A DNA stretch of 64,000 nt from Thozetella sp. PMI_491 (taxonomy: Eukaryota; Ascomycota; Sordariomycetes; Chaetosphaeriales; Chaetosphaeriaceae). The position numbers and the translations under genes were made by a program. The notes under the pieces were generated by a model that saw only the letters and a list, made by a program, of their open reading frames with translations, was not told the DNA's origin and did no database searches. The stretch spans positions 147,531-211,530 of the forward strand of contig MU270077.1 of NCBI GenBank assembly GCA_021432635.1, given 5' to 3'. Shown here in pieces: positions 1 to 64,000 of the stretch. Each line of letters opens with the position of its first letter. The first letter of the stretch is position 1.

Positions 1-100
1 TATTAGTTTATTAGTTTATTAGTTTATTAGTTTATTAGTTTATTAGTTTATTAGTTTATTAGTTTATTAGTTTATTAGTTTATTAGTTTATTAGTCTATT
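1..100. repeat. 8-bp tandem repeat (TATTAGTT)n
   Basis: About twelve head-to-tail copies of the octamer TATTAGTT open the window and become imperfect after position 93. It is low-complexity DNA inside an AT-rich block. It is not the TTAGGG telomere repeat of filamentous fungi, and no simple C-to-T change turns that repeat into this one. Confidence 0.9.
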
Positions 101-139
101 AACTACTTTATTTATTATATATTTACTATATGATTATAT

Positions 140-290
140 AATCCTTAGTTAGTCCCTTAGTTAGTCTTAGTTAGTCTTAGTTACTCTTAGTCAGAGCTTA
201 GACTAACTAAGCTAGTTTTAGTCTTAGTCTTAATTAGTCTTAGTTAGTCTTAGTCAGGGCCTAGACTAGACTAACTAACTAAAATCACAA
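140..290. repeat. Degenerate CTTAGTTAGT-type repeats
   Basis: Loose, imperfect repeats of CTTAGTTAGT and CTTAGTCTTAG follow the octamer array. They look like low-complexity AT-rich DNA and contain no credible open reading frame. Confidence 0.6.
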
Positions 291-915
291 CCCTGTATAC
301 TTTAGGGCCTTATAATTAAAAGCTTTAATATTAAGTTATTTTTCTTATATAAAGCTTATTAAAGTTAAAACTAATACTTTAAATAATATAATAATAAAAG
401 TATTTTCTTATTAAGAACCTAATATAGAGTAGTATCTTATTATATTTTTAAAAAGATAATATATAGTTTTAAATATAATTATAACACTAAAAACTATACC
501 CTTTTTCTAATTAATTAATTATAAAGTATTAAGGTATTTTAACGTTAAAAATTAATAACTTAAGATAAGTATAATAAGTTAATATTTTATCTTAATTTAA
601 CTATATAATTATTTATTAATCTAATACTTAAAATATTATAGCTAATATATTATTAAAAATATTTAAAAAAGCTTTAAATATAAAAGGAAAAGTAAGATAT
701 TTATTATATTACACTCTTTTAATTTATAAGCTTTAGCTTTTTAAAGATAAAAGCTATAATAATATTTATTAAAACTCTTAATAAGACTTTTATATTTTTA
801 CTTATACTTAATTAACTATAATAATATATTATTATACACTTTGAATCTTAATATAAATATAGATATAATAATTTTTATAATTATAGATTAACTTAGAAAA
901 TATACTTAAATAATA
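291..915. other. AT-rich gene-free stretch
   Basis: Almost entirely A and T with stops in every frame. I see no gene, RNA or recognisable element. It fits a heavily RIP-mutated repeat that is too decayed to identify. Confidence 0.6.
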
Positions 916-920
916 ATACC

Positions 921-1132
921 TGTCACGCTCCTAGTTGATGGAAGGAGTGGTTAAAAAGCCACCTTAAACCAGTTAATTGAGGCTATCTTAAGGTGAGGAA
1001 AAAAGAGGAGGAGAGCATGCAGCGCGAAGTGTTGCGCAGCTATTTACAGGTGGGGTGGGCGCACAGGCTACTAAGCCCCGCGAAGTGGGGCTTTGGAAAA
1101 AGCTCGGCGTGGGCAGCGTATAGACCCTGACA
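921..1132. mobile_element. Solo LTR, 212 bp, not RIP-mutated
   Basis: The element starts TGTCA and ends TGACA, the inverted ends typical of an LTR. It is flanked by an identical 5-bp target duplication, ATACC, at 916-920 and 1133-1137. Base composition is near 55% GC inside DNA that is otherwise nearly all A/T, and CpG/TpG sites are intact, so it inserted after RIP stopped acting here or is too short to be a RIP target. No coding sequence is present. A diverged partial copy of the same family lies inverted at 9626-9684. A short non-autonomous (TRIM-like) element is an alternative to a solo LTR. Confidence 0.8.
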
Positions 1133-1461
1133 ATACCTTATAAATTAAATATTATATAGTTAAACTTTATTATAATTAAATGCTTTATTATATTTTTAGC
1201 CTTTTTCTTGGTATAATAAACCATTAAAAATCTTAATTTATAATTAATTTTATAGATAAAATATCTAAGATATTAAGTATTTAATAAAAACTATTACTAT
1301 TTAGACAGATAAAATTATAAATAAGTATTTATTAGTTATTATTAAAATAAATAATTAATTAATTACCTTATTAATATTTAATATAATATAAACAAGCTTT
1401 ATCCTATAAATTAATAAGGATATTATTTTATAAAGTAATAGTCTATTATTTATAAAAATAG

Positions 1462-1887
1462 TGTTATAACACTAAGATCTTAAGGTTAGTATTTTTAATA
1501 TGTAGGGTTTTTTTTTCCTAAGGTAGGGAAGATAAAGATAAGTAGAGTATTAATTGACGAAAGATAAGATCTAATAGTGTAGGTGTTAAGCTTATAAACT
1601 AAGTAGATTAATTACTAAAGAGTAAAAGCTAACTAATTTATCTAGGTAGAGACTATAGTCTTATATACTAGGTTGCTCTTTATAACTTACTAGGCTTATT
1701 ATAATAATCTAAGTAATCTAAAGCGCTAGGCTTACTATAGTGATCTAAGTGATCTTTCCTAATTAACTAAACATCTATATAAATACTTAAGGCATCTATT
1801 AAGGGTTTTACCCTTGCTAACTATTAGGCTTAAGCGCTAGGCCTTATTAGTAGTTATAGGGAGGTAGCTAATGCCTTAATTATAATA
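1462..1887 (-). repeat. LTR copy distal to the gene cluster
   Basis: Aligns over its whole length with 8727-9149. This copy is the more mutated of the pair: many TpG sites kept in the other LTR are TpA here. Because the coding strand is minus, this is the 3' LTR of the element. Confidence 0.85.
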
Positions 1888-3279
1888 TAATCTCTTTCTT
1901 CTATATTAATATTTATAGTAACTTATAAGTAGGCCCTAGCTTATATTTATTTAATTAGTAGGTTATTATAGTTCTTTCTTTTTTTATTATTATATTTTAA
2001 TAAGATGTTTAATTATATAAAGAAATGAAAATTTATAGCTGATAAAACTTATAAGTATTATATATTAACTACTTAAATTAATTTATACAGATTTATACTT
2101 ATACCTAATATAGTATATTCTTTTTATTTTAAATATAATCTAATGTATAAGATACTAGACAGAAAAGTATTAAGATACTTTAAGTATATAAAGTAAGGTT
2201 ATATATATAATAAATCCTTAGTGGCTTTATTTTATAAGTTTTATAAGTCTTATATATTAGGGGTATAATTTTATTAATAACTATTAATAATATTAAAATA
2301 CTTAAATAATTAAAAGAAATTATATCTTAAAGAAGAAGAGGCTAAAGAGGTATTATTTATATTATAGATATAGATTTCTATTATAATTAATTATCTGGCT
2401 TATTTATATAAGTAGTATAAAGCTTTAAAGATAAGGAGTATAGATTTATTCACTTAAAAGTCTATAAACTTAAAAGTTAAAGAGTTAGTAAAGGCTTATA
2501 TTATTAATTATTTAAGTAATCTTAATATAAGGGATTCTTCTTCTTAATTAAAGTTTAAGCTAGACCTTTTTATATTAGCTAATCTTAGTTTAGTATAGGT
2601 TAGTTAAGATTTTAAAGGTAAAACTATTAGATAAGCTTTTATAAGTTCTTTAGATATTTACTAGATTCTTATATATTTTTACTAATATTATATCTTATTT
2701 ATTTAACTAGGTACTTTAGTTTATCTTTAATATTATAAGAGTCTATAATTTTTTTAACTTTATATTCTAGTTGTTTATTAACTTTTATATATTTATTTAA
2801 TCTAGTGTTTTTTAGTATTAGTTTAAGTAGTAAGATATAAAAAATTAAGTATATTTATATTATTATAAGTAGTTTTAATTTATAAGTAACTTTACTAGTT
2901 TATTTTTTAATCTAAAATAGTCTTAATTTTTTAAAATCTAGTTTATTACTTAGTTATATTATTTTAATATTTTTTATAAGAGATAGACTTTATCTCTCTT
3001 TTAAAAGGTTAGTTCTTTTAACTTTTTCTAGTTAATATATTTATTTATTTTATCACAGATAAACTTTAGTTTTTTTTTATAAGTTTATACAAGGTTTTTA
3101 GTTCTTTAACTCTTAATTCTACTCTAGGATTTTCTTTTAAATTAAAAGAGGTTTAATAAACTTTTAGTTTAAAGTTATAATTAGTAAAGAATAAGAATAT
3201 CTTAGTTAATTTTTATCTAGTGTTATTATAAGTAAACTAAGTGATTAATAATAGTTATACTTAATTATTTTATTTATAG

Positions 3280-3800
3280 TTAATATAATAGTATAAGTAT
3301 TATTTTATTATTTAATTAAGTCTTTTTATTTATTTATTAGATTAAAAATAATAGGCTATTAATAATTAGTATTTAGTTTTAAGTTAGGCTATAAAAGCTT
3401 TTTAAAAGTTTAAAGTAAATAACTTATCTTTATTACTAACTAGTTTATCTAATAATTTATAATTTATAATAATAGTTTTTATAAATATATAAGTTAGTTC
3501 TTTAGTATTACTAGCTTTTTTATATAAGATAAAGTAGCTATACTTAATAAGTTTATCCATAATTACTAGGATATTATTAAAAGATGTTTTAATTAAAGGT
3601 TTTTTTTAAGGGTAATAGTTTTATAATAAAGTCTAGGGAGATTAAGCTTTATAACTTTTTAAAGATTAAAAGGGGTTATAATTCTTTATAGATCTTATAC
3701 TAATTCGCCTTATTTTTATTATATTTATTATAGTCTTTAATTACTTCTTTTATAATTTTTTTTTTAGCTCTAAGGAAGTTATAGGTGTGATATAATTATT
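3280..3800 (-). pseudogene. Integrase remnant of gypsy element
   Basis: Read on the minus strand, about 3409-3575 encodes a stretch resembling the integrase core (DKLIKYSYFILYKK, then a diverged form of the ISDRD motif with D to N changes). This matches the retroviral-type integrase segment of Ty3/gypsy polyproteins. Stops interrupt both sides. Outer limits are approximate. Confidence 0.6.
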
Positions 3801-4599
3801 CTAGAGTCTTAATAACTCTTTAATATCTATAGGAGAGGATTTTATATATTTCCTTTACTAGGTTTTATTATAAGGTGTTAAGGATATAGATTTTCTTATA
3901 AAATTAATAGACTTTATTTTTCTTTTTTATATTTTTACTAAGGCTACTTTATATAAAGTTTATAAAGTCTTAATTATTAGAAACTTTTTTAATCTTATTA
4001 GTCTAGTTAGGGTTTAGGATAATTTAAAAGGTAATGTTTAACTTTTAAAAAGCCTAGCCTAAGCTTTTATCTTTTAGGTTTATTAAGATACTTTATATAT
4101 ATAGTTTTAATTCTTATATATAGTCTTTTTATTAGCTAAGGGTATTTACTCTAATATTTTCTAGTCCCTTTTTATATATTATTTTAAAATTAAATTTAAA
4201 GAGGAATTTAATATATTTAATTTATTATTTATTTAGCTTTTTATTAGTTATAAAATAGGTAAGGTTCTTATAATTAGTATAAATTATAATTTAATATTAT
4301 ACTTTATAAAGATAAATCTTTTACTTTTTAAAGGCTTTAATAATAATTATTAGCTCTTTATTATATATCTAATAGTTAATTTCTACTCTTTTAAGCTTTT
4401 TTAAGAAGATAATTAGGTATAATAATTCTTTCTTATTATATTATCTAAGTTATTCTTTTATTATAAAGTCTAAAGAGTTAGTTTTTACTTTATATAGTTT
4501 TACTAGGTCTAAAAGTATAAGTATAGGTTTACTTAAGATTTATAACTTAATAGTTTTAAAGGTTTTACTAGTTTAATTAGTTTATTTAAACTTAATCTC

Positions 4600-5400
4600 T
4601 TTATAGGTAAGTTTTATAAGTGATAAAGCAAGCTTATTATAGTTTTTTATAAAGTAATAATAATAATTAGTAAATCTAAGGAAAGTTTATACTTCTTTTA
4701 TTGTTTTAAGTAGTAGTTAGTCTTATATTATAACTACTTTCTTAGGGTTTATCTTAATAAATCTAAGGGTGATTTTAAATCTTAAGAAGATAGTTTTTTT
4801 AGTGTAAAACTTATTCTTCTCTAGTTTTATTAAAAGTTTAATATCTTTTAAGGCCTATAGTATAATATAAATATATTATTTATATTTTATTTTATTTTTA
4901 GAGTAATAAAGATATTATTTAGGTAGATAATATAAAATTTATTAATATAAGGTTATAAGATATAGTTAATTATAGCTTAAAATATTACTAGGGTATTTTA
5001 TAGTTTAAAAGATATAATTAAATACTTATAATATCTATACTTAGTCTTAATTATTATTTTTTATTCTTTTTTTTTACTATTTAAATTAAGTTATAAGCTT
5101 CTTTTAGGTTAAAATATATTATTATTATTATTATTATAGCTCTTATTAGTTAGTCTTATAGTTTAAATATTAAAAGTAATAGTCTTTTATTAGGGATAAT
5201 AATACTATTAAGTTATTAATAGTTAATATATAATCTTTATTTTCTAATTTTATCCTTACTTTTCTTTAATATAAATAGGATTAAGTATCTTACTAGTAAA
5301 TTTAATAGTTATATATAACTTTTTTCTAGGTTTTTATTAAGGTATTATTATAAGGCTATAAGTTTTTCTTTATTAAGTCTATAGATTTTATATAATTTAG
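4600..5400 (-). pseudogene. Reverse transcriptase remnant of gypsy element
   Basis: On the minus strand, 4902-4925 reads YLNNIFIT, the catalytic YLDD box with both aspartates changed to asparagine by G-to-A transitions, as expected from RIP. Flanking residues are compatible with a gypsy reverse transcriptase, but all frames contain stops. Outer limits are approximate. Confidence 0.6.
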
Positions 5401-8400
5401 GTTATTCTCTTGGTTTAATTAGTATATAATAGGTAAACTAATTATATTTTAATAACCTTATATTTAATATTCTTTTAAATAGTTTATACTTTTAATATTC
5501 TTTTAGTATTTTATTTAAAGTTTTTATAGTAAATACTTTAATAATTATTATTATTTTAAAAATCTTTTTTATAAGCTTACTTAAAGGTCTTTTATAAGTT
5601 ATTTTAAAGGCTAAGTCTCTTTAAATATCTTTAGTTTTTTTTTAAGATTAATTAGGTATATTTTTTAAGCATTAGTTCAAAGAATATTTAGCTAGTTATT
5701 TAGTTAATTTTTAGGTTGTTTTTTTATAATTATAATATTCTTAGAATTAAATAGTATAATTTAATTTTTATAATATTAAAGGTTATTTCTTTATTATATA
5801 TATTACAAGTTAATATTAAAAGAGGTATAGTCTTTATTATAATATCTTTCTTTTTATATTAAGTTAGTTCTCTTTTTATAATATATAGGTAATATATAAA
5901 TTCTTTCTTATTTTAAAGTAGTTATAATTAGTTAATAACTCTAGGTAATATATAATTTCTTTAAGATCTATTATTTATTACTATAATAATATTATATTAG
6001 TTATTAACAATAAATATATAGGTAAGTAGTCTTAAGTTTAGGCTAGTAGCTATTATAAAAGTTTTTATCTTTAGGTTGTCCTACTAACTCTTTATAGATA
6101 ATATCTATTATTTTTTTATTTTTTATCTAAAGGTTAGCTATAAGTATTAGCTTTTTTTTATAAGATATAACTTATATTATATTATGTCTTTTAGTTAAGG
6201 CTTAAGTCTTATATTAATAAATTATTTCCTTATATATTTTATAGCTTTAATTCTCTTTTAAGTTGCTTTTATTTATAGATTAATAGGTCCTTCTCTTATA
6301 GTAATATATCCTTATACTTTTTTTAATGTTATTAAAGAGTTTTTTCTAGGTAATAATATAAATAGGCTATTAAAGTATATTATACTATAGTAGACTTGCT
6401 TTTATAATATACTAGGTATTAAAAGCTTAGTTTAAAAATAACTTATTTATTATATTATTCCTTTATTTCTTAGTATAATATCTCTTTATATAAATACAGT
6501 TCTTTAACTAGTTATACCTAGTTTTTAATAGGGAAGAAATTATATTTTAGTTTATCTATAATATATTCTTTATATAGTATAATATATTATATCTATATAA
6601 TGTCTTTATATCTTTTATTTTAAAGGCTTATTTAAGGGTTATTCTAATAATTTAGTTATTAGTTATTCTTTAACGAGTTATAATATAAAACTTTACTTAT
6701 AAAAAATAATATATATTCCTCTTTTAAGATTAAGTTAAGTTTAATCCCTAAGTATTCTTAAATAATAAATAAGGGTATATTATATAATTCTTTTATTATT
6801 TCTTCTTTAATTTTTAGTAGGTTATTATTAAACTCTTCTCCTTATTATTCTAGTATATAAAAAACAAGCTATTTATTATTTCCTTTATAGATATATATCC
6901 TAGTAGATAAGTTATCTAGCTATATTTTCCAGACTTTTTTTTATTATAATATATTATTATAAGATACTAAACTTTTTAGTCTTAGTTTAGGTATAAGGTA
7001 TTATATAATATATACTTATTATATCTATTATTATTAATTTAGGTTCTAATATATCTTTTCTTTAAGTTATTATTATTAATAAGCTACTCTTTAATATTCT
7101 TAATATATAATAAATACTAGGTATAGCCTAAAGAGCTTAAAGGTATATAATAGTTAGCTTTTATATTTCTATTCTTTTTATCTATAGTTCTTATAAGGGG
7201 TTTTTAAGCTAAGGTTCTTTTTATACTATTACTTTTTACTATAGTAAGCTATATATATCCTACTTATTTTTAATAATATCTTCTTTTATCTTTACTTATA
7301 GGCTTAGAGTTACCTTATGTTAATACTATTAGTATTATCATTATTTAATAAGGCTAAGTACTTTAGTATTAGTCTAGGGTAAGATATAGCTTCTTATATT
7401 ATTAGTTTATTTAAAGATATATATTATTTTAGTATTAATCCTTTTATTAATACTATAATATAAGTATTATTAAGGTTTATAGTATTATAGATTAGATTAT
7501 TTTATATAGTTATATTTAAGGTTTAAATAAGTTTATATTATATTAGGTTAGTAGATTATTTTTTAAGTATTAGCTTCTAGCTGATTTTCTTAGGTTGTCT
7601 ATAATTATTTATATAATATCTCTTTTTCTAATAGTTATAATATTTAATATCCTTAGGGTTTTATTTAAGGTTTTATTAAGTTATATTTAAGTCTATAAGC
7701 CTAGTATAAGTCTTATATATTATAGTCTTTTAATATTAATTAGTAAAGTGCTTAGACTAGTTGTTTTATTATAGTTTTCTAATGTTTACTTCTTATTTTA
7801 ATTCTTATTACTCTTTTTTTATCCTTTATTTATATAATTAATTATTAATATAAGTTATTATTTTAATATATAAATTATAATAGAAAATCCTCTAGGGGTT
7901 TAAGCTTAGAGATTTTATCTTTAACTTTACTCTTAAATCCTTAGTAAAATAAGAACCTCTTAGTTTTATCTATATAGTTAAGAAGTAAGTAAAGCTATTA
8001 AAAGTCCATTATATACTAAACTATTAATTCTTTCTGCTTAAGTTAATATAAGTCTTATTCTTATTAGTGTTTTTTATTAGGTTTTTAAAATAGGGATCTT
8101 AAAACATACTTATATCTAGTATAAGAGGTAAATATACTCTAAGTTTTAAGTTATAATATAAGGGTAAATCCTTTTTTAAAGAACTTTATAAGATAAGGTT
8201 TAAACTAGACTAGCATTTTTCCTTTAAGGAATAAAGTAGTATATACTACTTTTTTAGCTTTATTTTAAAAGCTATTATTATAAAAGTAATAATATACTCT
8301 TATTTAAGCTAGCTAGTTATTTAGTTATCTAAGGGTATTATTAAAGATTTATAATAGGTTAAGCTTAAGTTTCTTATATCTTATAATAGGGGTTATAATA

Positions 8401-8726
8401 ATATTAGTAGTAGTATATAATAGATTAACTTTATTAATAAGTTTAAAGACTTAGTATACTTTATTATAGACTTTTTTTAAGATTTTAGCTATTTTATTAA
8501 AGTTATTCTTAAGCTTTTTATAAGTGTGGTTAGTATTATCTCTATTGTTTTCTCCTATGTCTTTTATTTCTTAGTTAAAGCTGTGTTAAATAAGGGTCTT
8601 ATTTTTACTTTTGTCAGACTTATTAGAGTTATAGCTACTAGTAGACAGAGTATTTTTATTAGATATATTTAACTATAGAATATTATTAATTACACTTGTC
8701 TTATCCTCTAAAGAAAGTAATTAATA

Positions 8727-9149
8727 TATTATAACACTAAGATCCTAAGGTTAATATTCTTAATATATAAGGGGTTTTTTCCTAAGATAGAAAAAATAGA
8801 GACAAGTAGAGTATTAATTAATAAGATAAGATCTAATAATATAAGTATTAAGCTTATAAACTAAGTAGATTAATTACTAAAGAGTAAAAGCCAACTAATT
8901 TATCTAGGTAAAGACTATAGTCTTATATACTAGGTTACTCTTTATAGCTTACTAGGCTTATTATAGTGATCCAAGTGATCTAGAGCGCTAGGCTTACCAT
9001 AGTGATCTAAGTGATCTTTCCTGATTGACTGAACATCTGTATAGATGTTTGAGGCATCTATTAGGGGTTTTGCCCTTGCTGACCGTTGGGCTTAAGCGCT
9101 AGGCCTTGTTGGCGGTTGCGGGGAGGTGGCTGATGCCTTGATCGTAACA
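8727..9149 (-). repeat. LTR copy proximal to the gene cluster
   Basis: Partner of the LTR at 1462-1887, and the 5' LTR given minus-strand coding. Its last ~140 bp (after about 9010) keep many G and C bases that are A or T in the other copy, so mutation load falls off sharply toward the element end. Confidence 0.85.
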
Positions 9150-9319
9150 AATAGGTAATAAGCCTTTTTATATAATTATTATAAATATTAATATAAAAGG
9201 GGGAGATTATATTATAAATATATATTAGCCCTTAACCTAATAATCTAACCTAATAATCTGCCCTAATATACTTAAGGCAGATAATAATAACAGAACTTAT
9301 AATAAATACTTTAGGTATT

Positions 9320-9625
9320 TATATATATATCTAACTAATAAGAAAGAATCACCAGTATTTAAATTACTATTAGATCACTAGTAAGCTTAATAAGCTATAG
9401 TGAGCTAGTAAAGAGTAACTTAGTATTTAAGACTATAGTCTCTACCTAGGTAGATCAGTTGCCTTTACTCTTTAATAATTAATCTACTTAGTTATACGCC
9501 TAATACTTACACTATAAATCACTATACTGTATTAATTAATTACTCCACTTGTTAAGTCCCCTCTACCTTAGGAAAGAACCCCTACACGCAAAGAATACCA
9601 ACCCTAGGATCTCGGTGTTGTAACA
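9320..9625 (+). mobile_element. Truncated inverted copy of the gypsy LTR
   Basis: The reverse complement of this stretch, starting TGTTACAACACC at 9625, aligns with the first ~250 bp of the LTRs at 1462 and 8727. Similarity fades near 9320. It is therefore a partial LTR in the opposite orientation, less RIP-mutated than the complete element. Confidence 0.6.
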
Positions 9626-9684
9626 TTAACTAGTTTAAAGTAGCTTTCCTAACTACTTATTCTATCAACTAGGAGCATGACAAT
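9626..9684 (-). mobile_element. Fragment of the 212-bp LTR family, inverted
   Basis: The reverse complement starts TGTCATGCTCCTAGTTGAT and follows the 5' end of the element at 921-1132 for about 59 bp with mostly C/T and G/A differences. It then breaks off at the inverted gypsy LTR, so the latter probably inserted into it. Confidence 0.6.
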
Positions 9685-9852
9685 CCTAACTGATTAATAG
9701 GACAGATATATAAGTGCCTAAACATCTTTTATTAGTTCTACTAGAGTTGTTAGTCTTAGGAGGCACTAGGCTATGTCTTAGGTCAAGACTAATATATTCT
9801 TATAATAGTTATATCTAATAGTAGTTAAAATAAATAATAGCTATACCAACTA

Positions 9853-11030
9853 TTACATCACTGGGAATGCCAGGTAATCCCACAACTCTCCAGCTCTAAC
9901 TAGTTGGGTATCTAATGAGGTACTTCCAGTCCCAATAAAGAGAACCTTAGTAAACGCCACTCTACTCCAGTAGCTAAAGGTAACATTAGCAGGAATAAAA
10001 GCCACGTCGCCGCCAATTAAGGAAATATCGTCATAGTCATCGATTTTAATCGTTAGTTGACCCTCTAAAACCTCAAAAGCAGACGCTCCCTCGAGCTGGT
10101 AAGTCGGAGTTGTGTCATTCGAGATCGGTCTGCTGATGGAAATAGTTGAGAGCGAGTAGCTCAGATCCTGTGCCTGCTCTGGGGTGACCAAAGGCTGCAC
10201 GATCTGATAACTATGGTCAGAGCTTAGGTACTTCGGCCCGTACCCATTGGCAATAAAATATGGTTCACCAGCGTCGCCAAGCTCATTAGCACCAGTGTGC
10301 CACATGGCCTCTGTGGGGGCAGATCCGTTGATAATATCGCGCCTCGGAGTGAACTCCAATTGAGCATAGACATCGAAGTTCTCGAGGGCTGAACTAACTG
10401 TTGAGTTGGGCCCAGCAGATGAGCCGTTGCTGGCAGAAGCGGGCACATAAGGCGTGTCTATCCCCGAAGAGAAATTAGTGCCCAAGGCGTAGAATAGCTC
10501 TCTACAGACGGCCATGTAATGTTAGTACTCGTGCGTATATTGAAAGCAAGGGGGCTCACTTACTCGAACCCTCCGGGCACAATGACCCCGACCATCTCAG
10601 TGTCGGGATCCAAAATTTGAAAGGTGTGAGTCGTATTTCGGGGAACTGATCCGTAGTCGCCGGGGCCAATGACGCGTGCCTGCTGCTCTCTGTCCTCTTT
10701 CTGGCCCCACAGTTGAAAACGTCCCTTAAAATTGAAGAAGTTCTCATAATGTGTTTGATGGATGTGAGGAAGGACTCCAAGGCTGTCACTGGAGGGACTG
10801 TTGGTGGAGAGAAGGCTAAACGCATTGCCCGAGGACGGCCCGGTAACCATGAAGCGGTACAGCTGGCTGTCGATGGTGACAGCATGGGAATTCTTATAAT
10901 GCTCGATAACGTAAGGTCGGACATAGTCCGGTGCCTCGTCAACGTATAGGAGGCTTGCGTCGAGGCCAGATGTAGGTTGTGTGTGCAGAAGCAGAGCGAC
11001 CGCGGCCAGGGCCGCTATAGACTTTGTCAT
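9853..11030 (-). CDS. Secreted quercetin 2,3-dioxygenase-like cupin
   Basis: Two exons (11030-10564 and 10501-9853) give 371 residues. The 62-nt intron has donor GTAAGT and a perfect TACTAAC branch site, and rejoins the frame at FEELFYALGTNF. A signal peptide covers about residues 1-22. The N-terminal cupin carries His89, His91, Glu96 and His135; this HxHx4E...H set and its spacing equal the copper site of Aspergillus quercetinase. The C-terminal half is a second cupin fold without the metal set. The family opens the flavonol C ring with release of CO, giving a depside ester. It is likely extracellular, which suits attack on plant flavonols. It is the outermost cluster gene and its stop lies under 200 bp from transposon debris. 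Other bicupin dioxygenase substrates remain possible. Confidence 0.85.
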
Positions 11031-12031
11031 GACGTACTAGGTATTTTGACAGAGGTTCAAATTCGAAAGGAAAAGAGGTGCATTCAGAAGAGAGAAAACA
11101 AAGTCCGGGAGAACACCTGTGTCGCCTTCCACGGGTATAAATACAATACCCCCATCCAGAGTGGCATGCCTATTTACTCTCCTCGTACCGGCCTGCGCCA
11201 TCCTCTACCGCCGCTTTTCCCTTGGCTGCATCTCCGGGCAATATGTTAAATCTCTCATTACGCCTGCGGGTATGCGAGCGGACTCCATCCAGCGGAGCTG
11301 TCTCCATACCTCCCTCCGAAGACGCCATAGATCTAGCTCGGCAGTTGTTTTGATCTCTCGCTGGCAAGCCCACTCGCCCGCTGGCTTGACCCACCGCGCC
11401 CCCCCGACAGTAGCGCCTATCTTAGTTGGTCATGGATACTGCCGGGAGAATGTGGACAATAAAGTGAGCTATTTTCTAGAGGGAGCAGCTTCCCTTGAAA
11501 CTAGTCATTTCCACTGGGCAAAGTTTACCCCGTTTCGCCAACCGGTAAGCGAATCCATAGTCCACATCGAGCCACAGCAATCGGCCATCCTGGTATGTTT
11601 CATCGAGAACTATCTAAAATACTACGTCCACCGGCACCACTGTCCACTTTTTACGACTTCTGTCGTCAGCTAAATCCACCACGTGTCCCGAAAACAAAGA
11701 TTAACAAACATTGGCCCAATGTATTTCGCATCGTTCATGGGTGATACAAGCGCTACGGGGTAGATAAATACGATGATTGCAGGAACATTACTATTGCCAA
11801 TGCTCTTGCTGGAGATTCCGTGTGATCATTTGATTCGGTTGGACTCAACAGAAACAGTAGCATGGCACATACAGATGTGTTTTAGTCGAGCTCACGTGAG
11901 AATATACCCGCAGTTTGTTGCTCCGCGGACTCTGATTGACGTGGAAACATTCACCCCTGTGGTTTTCCAAGACGCCGTTTTCAACCCTTTCCCCGGAGTC
12001 ATCTCGACGTGTATATTTGATGATCCTGCGC
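11031..12031. other. Promoter/intergenic region of the cupin gene
   Basis: About 1 kb without a convincing gene. A TATA-like TATAAATA lies at 11138-11145, roughly 110 bp upstream of the cupin start, and CACGTG boxes lie near 11680 and 11893. A 184-residue plus-strand frame (11119-11673) has no recognisable motif and looks fortuitous. Confidence 0.5.
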
Positions 12032-13036
12032 TTACTGCATGCGCATAAACTCGGCAACCTTCTGGTCTACCCAGTCCGTATCCTGGTGGTGAATACCTGC
12101 ACCCGCTAGATGGCCCCAAACCGACGGTATTATCTCCAGTCTTGCGTCCTTCAGGTACTCGAGCTCTTTCTTACTGGCTTCTGGGAGAAAATACTGGTCT
12201 GTCTGACACGGCATCAGCAAGACGCGAGTCTTGATCCGGCCCAGGGCGCTCTCCAAGGATCCATGGTCGCTTGGGTGACAAACACTGATATCTCCCTTCT
12301 GCCACATTCGCAGCATCGAGAGCAGATCATCAGCATCCCAGCTAGAGTAATTTGTTTCCGTGGTGGCACTGTCCCAATCCTCAATGCTCTCGTATCCAAG
12401 TGCCTTGAACAACCCGAGCTGGAACCACTCGGCACTCGTCAGCCAAGCGGAGTATGCTTTGCCAAAGGCTCGCAAGCCCCGGGACGGTCTTGCCCGCATT
12501 CCCTCATGGCCTGGCGGTGTGTAGTCGGCAGATGATTCCAGCGCGGCTTTGGGGCCTTCTAAAAACTGGTAGTTGTGCAAGCTCGTGCGGGCAGAGGAGC
12601 AGATGATAACTGCCATCTGAGCGAAGCCGGGATGCATCAGGCTCCAATGGTAGACACACTGGCCACCCATCGAGAATCCCATCATGACATCAACAGACTC
12701 AATCCCGAGGTGTCTCGTAAGCATGATGTGCTGGGCCCGAACACAGTCTCGGTAGTCTATCGACTCTGGAAAGTCGGGAGTGTTGGATGGGCTGGCTGAT
12801 TCACCATTCCCAAACAAGGCGATGACGATGATTCTGAATCCTCGAAGAGCTCCATCGGAGAGAGTTAGAGTTGATTTGATCCGTCCTCGGAAGCAAGTGA
12901 AGATAACTGCGGTCTTGTGTGACTCCGAGGTCTTATCGCTGAATGCTAACCGGACCTTCGGGAGTTGTTTGCCGTTTTGGAACACAAAGCTGTGCAGGTC
13001 AAAATATTCAACCTCGTCGCATTCTATTCCTGTCAT
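12032..13036 (-). CDS. Alpha/beta hydrolase, homoserine acetyltransferase-like family
   Basis: An uninterrupted 334-residue frame. It has the HAT-like alpha/beta hydrolase signature: FGNGESASPSN near residue 77, nucleophile elbow GFSMGG, then a late Asp (TDQYFLPE) and His (VWGHLAG) completing a Ser-Asp-His triad. No signal peptide, so probably cytosolic. Fungal members of this group are acyl transferases or esterases of secondary and aromatic metabolism. Next to a quercetinase it could cleave the depside ester product, but that is inference. The gene runs in the same direction as the cupin and MFS genes, and two CGG-N5-CCG sites lie about 150-175 bp upstream of its start. Confidence 0.8.
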   Translation of the reverse strand: MTGIECDEVEYFDLHSFVFQNGKQLPKVRLAFSDKTSESHKTAVIFTCFRGRIKSTLTLSDGALRGFRIIVIALFGNGESASPSNTPDFPESIDYRDCVRAQHIMLTRHLGIESVDVMMGFSMGGQCVYHWSLMHPGFAQMAVIICSSARTSLHNYQFLEGPKAALESSADYTPPGHEGMRARPSRGLRAFGKAYSAWLTSAEWFQLGLFKALGYESIEDWDSATTETNYSSWDADDLLSMLRMWQKGDISVCHPSDHGSLESALGRIKTRVLLMPCQTDQYFLPEASKKELEYLKDARLEIIPSVWGHLAGAGIHHQDTDWVDQKVAEFMRMQ

Positions 13037-13188
13037 TTTGACCTCTTTGTTGGGGGGTCAGAGCAAAGGATTGACGGCTACTAGATGTCTAACAGTACTG
13101 CAACTCTCTATGTCCGGTTGCTGAGCTTGATGTTTCCACGAGCCGTTTCTCGACGTCGTTGTTCCTGCCCCACTTGTTCCGCGCCTGT

Positions 13189-13212
13189 CGGCAGGTCCGA
13201 TCGGCACCGCCG
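13189..13212. promoter_or_regulatory. Two tandem CGG-N5-CCG sites
   Basis: CGGCAGGTCCG (13189-13199) and CGGCACCGCCG (13202-13212) lie 3 bp apart, upstream of the alpha/beta hydrolase. Inverted CGG half-sites with fixed spacing are the usual targets of Zn2Cys6 dimers. The first site shares an extended context (CCTGTCGGC...CCGAT) with the site at 24847. Confidence 0.5.
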
Positions 13213-13670
13213 CCCAAGTCAAACCACGCCGACTGCACACCAGCGGGCACCCTGAGGCCACCGTTCTAGGTTTTCATTGCAGAAGCCCTCCTTTCCCTAG
13301 GGGGCGAGGGAGGGGTTGCTGAGATCACCGAGTATACACCTTCGGGAAGCAAGAGTGCATCATGTCATGCAGAATGCTTTCTATCAAGGCTATAGACGCG
13401 ATAGGAAAGAGAACGGCCAAACGTCTTGAAGCAGCCAACTTGTACACGGTAGCAAGAAACCCCTTCCATACCTGAATAGGCGCCTACGTGGACCCAAGGG
13501 GGTATGCAAGTGCTCCCTTCAATTCGAACCGTCATAACCCACGCTGGTTTCGTCAACTACGCCTAGGAACGCTCGAGCTGCTTGGTATTCCTTCCTTTCT
13601 GAATTACATGTATTGGGTCTCTTCACACCCGGGTCCATGTACCAAGGTACTGATTGAGGATGCTTCAAGC

Positions 13671-15238
13671 TCAGAAAACCGCCCAAGCCCCTTCAAGGCC
13701 ACAGCATTTGATTTTTGCCATTGCTAGACATATGAAGCTCGCCGCATAACTGCATGCGGTAAAGACGATGAGACCCCAGTACTCCCCATGACATATATTT
13801 AAGAGCTGACCAGCGATCGGAATTCCTGTTAGGGCACTGCCATATGGTCAGCTGCTGCCGTCGAATTCAGTATGGGGGAGGGAGGAAGCCATTTGGATTG
13901 GATGAGAAAGGGTGAGACCACCTTACCTAACACTCACGAGAACATATGCCGTTGCGTAATAGCGCCCGTATAACTCGATTCTACAGAGCTGACCAACACA
14001 AACCGGGGCTAGGCTGACTGTACTTCCGCTAAAGAACCCAAATGTGATAGCGAATAACGCCATCAATATTTGGCTCGATCCCGCCAGCAGCCAGAGAGTG
14101 GCATTGGACAGCATGCAACCAACGACGGCCAGTATCAGAACGTTGAATCTCCCCAGTCGATCTGCATAGTAGCCCGGTATTAGGCGGCCAAAAACTGCGG
14201 CAGCATTCACTACAGAAAGAAGGGAGTAGGAGAATTCACTTGAGAGGTGTTGACTGAGCGCATAGGAAGGCAAGTATGAGAAGGGAACAAACAGCCCCCA
14301 CTCCAGAAAAAAGACCCCTAGACTGGTTAACGCAAGGCCTCCGTGGCTAAAGGCGGATAAATCTGGCAGGACCTTGGCCATGGAGATCGGTTTTGTTGGA
14401 AAGCGACGCCGTATCGTGAGGAGGGCAACTGTAAATGTGAATAGGCACAAAAGGGCCAGTACTCGTGTTGTCCATGCAAATCCAACTTGGTAGAAAAGCC
14501 TCTCAGAGGCTATTGGGAACACGATTCCTCCAATCGAGCCGCCCGAAGATGCGATGCCAGTGGCCAAGCCCCGTCTCTTGCTAAAATAGTGTGCCACAAT
14601 CGAGACAGATGGACCGAAGACTAGGGCGAGACTGATGCCGCCGAAAACGCCAAATGTGAGCATAAAATGCCAGTATTTGGTGCAAAAACCCAGGCCGAGG
14701 AGGAACAAGACTGTCCCCAATGCCCCTAGGAAAATGACGCCTCGTGGGCCTTTAGCATCAAATATTGGGCCGATCTGAACCCCACAAAAGAATGTAAGGC
14801 AGCTGTAGACGCCAAAAATCCACGAAATACTGGAGGAACTATACTCTAGGAGCTGGTGTTCCGAAAGGTATGCCTGGAAGATGCCGAGGCTGTTCATCAG
14901 GCCCATGGACCCAAAACACGCCATCCAGCTGCCTAGGACAACGATCCATGCAGACCAGCCTCCCTCTGGGTATGAGAGTTCCACAGAAGAATTTGAACCA
15001 GTGCCTATAACAGCTTCTTCTTCTATGTTAGCAGAGCCTAGATAGCCAGGTTACAATTAGCCAGCCAGACGCAAAGAGGAAGAAAAGTACACTGACTACC
15101 TTTTGCCGGGCCCATTTCACCGGGTCCTCTTCCTTTCTGTCCCACAGGGAGGCTCATTGGTGGAGCGTCCCCGTCAGTGGCCGATATTTGAGATGTAGAG
15201 TCAAGCTTCATTTCTTTCTTGGCCGTGTCCATAGCCAA
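13671..15238 (-). CDS. MFS monocarboxylate-type transporter
   Basis: Three exons (15238-15100, 15022-13927, 13836-13671) give 466 residues. Introns are 77 and 90 nt; the last one restores the family motif VSVSALTGIPIAG in TM11. The N-terminal tail is hydrophilic, then YPEGGWSAWIVVLGSW opens TM1, as in fungal monocarboxylate-porter homologues (MCH/MCT type). Twelve membrane segments can be followed, with DAKGPRG between TM2 and TM3 and the YFSKRRGLATGIA loop of the family. It would move a carboxylate or small aromatic acid across the plasma membrane. It is divergent from the RidA gene, sharing a promoter of about 480 bp with one CGG-N5-CCG site. Confidence 0.85.
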
Positions 15239-15458
15239 CCTGTGAATACTGGGAACCCAAGGTCGCTATGTACCATCACCTAAAGACCGGAAGGAGTGTC
15301 TCGCACTTCGCTGTGCAGTCCGCAAGGCAGCAGCCGTACGAGATCCAGACTTCCGTGGACCATCCAATCAAGCACAATAATACTAGAGGCCTTCTAGTTT
15401 TGGTATCGGGCTACAACTGGAGCGGCCCCAATGTCCGACGTCGAGCCAACCCAACTGG

Positions 15459-15469
15459 CGGCCACTCCG
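15459..15469. promoter_or_regulatory. CGG-N5-CCG site, MFS/RidA promoter
   Basis: CGGCCACTCCG lies between the divergent MFS and RidA genes, about 220 bp from the former and 255 bp from the latter. It is a candidate Zn2Cys6 binding site. Confidence 0.4.
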
Positions 15470-15722
15470 ACGCACTGGTATCCACACGAGATTAATCGGC
15501 CCTGGCCGCCCTCCTCATGCACTTCATCAGTTGGGAGGTCAAGAAGAAAGCCTAGGGTCAAATATCAAAGCAACAGCTATCTCCTATCGATGCTTCTTAA
15601 AACTGAGAAAGCTAAGTAAGGTTTGTGGCTATTGTCCTAGGATCGGACGGAATACGATCATATCCTTGCTAAATCATTTCTTAAGGCCTCACAATTACAA
15701 AAGCTTTTGCCTGTCATCCACC

Positions 15723-16163
15723 ATGTCTCCGAACGGCGAGCCATTTCTGTTAGATCCGGAAGCCCCGGCTGGGCAAACGCACTTTCCCCATGCTCGTACG
15801 GCGCCGCCCTCGTCGACCCACCGTACTATCTACGTTTCTGGAATTGCTTCCAGTGAAGGAGTTACGGAGAACAGCGACGGCAGCTTTACTTGCGACACCC
15901 GGAAGCAGACCGCTGCAATTTTAAAGAAAATAGACGACATAATTCAAGGAACCACGAACGGGAAAGGAGGCGTCGCTAATGTGATCGATGCTGTTGTTTA
16001 TATCCTGGATATGAAGAGCCAGTACGCGGATATGAATGAGGAATGGAATAAGGTCTTCAAGGATCGCGCAACGGCACCGGCGCGAGCCACGATTGGAGTC
16101 AAGGAACTACCAGACCCCCGGTTCGTCGTGGAGGTCAAGGCCGTGGCAGTTGTCGAAATTTAG
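15723..16163 (+). CDS. RidA/YjgF family enamine/imine deaminase
   Basis: A 146-residue frame starting at ATG 15723, which has a good CCACC context; the frame stays open upstream but family homology starts here. The C-terminal signature PARATIGVKELPDPRFVVEVKA holds the conserved Arg that binds substrate carboxylate and the Glu near the end. RidA proteins hydrolyse reactive enamines/imines to keto acids and ammonia. A fungal subgroup is related to 2-aminomuconate deaminase of aminophenol breakdown, and the layout here fits that subgroup, though this cannot be settled without alignment. Probably cytosolic trimer. It is convergent with the amidase gene, their stops about 70 bp apart. Confidence 0.85.
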   Translation: MSPNGEPFLLDPEAPAGQTHFPHARTAPPSSTHRTIYVSGIASSEGVTENSDGSFTCDTRKQTAAILKKIDDIIQGTTNGKGGVANVIDAVVYILDMKSQYADMNEEWNKVFKDRATAPARATIGVKELPDPRFVVEVKAVAVVEI

Positions 16164-16235
16164 TGCCAGTTCATGAAACACATACCATCGAGGCAGTAAA
16201 ATTCCAATGTATCAAGTTCTCTAAAACCAAGCCTG

Positions 16236-18017
16236 TCACACATGGGACATCCCGAGGCCCTTGCCTGGGTCACGAGTTAATCTTGTACCTTCTTCAAACA
16301 ATGCGGCAGCTAGCATCACTGTCTCATCTTCCCATCGTCTCCCAATCAGTTGCATACCTACCGGTAGCATCACATCAGGATGATCGGGTGCAGACAGAAA
16401 CCCACAAGGTGTGTTCATAGCCGGGTGGCCTGTGACGTTGAAGGGGCAAGTGTTGCTCGTCACGCCTACAGCAATCCCGAGCTTTTCCATAACTGAAGAC
16501 ATGCCACCCAGCTCATCCCTCATTGGAGGGTGAGGCATAGAGATACTAGGTGCGCACGGAGTCAACAATACATCTACGCTCTCCAATGCTTGGTCGTAGG
16601 CAGCTCTTAGTTCCAAGGCTTTGCGATGCGCCTTGGCTTCCAAATGCTGCCAAGATCGGCGGTTCGCTAGCTGGCCGCTGAGCATGATGTTGATGGCTGC
16701 AGGGTTTATTGACGTGAGGACCTCGTACATCTCCTGGTCGGGCGGCCACTGGGTCCGAACATGAGGGGCGAGGTGTGAGAGATGGCCGGACGGCTTTCCT
16801 TGGCAAAGCCACTCTGACATGGACGGCCTTGTAGAGGCTGTCCAAATCAGTGGGCCTTCCAAGTGCATGGGAATAGAAATCTCTGTGACATCTACGCCGA
16901 CAGCTCCGAAGTTCTTCATTGCAACATGCCAAACCATGTCGCGTACCTCAGGTGAGAGGCCTGGAACAGCGAAGGACTCTTTTACCAGGCCCACTCTAAT
17001 CGCCATGGCACTTCCGCTAGAACCTTGGGATCGAATCTCGGCTCGAAAATCTGCAAGCAGTTTTGGATAGTCTTTGACCTGGCCCGGTAGTGGTGATTCA
17101 GGTGTCATTCGAGGGTCCAAGCCATCGTACCCCGCTATAACCTTCAGGAGGCTAGCGATGTCCTCAAGGTTGGAGGCAATCGGCCCTAGGTGGTCGATCA
17201 TTGGGCTCATCGAAGCGGCACCAGTATAAGGAACGAGGCCAAATGTAGGCTTCAGCCCGTAAATGCCTGTAAATGAGGCCGGAATGCGGACAGAGCCTGC
17301 CTGGTCGCTCCCAATGCCGAGCTCTGCCGCTTCTCCAAGAGACCCCTGAGCCTGTCCCATGTAATGATCGACGGCGACGAGAGCGCAGGACCCGCTACTG
17401 CTTCCGCCCGTGGTGTACCCATGCAGAAATGGATGATGTACAGGCCCGGTGGCCGAAGCGAAGGCCAACGGCGAGGCACAATAGCTCTCGCACGTAGATG
17501 ATCCTTTTACCACAGCGCCTGCGGCAAGGATGCGGGACACGACTGATGCGTCCACAGGGGAGGTGGGGAGAATACCATCACGCGACAAGAGCTTGGGGCA
17601 AAGCCCGAGCGTTGTTGGCAGCCCAGCAATGCAGATGTTGTCCTTCACTGCCATTGTTCTCCCCGCAAGCATACTGTTCACAGGGTTTGCTGATTTGAGC
17701 TCGCAACGATGGCTCCAGGCATTCAAAGGATTTTCCTTCGCGTCTGGCTTCCAATACGCACGATCCCCGACCACAGGGTGTGGCACCAAGCTAGGGTGGA
17801 TGAAGTCAGGCGCATTTTCGACTTGCTGCATGACCGCCTCAAAAGACTTCAGGAGCACAAGGTAGTCTTCAGCGTCCTGAGCTTTGGAAATATCCATGTT
17901 TAGCTCGGCGGCTAAGCCACGGACATCTTCGACGCTCAGGGTTGATCTGTCCAGGGTCAGCACCTCGTCCAGCAAAAGGCAGGCGGTATATTCAAACCTA
18001 CTCTGAGATAGCCTCAA
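16236..18017 (-). CDS. Amidase signature family hydrolase
   Basis: An intronless 593-residue frame with the complete amidase signature: catalytic Lys in TMAVKDNICIAGLPT, the first Ser in YTTGGSSSGSCALVA and the nucleophilic Ser in SDQAGSVRIPASFTGIYGLKP. These form the Ser-cisSer-Lys triad. The family hydrolyses C-N amide bonds of acetamides, aryl-acetamides and related compounds. An N-terminal domain of about 90 residues precedes it, and no signal peptide is seen. Placed among aromatic-oxidising enzymes, it may release an aromatic acid plus ammonia or amine. Two CGG-N5-CCG sites lie 163-226 bp upstream of the start. Confidence 0.88.
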   Translation of the reverse strand: MRLSQSRFEYTACLLLDEVLTLDRSTLSVEDVRGLAAELNMDISKAQDAEDYLVLLKSFEAVMQQVENAPDFIHPSLVPHPVVGDRAYWKPDAKENPLNAWSHRCELKSANPVNSMLAGRTMAVKDNICIAGLPTTLGLCPKLLSRDGILPTSPVDASVVSRILAAGAVVKGSSTCESYCASPLAFASATGPVHHPFLHGYTTGGSSSGSCALVAVDHYMGQAQGSLGEAAELGIGSDQAGSVRIPASFTGIYGLKPTFGLVPYTGAASMSPMIDHLGPIASNLEDIASLLKVIAGYDGLDPRMTPESPLPGQVKDYPKLLADFRAEIRSQGSSGSAMAIRVGLVKESFAVPGLSPEVRDMVWHVAMKNFGAVGVDVTEISIPMHLEGPLIWTASTRPSMSEWLCQGKPSGHLSHLAPHVRTQWPPDQEMYEVLTSINPAAINIMLSGQLANRRSWQHLEAKAHRKALELRAAYDQALESVDVLLTPCAPSISMPHPPMRDELGGMSSVMEKLGIAVGVTSNTCPFNVTGHPAMNTPCGFLSAPDHPDVMLPVGMQLIGRRWEDETVMLAAALFEEGTRLTRDPGKGLGMSHV

Positions 18018-18179
18018 GGGAGATTATTGACATCGTCGCAGAAGCCTAGTTAAATTCGGCAGGGGATACAAGTCTTCTGACTCGGTTAGCTATACGAGCA
18101 TTAACTTAGACGAATGCATAAAGTTTATTACAACACAAGTAGTGTCTACTGAGCAGCAAGTCCATGATGGGCAACGAGT

Positions 18180-18190
18180 CGGACCGGCCG
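18180..18190. promoter_or_regulatory. CGG-N5-CCG site upstream of amidase
   Basis: CGGACCGGCCG, about 165 bp upstream of the amidase start. It is one of two such sites in a 315-bp intergenic region. Confidence 0.4.
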
Positions 18191-18232
18191 AAGCTAGCGC
18201 CATGGCCCAGTCTCCCTGTCTCCCTGGGCGAG

Positions 18233-18243
18233 CGGCGGAGCCG
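18233..18243. promoter_or_regulatory. Second CGG-N5-CCG site upstream of amidase
   Basis: CGGCGGAGCCG, about 216 bp upstream of the amidase start and 43 bp beyond the first site. Confidence 0.4.
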
Positions 18244-18332
18244 ATCAGGCCTTATCAGCAGACCCAGAAATCAAAACTAGCGGCATAAGAGCTGCTTGCT
18301 GGGAGTATCCTGATAGCCGTAGATACGCCATT

Positions 18333-19479
18333 TTATTGCTGGCCATTGGCTAGGAGAACACGCCCCCCATCAATGCAAAGAGATACCCCATCAACATATG
18401 CCTATTACGACACTTAGAATTTTCTCAAAGTAAAAACATGTGTGATTCCTTACCCCGGCTCGGCTCGCTAAATATACGACTGCACCGGCGATATCTTCTT
18501 CGCTTCCGGCCCTCTTGGCTGGAACTTGGTCGAAAAGGTTGCTAAAAATATTACCCTCTTCTCCGACAGGGTTCATTTTACTCGGTACAACTAATAGGAA
18601 GAGAGGAAAAGAGGCCCGTCAGAGTACATTTTAGGTAAATTGGAAAGAGAAGGGGGCAAAGGTCGGATGGAACATTCGTCCTCAGACTTACATCCAGGAT
18701 TGATGCTGGCGACTCGGACATAGAATCGACCGAATTTCGCGGCAAGAAGCCTAACCAAGTGATCAGTAGCTGCCTTGCTCGCTGCGTAGCTCGTCAGATC
18801 AATGTTGGTTGCGTTGTGCATGCTGGCACATGAGCTGGTGATGATGACAACCCCTCGGCCTTGTACCCGAAACTTCTGCGAGGCGGCCGCGAGGAGGGGC
18901 AGGAATGCGACCGAGAGGAAGTAATGAGCAGTCGAGTTAACGCAGAATGTGTCCGCCCAGTCTTGGTGGCGCGAAGACCACATAGACGCTTGCAGCTCGG
19001 CCAGAGGAGCAGTCAAAACGTTGCATGCCTTGGGCGGGTCTCGTCGTATGCCAGCGTTGGATACCAGAATGTCTACGTGCTCTTCCCTCTGGCTTATGTA
19101 GGTCAATAGATCATGAATAGCCTCCTTCGACGAGACATCGCACGGAACGCTATAATGGTCGTCAATATAGGCGTGGTCACAGATTGAGCGTATCTCAGTG
19201 GGCATTACCCGAATGCAACCCCCCCGGTCTCACGACCGAACTCATTGAGCTCTGCTACAATTGAGTCTATGGGGTCGCTCGGTAGAGAAGCAATGTATAC
19301 CTTCGCACCATTGGCGACGAGACCCTATGGGTGTCAGAGTCGTGTTGTAACTATCGCACTCAATGTCGAGGTGGATTATTTACCTTGGATATCATCAGTC
19401 CGATGCCGCTGCTACCCCCAGTCACAACCGCAACATATCCCTTCACCGAAAAGAGAGTGGAGACATCAAGGGAAGACAT
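18333..19479 (-). CDS. Short-chain dehydrogenase/reductase
   Basis: Five exons (19479-19384, 19324-19209, 19149-18692, 18590-18454, 18401-18333) give 291 residues; introns are 59, 59, 101 and 52 nt and all junctions stay in frame. Cofactor motif TGGSSGIG is near residue 22, followed by SNAGI, catalytic Ser in IITSSCAS and YAASK (YxxxK), then INPG. The C terminus YVDGVSLCIDGG is that of classical SDRs. It would oxidise an alcohol or reduce a carbonyl with NAD(P)(H) in the cytosol; the substrate is not evident. It runs in tandem with the amidase and both P450s. The third exon start rests on a weak branch site and is the least certain junction. Confidence 0.82.
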
Positions 19480-19964
19480 GCTGACTGGGTAGATTGAGCT
19501 CAGGTTGTGCTGGTTAGAGAAACAGAGGCCATACAGCGGTTCTACTGTATTTGGCAAGACGATAAAATCGCTGATAATATAGCATTATCAAATCTGCTGC
19601 GGCCTTTGCGGGCCGGGGTCGTCTGGGCTGTCCGCGCTGTCGGCCTGTCTGTCGGGAGATGCGACAGGCTGCACGCCGATTGCGGAACAACGTGCGGTTA
19701 GAGCGACGACCGCGGTCCCTAGCGCTACATTTGCGCCCAGCGCCCCAAAGAGAACTGCCTGGCTTCAGGGACAAAGTCATATGCACTAAAGGAGAAAGGC
19801 AAAGCATACAGTGCGCAAGCAGGCCAAGAATAACATCGTGAGCATCATTATATTGTCAGACTGATGTTTTCTTCTCTCTGCTATACTGCCCAGGCCCTCA
19901 TCGAATATCACATGTTACGTTGGCCGAGCGAAGCTCTTCCGCACAAGACCAACAATGAGCAAAG
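19480..19964. other. Intergenic region, SDR promoter
   Basis: About 485 bp between the SDR start and the 3' end of the first P450. It has several single CGG triplets and an everted CCG-N6-CGG near 19634, but no exact CGG-N5-CCG. No gene seen. Confidence 0.4.
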
Positions 19965-21780
19965 CTACTCCTGGTAATAATCCTTGGTTCTATACTCGGC
20001 TGCCTCCAAGCACTCCTTTAGAGCCTGCGGGTCCCGTGGAACGAGCGTTACCTTGAATTTCCTCGGAATTGCGACCAAGGCAGACTTGAACTGGTTGTAG
20101 TCCACATAATCGGTGTTCGGCGGCTCCGTCTCGCTTGCTACAATCTTGTATGACGACAAAATTCGGACTAGAGCGGAATAGAGCAGCCTAGAGGCGATGA
20201 ACTGACCAGAGCAGCTGCGAGCTCCCGTGCCAAAACTCAGGTGGGGGAGCCCAGTAATTTCGGCCTCGGCCGGGGGATCAAGCGTCTTCAGCCATCTCTC
20301 AGGGTCAAACTGGGCAGCATCGCTTCCGAAGTGGTCGACATCTGCGGAATGTTAGTACTTGGAATCAGTACACCAGCTTGCATTCTGGTCAATTCGGGTA
20401 TAGGATAGGCGCACCATGGTTGCCAGCTTGGGCGTTGATCAGAATCATCGTCTTCGGGGGGATTATGGCGCCGTTCCAGTTGACTTCCGTGACCGTCTTT
20501 CTCGGCAGACTCATCGAGCTAACGGTGTAGTACCTGCCAGCCTCTTTGACGATTGCGTTGATATAGGGCACCTTTTCGTCCACGAAGCAATTGGTCCAGG
20601 CGTCGTGGAGGTTTGGGTAGTGCCTTTTGATGTCTTCATACGCGCGGTCCTGCCAGACCTGCCCCTCCTTGGTGGCGAGGGAGCCGATTGCGGAGGTGAG
20701 GGTGCCCGGAATTGTCTCGAATCCGCCAGAAACCAGCGACAGACAGATGGAAGAAACCTCCACACCGGTGAGCTTCGTTTCCTCGTCCTTGAGGATGGCA
20801 GCGGAGATGCATGGTTTGTCTGTGCCCTTCTTGATCATCTCCCGGACCTTGTCCAAGAGTAGATTTAGATAGACGTCGCGACGGTCACGCAGCTCTTTGG
20901 AACGGGCGTTTTTCTCATTGTTCGGCATGTACCGCAACAAAGGGACGTAGTCTTGGAGGTTCTCAGATGCGCTGCGGAGCAAGGAGATGGCAGATCCTAC
21001 GTGAAGGATCTCGCGGAGAAGCTCGTCGTATACGTTGTCCATGCGGATGCCGTAACAGAGAGTCAGCGTGGTGTTCAATGCGTAGCGCTGGATGTACGGC
21101 CGCACGTCCACCTCGACTGCTCCATCACCGCTGTCCTTGCACATGTCTCGAACGATGCAGTAGCTCTCAAGGTCGAACATCGGGTAGTAATTCCTCAGGG
21201 CCGGCCGCCCGAGGGCTGTGCCGGCAGCTTTACGCTTCTTCTTGCACGACTCATCCCAAGGCGAGGAGCCGATAGTGAAACCCTGGGTGCTGCTGATGAT
21301 GCCGTGGAAGGTGTAGAGTTTCGGGCGGTCTATCAGGGCATTTTGGTTTCCCAGGAGCATCTTCTTGCAATCCTCAAACGAATTCACTACAACAGCGCGT
21401 GTATTGCCGAGGCGGATCTGGAACACTGAGTGCTTGTACTGGCGCCACCATTTCTCGCAAACACTCGCATGATCTTCGCCGAGCTTGAGAAGATGGCCAA
21501 AGACTGGAACCGCCCCAGGAATCTCTGGTAAACCCTTAATGTGTGGGATATCTGTGGCAAAAGCCGCCTGACATCTCGTTTTAGCTGGATACAGGAAACA
21601 ATAAAAGGGCCGCCTAGTCCTGAGTAGTCTTGCAGCATCGACCTAGGAACTGTAACTGACCGTGTACAGAAGGTACGATATAATCACGACCGAGACGGCG
21701 ACCAGAACCGGTGCTGCCTGCTCAAGATTCCCGAGCCGCAGCATCAAAGGCCCTAGAAAGTCCTCGCCGAGTGTAGACAT
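19965..21780 (-). CDS. Cytochrome P450, CYP504-like (phenylacetate hydroxylase family)
   Basis: Three exons (21780-21661, 21567-20415, 20341-19965) give 549 residues. The last intron has a TACTAAC branch and restores NHDVDHFG. An N-terminal membrane anchor (about residues 22-40) is followed by PHIKGLPEIPG. Landmarks: I-helix SGGFETIPG, ExxR as EAGR, and haem loop FGTGARSCSG with the axial Cys. The run STQGFTIGSSPWDE and the overall spacing match fungal CYP504 enzymes, which hydroxylate phenylacetate or 3-hydroxyphenylacetate en route to homogentisate. It is probably an ER-bound monooxygenase. A related aryl-acetate substrate generated by the neighbouring amidase is plausible but inferred. A CGG-N5-CCG site lies 250 bp upstream. 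Confidence 0.82.
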
Positions 21781-22830
21781 GTTGGTCGCTATCCTGTGGT
21801 TTCTGTCTAGGGATAAAAAAACAGGACCGTAATGATTCGCCTCGAAGATCGTCTCAGATATTCTGGCCTTGCTGGTCAGAGAGTTATCGACTAGAAGTGA
21901 TATGGACGCTCTGGTACCTGTCTCTTCGCTGTAGATGTGGTGCTAGGCGAGCAAAGGAACCGACTGCCCTGTCTTGCCTTATGCTTCGGCTGGCTATGGA
22001 GCGGGGCAGCATCCGATGGTACATGACGTCGGATGTGCCGACAGTTGTCCCTGGGGTAAATATACCCACACACCTAGTGTCCGGCGGCCATAGCGACTGT
22101 GTGACATGCCCTCATAAACATACAGGCTGTCCAAGACTAACTACAGGGCCTTAGCTAGGGTTACCTCGCGACGCATTTGCGCTCGAATGTACCCCGAACG
22201 ACACTAGCATCGAAACCAGAGATAATGGCGGGGTCCGAATAATTACGTCACGTAAAACTCTAGGGTCCAACACCATTGGCGAGATAGGGATAAGAACTAG
22301 GAACGCGACTAATTTTTGAATGTATCCGCGAACTCCTGTGACCGGCTGGCGCAGAACAGACTGCCCTGGCACCGCTATCGGCGTCATGCTTTACGCATAT
22401 CATTATCAACTCCGTGCGTTTCTACAAAGCTTCCCGTGCCCAAGAGACCCCTGCTCGCCTAAATGGTTGGCAGAAGCTGGAATCTGTGCACTGTCTTGGT
22501 GCATAATTTGTAGTGTATGATGACCGACTTCAGGGCCAAGTGCTCTCCTCTAATTTTACCCTTGTACGGTGATGCCCTTGTCTTCGTATGTGACGGAGCT
22601 GAGAACAACCAAGTGGTTCTCGTTAGACCATGGGCGCAACACGGCTACATCTTCACGCACTAGCAGTGGTACAGGGGTATGGAAAAGGGCAGCGGTTGGA
22701 ATTTCTTGGTGTTTCAACTACTATCTGAGTACGAGAAGATAAATCAACATCTTTTCTCGTCCCACGTGCGGACACTGCTAGGATATTCATTGCGTGTGCC
22801 AAGATTGCGTGCCCGCACCACGGCCTAAAC
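21781..22830. other. Intergenic region between the two P450 genes
   Basis: About 1.05 kb with only short frames. It carries the promoter of the CYP504-like gene at one side and the 3' region of the second P450 at the other, plus the regulatory candidate at 22030-22040. No gene recognised. Confidence 0.5.
22030..22040. promoter_or_regulatory. CGG-N5-CCG site upstream of CYP504-like gene
   Basis: CGGATGTGCCG, 250 bp upstream of the P450 start codon; a candidate Zn2Cys6 site. Confidence 0.4.
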
Positions 22831-24560
22831 CTATGATAGTTGCCTCTTCTCAAATTCGATCCAGCATTCGTGCTCCTGCGGCAGCTCAGTTAGCGATCCT
22901 AGGTTATATGCGAGATAGAACTAAGACCTCGCTCACCTTGACCCGCTCAAAGCTCTCGTCGTAGAACACTTCGAAACGGCTCGTGATACCAGGGCTCACC
23001 CCCTTTTGTCTCTGCTGCTCAGCGGTAGTGTATTTCCGGTAGAGAGCTGCCAAAAGAGTTGTCATCTCTGCCATGGCAAGGCTATTACCCTCTAGTCAGC
23101 GATCATTCCAGCTCTCTTCTTATAGTGTGCCGAGGAATTAAAACGTACTGCATGCCAATGCACATGCGCCCGCCGCTCGAGAAGGCCCAAAACCATCTCT
23201 TCATCTCAGCTAGATCACCACACTCCCCCAGCCATCTTTCCGGCATGAATCGAAGAGGCTGGGGGAACACTTTCTCATTGCGGTGCAGGGTATACGGCGA
23301 CATACTAACGACCGTCCCGGCGGATATGAGATGGCCGTCAATCGTTGTATCCACTGGCAGTGACCGAGGTTCTGACGCGGGGAGGGGCGCATAGAGCCGG
23401 AGGGCTTCTTTGATGATTGCGTCGAGGAAGGGCAGCTTGTCCGCGACATCGGCTGTCGGGTGTCCATCACTGTTACACGAGCTAAGCGGGATCTTGTCTA
23501 GCTCAGCGATCAATCTCTCCTGGTAAACTTTGTTCTCGTCTCTCGAGAGCGCCCAGATAACGAACATCAACGTGTCACTAGTGGTGTCAATTCCGGCCAA
23601 GAAGTGATCTGCGGCCTCCGATGCGATGTCGAGCCCATCGAGTCGAGGCTCCTTTTCGCTCCTTTGATGCTTCCAAAGCTTTGCAACAATGGATGAATCG
23701 TCCTCTGATGTGGCAGTCCTAGCTAGGAGGTCGGATTCGATATTGTTCCATGCCTCCAGAGCGTGGCTGCGAATACCGGTATAAGTCGCGGGCTTGCTCA
23801 TGGGGAGCAGCCCTAAGTTGGTGATAATCTTCTCTGCTAGTCCAGTTCGTGTATAAAGCCACTTGGTATAGGCTCTAAGGTGGATAGCATACCAGCTAAG
23901 CCTCTTCCTACTGGGCTCAATGATGTCATTAAGCATGGCTCGGTGTGCCCTATCTCCCACGAGAGCCCGGGTCCCCCCGTGCTTGTTTCCGTATAGGAAG
24001 CCAGTAATGCTATCAAGACTAAACCAGTGCAAGCTGTGAAAGATCTCCTGGGCAACATTCTTTTCCCGCTCCAGAAGATCTAGGAAGTCTTTGACGTTCC
24101 GCTCTATCAGAGGGCGAGCAATGGCCGCGGGGGAGAGAACGACGCTCTTGGAGTAGGCATGGGCAAGAATCTTCTTTCGCTCAGCATGCTTATGCACTTC
24201 GGCGAAAGTAAACAGGTTCTGTCGGCCGTAGACGTCAAACATTCGATAGAAATTGGTTCGCTCAAACCCCGAGCCGGCCCCGTAGATAGCACGCAAGGCC
24301 GAAAGCGAAGAGAAGGAGACCTCGTCGGGGCTAACTCGCACGGCGGTCCCGTACTCTTGGTGCAAGGCATGTATCGCACGCGTTCTCGTCCCCCGGTAGT
24401 CGTCGAGAGCAAGTCGCCATTTGGTCATGGCATACGCTCTGGGGCCAGGGATGCGACGAATTGGCGACGCGACAAGCGGCCAGTAGACATAGCGGTAGAA
24501 GCTGTATGCAAGAACAAGGAAAAGGATGAATTGCTGAGGGCTGCTGGCCGCAAATTGCAC
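22831..24560 (-). CDS. Cytochrome P450 monooxygenase
   Basis: Three exons (24560-23149, 23081-22937, 22875-22831) give 533 residues. The first intron (67 nt) interrupts just after the haem Cys and rejoins as CIGMHLAMAEM. The N-terminal anchor is QQFILFLVLAYSFYRYVYWPLV, then a proline hinge IRRIPGP. The I-helix is AGIDTTSDT, ExxR is EALR, and the haem loop is FSSGGRMCIG, all intact. The general layout is that of fungal class II P450s related to the pisatin demethylase/benzoate hydroxylase groups; I cannot assign a CYP family by eye. It shares a 700-bp divergent promoter with the class II aldolase, with a CGG-N5-CCG site in the middle. Confidence 0.88.
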
Positions 24561-24846
24561 GGCTAGACGGATTCCAAGAGTGTCAATGCTTGGGATATCC
24601 GAGGTGGATTTGGTGTCACTGACCTTGCTGAATTGTGCTGCCTGCCATTTTTAGTGTCTCGCAACCCGCACCGAAGATTACTTCGGTTCCTTGGACCATG
24701 CAGCAACAGCCCGTGGCGAGCAGACCCTGTGCTCAATAAGGGAAAGGCGAAAAGGGAGCACAGGGCGGACAATCGCCAAGGGGCGGCCGTCGTGTTGCCC
24801 CGCCCTCTCCACACTCACGGCCCCTCCTTCTGTTGTCGGGTCCTGT

Positions 24847-24857
24847 CGGCCCTGCCG
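24847..24857. promoter_or_regulatory. CGG-N5-CCG site, P450/aldolase divergent promoter
   Basis: CGGCCCTGCCG lies about midway between the divergent P450 and aldolase genes. Its surroundings (CCTGTCGGC...CCGATGGCA) nearly repeat those of the site at 13189, so the conserved word is longer than the CGG triplets. Confidence 0.5.
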
Positions 24858-25263
24858 ATGGCATGGGTGTTCCCCACGTCAAACAACGCCCGCCTGTTGT
24901 CGGAGACTCCCCGAGCCCAAGCTTACATGCCTACCTGACGCAGCTATGCACACGGATGCGAATGGTCGGGGCATTGGCCGCTGAGACCGACGATGCACGC
25001 TTGTATATCGAGATCCGCGTTCAATATAGCGAGTATCGAGTTGTACCCGATCTGGCCTGCGCTGTGACCGACGAAACGCTATCTTAGATATGGATGGCTC
25101 GGCGCAGCGATGTGCTATTCAGAATGTTCTGGCTTGCTGAGCTTACCCAACCTGCCCGCAACTCTGTCTACGAACACAAGCACGCTTACCAGCCGTCGAT
25201 TACACAAACTGGTTCAGACGGATAACCGCACACATACAACAGGCGTACTCGAGCGATCGCACA

Positions 25264-26188
25264 ATGGCACCCTCGGCAACTATTGACGACAACGCCCTGT
25301 CTCCCACCTCGGCCCAGGGGCAAGGGGTAGATGCCATGGCTGCTATGGCCCACCGTGGCAAAGCCCTCCCGCTCATTCCAAAGTTTGGAACCCATGCCGA
25401 AAAACGCCAGTGGCAGCTAGAGCACATGGCCGGCGCCTTTCGAGTCTTCGCGAGGGAGGGCTATGCAGAGGGCATCTCGGGCCACATCAGTGTCAGGGAC
25501 CCAGAGTACCCCGACCGCTTCTGGATCAATCCCCTGGGCGTGCACTTCGGGATGCTCAAAGCCAGCGACATGGTTTGCGTCGACCTAAACGGCGAGGTGA
25601 TTGGGGGCAACACCAACGCTTCCATCAACGCGGCGGGCTTCCAGATCCACAGCGCAGTGCATCGTGCCCGGCATGATGTCCACGCCATCTGCCACACGCA
25701 TTCGGTGCACGGGCGGGCGTGGTCCGCATTTGCGAAGCCGCTCGAGATGCTGAACCAAGATGTATGCTACCTGTACAATGCGCACTCGGTGTATGCAGAC
25801 TACGGCGGCATCGCCAACGAGGCATCCGAAGGAGAGAGAATCGCCGCGAGCCTCGGGACCGGGAAAGCCGCCATCCTCTTGAACCACGGACTCCTAACCG
25901 TCGGGCAGACCGTGGACGAGGCGGCGTACCTCTTCTGCCTGATGGAGAGAAGCTGCAAGGTCCAGCTGCTGGTTGAGTCTTCCGGGCTCGAAAAGCGCTA
26001 CGTAAGTGACGACGAGGCAGCATATAACTATAAGATGGCGAGCACTCCGGTAGGTTGCGGCCCTGACTAGAACCCTGCCACACTCCTCCGCTGATGCCAA
26101 ACTCTTGCCGCAGGAGACGCTATACTGCGAATTCCAGCCTCATTTGAATTACGAGGACTACAAATGCCGTGGTGATTTCAGAGGGTAA
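25264..26188 (+). CDS. Class II aldolase/adducin-domain protein
   Basis: Two exons (25264-26049 and 26114-26188) give 286 residues. The second exon supplies the family C terminus ETLYCEFQPHLNYEDYK. The class II aldolase zinc motif is visible as CHTHSVHGRAW (two His) with a third His in LLNHGLLT; the upstream loop EGISGHISVRDPE is also typical. Bacterial relatives cleave or epimerise sugar phosphates, while fungal members in metabolic clusters act on poorly known hydroxy-carbonyl compounds and may decarboxylate or do retro-aldol cleavage. No targeting signal. It is divergent from the second P450 and is followed by the permease gene on the same strand. Confidence 0.85.
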
Positions 26189-26770
26189 CGCGAAGAACCC
26201 GGGTCCTTGGGTGCTTTCTCTTGGATTCTGGATATGGCTGCCGGTGTTGCTTCGCGCTGCGGCGGCGAGACCCCAGGCTCTTAGAGGAGCGGGTACCGCA
26301 GGCACCAGAGGGGCAGGTGGGGATGTACCCAGTGTTATCTACAGATGTACTAGACAGGGCCCTTCGGGTGTGGTAGTCCATCCTGTGTTGTCGGCAGGGG
26401 CTCGACCAATCATAAATGTGCAAATTCATGTCCTAGAGATAAGACCTGCTGCGCGAGTCCTCCACTTCGGACGCTAGTCCGACATGAAGCTTGCAAGGTG
26501 AACCTGAGCACGGTTATCAAAGCAGCAATCCGAATTTATCATTAAGGGCATCCTCATAGGTCTAGTCGCCAGCTTAGCTCCATGTCTCACCAGGGTCCAG
26601 GGCCATGGTTCCCACCTCGTCGCGTACGGCAGTGCGAAGTTACCATTTAATACCCACCTACTCACCGCGATGCGTCTCCTCTAATCGCCGGCACGCTGCT
26701 CTCTCCGGCACTTCTCGGGGCAATTGATTCTGCGGCCAAGACCACACGACAGCACCGGCTCGACACCGCT
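26189..26770. other. Intergenic region, permease promoter
   Basis: About 580 bp. No gene and no exact CGG-N5-CCG seen; only near matches such as CGGCGAGACCC near 26263. Confidence 0.4.
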
Positions 26771-28767
26771 ATGTCTGCCTCCAAATACTCCGAGAAAGGG
26801 CCCCCGGAATCCGCTTCCATGGGTGGCGACCCCGATCCCAGCTCTGCCGAGGATGTCAGTCTCGGGTCTGTAGAGGCGACGACCGCTGGATCCCAGGCGC
26901 TGCACCGCAAACTTCAGGGGAAGGAGGTACAGCTCTTTGCCATCGGCGGAGCAATCGGGACCTGTAAGAGCACCGCATTCCCCCTTACCCCACCAAGAAG
27001 CAACAGGGAAGTCTCGGGGAGCAGTCTTGCGCTACGCCCGTCGGGCTCCCTTGGGCGCTGTTCGTTTTGCGGCCTCGCACTAACAGCTTGCGCATAGCGC
27101 TCTATGTACAGATGGGCTCTGCCCTCCCCAAGGGAGGCCCTGCGGGCCTCTTCATTGCTTTCCTGCTGTGGGGAGGCGTCATGGTCGCAGTCAACGAGTG
27201 CTTCGCCGAGATGGTCACCTACGTACCGGTGCCGTCACCCTTCATCCGCTTCGGGGGTGAGTGGGTTGACGATGCACTTGGGTTCGCCCTCGCCTGGAAC
27301 TTCTTCCTCAACATGGCGTTCCTCGTCCCCTTTGAGATCGTCGCCATGAACATCATGATCACTTTTTGGACCGACAAAGTCCCCGTGGCGGCTATCATTG
27401 TGGCTATGATCGTTCTATATGCCCTTCTCAACGTCGCTACCGTCCGGTATTTTGGCATCTCAGAATTTTACCTGTCCATATTCAAAGTAGTCTTGATGCT
27501 CGGACTCTTCTGCTTTACGTTCATCACCATGGTGGGCGGCAACCCGCTGCATGACGTGTATGGGTTTCGGTATTGGAAGAACCCAGGAGCTTTCGTGGAG
27601 CACCTGGTCCCTGGGAATGTCGGGAGGTTTCTTGGGATCATCTCTTGCATCTACCAGGCTAGCTTTTCGTACGTGCTTCCCGGCAGCCCAAGCCATTTGG
27701 CAGCTCCGTGTCGTTGCCCTCTTCCCTCCAGAACAGAACTTAAGCTAACCAGCTGGATAGCATTTGTGGACCAGAGTATATCTCCATGGTGGCTGCCGAG
27801 ACAGAGAACCCTCGCAAGATCCTCCCCCCAGCCTTCCGATCCTTCGTCTGGAGGATCTTGATCTTCTTCGTGGGATCATCGCTCTGCATGGGCATCGTCA
27901 TTCCGTACAACGATCCAACACTAGCTGCCATCTTGGGCGGCGAGGTCTCGGGAAGCGGCACAGGCGCGGCATCGTAAGTGACGAGCTCAACCCCCACCCC
28001 CCCCCAAAAAAAAACTTCCGCGCCAATGGAGTCCACGGGCTAACCGCGCATCAAATAGACCCTATGTCATTGCTATGAGTCGACTGCAGATCCCGTTTCT
28101 CCCTCATCTGGTCAATGCCCTCATCATGACGTCCATCTTCAGTGCCGGAAACGGGCTGCTCTTCGCCGCTACCCGCACCCTCCACGGCATGTCTCTCAAA
28201 GGTTACGCACCGAGGTTTTTCTCGTATTGCACGAAGGGCGGCGTTCCTATCTACGCACTTGCGCTTGCGCTGTCCTTCTGCCTGTTGGCGTTTTTGCAAG
28301 TGAGCAGCTCGTCTGCCAAGGTGTTGACCTACCTGGTTGATCTCGTCACTTGTTGTCAGCTTCTGAACTACGGCTTTACTGCGCTAACCTATCGACACTT
28401 CTACTCCGCTCTAAAGAAGCAGGGTATATCTCGGGACACACTGCCTTACAAAGGAAAATTCCAACCCTACACGTCCTACTTTGCCATGGCTGGTGCCCTG
28501 TTCATGCTCCTCGCAGCAGGATACGATTTGTTTCTTAGCGGCGGGTGGGATGTGATGTGGTTCTTCCTGGACTATGGCATGATTGCTTTCTTTATCCTCG
28601 CTTTCTTGGGCTGGAAACTAGCCTTTCGGACTACGTACGTCCGCCCAGGTACTGCAGACATCCATCTTGATGGCTTAAAAGAGCAGATCGACAATTACGA
28701 GGCGCTGCTCGTGCCCCGAGAACCAGGAACGCTCGGCAAATGGGTCAAAACTCTGAAGCGGGGATAG
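26771..28767 (+). CDS. Amino acid/amine permease (APC superfamily, YAT type)
   Basis: Four exons (26771-26963, 27098-27668, 27761-27973, 28059-28767) give 561 residues. A hydrophilic N terminus leads to KEVQLFAIGGAIGTSLYVQMGSALPKGGPAGL, the TM1 signature of fungal amino acid permeases, including the helix-breaking glycines that bind the substrate amino-acid backbone. About twelve membrane segments follow. The CGPEYISMVAAETENPRK loop in TM6 is also family-typical. It should be a plasma-membrane proton symporter for amino acids or related amines. In this cluster it may import the nitrogenous substrate or recover nitrogen products; the exact substrate is unknown. The gene ends 528 bp before the convergent Zn2Cys6 gene. 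Confidence 0.88.
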
Positions 28768-29295
28768 TCGGGGATAGTCCCTTCTTCTGCGATCTCTTCG
28801 CTTCTCTCCGACAAATCGTATTACCGTTATAGGAGACAACTTCCTCAAATATATCTCCAGATTTGTGTATTCCAATTTGTAGAACCAATTCCATTTGGCC
28901 GTCAGAGAGATGGGGTAAAGTTTTGAATATAAGACGGCCCTAGGTCAATTGCTAGGCAAATATATCTTTACCAATATAGGCACTAAGGTCTGCCTGGGTC
29001 TTTGTCGTTGTCCAAGCTGAGGCGCCTAGCGGAATGACAAGAACTTCTCAGGCCATTTGGTCACCGGTTGTAGTCTCCCGGTGCTTTGAAGTCTCAACCA
29101 CATGACAATTGAGGGAGATGGTGCCGTGTTGCCTCCTCGACCTATGTGTAGAAGATACCACAAAATCATCCGCCCTTGGCACTTAGCTGCCTCCCTCAGA
29201 TACACTCTTTTCTCTGGACAGGGGAAGGAATTGGCTCGCACCAAATCGTCTTCGTCGTTTTCACAGTGATTTTGAGTTTGAAATTCGTATTTCGG
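28768..29295. other. Convergent 3' region
   Basis: About 530 bp between the convergent ends of the permease and regulator genes. It is AT-richer than the genes. No gene or RNA recognised. Confidence 0.5.
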
Positions 29296-31733
29296 CTATG
29301 GGTCAGGGTTGCATAATTCCTTATACCTGCCGACAATCTGCTGTAGCATCCGTCGGATCTTCCCTGCCGCTGCGAACTTCATACTCAAGGTATCAAAGAG
29401 CTGCGTGACCTCTTCGAGGTTGTCGATAGCCTTCGTCTCCTTTAAAACCGCAGCGAGGTCATCCGGCTGCGCTGTGACAGCATATATCAGTGACAACGTC
29501 GAGGTGAATACGGAAAGCAGGTTCAGCCAATTGTACGCAAGCCGACGTTGCCTGTGCATAGTGATAGCCTGCCGGATAGACATAGCAGCGGCATCAGCGA
29601 GCTGCCTCACTAGAGGTCGGTCGAGCGTCGGGAAGAGCGGTGACGGCCTGTAGAGCATGGTTAGGTGCGAGTAGAAGTTAAAGTCGTACCAGCTTGTTGT
29701 CAGATGAGGGACTAATGGGTGGATGTCTGGGAGCGGGAATGGCATGTTTCGACGCCATTCGATGAGTTCCTTGTGAATTTGGCGAAGTGTTTCTTCGCGT
29801 TGCTCCTGGCCGCCGGCGCGGCCAGCTTTGGTGTGGGAGTAGACTTCTCTTGATATCTTGCTCGCTATCCTCCTCAGCTGGAGGATGTGAAGCGGTACAG
29901 CCATCAAGGAGGGCTGCAAGAAATTTCTGGGATTAATGCCATCGGGTGTGATGTTCTCGTCGTCGGCATCTACAAAAGGCTTCCGTCGAGGAAAAGGAAG
30001 CGTCAGCTACGACTAATACGCTAGGCCACTGGACACATTAGCTTTACGCGCAGCTTACTGTGACGTCGATGTCATCGTCATGAAGTGCAAATGGACGACC
30101 TAGTGCCATTGATGCAACTCTAGATATTCCATACTCGTTAGCGGCCATTGTCTTGAGTGGTGTTCGACAAGTCTTGTTCCCGAGTATAGAAAGCAGAGGG
30201 CCGCCATCTTACCGATCCATCATGTATATCGAGAAGAAGACGCGCTTGCGCCTCTCAGCTACGTCAGTAGGAAGTGACTCGTATGTCGAAGCGGTATGCA
30301 ACCCCAGCCCGACCGCCATCCGAGCGGCAAGTCCAATTAAGAACCAGGTATCTGCAGTGCGATAAGTATCCCTGGGGAAAAGGACGGTGAGAGGAGAGAC
30401 TAACTAGGTCCAAGCTGGTTAAAAAAGGAGTAAGAAACCTGCAGCATCAGAACCTCTAATGCGGCCTGGCCGTCTTATGTCAGCATAAAGCGTGCACTTC
30501 CTGCAGCCCCAAGAGAGCGCGCTACTACGACCTACCATGTCTCCGAACCCAAAGGCTGCTTCAAAGTAGACCATGGCTTTGTTGTAATACAGTATCGGCT
30601 CCGATTCCTCCGACAGCATGACCGAGCAGTGCGTGGTGGATCCTATGGCTAGTACCATCCATATCCGAAACATGTGCAGCGGCGATTGCGCTAATGGATG
30701 GTGCGGGTTTGAGTAGATCTTGCCAAGAGTGGACAGGAACTCGCCGTGGTGCACTATAGGATAGAGCGTGTGGGAATGGGCAAAGTAAAAATCCACCAAG
30801 TCGTCGAGTCGGCTCTTTCCAGGAAGCGACAAGCTGGTCAGGACATCGTCCGACTCCGTCAAGTCCGACAGAGAAAATTCACCAAACAAGGTTGGGTAGC
30901 AGGTCAGGGAACCATCCAAGGTGTGAAAGATGGAGTTGAGTGCGTCCGACGGAGAGTCAAACTCGAACAGCTGCTGGGCGGCGCCCTCTGCGTCGTTTGC
31001 GAACACGAAATCGGCCTTGTCGGGAGACAGACGCCGCAGGACGGCTTGGGTGAGCCTGGCAAAGGAAAACCCGGAAGTCGATCCGAGATGGCGCTCGCCT
31101 GTTGCTTCTCCAGATAGAATCTTAATCTCATCAAACAGGGACCCCAGCGAGGATGGAGCGTGGGATATACCCGGGTCTGGGTGCAGGTGCTCGGCGGTAT
31201 CGATGCCGCCCCCCGCGAGGAATGCCGAGGTGTCGGCATGGCTTCCGTTGCGCCCACTGTCGAGTGCAGTCGATTCTGTAGGCGGGGGGGTGTGATCGCC
31301 AAGGTCTGGGAGCGCGGGGTTAGTCGAAGAGCGAGAGGCAGCGTGGAGGCTCTCGAGCTCCCGGATTCGATTCTCCAGGCTCCGGACAAACCTAGGGAGA
31401 GAGAGCAGAGTCAGCCAGGCTTGAGCAAATTGCGTGCGGGGCGCTGTAAGGCAATGGCAAGCACGCGAGGACCCGTCGGTGGGCAAGATTGGAAGTCCTC
31501 GGGCGGGCCGAAGGTGAAAGAAGCGTCCGGCTCCGCGGAGCGGAAGAAGGAATCGAGACTGACGCGACGGGATACGATCCGACCTGGCTGTCGTCATCGA
31601 GGAAGCTACACGCAATATGCGCTTGTTTGCAGTTCCCGCACTGCGGCAAGACGCGATCGCATTTCTTTTTCCGACGGTGGCATCGATGGCATGATGCTCT
31701 TGCCTGGGCACCAGCGAACTGTGGCGACGGCAT
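29296..31733 (-). CDS. Zn2Cys6 transcription factor (likely cluster regulator)
   Basis: Six exons (31733-31564, 31391-30536, 30465-30405, 30351-30213, 30119-30059, 29979-29296) give 656 residues. The Zn2Cys6 cluster uses Cys15, 18, 25, 32, 35 and 42 (CHRCHRRKKKC...CGNCKQAHIAC). A short coiled coil FVRSLENRIRELE follows across the first intron, which suits dimer binding to paired CGG triplets. The middle homology region contains HTLYPIVHHGEFL, WFLIGLAARMAVGLGLH and MALGRPFALHDDDIDV of the fungal-specific regulator domain. It lies at the edge of the metabolic cluster and is the best candidate to recognise the CGG-N5-CCG sites, though that link is inferred. Divergent from a second Zn2Cys6 gene. 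Confidence 0.88.
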
Positions 31734-32387
31734 CGCAGATCCCTAGGATTCTTTTTTTCAAGGTGTAATGTGGGGGTTTTAAGAGGTTAGGAAGCAGGTG
31801 CAGTCGCGTACGGGCTCCTCCAAAGCCGTCAGGTTGGTAGTTGTTCCCTTATCTCTTCTTATCTAGGTTGTCACTCCGTTTTCGCTGGAGCTGCTGCTAG
31901 TTACCTAAGGTAGTGTCGGACCCACGATAGCCCCGCCTCCTCAGAACCCACAATCAAAGACGCGTTAAACACCTGGGCGCGCTCTCAAGCGATCGCATCC
32001 CGGTGCCCCGTTTCCCCAATTCCCCATCCTATTCCAACTGGCCAAAGCATTGGTCAGCTGATCTCCTGGGGGGGGGGGGTGATGCTTTGTCGCCTGGACC
32101 ATGCTGTCCCTAGACCTCAACAACCCTCGGGTTATAAGGGTGATTTAAAAAAAAGGAAGATCTGGATGAGACTGGTCAAATATATAGCCTGGCGGCAGCG
32201 GAAATAATGTACAGAGAGCACCTGCGCGTTTCAAGACTCAGAGCACGATGCCCGCGACACACAACTCGAGGTATAGCGCTAAGGTTCATGTGTTCGCAGG
32301 GCTTTGCACTTGAAATAATCGTGCACCTTTTATGTATTGCCTTTGTTAGGGGACCTGCAGGCCAGTGCATGTTCCCCGCATTGGTAA

Positions 32388-32417
32388 GGTAGGTACCTAC
32401 CTACCTACCTACCTACC
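32388..32417. repeat. (TACC)n microsatellite
   Basis: About seven TACC/GGTA units in a row between the two regulator genes. Confidence 0.85.
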
Positions 32418-32511
32418 TGTGTCTCAGCCACTATCAGATTGACGCCCAATCATAGCATTGTAGTTTCAAGACGGGGCGCCAAGGCCGACAAAACCCGCCA
32501 ATTCACCATGT

Positions 32512-32562
32512 CGCCCGACAGAACCCGACAAAGCCCGACAAAGCCCGACAAGGTCTCCGACA
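32512..32562. repeat. Short imperfect CCCGACAAAG repeats
   Basis: Four to five copies of CCCGACARAR in the 5' region of the second regulator gene, about 170-220 bp before its start codon. Confidence 0.7.
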
Positions 32563-32730
32563 AGGTCAACCACAGTCAGCAGTACCTTGAGATCCATCCC
32601 TCAACCCCCCCCTTCAGTCACGGACGCCTCGTCGAAATACCCTTTACGGATCTTGCGTTACGCGACCGAAGATATCCCAGCCAACCTGATCTAAGAACAG
32701 TCGCTAGTCGGCGGGACCGCAAGATTCCCC

Positions 32731-34546
32731 ATGGCGGCCCGCGGCCATTGGGCTCGCGCCAAGCAAGCATGCATCAGCTGTAAGACGCGCAAGAAGAGAT
32801 GCGACAGGGCGTTTCCTTCCTGTAGCTATTGCATTCTGTAAGTCCCCGGGCGGCATTAGATGAACAGTGCTTAGCCTCGGTCAATAGAAAAGATCTCGAT
32901 TGCCACTACATACCGGCGCGGCGAGGACACAGCCATGCCGTAGCTCTCACCGCCGGGGGTTCATCGCATGCCGCAATCCGACGTGATGCACTGCCTCCGG
33001 GGGGGATTTACGATCCGACGCCGCCTGAACAGACCCTGTCGGAGCCCCCGGGCGCAAGGATCAAGTTGTACCGGCCGCTGTTGGAAAGCCTGTCAGTCTT
33101 CCAGCCCCCCCAATCCCCCATGGCTAATTCGCAATGAACACTGCTGGCGTGTTATCCCCTCTGCTTCTGACCAGCCAGATAGAAATGGAATCCATCTCGA
33201 GGTCCAAAACATCATCCGCTCGACTGGCGAATTTGTCGACGATATCACGGCACGCTACTTCCAGAACGTGCACCCCCACCTGCCCATCATCTCCCGCACG
33301 CGCTTTCAGAGCAGCCTGATCGCGTCTGGTGGACTTCCCAGGCCCGAGTCGGCTGTATTACTACTGAGCATCTGCTTAATTGCACATGTGCCGACCGTAG
33401 AGCCACTACTAGAGGGTGGGGAGATGGCTGCTGTCAGCCGGCACTCTCTGTATCTCGCTACGAAGGCAATCCTCGCACAGGCTCAGGGATCTCTGCTGCC
33501 TTCAGTTCCTCTGATTCAGGCAACTCTCTTGCTCGCGATTTACGAATACGCAACCGGGAGGCCTGAGGCCGCATTTACGACTATTGCGGCCTGTGCCCGA
33601 ATGGCATACGCCACTCGTATCCATGATAGTAGCCGCCGGGATACGAACCTTGAGCGCCGGCTAGAAGCCGAAGAAGCTACCAACACGTGGTGGGGCATTA
33701 TCATTTATGAAAGGTGAGGTGTTCATCAATCTCTCGAGATAGTTGGCGAGCTAACACGGACACTTCGCGCGCACCAGAGCCTTTTTCTGCGAGGTAGGTG
33801 CAGCTGATCAACCGTTGATGACCACTTCGCCTTCTGCAGACGCCAGGCTGCCGGTAGAACGGGATATACTCGACCGAGCCGATATTCTCGGCCCAGAGTC
33901 CATACCAAGCATTCCAGTCTCGTCTCTGACTTCAATGCTGGGCGGGTTTGGCCGCGTAGCTCAAGCGAGTTGCCTCGTAGATCAAGTCATAAGAGGCCGG
34001 AACATAGTGGACCTCGATAGTAGGTTGCTTGCACTCCAGGGTCTAGACAGCGCCATCCAGGAATTTCTGGCCCTTGTTTTATCGCACCCTCGAGGGAAAG
34101 CGGGGGATTATTGTGGTGCTATAGCTGTGGCCGTCTGGTGAGTTTGTTCACCGAAGCTCTCTCCCTCCCCTAAACCCAAACCGTCGCGCAATGTCCTGAT
34201 TTTGTGCAGTGGGCTGTTTGCGCTTCATAAGCATATCCTGGACTTGCCAAAGCAGGCCGTATCGGCCAGACTTCAATCCCTTGAGGAATGGCAGAAGACC
34301 TCGTTAGCGGCGCTTGACACTGTTACGATCATGATCATCGACATTGCGGAGTGTCACGGCAGCAATATTACGCCTGCCTCAATCATATCCATACCTCCAA
34401 ATCACATATTTATCATTTGTGCTGCGATGAAGCATATGCGTATGCGATGTTGCGACGGAGGTGCACCATGGCCAGAAAGCGCAGAGGGCCGACTGCGGCT
34501 ATATCTAGAGAATTTCTGTCACCACTGGGGCGCTGTTTATGATTGA
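32731..34546 (+). CDS. Zn2Cys6 transcription factor, second regulator
   Basis: Start ATG 32731; first exon 32731-32837, then 32888 onward. The joined exons give a canonical cluster with Cys14, 17, 24, 31, 34 and 41 (CISCKTRKKRC...CSYCILKDLDC). Later coding reads EVQNIIRSTGEFVDDITARYFQNVHPHLPIISRTRF, a fungal-specific regulator domain, with firm introns at 33714-33777 and 34138-34209, ending at TGA 34544-34546. The junction near 33070-33176 is uncertain. The best-looking donor (GTCAGT at 33088) gives the wrong frame. A weaker donor GTCTTC with acceptor at 33169 is in frame. It may therefore be an odd splice or a damaged gene. It could regulate the cluster or act elsewhere. Confidence 0.75.
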
Positions 34547-35700
34547 GGTTTAGGGACCGATGATAACAAAAATTTCTCATCCATACCTATCCCATATCTT
34601 ATTTGGGAGCACTTTATCTGTTACATAGACCACACAACGGAAAGCTCAGGGAATCCGCTGCCAATGCCGTGTGAGACTGGACAATGTCGGGAGGCTTGTT
34701 TGGCTCTCTCGTCTGCATATTGGGCAGGCGAAACAGGCATTCCGGGGCCCCTGATTGGTGAGTGTTTCTACCCCTTGTCCCTTGGCGATGCGACGCTTGA
34801 CCTAGCAAAGTTTCTCGGAAGCTAGGAGAGAGAGTCACAAGACCTACCAAGCTGAGCATATTGCTTATGCTCAACCACGCCCTCAGCGCAGAGAGACAAC
34901 TTTCCCGTAGTCCGATACGAAGGTCTGGGGATACCTTGTTGGATTCGCCCCGGCAGTAGCTGTTTTCGTAAGATTACCGCTCCACCAAAAGGAACCGCAC
35001 GGTTAAACACATGCTATTGGGCTGGACGCGTTTTTTGTCTATTGGAAGCAGGGCCATGATCCCTATGCGTGTCCTGACGCAGCACACAGTTGCAGGCCCT
35101 TGCATCCCTGTGACATTCCATATGGTGGCGGTGACTTGCTCGACGTATCACTTCCCAGCATTTTCGGCTTCAGAGGCCTTTCTCTAACCAACGCTCGTCT
35201 CTGTCTACGTAGCCTTGGTCTACCGAACCTCATCTTCTCCTTCGTCCCTGAGGCTGCGGTGCCTTATTAGAAGTCAGTGCTAGGCCTTTGAAGACCCTCA
35301 CCGTACGGGGTTTTATCCCAGGCCTTTAGCACTTTGTTTGGGATTGGGCATTGTCCAGTTGGCCGTTCCGGGTAGCCGGTTATCGGAAGAAGAAGCGTCC
35401 GAATCTCGCCCGATCTCGCTCCGTTTATGGCAGCGTCTTGTAGGCACTCGGTGCAGCCGCCAGGCTATCGTTTTTGTCCGCCTGCCTTGTCGAGTTATAA
35501 CCGTCAAACAATGGTTCGGGGGAAAGATGGCGCATTCTTAAATTGACACTTCGGAATTTGGAAAGATTCACTAGGTAACTATAATACGCTATAAAACATA
35601 ATTGGGATATTCTGGGGCAAATTCTCTGTCCCACGCTTCGTAGTTCCAGTGCTGCCCCGCAGCTCATGGGTCCAAATAGACAACATCTATCTTGTATGGT
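34547..35700. other. Intergenic region, no gene seen
   Basis: About 1.15 kb with only short unsupported frames. I see no tRNA-like fold, repeat or motif. Confidence 0.5.
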
Positions 35701-36696
35701 TTACAATAGCATGCAGGCTATGCCAACAAAAACCGGCCAAAGGCCAACCGCCGAGATTAGAGGATTGTGCGCTCCACTTGTCGCGTCCGGAGCGGTGGTG
35801 ACTTCTGAGGCAGCTTCGGTTGCCGTGTCTAATCATCTTAGCTGAGTCTCGCGGAGCGGCAGGTGATAAATATTTGGCAAAATTGCAACGCAGGAGAAGG
35901 TTGGGAAGAGGGGAGATGGGATGGTCGTACCTGCCAAACTATCGGCCTTGGACTTGGACAAGGCCGCGCAGGTGGAGACAAGTGTAGCATTGTTCTTCAG
36001 CTTGGCTAGAAGCGCTGAATCTTTGGTAGATTTGTCCTTGATCGCGGCCGTCTCTGTGGCATTTCCTTTGGTCTTCTCGGCGACGGCTGTCGCATTTCCA
36101 GCAAAGGCGACGAAAGCCTCTAGCTTATTGATTTCGGCGCACTTTCGCTTATCCTTATTCTTTGCATCTAAGTCATGGCAGAGACCAACCAGAGTCGAGT
36201 TGCCCTCCAACTTCTTCAGTTTGGCAGCCACCTTTGGCTCTTCGGCGCTGATCTCTGCGGCTTTAGTGGCGTTCCCTTTTGTCTTCTCCTCGACGGCCGT
36301 CTTGTTGCTAGCAAACTTTACAAATCTTTCTAGCTGAGCAAGCTTCTTACAGTCGTGACGGAGCTTATCGGCTGCTGCGATGATAGCGCAGTCCTTGACT
36401 AGAGTGGCATTTCCTTTGAGAGCGGCAAGTTTCGACGCCTGAGCGGAGGCTTTTGCCTCGAGCTCTCGCGCCTTGGTGGCGTTGTGGTGCGTCTTGTCGT
36501 CAAGGGCTGTTGCATTGGCTACGAGATTTTCTAGCTTCTCTAGCCTGGTGATCTCCTGGCACTCTTTCTCGACGGCATCGACTTTGCCATGGTGGTGATG
36601 GTGGTGCTTCTTCGCGCTGTCCGAGCCTCCCTTGTCTGCATCAGATGCGACAGCCAGCGCGCAGAGAAATGCGAGGGTAAATCCCAAAAGCTTCAT
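35701..36696 (-). CDS. Secreted, probably GPI-anchored three-module glycoprotein
   Basis: Two exons (36696-35931 and 35804-35701) give 289 residues. A signal peptide covers residues 1-18, then a His6 run at 31-36. Three 58-residue modules start at Cys46, Cys116 and Cys186 and end at Cys103, Cys173 and Cys243, an exact 70-residue period. Each has N-glycosylation sequons at module positions 16, 27 and 51, so nine in all. The modules are Ala/Lys/Glu-rich and probably helical, each perhaps closed by a disulfide. The second exon encodes a small-residue stretch and a hydrophobic tail ending in LL, as in GPI-anchored proteins. I do not recognise the family. A cell-wall or surface role is inferred; the His run may bind metal. 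Confidence 0.82.
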
Positions 36697-38364
36697 GGTC
36701 CTAGATAACCGATTATGTTCAGAGAAAATTGGAAGGCCGGCAAACGGGCCAGCGGGTGTCTTTTGGTATGTCGAAATGAGCGTAGGAGTTGGAAACCTAG
36801 AGTGTCACGCTACAGGTGAAGAAAATAGATGCGCGCGGATCAATGAGGGGAGGACATACGGTTTCGTGCCAAGCCTTGCCTATATATATATATATACATA
36901 CCCAGCATGATGTGTGCTTCCTTGAACAAACCATTGGCCGCTGCGAAGGATTGACGATGTGTTGGCTGGTGGGCTTGCGGTGAAACGGGCGAGACAAGCG
37001 CCACCAGCGCACGACGCGATCACCTGCAACGGTAGACTAGGGTTCAGCTGTCCCTCATCGTGTCGCTTCCTTTTTAGGAGCGGCCTGGAAGTCGCCGGTG
37101 CCGAGATGATCCAGGAGCCAAATACACGCGTGCTCCACGGGTCACTTCTATGGCGGGCTGTCCATGCATCCAGTCGATCTGTCGCATCTCTTGGCATACG
37201 TCAGCCCCGAGCTTAAATCGCTAGGGGTTCATGGTTTCGGAGTGCCAAGCCTCAGGGGTGATCTACCAATATGCTATTCGTAGGCGCTGGATGGGCATGT
37301 TTCATGTGTTGGGACCGACGCGGCGGGCGACCGGTTGAGTCTCGATTGGACGAAAGCTGCAGCTTTGGTCGCCGCGAACTTTAAAACGTCCCGTCTGATT
37401 ATCCTCCTGCCGTCGGATGTGCCTCTGCCAGGGAGCTATGAGAGAGAACGTGCGCGGCTTTGTGGCTGGCATCATTTTGGGTGGTAATCCTGGTCGCACG
37501 TTCCATCTGAACCCCTCTGTCCGGCCGTTGACGCCGGCGTCCAACCCGCCGATCAGCCCCCATACCCTGGAATACAGTTACCGGGCACCTGGCTTGAAAG
37601 TGGGGTAAGTACTTTGGGTAGAGCTGCGGGGCATCTTTCTAGGTCCTGTTATAAGAAATGGAGGTACATCTTGATCCTGGAGAGATTGTTAGCTTGGAAA
37701 AGTCGCGGCTACGTTGGCATGGATGATTGGCGAATCGCTAGCACCCCTGGTTGATGAGCTCGCTAATCAAGTTCAAAAATGGCTCTGTCGTTTATTCTGT
37801 CCATCCCTCCGTAACGACACTAGTATTGTATCACCTACCCACTCATCCGGGTTATCTGGCCCTGAGCCAATACTTCTGTTGCTTGGTGACAGGATTCCCA
37901 GTAAGTGAGCTCTAATTAACTACCAAATTTTCGAGAACCAGAGTGTAGATCCTGCACGGAGAGCTTAAGGTAATCTGGACGAGATGAGCATACTCGCGGC
38001 ATGTGAAATACACTCGCTCCGGCACGGTTTCCCCAGCTACCTGAATCGTATTTCTTCCTCCACTCGAAGCATTTTATCCTGTGAGAAGTGTTCTGCACCA
38101 TATCGAGAAGCTCCCGCGTATAACTCTGCCGACACCTCGCGGCTGCCCGATCTCACTAAAAGCGAGCCTTTGCTCCCTGATCAAATTGGCGAGCTACATC
38201 GATACGGTTGTACTCTGGCCCTTTCCTCCATTTCGTACCCTCATCTTCGAGTGCTAAGACACGGTAGATTTTATAGAAGCCTGATCTTCACGATGCTTTT
38301 GTGTATAGATTTGCCCGGCATCGCCTCGCGGAAACTAACGGATGCCTAGGCGGCGCAGCTACAT
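36697..38364. other. Intergenic region, no gene recognised
   Basis: About 1.67 kb. It has a (TA)n run at 36881-36895 upstream of the glycoprotein gene. A 121-residue plus-strand frame at 37984-38349 shows no motif or splice support, so I do not call it. Confidence 0.45.
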
Positions 38365-39197
38365 CTACGCGACGCTCACAATAATATCTACAACCTTTTC
38401 GGGCATACTAAGGAGAGGGGAATGACCGGCCGGAAGCTTCACGACCTGGTCAAAACCCCCAATCTGGATGAATGCCTCCTGGTAGGAGGGCTCCAGTGTT
38501 TTATCTTCTTCGCAGAATACATATAACTTAGGAATCTTGATATCCGAAGTAATGAAATGAGGAAAGTGACAGAGGCTAGAGCGACTTTGGGCTTTGTAGA
38601 GGGCTTTCCACGCAGTCTCTTGGCCTGCATCATCGAGGTCGCTGTAGAAAAGAGCTTTTGCAGGCTCCTGGAGGTAAAGGATTCCGTCCTAGAGGCGGCT
38701 GGTTAGCCAACACGTACATGAATCCACCCACGGGGGCAGTATTTTGAGAACGAGGCACGCACCTTGAGCACATGATAAGGCATGAGGGGCGGTTCTGAAT
38801 CATCGCCCATGATGCTCTTGCCGCGGACTGGATAAGAAAAACCAGCGATCGAAACCAGGGCCTTTATGCCGCCCTTCAATCCTTTGGCGGCCCGCTCTTC
38901 AATAGTTTGGCCTTCCACTGCGAGCGTAGCGGGCACGCTACCGTAGCTGTGGGATACGATGACGGCTTCGTCACCGTTATCCAGTGCCGGTAAAAGGACG
39001 CTGTGGATGAGTTTGACATCATCCAGTGCTGTAGTGCCGGCCAGCCCCGTCACTTCTGTTGACTCGCCACATACAGCAAGGGGTGGGGTGAGGACGGTGT
39101 GGCCCTGCTTCCGAAGGCCATCTGCCACAGCGTTCCAACTCGATGGGCGATGAAAAGCGCCGGGGACGAGGACAATGACTGGCTTACTGGACGACAT
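38365..39197 (-). CDS. Alpha/beta hydrolase (AB_hydrolase_6 type)
   Basis: Two exons (39197-38763 and 38688-38365) give 252 residues from the ATG of MSSSKPVIVLVPGAF; an upstream in-frame ATG at 39245 would add 16 residues without homology. The core is complete: HRPSSWNAVADGL after strand 1, nucleophile elbow SHSYGS, an acidic residue in CEEDKTLEP and the final His in PAGHSP. This is the pattern of small fungal esterases related to plant methyl esterases and salicylate-type hydrolases. Probably cytosolic. The exact ester is unknown and the neighbours give no firm hint. Confidence 0.85.
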
Positions 39198-39999
39198 GTT
39201 GCTGCACTGGAATAATGAAGACTTTGCTTGGTCGGGGCGAGGCAACGAGTTCGAAACCTCACGGTGAAGGCAAGGCGCCTCGTGCTCTTAAATAACCAAG
39301 GCAGCTGACACTCAAGGGCCTCCAGTCGCATAATTGGCTCAATGCGGAATGGCTACCGCACCCTAGACAGCTAACGTGATGGATTCGTTGTTTTAGGTTA
39401 CCCGGAAAACCCGGCTAGCGCTGATTCCGTAATGAGCGACGAATCAGGCCATAAACGAGGCCAGTAATTCCCAGACCAGGCACGTCTGGGTAATTATGAA
39501 AGTCCACCCGGCCAAAAACAAAATAAAACAAAACCAGATCAAAACACAACGGCAGAAACAACAATGTGTCATCAGGAAATTTGAAAAGGGAGTAGACAAA
39601 CATCAGCCATAAGTGCTCCTTATTGGAACATGCGACCAAGGGCTTACACGGGCGCCGCGAATCATGCAATGAACACTAAGCAGAGTTCCAGTTCTAAAGA
39701 AGACAAGTTCTTCCACCGCAAGCAAAAGATTGTACCGAGAGTGTCGTCAGATGCTAGATCTAGCCCGGTGCATCCTAGGCAATTGGAAAACAATCCCAAA
39801 AGTTGATCCCATCGTAGGAGTGGGTCTCGTCTCGCTGGGTGCGGCAGTTGGACGGAAATCGAACGGACAGCCAAGACTCGCCCGTTTGGGCCGACATACT
39901 CTTTGTTCGGTGTGAAATCCTCAGCCATATCGGAGTAAAGAAAACCAAGACTAGGACCTTAGCAGGAGCTACAGCAGCAGAGCGCTCTCCAATGGCTGG
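39198..39999. other. Intergenic region
   Basis: About 800 bp upstream of the alpha/beta hydrolase. It may contain eroded N-terminal sequence of the PhyH-like fragment that follows, but no readable domain is left. Confidence 0.4.
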
Positions 40000-40380
40000 T
40001 TGGTATGTTCTCGCAGCTTTGACATATTTTTTGATGGCCACCTCCTGGAGGAAAGAAGAAAGGTCCGCCCTCCTGTACAGCCAACCGTTAAGCGTAGGAG
40101 CATACGGGACATGAGGCTATGGCATGCTGGAATGCCCAACAAGACCAAAGACACGGTTCGCGTTATGATCAATCTCATTTATTTTGCCGATTGGTATCGC
40201 TGCCCGATGCAGATCAAATTTCCTCCCGAGTCGAAGGAGAAGATTGAAGAATTAGAGAGGATGAGTGGCACGAAGATTGCGGCGCAATACGTCAAGGGTT
40301 TCGACCATATGAGCTTGAGGCATACTCACGACTTTGGGCAGGACAATAAGCGAGAGCATTGGGGAAGAAATCTTGAGTAA
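40000..40380 (+). pseudogene. Phytanoyl-CoA dioxygenase-like (PhyH) C-terminal fragment
   Basis: A 126-codon frame whose second half reads IRDMRLWHAGMPNKT...VRVMINLIYFADWYR, a clear match to the C-terminal core of fungal PhyH-family Fe(II)/2-oxoglutarate dioxygenases, including the second metal His (LWHAG) and the Arg binding 2-oxoglutarate (VRVM). The frame opens with TTG, not ATG. The N-terminal half with the first His-x-Asp is not found upstream in any frame, and the region before the motif looks scrambled. It is most likely a decayed gene; an unrecognised multi-exon gene is possible. Confidence 0.5.
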
Positions 40381-40718
40381 AATCGTTCGATGCCCAATCA
40401 GAGAGAAAAGGCTGTCGGATGTCGTTTTTACAAGCAACACAGGTCTAGTGGTATAGAAGGGCAGCCAAGGGATATATATAACTGGGTTTTCAGGCTCGCA
40501 CAAGGGCTCGATAGATGGGGGCAGCTAGGTGCCGTACTCATGGTTGAGAGTGTACTGTGTTAGTCGGTTGGTCCAAGGCAACGAGCAGGTAGTAGTGATA
40601 AATTAGCTCGCGTCTTTTGCTTATTTTTTATCGAGCTGGCTAACTATTGTACACTATATTGCCGTGAGTGAACTCGGCAGCCGCGTAACTATGCCTCCTG
40701 AAAGCTGATTTTGTGTTT

Positions 40719-42409
40719 TTAAGTTTTGTCCGCAATATCTACGGCGTACTCCGCCCCGTACTCCATTCCGTCCGTGCTGATCGGCTCACTCGGCGAGATA
40801 TACGTCTCTACAGCGGGGAAGATCTTGGTCAGAGTAACGTAAATAAAGAAGGCGCTGAGGAAGCCATAAAACCAGACGAGGTCGCCGATGTAAGCCGCCC
40901 CGCCGATATCAAGCGAAGGGTTCACACTCGCGGCCAGGCTAGGCATGGTAGGTCCGATGCTTGCCAGCATCGCCAGCATTGCCCTCCAGTTCCACCCTTT
41001 CTGGTATCGATATCGCCCTGAAGGATCGTACAAGGAGGAAACATCCACACGTCTCCGCTTGATAACCCAGTAATCGGCGATGGAGATGGCGATGATAGGA
41101 GCTAGGAAGATGCCAAGGCTCGCCATGAAGTTGATCAAGCTTTCGGCACTTGTGATGATCTTCCATGGGACCATGACCCAACCTCCAATCACGGTGCAGA
41201 TGAGAGCAGCCCGACGGATGTTGATGTACTTGGGAAACAGGCTGGCAAGATCGTTTGAGGCCGAGATCACATTGGCCGACACATTGACCCCGATCTGTGC
41301 TATCATCCAGGCTAGCCCACAATAGAACGCGCCGGCACGTCCACCCGACGAAGTCCAGTGACTTGCCAGAGTCAGAGGATCCCAGATGTACTCTCCATAG
41401 GCAACCTTGGATGCTGAAGCACTAATAATTCCCAAGAGAGCAATCAGAAAGCAGATGACGGGGAAGAAGAGGGGTTGGAAGAAGGTGTCACGGGGCCTCT
41501 TGACATAGCGGGTAAAGTCCGAAATATTGGTGCCTACTGTTGACCAGCTGCCCGTTTGCGAGGTGAGTGTTGAGACAATCAGCCAGGACCTCGTCCAACC
41601 CGAAACTGTGGGACTTTGATTCCAGATGTCGCCTGAACCACCGGCCATGACGCAGACAGCAATTGTCGTGCCCACGGCAGCTGTGACTGTGACGAATGCC
41701 TTCAGCACGAAGAACCACTTGAGCTTATGGGGGTGTATCATGAGGAAAGGTAACTGGATGATCCAGAATAGAAAGTGGCTCAATAGCCCCTGGCTTGTGA
41801 TTCCAGCACTCGTAGGCAAGTGGTTCGGTATGTTTTGATAGCTCGGCCAGATGGCCGTAAGCATGACGGTGACGGCCGTGCTACCGGTGTAGGTCTGGAT
41901 TGCATGCCAAAAGAGCGCGGTGACCATCCGGCACACTACAGGAAATTTGGCGCCGTAGTATCCGAAAGCCGATCGAATCCAGACGGGAAACGGAACCCGT
42001 AGATACGCGCCTGGTGCTCCGTTGAAGGCGATGGCAAAGGACATGATGACTGAGCCGACGATGACGCACCATACGGCTTCTCGCCATGTCAGGCCAATGG
42101 CTAGGACAGAAGCCCCGATCTCCCAGCTCTGGGCCGAGAGCTATATTGGAAGCAACTGTTAGCGCCTTCCTCATATATACGACACTTGGGTGGCGTGGAC
42201 GGGCAACTCACTATGTCGGATGCCCAGTATCCCAGAACCGATAGGGGGGTCCAGACGCGTCGTTCGGGAGGTGTGACGTCGAGGTCAACGTTTGTCCACG
42301 ATCCTTCAGGTGCGAATGAGCTGGGTTGTTTCGGGAGGACCCATCCTGAGATGCGAGGCTTGCGTCCAGCCTGCTGCAACTGCTTGATTTTACTTCGAGC
42401 TCTATCCAT
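40719..42409 (-). CDS. NCS1 family nucleobase/allantoin-type permease
   Basis: Two exons (42409-42212 and 42140-40719) give 539 residues; an ATG 36 bp upstream is an alternative start. The N-terminal motif SFAPEGSWTNVDLDVTPPERRVW leads into TM1, as in fungal Fur-type NCS1 carriers (uracil, allantoin, uridine). About twelve membrane segments follow, with SWSTVGTNISDFTRYVKRPRD in the TM6 region and IADYWVIKRRRVD near TM10. It would import a nucleobase, hydantoin or allantoin-like nitrogen source by proton or sodium symport at the plasma membrane. It precedes a regulator and an amidase, which could act with it on an imported cyclic or acyclic amide. Confidence 0.88.
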
Positions 42410-43267
42410 GGTCGAGGTTGATGACGGAGTGATGGCTCCCGACAATGTCTCGGCATAGGATGTTGCTGGTTGGGCTCTTTTAATGGTCGCAGGATTGGCA
42501 CATTATGCTTTTTATCTGCATGGGATGCTCAACTGCACTAGTACTTAAGAAAGCCGTAAAAGGGTTGCAGCAAAGTGATAAGAAGGAATCTCTAGCACCT
42601 GCATCGAGCAGGAAGCTGGTGCATTGCCTACGAGCCAATAGGCACGACGCTGTTGGGAAACCGCATTTCAATTCTTCGGCCGAGTTTAGCACTGAATGAC
42701 ATCGATAAGGGTACGATAACAAGCGGAAATACCAGAGAGGAAGCCCCATAGCGGACAAAGCAATGCTCCAAAACTCAGTTTTATTGGCTGAACCTTGGGA
42801 ATAACGGACTAGGGGACGGAGATGAGCGACAGCCTGTAGCGTTGTGATGACTGCCTCCTTGCATCTCGTACGAGATAGCACAGATTGCTCGTGGTCTGTG
42901 TGCTGCGGACAAGTCCGATCACCTCAGTAGCGTGTCCTAGTACTCTAGTCTCTGTATCGCAATCGTGCTTAACGTCTATCTTGTGCTCTATAGCGTATAA
43001 CGACACTACACGGTCAAAGTTGCAATACGACTCTAGGCATACTGGTTTTGCTCTACCACTCGCTCTAGCCACCCATGGTGGTAGGTATTAAAACAGTCAT
43101 CGACAAGGGGTACCTATTCGGACTCATTATCATCTAAACTCTCCAAAATTCGGGTCCGTAAGACCAAGTTACAAAAGGGAAGGCAGAGAAGATGGTACAG
43201 TGAATTTCTTGCTGGTACCGATCTTGGCTCGTACGGAATATGTTGAGCAGCACAGCTTCACATGGAA
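42410..43267. other. Intergenic region between permease and regulator
   Basis: About 860 bp upstream of the NCS1 gene and downstream of the Zn2Cys6 gene. Only short frames; nothing recognised. Confidence 0.5.
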
Positions 43268-45762
43268 TTATCCCGGCCCGTATCTATCATCCATGAAGTC
43301 CTCCAAAAGACCGCCCCATTCTTCTCGAGAGTAAGGGAATACGACCTCGTGGGCTTGAGAAGTATTTGCATCCGAGGATTGGTCATCTGCCGCGGCCACA
43401 CGGCGGACCAAATCGCCAATGTCCGCTTCTATATCCGCCGAGTACTGTGAGCAATGCTCAAGATCCATCAGAGCGCCTAGCAAATTCGCCCCTCTTCGAG
43501 CCATGGAACTAGCCTGCTTCTGCTGCTCGACAAAAGCCTGGGCAAATTCTATACGTTGGCGGATCCTTGTTAGATTGTGGGTTAAAGGATTTCGAGATTG
43601 GAAGAGCAGTGCCAAAACCAGCATGATGGAGCAGCTAATGATATGTGTCAGAGTCGTCCACATTCTGGAAACTATCTTACACTCCATGCTATCAGGCCAA
43701 CGTTGAATTGCCTCGAGAGCGCGTTCGGCTATAGTGATGCAGGAGAGCTGTGGAGAAGTAAGCATAGAAACCGACACTAATAATACAAATTATGGCTCTT
43801 TACCTGGGAGAATGAGAATCGTCTATCATGAAAACTTGACAGCTGGAAGTGCCGGTGAACGGTTAAAATCTTGGTCGCAAGGTCAGCCATGGATCCACGT
43901 GGCTACTATAGGGCCCGGCAGGCTTGATGGTTCACCTTGTGAGCAGTAGACAGTAAGATCAACCCCGGCACGAAATCGACAGGACACGAGTCCATGTTTG
44001 TGAATTCACGGATCCCTGTCTCCGTCTCTTGCATGTATAATGGCCATGCGGAGTAAAGTTTCTTGATCTCTTCATCGGCCCAGATCACCTGGTCGTACAG
44101 CTTCATCAAATTGCCTGGCTCGTTGTTTGGGTGCCCAATCCGGCACATCCGGTCTTGATGCTTCCAGATAATGATAGAAACTTGGAAGATCAGCCAACGC
44201 TAGGGTGGATAGATGGTTGCGCATGATCGGCATCGTAAGTCCGTACCTTGGTTCAGGGATGTAACCCAGCGACTGGGCGTGCATATTTCTTCTGGCTGTG
44301 ATACGACGACGCCATCCTTGACCATTCGGTCAATGTCCTCGAAGGTATCGGCTGGTATTGCCGTGTTGAATTGTACTGGATGTATCTGGCAGGTATTTTG
44401 AAATGGAATTTGGAACCAGTCGTAACGCACGAGAAACCACCAGACACGTTTCTCGACTTCACGGTCAATCAACCTCCGGGCGCTAATGCTACCGTTTGCC
44501 TCAGATGTTGAAAGAACGGATCGATTGCCCCCAAGTCTGTGAAGGTTCATGCATTGAGATATTCGAATTGCAGACGATATCAGAATGCAAATAAGGTCAG
44601 ATTTGTCGATGTTGTGGGCAACTTGGAGCAGCAGGCATATGGCCTGGACAGATGTCAATTTATGCTCGTCCATGAACCGCGCCTTAAACAAGGTCTCTAC
44701 ACTCTTTTCGAAAAGAACCCGAGCCGTGTCCCCGGTACCTACGTAGGGATTTAGCATTGGTATCCTTCATGGACGGGGAATTATGGGTTGACAAACCGGC
44801 CATGGGTTGCGGAAGATACAACGGTCTGCTTTCGCCGAGGTGGTATAAGGTCTGCTGCAATGGAATTGTTAGCCTGGAACTGGCAGCCGAGTAAGGAGAT
44901 AAGGCATTGTGCTGAGACGTACAGAGAGCAGGGCATAGTACAAGGCAAGCCATGATTTATCGCAGTCCTGGCGCAGAATGTTACCTTCAAAGTCTTGTCG
45001 GAAGACCTGCAGATGAACAACGTTATGCATCCACGTAAGATGTGCCTGGTGAAGTTCCAAGAGCACGCGAGCCTCGTCAACTGGGAGGAATGTATCCCAC
45101 GAACGGGCTGAGGCATCGGAAAGGATAGAGGGGCCAGGTTGTGGCTGAGCTATGCTGGGCTGACCAACGAATCGATTCAAAATGCTTCGGCGCCCGTATG
45201 CGAGAAACTCAAGATGCGCAGTGTCCTCGTTAGTAAGGCGACTGTCGGCCTTCTGCAAGGATGCAGCTTCCGCATCTTGTGGAAGCTCCGCGGTGCAATT
45301 GCCAATCAGCGTACCAGGGCTAGTCATTCGCAGCGCTGGACCATCCTCTGCTAGCTCTACGGCCAGTCTGGCCGCTGAACGGGACGAGCTCCTACTGGAG
45401 ATGCGACCGCTTGAGTGCCTCAGGGTTCCTAAACTTGAGCCTACGCTATTCTGAGATGTTCGGGGCGTTGCCAGCTTTCTGCTGACCACGGCTACCTGTT
45501 CCCGCTGGCAAGAGCTGGTCTTGTTCTGCCGTATGCAACCTGTGCAGGGGATTGTTTTGGAGCATCTGACCTTGCGTCGCACGCATTCGGTACATGCCAA
45601 GACCGTCCTCTGGCTGTTTCTGACGGGGACTGCATCCGACATGGCGCGAGGGCGTGATAGAGAGGAAACGTTGGCCGCGACTTGTGATGCTGCAAGAGCC
45701 GGCCGAGCTGGGGGCAGACGAATGGGGCTAGAGAAAATCGGCTCAGGGGTGGTGGAAGCCAA
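43268..45762 (-). CDS. Zn2Cys6 transcription factor
   Basis: Five exons (45762-44923, 44854-44797, 44738-44247, 44180-43936, 43747-43268) give 704 residues; introns are 68, 58, 66 and 188 nt and all junctions keep frame. Zn2Cys6 residues are Cys57, 60, 67, 73, 76 and 85 (CTECVRRKVRC...CTGC...C). A Ser/Arg-rich linker follows, then the fungal-specific regulatory domain (LDVHLTWMHNVVH-like segment, ALSIIIWKHQDRMCRIGHP-like segment, QTLYHLGESRPLYLP). It is divergent from the amidase at 46235, sharing 472 bp, so the two may be co-regulated. The 58-nt intron with donor GTTTGT is the least certain. Confidence 0.85.
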
Positions 45763-46234
45763 CGAGCGCTACGCTCACTCGACTCGAGTATCAGGGTCGC
45801 AAGTCGGCCGAGCGGGACACAGTGGGCCTCGATAAGAAAACGCCATTAGACTCGCCGATTATTCACGAGAGGCTACCCGAGGTGCTTGCTTATCTTAGCG
45901 TCCAAATGCACCAAAGCTTGGATTAGCAAATTTATCAGGTGTGGTGGGTTTGGCAAGGAACAACCTAGATCAATCGTTATCTCGGCCGGCGCCTTGGTTG
46001 CTAGGGCGGGTTTCCACCATGTGTGCATCTAGCCATATTGGCGTTGACCTGTCGCTGTAGTGCCCACGGCAGTTCACTATCCCTATACGTTAGAGGCGCA
46101 CAGTTAATGCTTTGAAAAGTGAACATCTTTTTCACCAAGGTACCTCAGTGACGCCCATCGCGGATGAAGCGTTTGCCAAGGAGAGCTCCCTCCTCATCAC
46201 CGTAAATTCAACGCCGAGACGCCTGTCACCCGAT

Positions 46235-47796
46235 ATGATCGACGTCCAAGAGCTCACCATAGCCCAGGCCCAGAATGGGTTTAGAACGGGGCAGTTCACA
46301 GCAAAGGACTTGTGCTCTTTGTTTCTAGAGCGCATAAGCAGCCTCGACAAGGATGGGCCCAAAATCAACTCAACTATGGCCCTCTCTTCAACAGTTCTCG
46401 GCGAAGCATCTGAACTTGATGACTATTTCCAAAAGACTGGCCAGTTTAAGGGAAAGCTTCATGGAATACCCGTCTTAGTGAAGGACCAGGTGAGACCGTA
46501 AGCTTTGGGACTGGATGGCAAGCCACTGACGGGTTGTAGGCTGACACGAAGGGAATGGTGACAACGTATGGATCTTCCGTCGCGAGGAGCAATATTCCGA
46601 AGCGAGACGCTACGGTCATCACAAAACTCAAAGAATCAGGCGCCTTGATCTTGGGGAAGACCACAATGGCCGAATGGGCCGTCACATGGTTCAGTGCCAG
46701 CAGTGCAACGGATTACGAGTTTACGAGGAACCCTTACAACCTGAGCCACGATGTCGGGGCCTCGTCAGGTGGATCTGGGGCTGCTGTGGCCGCAAACTTT
46801 GCTATCTTGGCGGTGGGCGAAGATACCGGCGGATCTATTCGAGTTCCATCGTCCTTCTGCAATATCGTCGGCCTACGCACAACTCCAGGTCTGATTTCAC
46901 GAGCTGGCTTCTGCCCGCTGGTTGCCCCTCACGATACACCTGGTCCTATGGCTAGGACTGTCACGGACTGTGCCCTGATGCTAGATTGTATGGTTGGATT
47001 TGATCCCCTAGACGAGTTCACAGGTTACGCAGCCACGGCCGCAGCCCTTGGCCTTCCAAGAGGTGGAAGTTATACCTCAACGCTCGAGAGCGGCCACCAG
47101 AAGATCCGAAAGGCAAAAATAGGTGTCATGAGACAGCTTTTTGGGGCTGACTCGGATTCGCATTGCAAAGCTGTCAACGATGTCATCGCAAATGCCATGC
47201 ATAAACTCGAACAGGCGGGCACCTCGTTCGTCGATGTATACGTCGAGAAGCTTGATCACTACATGACATACCCGCAGACATACCTTCAGAGATCGAGGAG
47301 CGATATAAATAGATTTCTCGCGACAAAGCCACACCTCCCCCAAGATATCGCCGAAATCATACCCAAAGTTCCAGAGAAATCCTACCTGGGCATGTTATGT
47401 GCGGTGGCGCATGGGCCGGAAGACCCTTTGACTGATGCAACCTTCGCCGGTCGATTGCTCGAGCGGGATGCCTTCAAACGTAAGATTGACTGCCTTATAG
47501 CGTCAATGGATCTCGATGCAATCCTTTTTCCCGACGTGCAGATCCCCCCGCTCGCCATCGATGATGCGGCTACGGAAAGATTGATGATCAACGGCGAGGA
47601 GAACTTCCCTACCAACACGTTTCTCGCTAGCATTACCCGCCTGCCGGCAATTTCAGTACCAGCCGGTTTTACGAGAGACGGACTCCCCATTGGACTAGAA
47701 CTGGTTGGTTTGGAGCACCAAGAGCAAAAACTCTTGGAGTTGGCATATGGAGTTGAGGCAATTGTAGGAGCTAGGCGGCCGCCCCGCGGCCTATGA
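46235..47796 (+). CDS. Amidase signature family hydrolase (second copy type)
   Basis: Two exons (46235-46489 and 46540-47796) give 503 residues from the ATG of MIDVQELTIAQAQ; the open frame extends upstream but only with TTG and no homology. Catalytic residues are present: Lys in PVLVKDQ, Ser in GASSGGSGAAVAAN and the nucleophile in GEDTGGSIRVPSS. It is a different subfamily from the amidase at 16236: shorter, intron-containing and with the GEDTGGS signature. A broad C-N hydrolase role is expected, in the cytosol or possibly secreted if an upstream leader exon was missed. It lies between a Zn2Cys6 gene and a damaged SDR. Confidence 0.85.
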
Positions 47797-48072
47797 CTGG
47801 AATATTAGCCTCGCAAAATCACCTGAACAACACTAATAGTCAAAATTGCACTTGTTGGTCTTGTTAGCAAGCCCGTGGGGACTCGCCGAATTTGGTCCGA
47901 GATAGCCGCTCTGCCTTTTCGATAAGCTGGGGTTTCACTTATTCAGGTGGTTTACTTCAGACCCTTCTGCCAGCGGTAACTTCCCGGCCAAGAACGGCTA
48001 GGAAAATGTGTTTGAGAGCAACGAAAAGTTGCTCTATTCCTAGATTTACCATCGGCGATTGCCCCCAGATCT

Positions 48073-49171
48073 CTAGACGTACGGTTTCCATTTGGCCTCG
48101 CACCACTCCCAGAGCTTAGTTGCGTATCCAAGCCCGCCTTCCTCGACAGGTGTCATGGCAATGAGAAGATCTCTCCGCGGCTTGATCTCGCTATCTGGGC
48201 GAACCCGACCCCAAGGAATGATGTGTATCCCGCTGTGCTCCATCGCTAAATCCGGCGAAAGTCTAGCAAATAGAAGCGTATATGTACCATAGATGGGCTC
48301 GTAAAGCATAAACGTGTTGAAGAACCACATGAGCAGCGCCGGTGTACCCTCCCATGAGTTGGTCTTCAGATTGCCCGGATTGACTGGCAAACTGAGAATA
48401 TCTTCGGAAGAATGCCGTCGAGCGAACTCACGCCCCAAGAACCACGCTCCGGTTTTGCTCACTGCGTAGTTCTGAATCAAATTCTTGCCTTCAAGCTCGT
48501 CAAAGTTTATCCCATTCCTCGGCGTACTCGTGTCAGCCATCCCGCTCGACATCCAAAGCACGCGTGTGCGGCCACCAAAGCTACCGCGGATCTCACGCTC
48601 TGCGAGGGCTGCCGCGCGAAGTTGTGGCAGAAGAAAGGTCGGTAGGAGCAAGGTCGCGATGCAGTGTACGCCGATCATGGGCTCAAACCCTTGGACAGTC
48701 GGGACGTCTGTCCCTGCCCGGTAGCAACCACCACCTGCGCTATTCCACAGAACGTCAAGCTTGAACTGTTGTTGCGCGAAAGATTCTGCGGCGGATTTGA
48801 CCGACTCTAGATCACTGAGGTCCAATGGTAGAAATGTGAGGGTCCCGCCCGTGGATATCACCTCGTCGATAATGCTTTTTATGGCCCCTCGGCTCTGGTC
48901 TTCTACCAGCAGCCAGTGCTATTAGAATTTGCAGCGCTGTTGTAGAGAGAAGAGATGGGCTACGATTCACCTCCGATCGCGATGCCATGTAAACGGTGCC
49001 GCCAGCTCGATATAGCAGTTTACACAACCCAAAGTCGATCCCAGGATTCCCATCTGTTACTAAGAAGATTCGACCATTTTGCGACCCGGGGGCGACGCTC
49101 GCCTCTGTTAAGACCGGGTGGGGAGGGTACGACTAGTACTTGAAGTTGCAAAATCCTCCAAACAGATCCAT
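48073..49171 (-). pseudogene. Retinol dehydrogenase-like SDR with in-frame stop
   Basis: Exon 2 (48918-48073) encodes a good SDR: LDLSDLESVKSAA, NSAGG, WMSSG and YAVSK catalytic motif, PGNLKT. Exon 1 (49171-48971) reads MDLFGGFCNFKY then TAG at 49133-49135, then continues in frame as HPVLTEASVAPGSQNGRIFLV. The cofactor loop is TDGNPGID instead of TGGNxGIG: the second and last glycines are Asp. A one-base reversion (CAG to TAG) explains the stop and G-to-A changes explain both Asp. I therefore call it a pseudogene. A shorter functional protein from a later start would still have a poor NAD(P) site. Confidence 0.6.
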
Positions 49172-50245
49172 GACTCCTTGGTCTAAGGTGGATTAAATAG
49201 CGGGAAGGCCAGCAGTGTCAATATTAGTTTGTTCCGATTGTAACAGGCGAGTGCCAAGATTGCGATGGAAATCGAAACGACGAGAGCATGCGTTGGCTCG
49301 GTTGCGCTGGGGTCAGCGGATCTTACATGAATGCGATAACGTTATACTGGTAAGTAGTAATACTGTAGCGATCCTGGTTTCATGCATACCTCGATATAAG
49401 TTGCACAACTGCATCCTAGTTCTTGATCAAAAAGGCCCAGATGAGGCAGGGTGTCTTCGTTGTTAGCAAACGTGAAGCAACCTTCGCACCTGCCTGGCAG
49501 CTGCTCTTATGCGGTGAAAGGCTGGGCGGGCATTGGCAACCTAGTTTATGATAGATCTCTCGATTCACATAGGTGACTCTCGGTAGTTTTTAGCAAGCCG
49601 GCATCTCTCCTCGTTAATCACACTTCTACTAACCGGCATCGCGCCGCAGGTCTGCCTCGGTGTCCGTGCCGGTCATGGTCTTTCGGTGCTGTGCCGCACT
49701 CCAATGTAGCCAATGCTGGACTCCCAGTTTTTGGTGACAAAAAGGATTGGTAGTAGACTTGGGCGTACTATCTTTATTCGGAAGCCATCTCCTCATGAAT
49801 GGACTTCGTCCATTATTGGATAACGAAGTCTATCTAAAGCCGAAGCACGCGGAGCTGCCCAATTCTCAGCGTCTTAGTTGCGGAAGCCAAGGCCCGTTCA
49901 TTCACAGCCGAATCGACCGCTTCCGCTTTGGGTATCTAAGGTAGGTACGATAATCCAGAGATGGCTATAAAGCCAAGATCGATGATTTAGACAGTGTAAC
50001 TCTACGGAATACACTTTGGAAATGGAGCAATGGCAGCCAGGCAATGCAATTGCGACTATACTTTATCTGGCATAGCGTTCCTCATATATCTGGCTAGAGA
50101 CTGGTTGGAGTGGATCAAAAGATTTTTGTCTGCCGGACAAAATTGGCAACTGAATCAGTCCCTAAGCCGAAAAAAATTTGAGCAGGTTTAGGACCGGGGC
50201 CGAACGACGCGATAGCAAATCAGCAACCAGATATCCTGTGCGGTC
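49172..50245. other. Intergenic region, no gene seen
   Basis: About 1.07 kb, AT-richer than its neighbours, with only short frames. No repeat or RNA gene recognised. Confidence 0.5.
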
Positions 50246-51172
50246 ATGTCGAGGGGTATGGCGCCTGGTGATGTATTGCCTAAAGAACTCATTGAGGTCC
50301 AGCTAGGGCAAGTAGACCTGCTGGTAGCGATGTATGCGGCAGAAGAAGAAGCAGCGTCGATTGAAGAATCATCTCGAACCATCGTTGGGCAGCTGAGGGA
50401 CTGGTGTAGCAGCGATTCGGAGGCTCCGCCACAAATGTCTGCCGGAAGCATTGGCATACTGCTCAAGATAGGATTGGCCAGCGCGCAAGGAGCACAGCCT
50501 GGTGTCGAACCCTTGGAGCTGGAAATCTCTATCCCTTTGCTGTCCGAAGAGGGTAACTCCGAGGCCCCGTTGGAGCCGCCGGAAGCCATTGTGAGAGTGC
50601 GCCAGCCGGCATGGATGAACAAGGCCGACTTCGCACAGCTGACGGCCGAGATGTCGGATGGCGATTTATTCGCCACCATTGACAACGCTCGTGAGGTGGC
50701 GTCTCGACATCTCTCGCGCTTGCAAGAGCGAGCCACGGACACACCTAGACCGGGAATCCAGGCCAGAAAGGAGCCCATAGTTCGCGTGTGGTTTTACTTC
50801 CCGTCGATAAGTACCCGGGCTAAGCGAGATGATCTAGTCAAGCACGCGCCTGGGTATGGCCTGACGGGCTTCCTTCTCGCTGGAAAACCCGGTCTTCTTT
50901 GCGTGGAAGGGGCGTCGCAACAGGTTGACGACTATATGAAGTTTATCAAGACAGAGAGCTGGGGCGACATCCCAGCGCATCATAAAAAAGTCAGCGAGAG
51001 ATACAGAGAGGCAGGAAGGCATGTTGAGCGGGCATTTGTCGACATGCGCGAAATAACAGACGAAGTCGGCGAGCGGCGTGGCGAGAGGGCTAACCGTCAG
51101 GACATGAAAGCTCTCGAGGCATGGTTGAATGGCATCGGCCTGGGCGGCGCTTTCTCCAAAGTCTTCATATGA
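50246..51172 (+). CDS. RWD domain / DUF1115 protein
   Basis: An intronless 308-residue frame. The first ~130 residues form an RWD-type domain (LPKELIEVQLGQVDLLVAMY...LELEISIPLL), a ubiquitin-conjugating-enzyme-like fold used for protein contacts. The C-terminal ~140 residues match DUF1115, the Prp3 C-terminal-like domain (VRVWFYFPSISTRAKRDDLVKHAPGYGLTGFLLAGKPG). This pairing is seen in conserved eukaryotic RWDD2-type proteins of unknown function. It is probably a housekeeping gene and shows that the locus is not purely accessory DNA. No signal peptide or membrane segment. Confidence 0.8.
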   Translation: MSRGMAPGDVLPKELIEVQLGQVDLLVAMYAAEEEAASIEESSRTIVGQLRDWCSSDSEAPPQMSAGSIGILLKIGLASAQGAQPGVEPLELEISIPLLSEEGNSEAPLEPPEAIVRVRQPAWMNKADFAQLTAEMSDGDLFATIDNAREVASRHLSRLQERATDTPRPGIQARKEPIVRVWFYFPSISTRAKRDDLVKHAPGYGLTGFLLAGKPGLLCVEGASQQVDDYMKFIKTESWGDIPAHHKKVSERYREAGRHVERAFVDMREITDEVGERRGERANRQDMKALEAWLNGIGLGGAFSKVFI

Positions 51173-52599
51173 TACATGCTATATTTTCCTGAAGACCTTT
51201 TCTGCATTTCTGCCTAGCTGCTGCTTGATTGGCACTACTGGACACAGCGACATGTTCAGAGGTCTGCAATGCAGCCAGAATATATCAAGCTCGAATCGAA
51301 TCGCGGGCTGAATGATCCTCTCAGACAGCCACCTCCCACCTCGGCCCTGCCATTCTGTGTAATCTTGGGGTATCGCGCTCGCCGGGATAGACACTTTCTC
51401 CTCACCTGAACACCTCTAGATTTTCCTCCCGGATAGCTAGCTACACTGAGATTCAGCTGCTATGTGCAGCTCAGTCTAGAACTTCGGTAGTGGGAAAGCT
51501 TATATCAAGCTTTGAGGGATATAATACCCCAGCCCATGAAAGATTTATCTCCCGAGGGATATGTCGATGTTGAACGACTCATGTAAACTCTCTGATTGGG
51601 CAGTTGATTTAACACCTGAGGCGATAGTTCTTGGGTTCCCGAGCTTGAGCATCTAATTTTGAAGTGTTTTTTGAGGGAGCATTGTACCTAATGAGGGAAG
51701 AGGAGCTCCAGCGAGACATCTTGCACCCTTCGTGGCCACTTCCATCCCACCACCTCAGCCCGTAAGAAGGCTGCACTTTACACCAGTTATACCCAGCTGA
51801 AGCCGGCGCTCTTCTGTAGAGCCGAACAGGAATCTTGAGTGCTCCAACCCAGGTAAAGCACCCTGCATAGCAGGGGAACAAGAGGCTCAATAAGACAGGC
51901 CGCGTGTCCCCATCATGTGTTGGCACTGCCTCCTTCGTGCTCCATCTATCTCCCACGCCCGCGCCTAGCGATGGCAACTTTGATCGCCACTGCATTCATG
52001 GGTCGTGGACCTGCCTCCGGTCGGTCAGATAAGAATCCGGAAGGACCGTACCTTGGAAAAGATGCAACAGGCTGGGCTGTCGCGCTGCGCTGTACGGCGC
52101 CTGTAGCGCTTGTTTGGAACGTCGTAGAACAATTGTATGTCATGCGGAAGGCACTATATCAAATAGAATTGGCGGTGGGAAACCAAAATAGCTCTAGAAC
52201 CGCTGCGCTTTGATCTCGCTCGTTATCTATCTTGGCTCGCATGATATCCGTAGACACTCTCGGCCTGGGAGTGTGGAGATGACAGGGTGCAGGGAAATTT
52301 GACAAAGCAAAATCTACGGGCATGACGCGCAGAACTCGTTGCTGGTGGGCGACAGGTGGGTCGGTATGTGCGGGAGGGCACGACAGCGGAGTAACGCTAG
52401 ACTATTCCTGTGTGTAGCGAGAGGATCAAACAGGGATGTGGAGGGCTCCTCCTTTTACCACCCTCCATGTGGTTAAATTGGGGTAGAGGCCCAGCCCAGC
52501 GCCGCGGGGGGGGGGCAACGGTTGGCATTGTCCTAATGTGAGGACTCGCGACGTCGTCCTGTACGGCCTTTCGACCTCGTCGCGAACAGCAACGCCACC
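51173..52599. other. Intergenic region, no gene seen
   Basis: About 1.43 kb. It holds a G-run near 52505 and short frames without motifs. One CGG-N5-CCG occurs at 52038-52048 and serves as a background example of that word. Confidence 0.45.
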
Positions 52600-53833
52600 A
52601 TGGCAGGCCAAGAACTCACGGCGGAGAAGGCGGCGAGAGTGCTTCAGAGCATTGGGGTTACCCAGCTGGACCATTACACATACGTCTTGTGTGGATTTTC
52701 CAACGTCGGCGTCGACGCACTCGCGAGTCTGGTAAGTCCAATGACCTTCCCAAGACGAGCATGCGATCCGGTAGCAATCCGGTAGCCAGCCCCCAGGCTA
52801 ACCTGAGGCTAAGGGTGCTTCCTCGGGTGACACCAGCAATGTCTACCAGAGCTTCGATGGAACCCACACCCTCGATAAAACCGTACATGGGATTTCCATG
52901 GATGCAACTACGACGACGTTGGCTCCTGATAAACTCTTCAAACAAGAGGGCCATGAAAGAGGGATGGAACTCGTTCGGGCAGCCTTCCGGGACTGTGAAG
53001 GCTGCATGTACGTTTACGATGTGGCGAACCGGGCAAGCTTCGACAGCATCGCTCGTCTTCACAGCAACATGGATGCCGAACTCCAAGTTACGACCGGCAA
53101 GACATCGCGATCCAGCAAGATCATCAAACCTATGATTGTGATAGCGAACAAAATTGACTTGCCTGAGGCAGAGTGGCAAGTTTCCCACGAGGAGGGGAGG
53201 AGATGGGCAGAATCGATTGGGGCAAAGCTGATGCCCGCTTCGGCCAAAACTGGCGAGGGTGTCATGGACTGCATCCTGTCTATGGCGAGTCAGGCAGTCA
53301 TCACGAGAGCAAGGGTCCACCTAGAAAACGAAACCTTCTTGGCCAGCTTGCTCTCTGACGTGCCCAAGGCTCCCACGGGTATCCGGCCGCCTCCTGGACG
53401 ACAGCATCCCCGGCAAACCGGCACCCAAAGGCCCGAGCAGAAACCAGTGACGAGAAGGGATGAACGGCAAAAGAACCCGGTATTGTATGGAACGGCATCC
53501 GGGACGCCCCAGGAACCACCGAAAAAAGCACTGAAACACGGCGATGAGTCGTCTGGCAAATCGCGGAGCTGGATGAGCAAGCTCTCGGCCGCGCTCCGGC
53601 CGGGGGCTGGACGCACTCGCAATCCGCCGTCTTCACAGCAAACAGGCGGCGGACCAGGTACTGACCGCATTGATCAGGTGCCAAAGAGTACGGAACCAAG
53701 CTTCACAGCCTCATTAAGTTCTCGATCAGTGGCTCCTTCTAACGCGTCGACCGCGAGCTCTTGGCCCGAACTTGGTCATGTAGACTCCAAAGCAGCTAGT
53801 GCACATGCACATGCACATGATACCCGGAGGTGA
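52600..53833 (+). CDS. Ras-like small GTPase homologue with degenerate P-loop
   Basis: Two exons (52600-52731 and 52850-53833) give 371 residues. The N terminus reads LDHYTYVLCGFSNVGVDAL: the P-loop GxxxxGK[ST] becomes G32FSNVG37VD, so the phosphate-binding Lys and the Mg-binding Ser/Thr are gone. The G3 box (DxxG) is also absent. Yet G4 (IANKIDLPE) and G5 (PASAKTGEG) are well kept, as is the CMYVYDVANRASFDSI strand. A basic, Pro/Ser-rich tail of about 150 residues ends with HAHAHAH and no CAAX lipidation box. It may be a pseudo-GTPase or signalling scaffold. A missed exon boundary could explain part of the switch region, but not the P-loop, which lies in mid-exon. Confidence 0.65.
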
Positions 53834-54201
53834 CTTATACGGCCCAAAAACCGAATTACCGTTTAAGCGATCTTCTTGGCATGGAGTTTGGGGCTACCGG
53901 TCAGGTTGTGATTCAAGCATCTTCATCCTAGAAAAATCACCATCTTGCGTATACCTAGGCACATACGCCTACATGAGCGGGACTAGCATGTATTTTTCCA
54001 GCGTGTTGATTAATTGGTTAACTCGTTGAGACGTACGGGATATTTTGAGACATAGAAGCAAGATACCCAACTCTTTCTAGCACAAGATCAAAGTAGTGGC
54101 GAAGCCAACCCATGAGAGGAGCGGCTGTTCAAATACACTTCCGAGAGATCTCGGTTTGAAAATATACCCCATTTTCCCTCCCAGAAACCAAACTTTGAGG
54201 T

Positions 54202-56209
54202 TTAGCGTTTTTGCTGCATGGAGGTAGAGAGCGATTCCCAGAAAACGCATCTTTCCTCTTGGGCTGGGGATACACTCTCCATACGGTTATTATTGAGCTC
54301 GAAGATGAGACGTGAGTGATTAGATGAAGTGGTAGATGCCCACGACTCCCACTGCGGCGCACCCTTGTTCTTCTTTGCGTTTGGGGACAGCGTCCGGACG
54401 AAAGAGAGCCAGTAGCCCATGAGAACAGGGATCATTGGGGTGTTGTAGCTATACCAACTGTCATCGGCTAAACCTTGGACATTATCAGGGCCTAGGACGC
54501 CAGGAAGTTCATAAAGATGCGGTACGCCAAGCCCCGCCACATCGTTCTGAACGTTGTAGATGTTGGTTCTATAGGACCAGGTATGATCGGCGGCGTTAGG
54601 CCAGTGCTTCTGGAAGGCTTTAAGGATGTTGACCCCCACACATGTTAAGCCAGCCTCGCCAAAGGCTGCTGAGATAGAAGGGAACCAGGCCGCATGCTGA
54701 GAAACGGGTTCCTGCAAGGGGTAATGCGCTACAATCCGCGCTGTGTCTTCGTCTGTGAGAGATGGATAGTTAACCTGCATGAATGTGCCGAACTCTTCAG
54801 TAGTAGAAGCATTCGGCGCAAAGTAGGAGCCCTCTGCAGTCTCAAATTAGTCTAATATAGTGGACGGGGCATCTTGGTCCCACCAGATATGACGCGGACT
54901 CACCATTGGTGTCATCTCCGAACAACACAGGTATCTTGACGAAGTTGCCCTTCTCATAAGCATGATAGGGCAGCTCGGGTATCAGTTCGCGGTCGACACA
55001 GGGCGACCAGTAGAAGAGAGGGAGAGGTGTTGGTGGCTTTCCTGGGAAGGGAGAGGGAATGTTGGCCGCTTGCAGCGCCGCTATATCCTTGCCACGGAGA
55101 CAATCAAGTTGATCCGCACTGTTATCGCACTCCAGTTGCTGTGAAACACGGGTGAACTGCCATTCAAGATCCGTACAGTCTGGCTGCGCCGGGAAGAAGA
55201 CGGACTCGGCTATGGCGCCAACGAACAATTTGTCGTCCCTGCCACCGTTGGCAACGAGGTGCAAGGCCACGGAACCCGCGCCAGCTGAGGCGCCATGAAT
55301 GACCACATGGTCAGGATCACCGCCGAACTAGGACAAGTAAGCGTTCTGCGGTGCGGCCTCTGTTGGAATCGACGGACAGGAAGCAGCGCCTCGGGGGACG
55401 GTGAGTTGGGGATTTGCGTACCTTGGCAATATAGTTTTTCACCCATTCAAGGAGAAACCTCTGGTCTTGAAACCCCACGTTGAGATCCCCCTTCTCGCGA
55501 ACCTCATTGCCAGCAAGAAATCCCCATAGGCTTACGCGATAGTTGAAATTGACGAATATCACGCTGCCACCGGACTTTTCAACAACCTCGGATCCGTTGT
55601 AATTAGCATTGGTGTTTTCGATGTATCCTGAGCAAGAATGATATAGTTAGTCGTCTCTGGAAGGAGAGAAAGATATGTCGAGTCGAGCCGCCGAAGATGA
55701 CTAGGATGGCCTCTTACCTCCTCCTTGGATGAACACCCAAACGGGCAGCTTGGACTTGGGCGTTGCTTGCTTGGGCTTCCACACGTTGACGAATAGACAG
55801 TCCTCCGACTGGCCTTGATCAAGCCCGGCGGAGAGACCTAGGCATATATCACCAAACTAGAGTGGACGAAATTTTCAATTAACTTCGAACTCCTTTTCGT
55901 CTAGGATTTCTCCCATACCTTGTTAGCAAGCTGCGGAGTGGAAAACGTCTCTGGCGGTGCAGGCGCCTTCCACCGCAGATCGCTCAACGGCGGTGAAGCA
56001 AAACGCATGCCCAGGAATTGCGAAACCCCGTTTGGGAGCTGCGTCCCAACATAGGTACCATAGTCCAGGCTCACCCGGGCTTCGTCGCTGCATTTGACAT
56101 GGCCGGCATTGGAAGCGGCCAAGGGTACTGCCTGGATGAGTCTGAGGAAGGCACAGACCCAGAAGAACAAAGAACGAAAGCAGAGCAATCCCATATTATG
56201 ATAGTTCAC
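54202..56209 (-). CDS. Secreted type-B carboxylesterase
   Basis: Five exons (56209-55919, 55856-55718, 55627-55422, 55327-54904, 54833-54202) give 563 residues, normal for the cholinesterase/lipase family. A signal peptide covers about residues 1-28. Landmarks in order: [22 protein letters not shown], oxyanion loop VFIQGGG, nucleophile elbow HGASAGAGS, and a late His in [10 protein letters not shown]. Four introns (62-94 nt) all rejoin in frame. It would hydrolyse esters outside the cell or in the secretory path. It lies 1.3 kb from the candidate RiPP precursor on the same strand; any functional link is speculative. Confidence 0.88.
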
Positions 56210-57531
56210 GTACTAAACCACGTGTATATCTAACAGTGGTAAAGAGAGCAGCTGTCGGATTGTATGGGATTAAAGGGTGCTAGGAGACTCAAGAGAATAG
56301 TAGGAGATGAACACTGTCTGCAAAGTCTTTGGGCAAATGATAGTTCTTCGGGAGCCTCATTATATAGTCACGATGAAACCCAATCTTAGAAGTTAACCAT
56401 ATACTGCTCCCACGTTTATTATCACTTTGTAGCCGGACTGGCGGATGCAATTTTGATCTGGCCGCTGTAGCTTTCCCGGGGATTGATTGCAACTTGCGCT
56501 ATCTCCATTGTGTAGGCACAACAAAAAAAAAAGGAAGTCGAGGGTACCATTCAGTGATGTAATCAATACGATTCGGGAAATCAGAGGAGCTGTTTGATAC
56601 GAGTAGTGGCTAGTATTAGCTATCCAATACGAGTGACGGTTAGCCTTCGCAGCTGTGCCGTGGACACTGCGCATCGCTGTGGAACAAAGGTCCCGAAAGA
56701 CTGGGACTAGGCTATTTCATGACCCGGAGAGGTGTGCGGCGGAGGTGAGGCTTGCGGCACGGAACCTGCCACCTTGCCTGAGCCAACATGCGCCGCGTTG
56801 CATGAGCGACACGGAGAATCCTGGAAATCAAGGTGCCGATGGAAAATATACCAGAGATAATTTGTCCGAATTTGAAAGACCCGGATCAACCTAATGGATG
56901 CCAGAGGCCAATAAAACGCCTTGTTTAATTGCCCAGTTAGTACCCCTGTACTCGCCCTCACGTCCTCCGCATGGTATATTCCGTGTGCTGGTGACAATAC
57001 CGGAGGGAAGAAGCGCCTCTCCTTTCGGACGACACTAGGATTTCTCTCACTGCTTGTTGATCGTTACGTCTGAGCTTCCTAGATAGCTGCAGAGTATTAA
57101 GCCGTGTTCTACGGCTCCTATTGGAGCTGCGTTTGATCCCAAGTGGCATTGGATGAGAGACAACGTATTACCCTCATATAGACGATTAGCTGGAGCACTT
57201 CATACAATTTCATGAACAGGTCATGGCAACTTGTCAAGTCCATGCCGTGAATGGGGCAAGGAAAGGAGGTCGGGACCTTAAAATCGAAAGCCATCTCCCG
57301 TGGACTAGCACATCCCTCTCACTTCTCACGTTCACCCGACTTCTAGGAAAAAGAACGGTTCATAAGCGCTAACCATTTTGTGTTAGTTTTTATTGGGACC
57401 GACTTGAAAAGAACAATTTTTCCTGCTTAGAAGGATATGGGAGTGAAACTCATTTTCTCCTGTATCTCTTATCATTTGCTACGTGAGATTTGCCGTCGCT
57501 GGCCTAGTTAGGTGCTGTGCTGGAATCCTGG
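56210..57531. other. Intergenic region, no gene seen
   Basis: About 1.3 kb between the esterase start and the precursor stop. It has an A10 run at 56521-56530 and only short frames. It should contain the esterase promoter and the precursor 3' end. Confidence 0.45.
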
Positions 57532-58104
57532 CTAAAATTCATCCTCAGCCGTCTTCAGCTGATGCGCTCCATAGACCTGAGGAAGAGCGTTGGCCCTCGC
57601 CTTGACTTTGAAGTCATCTTCCGCCGTCTTCAGCTGATGGGCACCATAGACTTGAGGAAGAGTGTCGGCCCTAGGTTTAACCTTGAAGTCATCCTCAGCC
57701 GTCTTCAGCTGATGCGCGCCATAGACCTGAGGAAGAGTATCGGCCCTCCGCTTGATCTTAAAGTCGTCTTCCGCTGTCTTCAGCTGGTGGGCGCCATAGA
57801 CCTGAGGAAGAGCGCCGGCCCTCGCCTTGACTTTGAAGTCATCTTCAGCTGTCTTTAGCTGATGGGCACCATAGACTTGAGGAAGAGTGTCGGCCCTAGG
57901 TTTAACCTTAAAGTCATCTTCAGCCGTCTTCAGCTGATGCGCGCCATAGACCTGAGGGAGGACGGCTTCAGCTGTGGCGCAACTGTAATTAGATTGCAGG
58001 TAGATAGGCAGCGGGGTCTATTTTCACCTACGAGCGGCAACAGGCGCGGCAATGCTCAGGCTCACTGTAGCCGAGACAGCAAGAAGGACCTTGGAAAGGT
58101 ACAT
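57532..58104 (-). CDS. Repeat-containing secreted RiPP precursor (dikaritin/UstA-like)
   Basis: Two exons (58104-58032 and 57971-57532) give 170 residues. The 60-nt intron has donor GTAGGT, a CTAAT branch and acceptor CACAG. A signal peptide (MYLSKVLLAVSATVSLSIAA) comes first. Six repeats follow, each with the invariant core LPQVYGAHQLKTAEDDF (last copy ends AEDEF). Spacers are AD/AG/AN and K[VI]K[PAR]R, giving a 25-residue period. Basic ends KPR, KAR and KRR suit Kex2-type cleavage in the Golgi. Signal peptide plus tandem repeats with basic sites, divergent from a UstYa oxidase, is the layout of fungal UstA-type RiPP precursors. The core probably includes the Tyr and His of VYGAH, but its limits cannot be set since the whole unit is conserved. 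Opposite-strand frames here are shadows. I do not recognise this repeat from known members. Confidence 0.82.
57535..57962 (-). repeat. Six 75-bp in-frame repeats with 225-bp higher-order period
   Basis: Units 1-2 and 4-5 share silent-site variants and the same spacer order (KPR then KAR; unit 3 ends in KRR). This shows that a three-unit 225-bp block was duplicated. Differences between units are mostly synonymous. Confidence 0.85.
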
Positions 58105-58857
58105 CTTTTTCAATGGGTCTGATGGGAAAGGTGTTGTGTTTCTTCTGGGAAAGGTAACTGTGAATTGCTTGAGAAACTTGAAGTATTAATACGATCTGGC
58201 GCCGGCTGCGACTTGCCGGGGTTTGGAGAGGGTGGCAACGGTGTTGGATAGTCTAAGGCTGGAGGCTCGCGATTCAATTAGGATTGCTTATCACTTTGGG
58301 CAGCTGCCTAATCTGGCAACCGATTCTAACTACCTGGTTGGAAGTTAGTGGTAGGGGCCACGTCCCCGCCGTATTACCTCAATGGTCAGTCGATGATACA
58401 CCACTTCTGCAACTCTGCCGCAAGCTCGGAGATCTCTTATTCGTAAAGGAAGGTGGGTAAGCGATGGACATGTCGTTACCGGGCCTGAACTAATCACGGG
58501 GTGAACACTTGACCATTGTAGATGGATAGACCCACGCTGGTAGCCGAAGTTCTTTGGCGATTGGAGAGGTTTGCGAGGGAATTTGGCGGGTATGCGTTTC
58601 AGACGTAAAAGTCCGAAGGAATGCGAGGTGGCTAAACCTTCCAAACCAGACCTGCCTCTTTGAGGCATCTTGGTTAAATAGAAGCAACCTTTACTAAGCT
58701 GATGCCTTGGCAAACGCAAAGCAACCATCTCAAGACCGTGATAAGTGCCCAGTTCATCTACAGCCCCTTAGCCGCGCCCTGCTTACTCCTCAGACCTGTG
58801 CTTCTCTCACCGCCCGACTCTCAAAATCGCTCACATCTGGATTGAAAATTCCCCGGC
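58105..58857. promoter_or_regulatory. Divergent promoter of precursor and UstYa genes
   Basis: 753 bp shared by the divergent precursor and oxidase genes, which suggests joint control. I see no clear palindromic regulator site. Confidence 0.45.
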
Positions 58858-59837
58858 ATGGAGTATGAACAACTAAGTGAATCTAAGGAGTCACTACTGC
58901 CGGGCGAGGGTCCTCCCGCCCGATGGAATACTCCTCGATCTAGCCGGAGCGCATGGGTCAAAGCATCTATTTGCTTGAATTGTTTCTTGCTCCTCGTGTC
59001 GGTGGCACTGCTGGTCGATCGCCAGCATGAGTTCATACCACGAAAGCCAAACTCATGGCTGCGCCAGACCTCGTACTATTGTACGTGCCCAGTCGAGGAT
59101 GCCCCCCTAAGGCCAGCTAAGACTAACAAGACCCAGCGCCATTATGGGGAACAAGTCTAGAGAGTAATCTGAGGAAGGAAGATCACCTGATGGATGGTAG
59201 CCTCTTCGAGACGACCAATCCATCGCGTTATCGCAACGGTCTGTCGCCTTCCGACGACGTAGAGAAAGCCTGGCAGGAGATTGAATGGATCCGCACTTTC
59301 CCCATTACCGCTGAGGATGTGAGGCGAATTGGCAAGGATCCGGAGCTGGTGGCCAAATTCCCGATCGAGTACGGGTTCGGAGATGATGCCTACGTGGCGC
59401 AGCTCGACATCTTCCACCAGCTTCACTGTCTCAATCTCCTAAGGCACGTTGCTTGGGGCGAGTTCGACCGCGACGGCAAGACGGCAAAGCGGCCCTATTC
59501 CGATCTGCACTGGATCCACGTCGCGCACTGCACAGAGGTTCTACGGGAGAACCTGATGTGCAGTGCCAACCTGGACATCATCACTTTCAACTGGAAGGAG
59601 ACGCAGGACCTGCCATTTGCCGATTTTAACGTGAACAAAAAGTGTACCAATACCGCCGTCATCATGGAATGGCAGCAGAAGAACACAATTGAGACGGAGA
59701 GAGCCAGGAACTTTACTCGACCAGCCGGCGCCAAAGAGGTTCCAATCAGCGACGAGTACTTCAGGATCTTTGGTGTCGAGAGAGTGGATCTCCATCCGGG
59801 CGAAGCACACGAGCACTCGTACAAAGGGACCTCCTAG
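58858..59837 (+). CDS. UstYa-family oxidase (DUF3328)
   Basis: Two exons (58858-59080 and 59182-59837) give 292 residues. A cytosolic N terminus is followed by one membrane helix (AWVKASICLNCFLLLVSVALLV, about residues 33-54) and a lumenal domain. Both family motifs are present: HQLHC at residues 153-157 (HxxHC) and HCTEVLREN from residue 190 (HCxExLRQ-type, with Glu for Gln). These His and Cys residues are thought to build the metal-dependent active site. UstYa proteins oxidise and cyclise core residues of secreted RiPP precursors in the secretory path. Divergence from a repeat precursor makes that role likely here. Only one copy is in view; known pathways often use one or two. Confidence 0.88.
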
Positions 59838-60118
59838 GCCCGAGTGTAAGTGACATGGCCTTGTACAGTATATGATCCCTAACTGCGAGCCGGTAATCCC
59901 TGGGACGCCGAGGAGCGGTGTCCATGGCGCCTGGGATACAGGCTGCCTTGATCGCTACACAGGACTAATCGGCCTTGATTGAGGGGAAGACTTGGAGGCA
60001 GACGCAGAACAAAGTAGATATGATCCTACTTATATTGCTTCTTGTCCATCTCAAGTTCTTTTTGAATTCGTGACGACGCACCTGTCCGAACGTGTTCTCT
60101 GGCATCGCTGCCTCTATC

Positions 60119-61243
60119 TCATGACCACTCTTTCCCATACTCTGGCAGGCTTTCCAGCAGCTCTAAGCTATTGTGATCTTCAATAGCCGCGCTATGCCTT
60201 GCCGACATGATGTTTACTCTTTCCTTTGACTGCATAATCGGCGGTGTGAGGGCCCAAGCGAACCCATGCAGGTTGTGCTTCCGGTACTCAAACCACGCTT
60301 CATCCTTGCTAAATTTCGGCCCCCCGGCTGCGTGCAGCTTTTCAAGATAATGCTCGAATATACCTTCTTCGTTCCGTCTTCTTTCCTCAATCTCTAAGGA
60401 CCCAACAATGAAATAGGCCACGTCGTGAATCGCGGAGCCGGTGTGCACCCCCTGCCAGTCCAGGAAGCCAGGCTCTCCGGCAGGCGTGACGAAGGTGTTT
60501 CCGATATGAGAGTCTCCATGCAGCACGCACGTAAACTTCGGGTCGGTGGAATTCCATAGGCACTTGTATGCTTTGATCATGCGCTCTCGATCAACGAGGT
60601 GGGCCGGGACAGGCGGCCGAGAGTCGCCATCGAAGCGACCTGCCCAGGGTTCCGGACCCATCATGTTCAAAATCACATGACGCAGCGACATCGCCTCCAA
60701 TAGCCAAGGGTACTTCTCGGCCCCCGCCCCCCAAGTTTTTGCATGGAGGAGAGCCAGCTGTTCGACCCCTGCGCGGACGCGCTCGATAGGAAACGATACA
60801 AGGGGGTCGCCGAATGTGCTCCCGGCGGCCTTGAGATCTTGCATTACCACGATACCCTGGCCGGATTTCGTGTCTGTGGCGCACCAGTACGAAGGAGGCG
60901 TTCGCATGTTGAGCAATGGATCCAGATAGTAGAAAAAGGAGGCCTCAAGGCGATATACACCCATCAGCATGGGGTGGATGGCGAGAAGGGCGGTATTGAA
61001 GCCTCCCTTCACGCACACATGCTTCGGCGCACCCTCCTCTGGGTCCTCATAGTTAAGCGACACAAGTATCTTGCTGCCTGTACCGTGAATCTCCTCGACA
61101 ATGGTGGCAGTCGTCACTTTCCGGCCGAGAATGTCGGTAAACCACTCCGCTGTGAGCTGCTCAGGTCTAAGCGGCAACTGGTCGCTCACACCAATGACAC
61201 CTTTGGCACCTGATGGAATGGGGAAACTAGTTAGACCGCCCAT
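60119..61243 (-). CDS. Aminoglycoside phosphotransferase/CHK-like kinase
   Basis: An intronless 374-residue frame of the APH/choline-kinase-like fold, close to the DUF1679/EcKinase group. The catalytic loop HGDSHIGNTF and the metal loop FLDWQGVH (DFG-like Asp) are intact, and KILVSLNYED lies near the ATP-binding N lobe. It should phosphorylate a small hydroxylated or amino compound in the cytosol; the substrate is unknown. It ends 281 bp from the convergent UstYa gene. It could be a tailoring or self-protection enzyme of the RiPP locus, or an unrelated neighbour. No signal peptide or membrane helix. Confidence 0.85.
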   Translation of the reverse strand: MGGLTSFPIPSGAKGVIGVSDQLPLRPEQLTAEWFTDILGRKVTTATIVEEIHGTGSKILVSLNYEDPEEGAPKHVCVKGGFNTALLAIHPMLMGVYRLEASFFYYLDPLLNMRTPPSYWCATDTKSGQGIVVMQDLKAAGSTFGDPLVSFPIERVRAGVEQLALLHAKTWGAGAEKYPWLLEAMSLRHVILNMMGPEPWAGRFDGDSRPPVPAHLVDRERMIKAYKCLWNSTDPKFTCVLHGDSHIGNTFVTPAGEPGFLDWQGVHTGSAIHDVAYFIVGSLEIEERRRNEEGIFEHYLEKLHAAGGPKFSKDEAWFEYRKHNLHGFAWALTPPIMQSKERVNIMSARHSAAIEDHNSLELLESLPEYGKEWS

Positions 61244-62177
61244 GTTTTACCGAGTCAAACACACAATCGTCCATGTCTTGTTGCTCCGAGGGGATACCTA
61301 TTATATGATGCAATTTATGGCCACCACCAAAGCGTGTGTGAAAGGTGGGGTGGGTTGGGCTCGAAGGAAGTGGAGAAGAGATCGGTCGTCAAACAGGTTA
61401 ATTACCTACCTAAGTAAGCTATCTAGGTAGGTACAGTAATAGCTGGAGGTGAGGTACTTTTTGTACTTTCTGCACTTTTTGTCCCTCTGCAGCCGAGGGA
61501 GGGCGACAACCCCGGTATTGGGGACGGCACCATGTCGCTGTAGGATTTAGCGCCACTCACTAGGAGATCGCTAGGAAGAAACCTTGTAGTCAGTGCTGCT
61601 GGCATTAGAGCTAGAGGTATCATCTTAGCTTTGGCATAGCTGGTGAAAGGAGCTTTTATCAGAACTTATGAGGATCTATCGCAGTAAGTATACCCAGCTA
61701 TTGGTCGCACCAGCCTGATTGCAGCTTTCCTCGCGCCAATCAACTTCAGGGGCCAGTCACCTAGGTAGTAGCATAAATGGTCCTTAGTCCAAGAATGGGG
61801 TTGGTAGGGCTAGGACTATATTTATTAGGATCCGGCGCTTGAAATCTGTACATTTATATTTCCGGACAGCAGGTGTCTGGGAAATATATGTACTTTCCTC
61901 CATAGGAGGATAGCTCTGCGAGCAGCGCGAGCATGGAGATGAAGATGATTAAATTCATCTCCAGGAAAGGAACCGTAACTCTTAGAAATGGACATATTTC
62001 TATTAACTGGGCAATAGATCACCGATGATTGAACGTGGTGCAACGTTTATTGAGTGCTGGGGCTAATGATGACGTGTCGGAAGCGGTACAAGGTAGATAG
62101 GCGATGCAAGTTAATGCAGTAATATTTGTATGGAATCTTCTCTAGCTCTTGTGTGTTTGCTTACGATTAACCAGAAA
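61244..62177. other. Intergenic region
   Basis: About 930 bp upstream of the kinase gene and downstream of the peptidase. It has short TACC/GGTA-type repeats near 61403-61435. No gene recognised. Confidence 0.5.
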
Positions 62178-64000
62178 TTATCGGCTAGAAATTATGGAAG
62201 ATGCCTTCTCCAGCGCAGTAGCAACTGTCCCTAACCACTGGTTTGCTCCTTCAATGTCATTCTTCTCTAGGCTTTCCAGAACTCCGGGGAAAGCAACACC
62301 ATCGTAGCCATACCACAGGCCAGGTGCAAATATCTGGAAGTCAGGATGTCAGCTTCAACACTGCTGATCGCATCGGCGTAGGCGGACTAACCATGTGTCT
62401 GTACCACGGCCTACCAGGCAGGCCACCATTCTTGTCCAAGAGGAAAGACCTCTCCAGGTTGATATACTGCTTGTTGACCTCAACTATCTCTGCCTCGTCT
62501 CTGACCTGGGCGTCCATCGCCTTGAGAGCACAGGCCCGCGCGTCGAGGTTTTGGGCGGCTTTGTCAAACGCCACTATCGCATCCTCAAGCGGCTGCCAAT
62601 CAAGTGACCTTCCAGCCTCCTTCAGTTTTAGTGTGGCAAGGTGCCTCTGTAACGACTCAGAATAACTCCCGGCCTCAAACTGTATCAGATGTACGCCTGC
62701 GAGGCGCACAGCCAAAAGCCCAAAGATCTGCGCCATCGCACGGTGTTTCTTAAACCCCACATCGCCGAAGTGCTCTAGCCAGTAATAGCTGTCATAGTTG
62801 GAGTGATATGGATAGACAGATGTACCCTGCCTATTAAATATCATATCCACGGACGGGATACCAAGATGGTCGAAAAACACGGTGTAGTCGCTCCCAGTGC
62901 CCATCAAATCCAGCAGAGGCTGCTTAACATTGGGGTTTCCTCTTTGTTGATCGCTTAGCCAGTCATCAAAGACAAGCTTGCCTTCATTTACCGGAGAAGG
63001 CACCTTATGGGTTATGTCACGGAGCACTGAATCTAGTAGGGGACTACCCGTTGCGCCAAGGACATTGCCACCATTTGTCGACTCGTCCACATTGATATCT
63101 GCAAGAGCTTTTTAGTACCGCCCCGATTCCTCTTTTCAGTGGGACTTCTAACTTACAAGCAACGCAATTACGGCTCAGAAACTGCGCGTTATGCTCTCCC
63201 CACTCTGTCGACCCAACGAGACCGTACTCTTCATTGTCCCACGAGGCAAGAATACTGTTGCACTTCTGTTAAAATCGACCAGAATTGCCAACCCCAAGAA
63301 GCAGGACTGTTTACTCACATCTTCCTGTAAGGTTTCCACCCTTGCGAGACCAGCACGCCGAGGCCCCGTGCTACCTCGTTGATTGCCGCGCTGCCACTCA
63401 CAGGGTCTACAGCGCCGGGACACCATGAATCATGATGGTTCCCCAGCACAATGCATTCGTCTGTTTCCCCGCTAACTGTGCCGATAACGTTATAGATGGG
63501 TGCATATCGATATTCCCCTTCTCATGTAAGCCGAGCACCTCATAGATAATGCGAACTCCGACCCTACCTTCATTATATAATGAAACCTTTACTCGGCTAG
63601 GCCCCGTGTAATAGTTAACACCGTCAATCTCGCCTTTCCAATCAGCGCCGGATCCGCCAATCTCATCGGGGCTAAGACCGCATCCATTAAGTGCAAGTAG
63701 AAACGGCGTCGCGTCGGCGAAGGAGATGGGCAGAGACGGGATCGTGGGAATGGCGTGTGTAGGATCCAACCTCTTCGTCTCATCCCCGGGTAAGCTCGGA
63801 TAGCCAGGAGTGGACGGATCCCCGACTGCTACCGAAAAGAAGTCCACGCTCCCTCTCTGGATGCTCTTCGGGTGGCGGGCTGGGCCGTGAGGATAGTGCT
63901 GGTAACCGTTCTTCGCGGTATACTCGCCATCCTCCTGCGGATCGTTGTACATGACAACGCCAGCGGCGCCAAACTGCTCTGCAGCACGGACTTTGAGACC
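62178..64000 (-). CDS. M28 family metallopeptidase, 5' end beyond window
   Basis: Five exons in view (64000-63568 partial, 63520-63319, 63254-63157, 63098-62392, 62333-62178); introns are 47-64 nt except 58 nt for the last. The 47-nt intron rejoins as SLYNEEGEYRYAPIYNVIG. All zinc and catalytic residues of glutamate-carboxypeptidase-II-like enzymes are seen: His/Asp in LGNHHDSW, Asp in GAVDPVSGS, Glu-Glu in WDNEEYG, Asp in INVDES and His in YPYHSNYDSYY. The C-terminal dimerisation domain follows. The family removes C-terminal acidic residues from peptides. A role in trimming the Glu/Asp-rich repeat peptides of the nearby precursor is an attractive guess only. The start, any signal anchor and upstream exons lie outside. 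Confidence 0.88.

Follow-up and report, generated by a model that had tools for sequence, protein, structure and literature searches.

Does the pair of divergent genes near the end of this stretch encode a pathway of the dikaritin type? Dikaritins are described as RiPPs that derive from a KEP and are cyclised by UstYa homologs (PMC10512285). The window, that is, the whole 64,000-nucleotide stretch of DNA that we analyzed, contains a precursor with highly repeated core sequences (five full units and one shortened) and, as the adjacent gene, a UstYa (DUF3328) gene with two HxxHC motifs, which is the neighbor expected of a dikaritin precursor. We found that the precursor/UstYa pair is probably real and that a compact dikaritin-like pathway, in which a secreted multi-core precursor would be oxidised by UstYa, is a likely reading of these sequences. 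The locus is distinguished from similar pairs by the unusual cut sites between its units.

The minus-strand precursor gene at 57532-58104 gives a 170-aa product after removal of a predicted 60-nt intron (Table 1), and the sequence prediction bears out the coordinates, strand, intron, and product length given in the original prediction. By inspection, the N-terminus is hydrophobic, ends in ...SIAAPVAA, and is signal-like. An alternative intron of 45 nt (58027-57983) likewise preserves the frame; however, a branch-like CTAAT starts 21 nt before the intron end in the 60-nt model and 10 nt before it in the 45-nt model, the predicted 60-nt splice having the better-spaced site. After the intron comes PEAV, followed at a period of 75 nt by six tandem units of the form LPQVYGAHQLKTAED[D/E]F, separated in order by the linkers KVKPRADT, KVKARAGA, KIKRRADT, KVKPRADT, and KVKARANA. 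Six repeats of 25 residues had been proposed: six copies do lie in tandem, but only five are full length, and the sixth has 17 aa. Between full units, 72 of 75 nt are identical for units 1 and 4 and 70 of 75 for units 2 and 5, with 61-63 matching nt of 75 in the remaining eight pairs, which fits duplication of a three-unit block.

Table 1. Positions of the features discussed, in window coordinates unless a contig is named.
Feature	Position	Strand	Remarks
Precursor exon 1	58032..58104	-	encodes MYLSKVLLAVSATVSLSIAAPVAA and ends one base into the following codon; resembles a signal peptide
Precursor intron, predicted, 60 nt	57972..58031	-	GTAGGT ... CTAAT at -21 ... CACAG
Precursor exon 2	57532..57971	-	repeat array and stop
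Repeat array, six units	57535..57960	-	LPQVYGAHQLKTAED[D/E]F with linkers
Unit 1	57960-57886	-	full, 25 aa
Unit 2	57885-57811	-	full, 25 aa
Unit 3	57810-57736	-	full, 25 aa
Unit 4	57735-57661	-	full, 25 aa
Unit 5	57660-57586	-	full, 25 aa
Unit 6	57585-57535	-	17 aa, cut by stop
Divergent intergenic region, 753 bp	58105..58857	.	possible shared promoter (putative role)
UstYa exon 1	58858..59080	+	N-terminal hydrophobic stretch, read by eye; matches annotated homolog P0001
UstYa intron, 56 nt	59081..59136	+	GTACGT ... ACTAAC ... CCAG; splice supported by P0001
UstYa exon 2	59137..59837	+	PF11807 match
First HxxHC motif, HQLHC, residues 168-172	59415..59429	+	no substitution of H168 or H171 across the 37 aligned rows
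Second HxxHC motif, HVAHC, residues 202-206	59517..59531	+	H202, H205, and C206 at least 90% conserved
EcKL/APH-like kinase gene, adjoins UstYa	60119..61246	-	domain match
M28/PA/TFR-dimer (carboxypeptidase-like) gene	62199..64000, approximate, runs past window end	-	domain matches
Precursor L022	C18:605.5-606.7 kb		divergent from UstYa C18:604429; three ADESYIWPAG units, KLKGR junctions

The repeat unit is translated and constrained by purifying selection, because its variation falls on third codon positions and only one frame of the array is free of stops. Across the 51 nt common to the six units, no first or second codon position varies, all 12 variable columns being third positions (hypergeometric P 3.9e-8), and across the 75 nt of the five full units this holds for 16 of the 22 variable columns (P 6.8e-6); amino-acid variation is concentrated in the linkers. 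In pairwise comparison of codons, the proposed frame makes 99 of 129 differences synonymous and the frame of an antisense ORF 22 of 129; the proposed frame is the only stop-free one among the six. The antisense ORF was rejected as a real gene on these counts and on a stop in the array. One further antisense frame, with 82 of 126 differences synonymous, nevertheless carries 17 stops within the array and was ruled out by them. The original prediction had placed the longest frames on the strand opposite the precursor; this is true of the antisense ORF (113 aa) only when bacterial start codons are used, whereas the longest stop-to-stop frame is a minus-strand one of 161 aa. Pfam reported five families on the repeat ORF, of which phage G1 gp67 and acyl-ATP thioesterase exceeded whole-protein cut-offs; in none does any stretch pass alone, and we dismissed them as a repeat effect.

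Across the 753-bp gap, in the divergent orientation that had been foreseen, stands an intact UstYa gene with a product of 307 aa; it has an intron of its own (Table 1), which the original prediction left out. Both histidine motifs that it was said to contain are present, and C172 is also at least 90% conserved when the window UstYa is aligned with 36 of its 62 homologs (37 rows). By its PF11807 score (E 6.6e-43; 147.5 bits against a Pfam cut-off of 25) and its conserved HxxHC pairs, the predicted protein belongs to the UstYa family. Its splice is supported because an annotated Coniochaeta protein (P0001; 69% identity over 99%) has equal length and shares the YYSPLWGT context. A second Coniochaeta protein is 77% identical over 72% of the query, and a protein from a metagenome contig (P0004) is 86% identical; the named homologs among the 62 are from Coniochaeta, Xylariales, Fusarium, Cadophora, Mollisia, and Apiospora. 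Judged by identity, the Coniochaeta proteins (69% and 77%) are likelier orthologs than the paralogs in the same genome, because the best-scoring paralog exons are only 37-42% identical, with a few shorter ones at 47-52% over 52-89 residues. No solved structure was matched by UstYa, two profile matches (E 0.69 and 0.9) having been dismissed, and an AlphaFold model of exon 2 (mean pLDDT 68.7) was left unused.

The five junctions between units read, in order, KVKPR, KVKAR, KIKRR, KVKPR, and KVKAR. The original prediction had the repeats end in basic sites, which holds only in part, because four of the five are not dibasic Kex2 sites: one has KRR and the others KPR or KAR. Arg at P1 and Lys at P3 and P5 are retained at 5/5 junctions. 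A KEP, as defined in a published survey, has at least three repeats between KR, KK, RK, or RR Kex2 sites (Umemura 2020, PMC7329392), and the window precursor falls outside this rule because only one of its five junctions is dibasic. Among seven other precursors of the same genome, described below, six have junctions that are dibasic or form longer basic runs (KR, KKR, KK, and similar), with KER at one junction of the L014 precursor.

The seventh, L022, is an unrelated precursor that reads ...ADESYIWPAGGKLKGRETASGADESYIWPAGAKLKGRETASG... and has the same non-dibasic junction, K-(V/I/L)-K-x-R, in the form KLKGR at 2/2 junctions. For this pattern we scanned 293,218 aa in 3,856 different ORFs, each of 40 aa or more, from the window and the other regions sampled. 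It occurred in 8 of them and in two or more copies only in the window precursor (5) and L022 (2), a post hoc comparison with n=2 in which the motif was taken from the window precursor and L022 was found via its repeats, not the motif. Thus two unrelated precursors carry it, one with VYGAH units (5/5 junctions) and one with ADESYIWPAG units (2/2). From these sequences we tentatively suggest, while giving it rather less than even credence, that K-(V/I/L)-K-x-R may be a second genuine unit-release site in some of the precursors linked to UstYa. Surveys that demand KR, KK, RK, or RR would overlook such pathways and undercount the class if cleavage does take place at the K-x-K-x-R junctions.

We investigated how often such pairs occur in this genome. 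A six-frame UstYa search yielded 203 candidates, the best 150 of which gave 149 matches; with matches less than 700 bp apart merged, these correspond to at least about 120 UstYa-family genes, spread over 107 regions, in 72 Mb, some of them perhaps pseudogenes, a figure made differently from the 9399 annotated DUF3328 counts given for 1461 strains (PMC7329392). Our sample comprised 23 regions with 25 UstYa genes, namely 20 from the head of the 107, which were worked through one contig at a time in order of best match, and three chosen as close paralogs. A repeat precursor lies divergently upstream of 8 of the 25 genes (7 found by script, 1 by eye), or 7 of 22 if the three hand-picked regions, whose sequence is largely from the upstream side, are left out. 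Those found by script are at C84 (two genes), C2:1598207, C2:1474881, C18:604429, C63 (the window), and C9; at the eighth, C15, the script gave the antisense frame, and divergence was assigned from the reading frames. The same-strand repeat upstream of C2:1478932 is the precursor also counted for C2:1474881. One of the 25 genes (C18:332054) has a repeat ORF, with no signal visible, on its downstream side; the 60-aa repeat protein in L021, whose long ORF shows no signal and follows its UstYa, was left out of the precursor count. At 15 of the 25 genes, a repeat ORF within 4 kb was not detected at the threshold used, and the rest of the window and L011-L013 held no further repeat ORFs above thresholds.

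Tyr occurs in the repeat unit of each of the eight precursors. Six of the eight are predicted to begin with a signal-type exon and an intron of 52-91 nt, the phase of which is 1 for the window precursor, L020, and L022 and 0 for L014, L029, and L036; the L015 precursor needs no intron, and the remaining one runs unbroken from the signal but is incomplete. The pair at C2:1.597 Mb (L020) resembles that of the window in its head-to-head arrangement, signal exon, and phase-1 intron (GTAGGA, 52 or 55 nt) of similar layout, with a UstYa 42% identical; it differs in its 11-aa unit, AGIDYIKEGKR, with KR sites. Like L020, the divergent precursor/UstYa pairs in L015, L019, L014, L029, and L036 have dibasic sites; the units of these six include AGIDYIKEGKR, QLYRDNGGGYSALVPGDVEKR, and EPGTYGVDTFGAIKR.

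In the surroundings of the pair, the M28/PA/TFR-dimer gene beyond the kinase gene could possibly supply a trimming peptidase for the pathway. Past the window end, the contig continues (L011) with M20 peptidase, MFS transporter, and methyltransferase genes no farther than about 9 kb from the kinase; their products would suit trimming, export, and methylation, and they are a possible extension of the cluster. The other side of the pair holds carboxylesterase, Ras-like, short-chain dehydrogenase, and amidase genes. Tyrosinase, PKS, and NRPS domains were found in none of the 25 window proteins and the 10 proteins of the next 20 kb (L011-L012). Elsewhere in the window, positions 1-10000 form an AT-rich block (GC 16-28% vs 50-58% elsewhere), and positions 20389-24650 contain two cytochrome P450 genes, with Zn2Cys6 and other fungal transcription-factor domains further on.

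Searches for relatives of the precursor, which need shared five-residue words and depend on gene calls, turned up 82 candidates with words in common among 5.8 billion predicted proteins, and none of these reached E<=1. The antisense ORF, used as a proxy query for loci called only in that frame, found no relative among its 1 candidate. Neither result amounts to absence, because fungal exons without start codons may go uncalled. The motif VYGAH occurred in none of 5.39 million open papers, a scope outside which supplements and subscription papers lie. As counted in the survey cited above, 7878 KEPs occur in 1345 of 1461 strains, 1758 of the 7878 near DUF3328 genes (PMC7329392). Because 1758 precursors are listed near such oxidase genes, the locus is of a common kind and not a new class; its non-dibasic junctions set it apart. 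Only five dikaritins are given as reported by 2022 (PMC10512285). With one oxidase and one precursor, this is a small system that could allow a UstYa protein to be linked with its substrate.

If the locus is a dikaritin-like pathway, the precursor would enter the secretory pathway via its signal peptide, and UstYa would oxidise it at the tyrosine of QVYGAHQL. A kexin-type protease would then cut between units after the conserved Arg of K-(V/I)-K-x-R, and exopeptidases would trim the ends. Signal function, expression, cleavage at the non-dibasic junctions, crosslinking, and the identity of the mature core are what we infer from the genes, as are cyclisation and the VYGAH core. The kexin P-domain (P_proprotein) has one match in the genome, in a stretch that contains stops, as expected with an internal intron; this match, the coding-frame evidence, the intact UstYa, the recurrent divergent pairs, and the peptides apparently cleaved after a single Arg that KEPs reportedly gave on expression in P. 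pastoris (PMC9769878) speak for the pathway, and the reading is strengthened because seven more such pairs exist in the same genome. Conversely, four of five junctions are non-dibasic, unlike those of six of the seven other precursors; a precursor homolog was not found, although UstYa has 62; the 15 sampled UstYa genes lacking a detected repeat ORF have to be accounted for; and tyrosinase is absent from the proteins scanned. The UstA/UstYa-type pair of the original prediction stands as the best reading, with the junctions and the failed KEP rule counting against it.

Three other readings were weighed. The 75-nt array could be a minisatellite or part of the antisense ORF, with no precursor gene in existence. 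The overlap of the array with the 113-aa ORF and the two unrelated Pfam families above whole-protein cut-offs would agree with this, although neither family passes on any stretch alone, the synonymous differences favor the proposed frame (99 vs 22 of 129), a stop interrupts the antisense-ORF frame within the array, and the first exon fits the layout of the other precursors; we regard this reading as extremely improbable. If the gene is accepted, it could still be a decaying or processing-defective relic, in which dibasic sites have eroded to KPR or KAR and units are no longer released. Such erosion would explain why the junctions depart from those of six of the seven other precursors and why junction positions differ between copies while the unit is nearly invariant. 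Nevertheless, the 17-aa unit is under purifying selection in an open frame, the Arg and both Lys residues are retained at every junction, and a second precursor has KLKGR at both of its junctions, which together make a relic quite unlikely.

The remaining reading has UstYa act on another substrate, while the repeat protein, once secreted, would be cleaved to linear peptides that stay unmodified and serve as signals or in an effector-like role. UstYa proteins are reported to act outside RiPP pathways as well, being found in polyketide and nonribosomal peptide clusters (PMC12048977), and 78% of KEPs are listed without a nearby DUF3328 gene, some being linear pheromones (PMC7329392). However, precursors are divergently paired with 8 of the 25 UstYa genes examined, the unit contains Tyr, and the 25 window proteins scanned have no PKS or NRPS domain. 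We consider linear peptides unlikely, yet the least unlikely of these three, and prefer the dikaritin-like pathway.

Compared with known systems, the locus resembles the KEPs described near DUF3328/UstYa genes (Umemura 2020, PMC7329392; Marquer 2019, PMC6339444) in its Tyr-containing tandem units, its UstYa neighbor, and an N-terminus that looks signal-like by inspection, whereas its K-(V/I)-K-(P/A/R)-R junctions, one of five dibasic, depart from the KEP rule (PMC7329392). With ustiloxin and phomopsin (UstA/PhomA; PMC6514808, PMC6339444), as these are described, it shares a multi-core precursor, here predicted to be secreted, and a UstYa-family oxidase; in contrast, its unit lacks the EDYxI core and KR separators, and no tyrosinase is among the scanned proteins. 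The crosslinks in ustiloxin, phomopsin, and asperipin-2a are given as tyrosine ethers, the victorin ring as closed via phenylalanine, and the phomopsin UstYa homologs as serving desaturation too (PMC6514808, PMC9233826, PMC10512285). Unlike the asperipin-2a locus (aprA/aprY/aprT/aprR; PMC6514808), the window has the unit VYGAH rather than FYYTGY, a reductase was not identified next to its pair, and the closest MFS domain detected is about 8 kb from UstYa. As in the described asperipin-2a locus, however, one UstYa homolog stands beside a multi-copy precursor, and no tyrosinase was seen among the proteins scanned.
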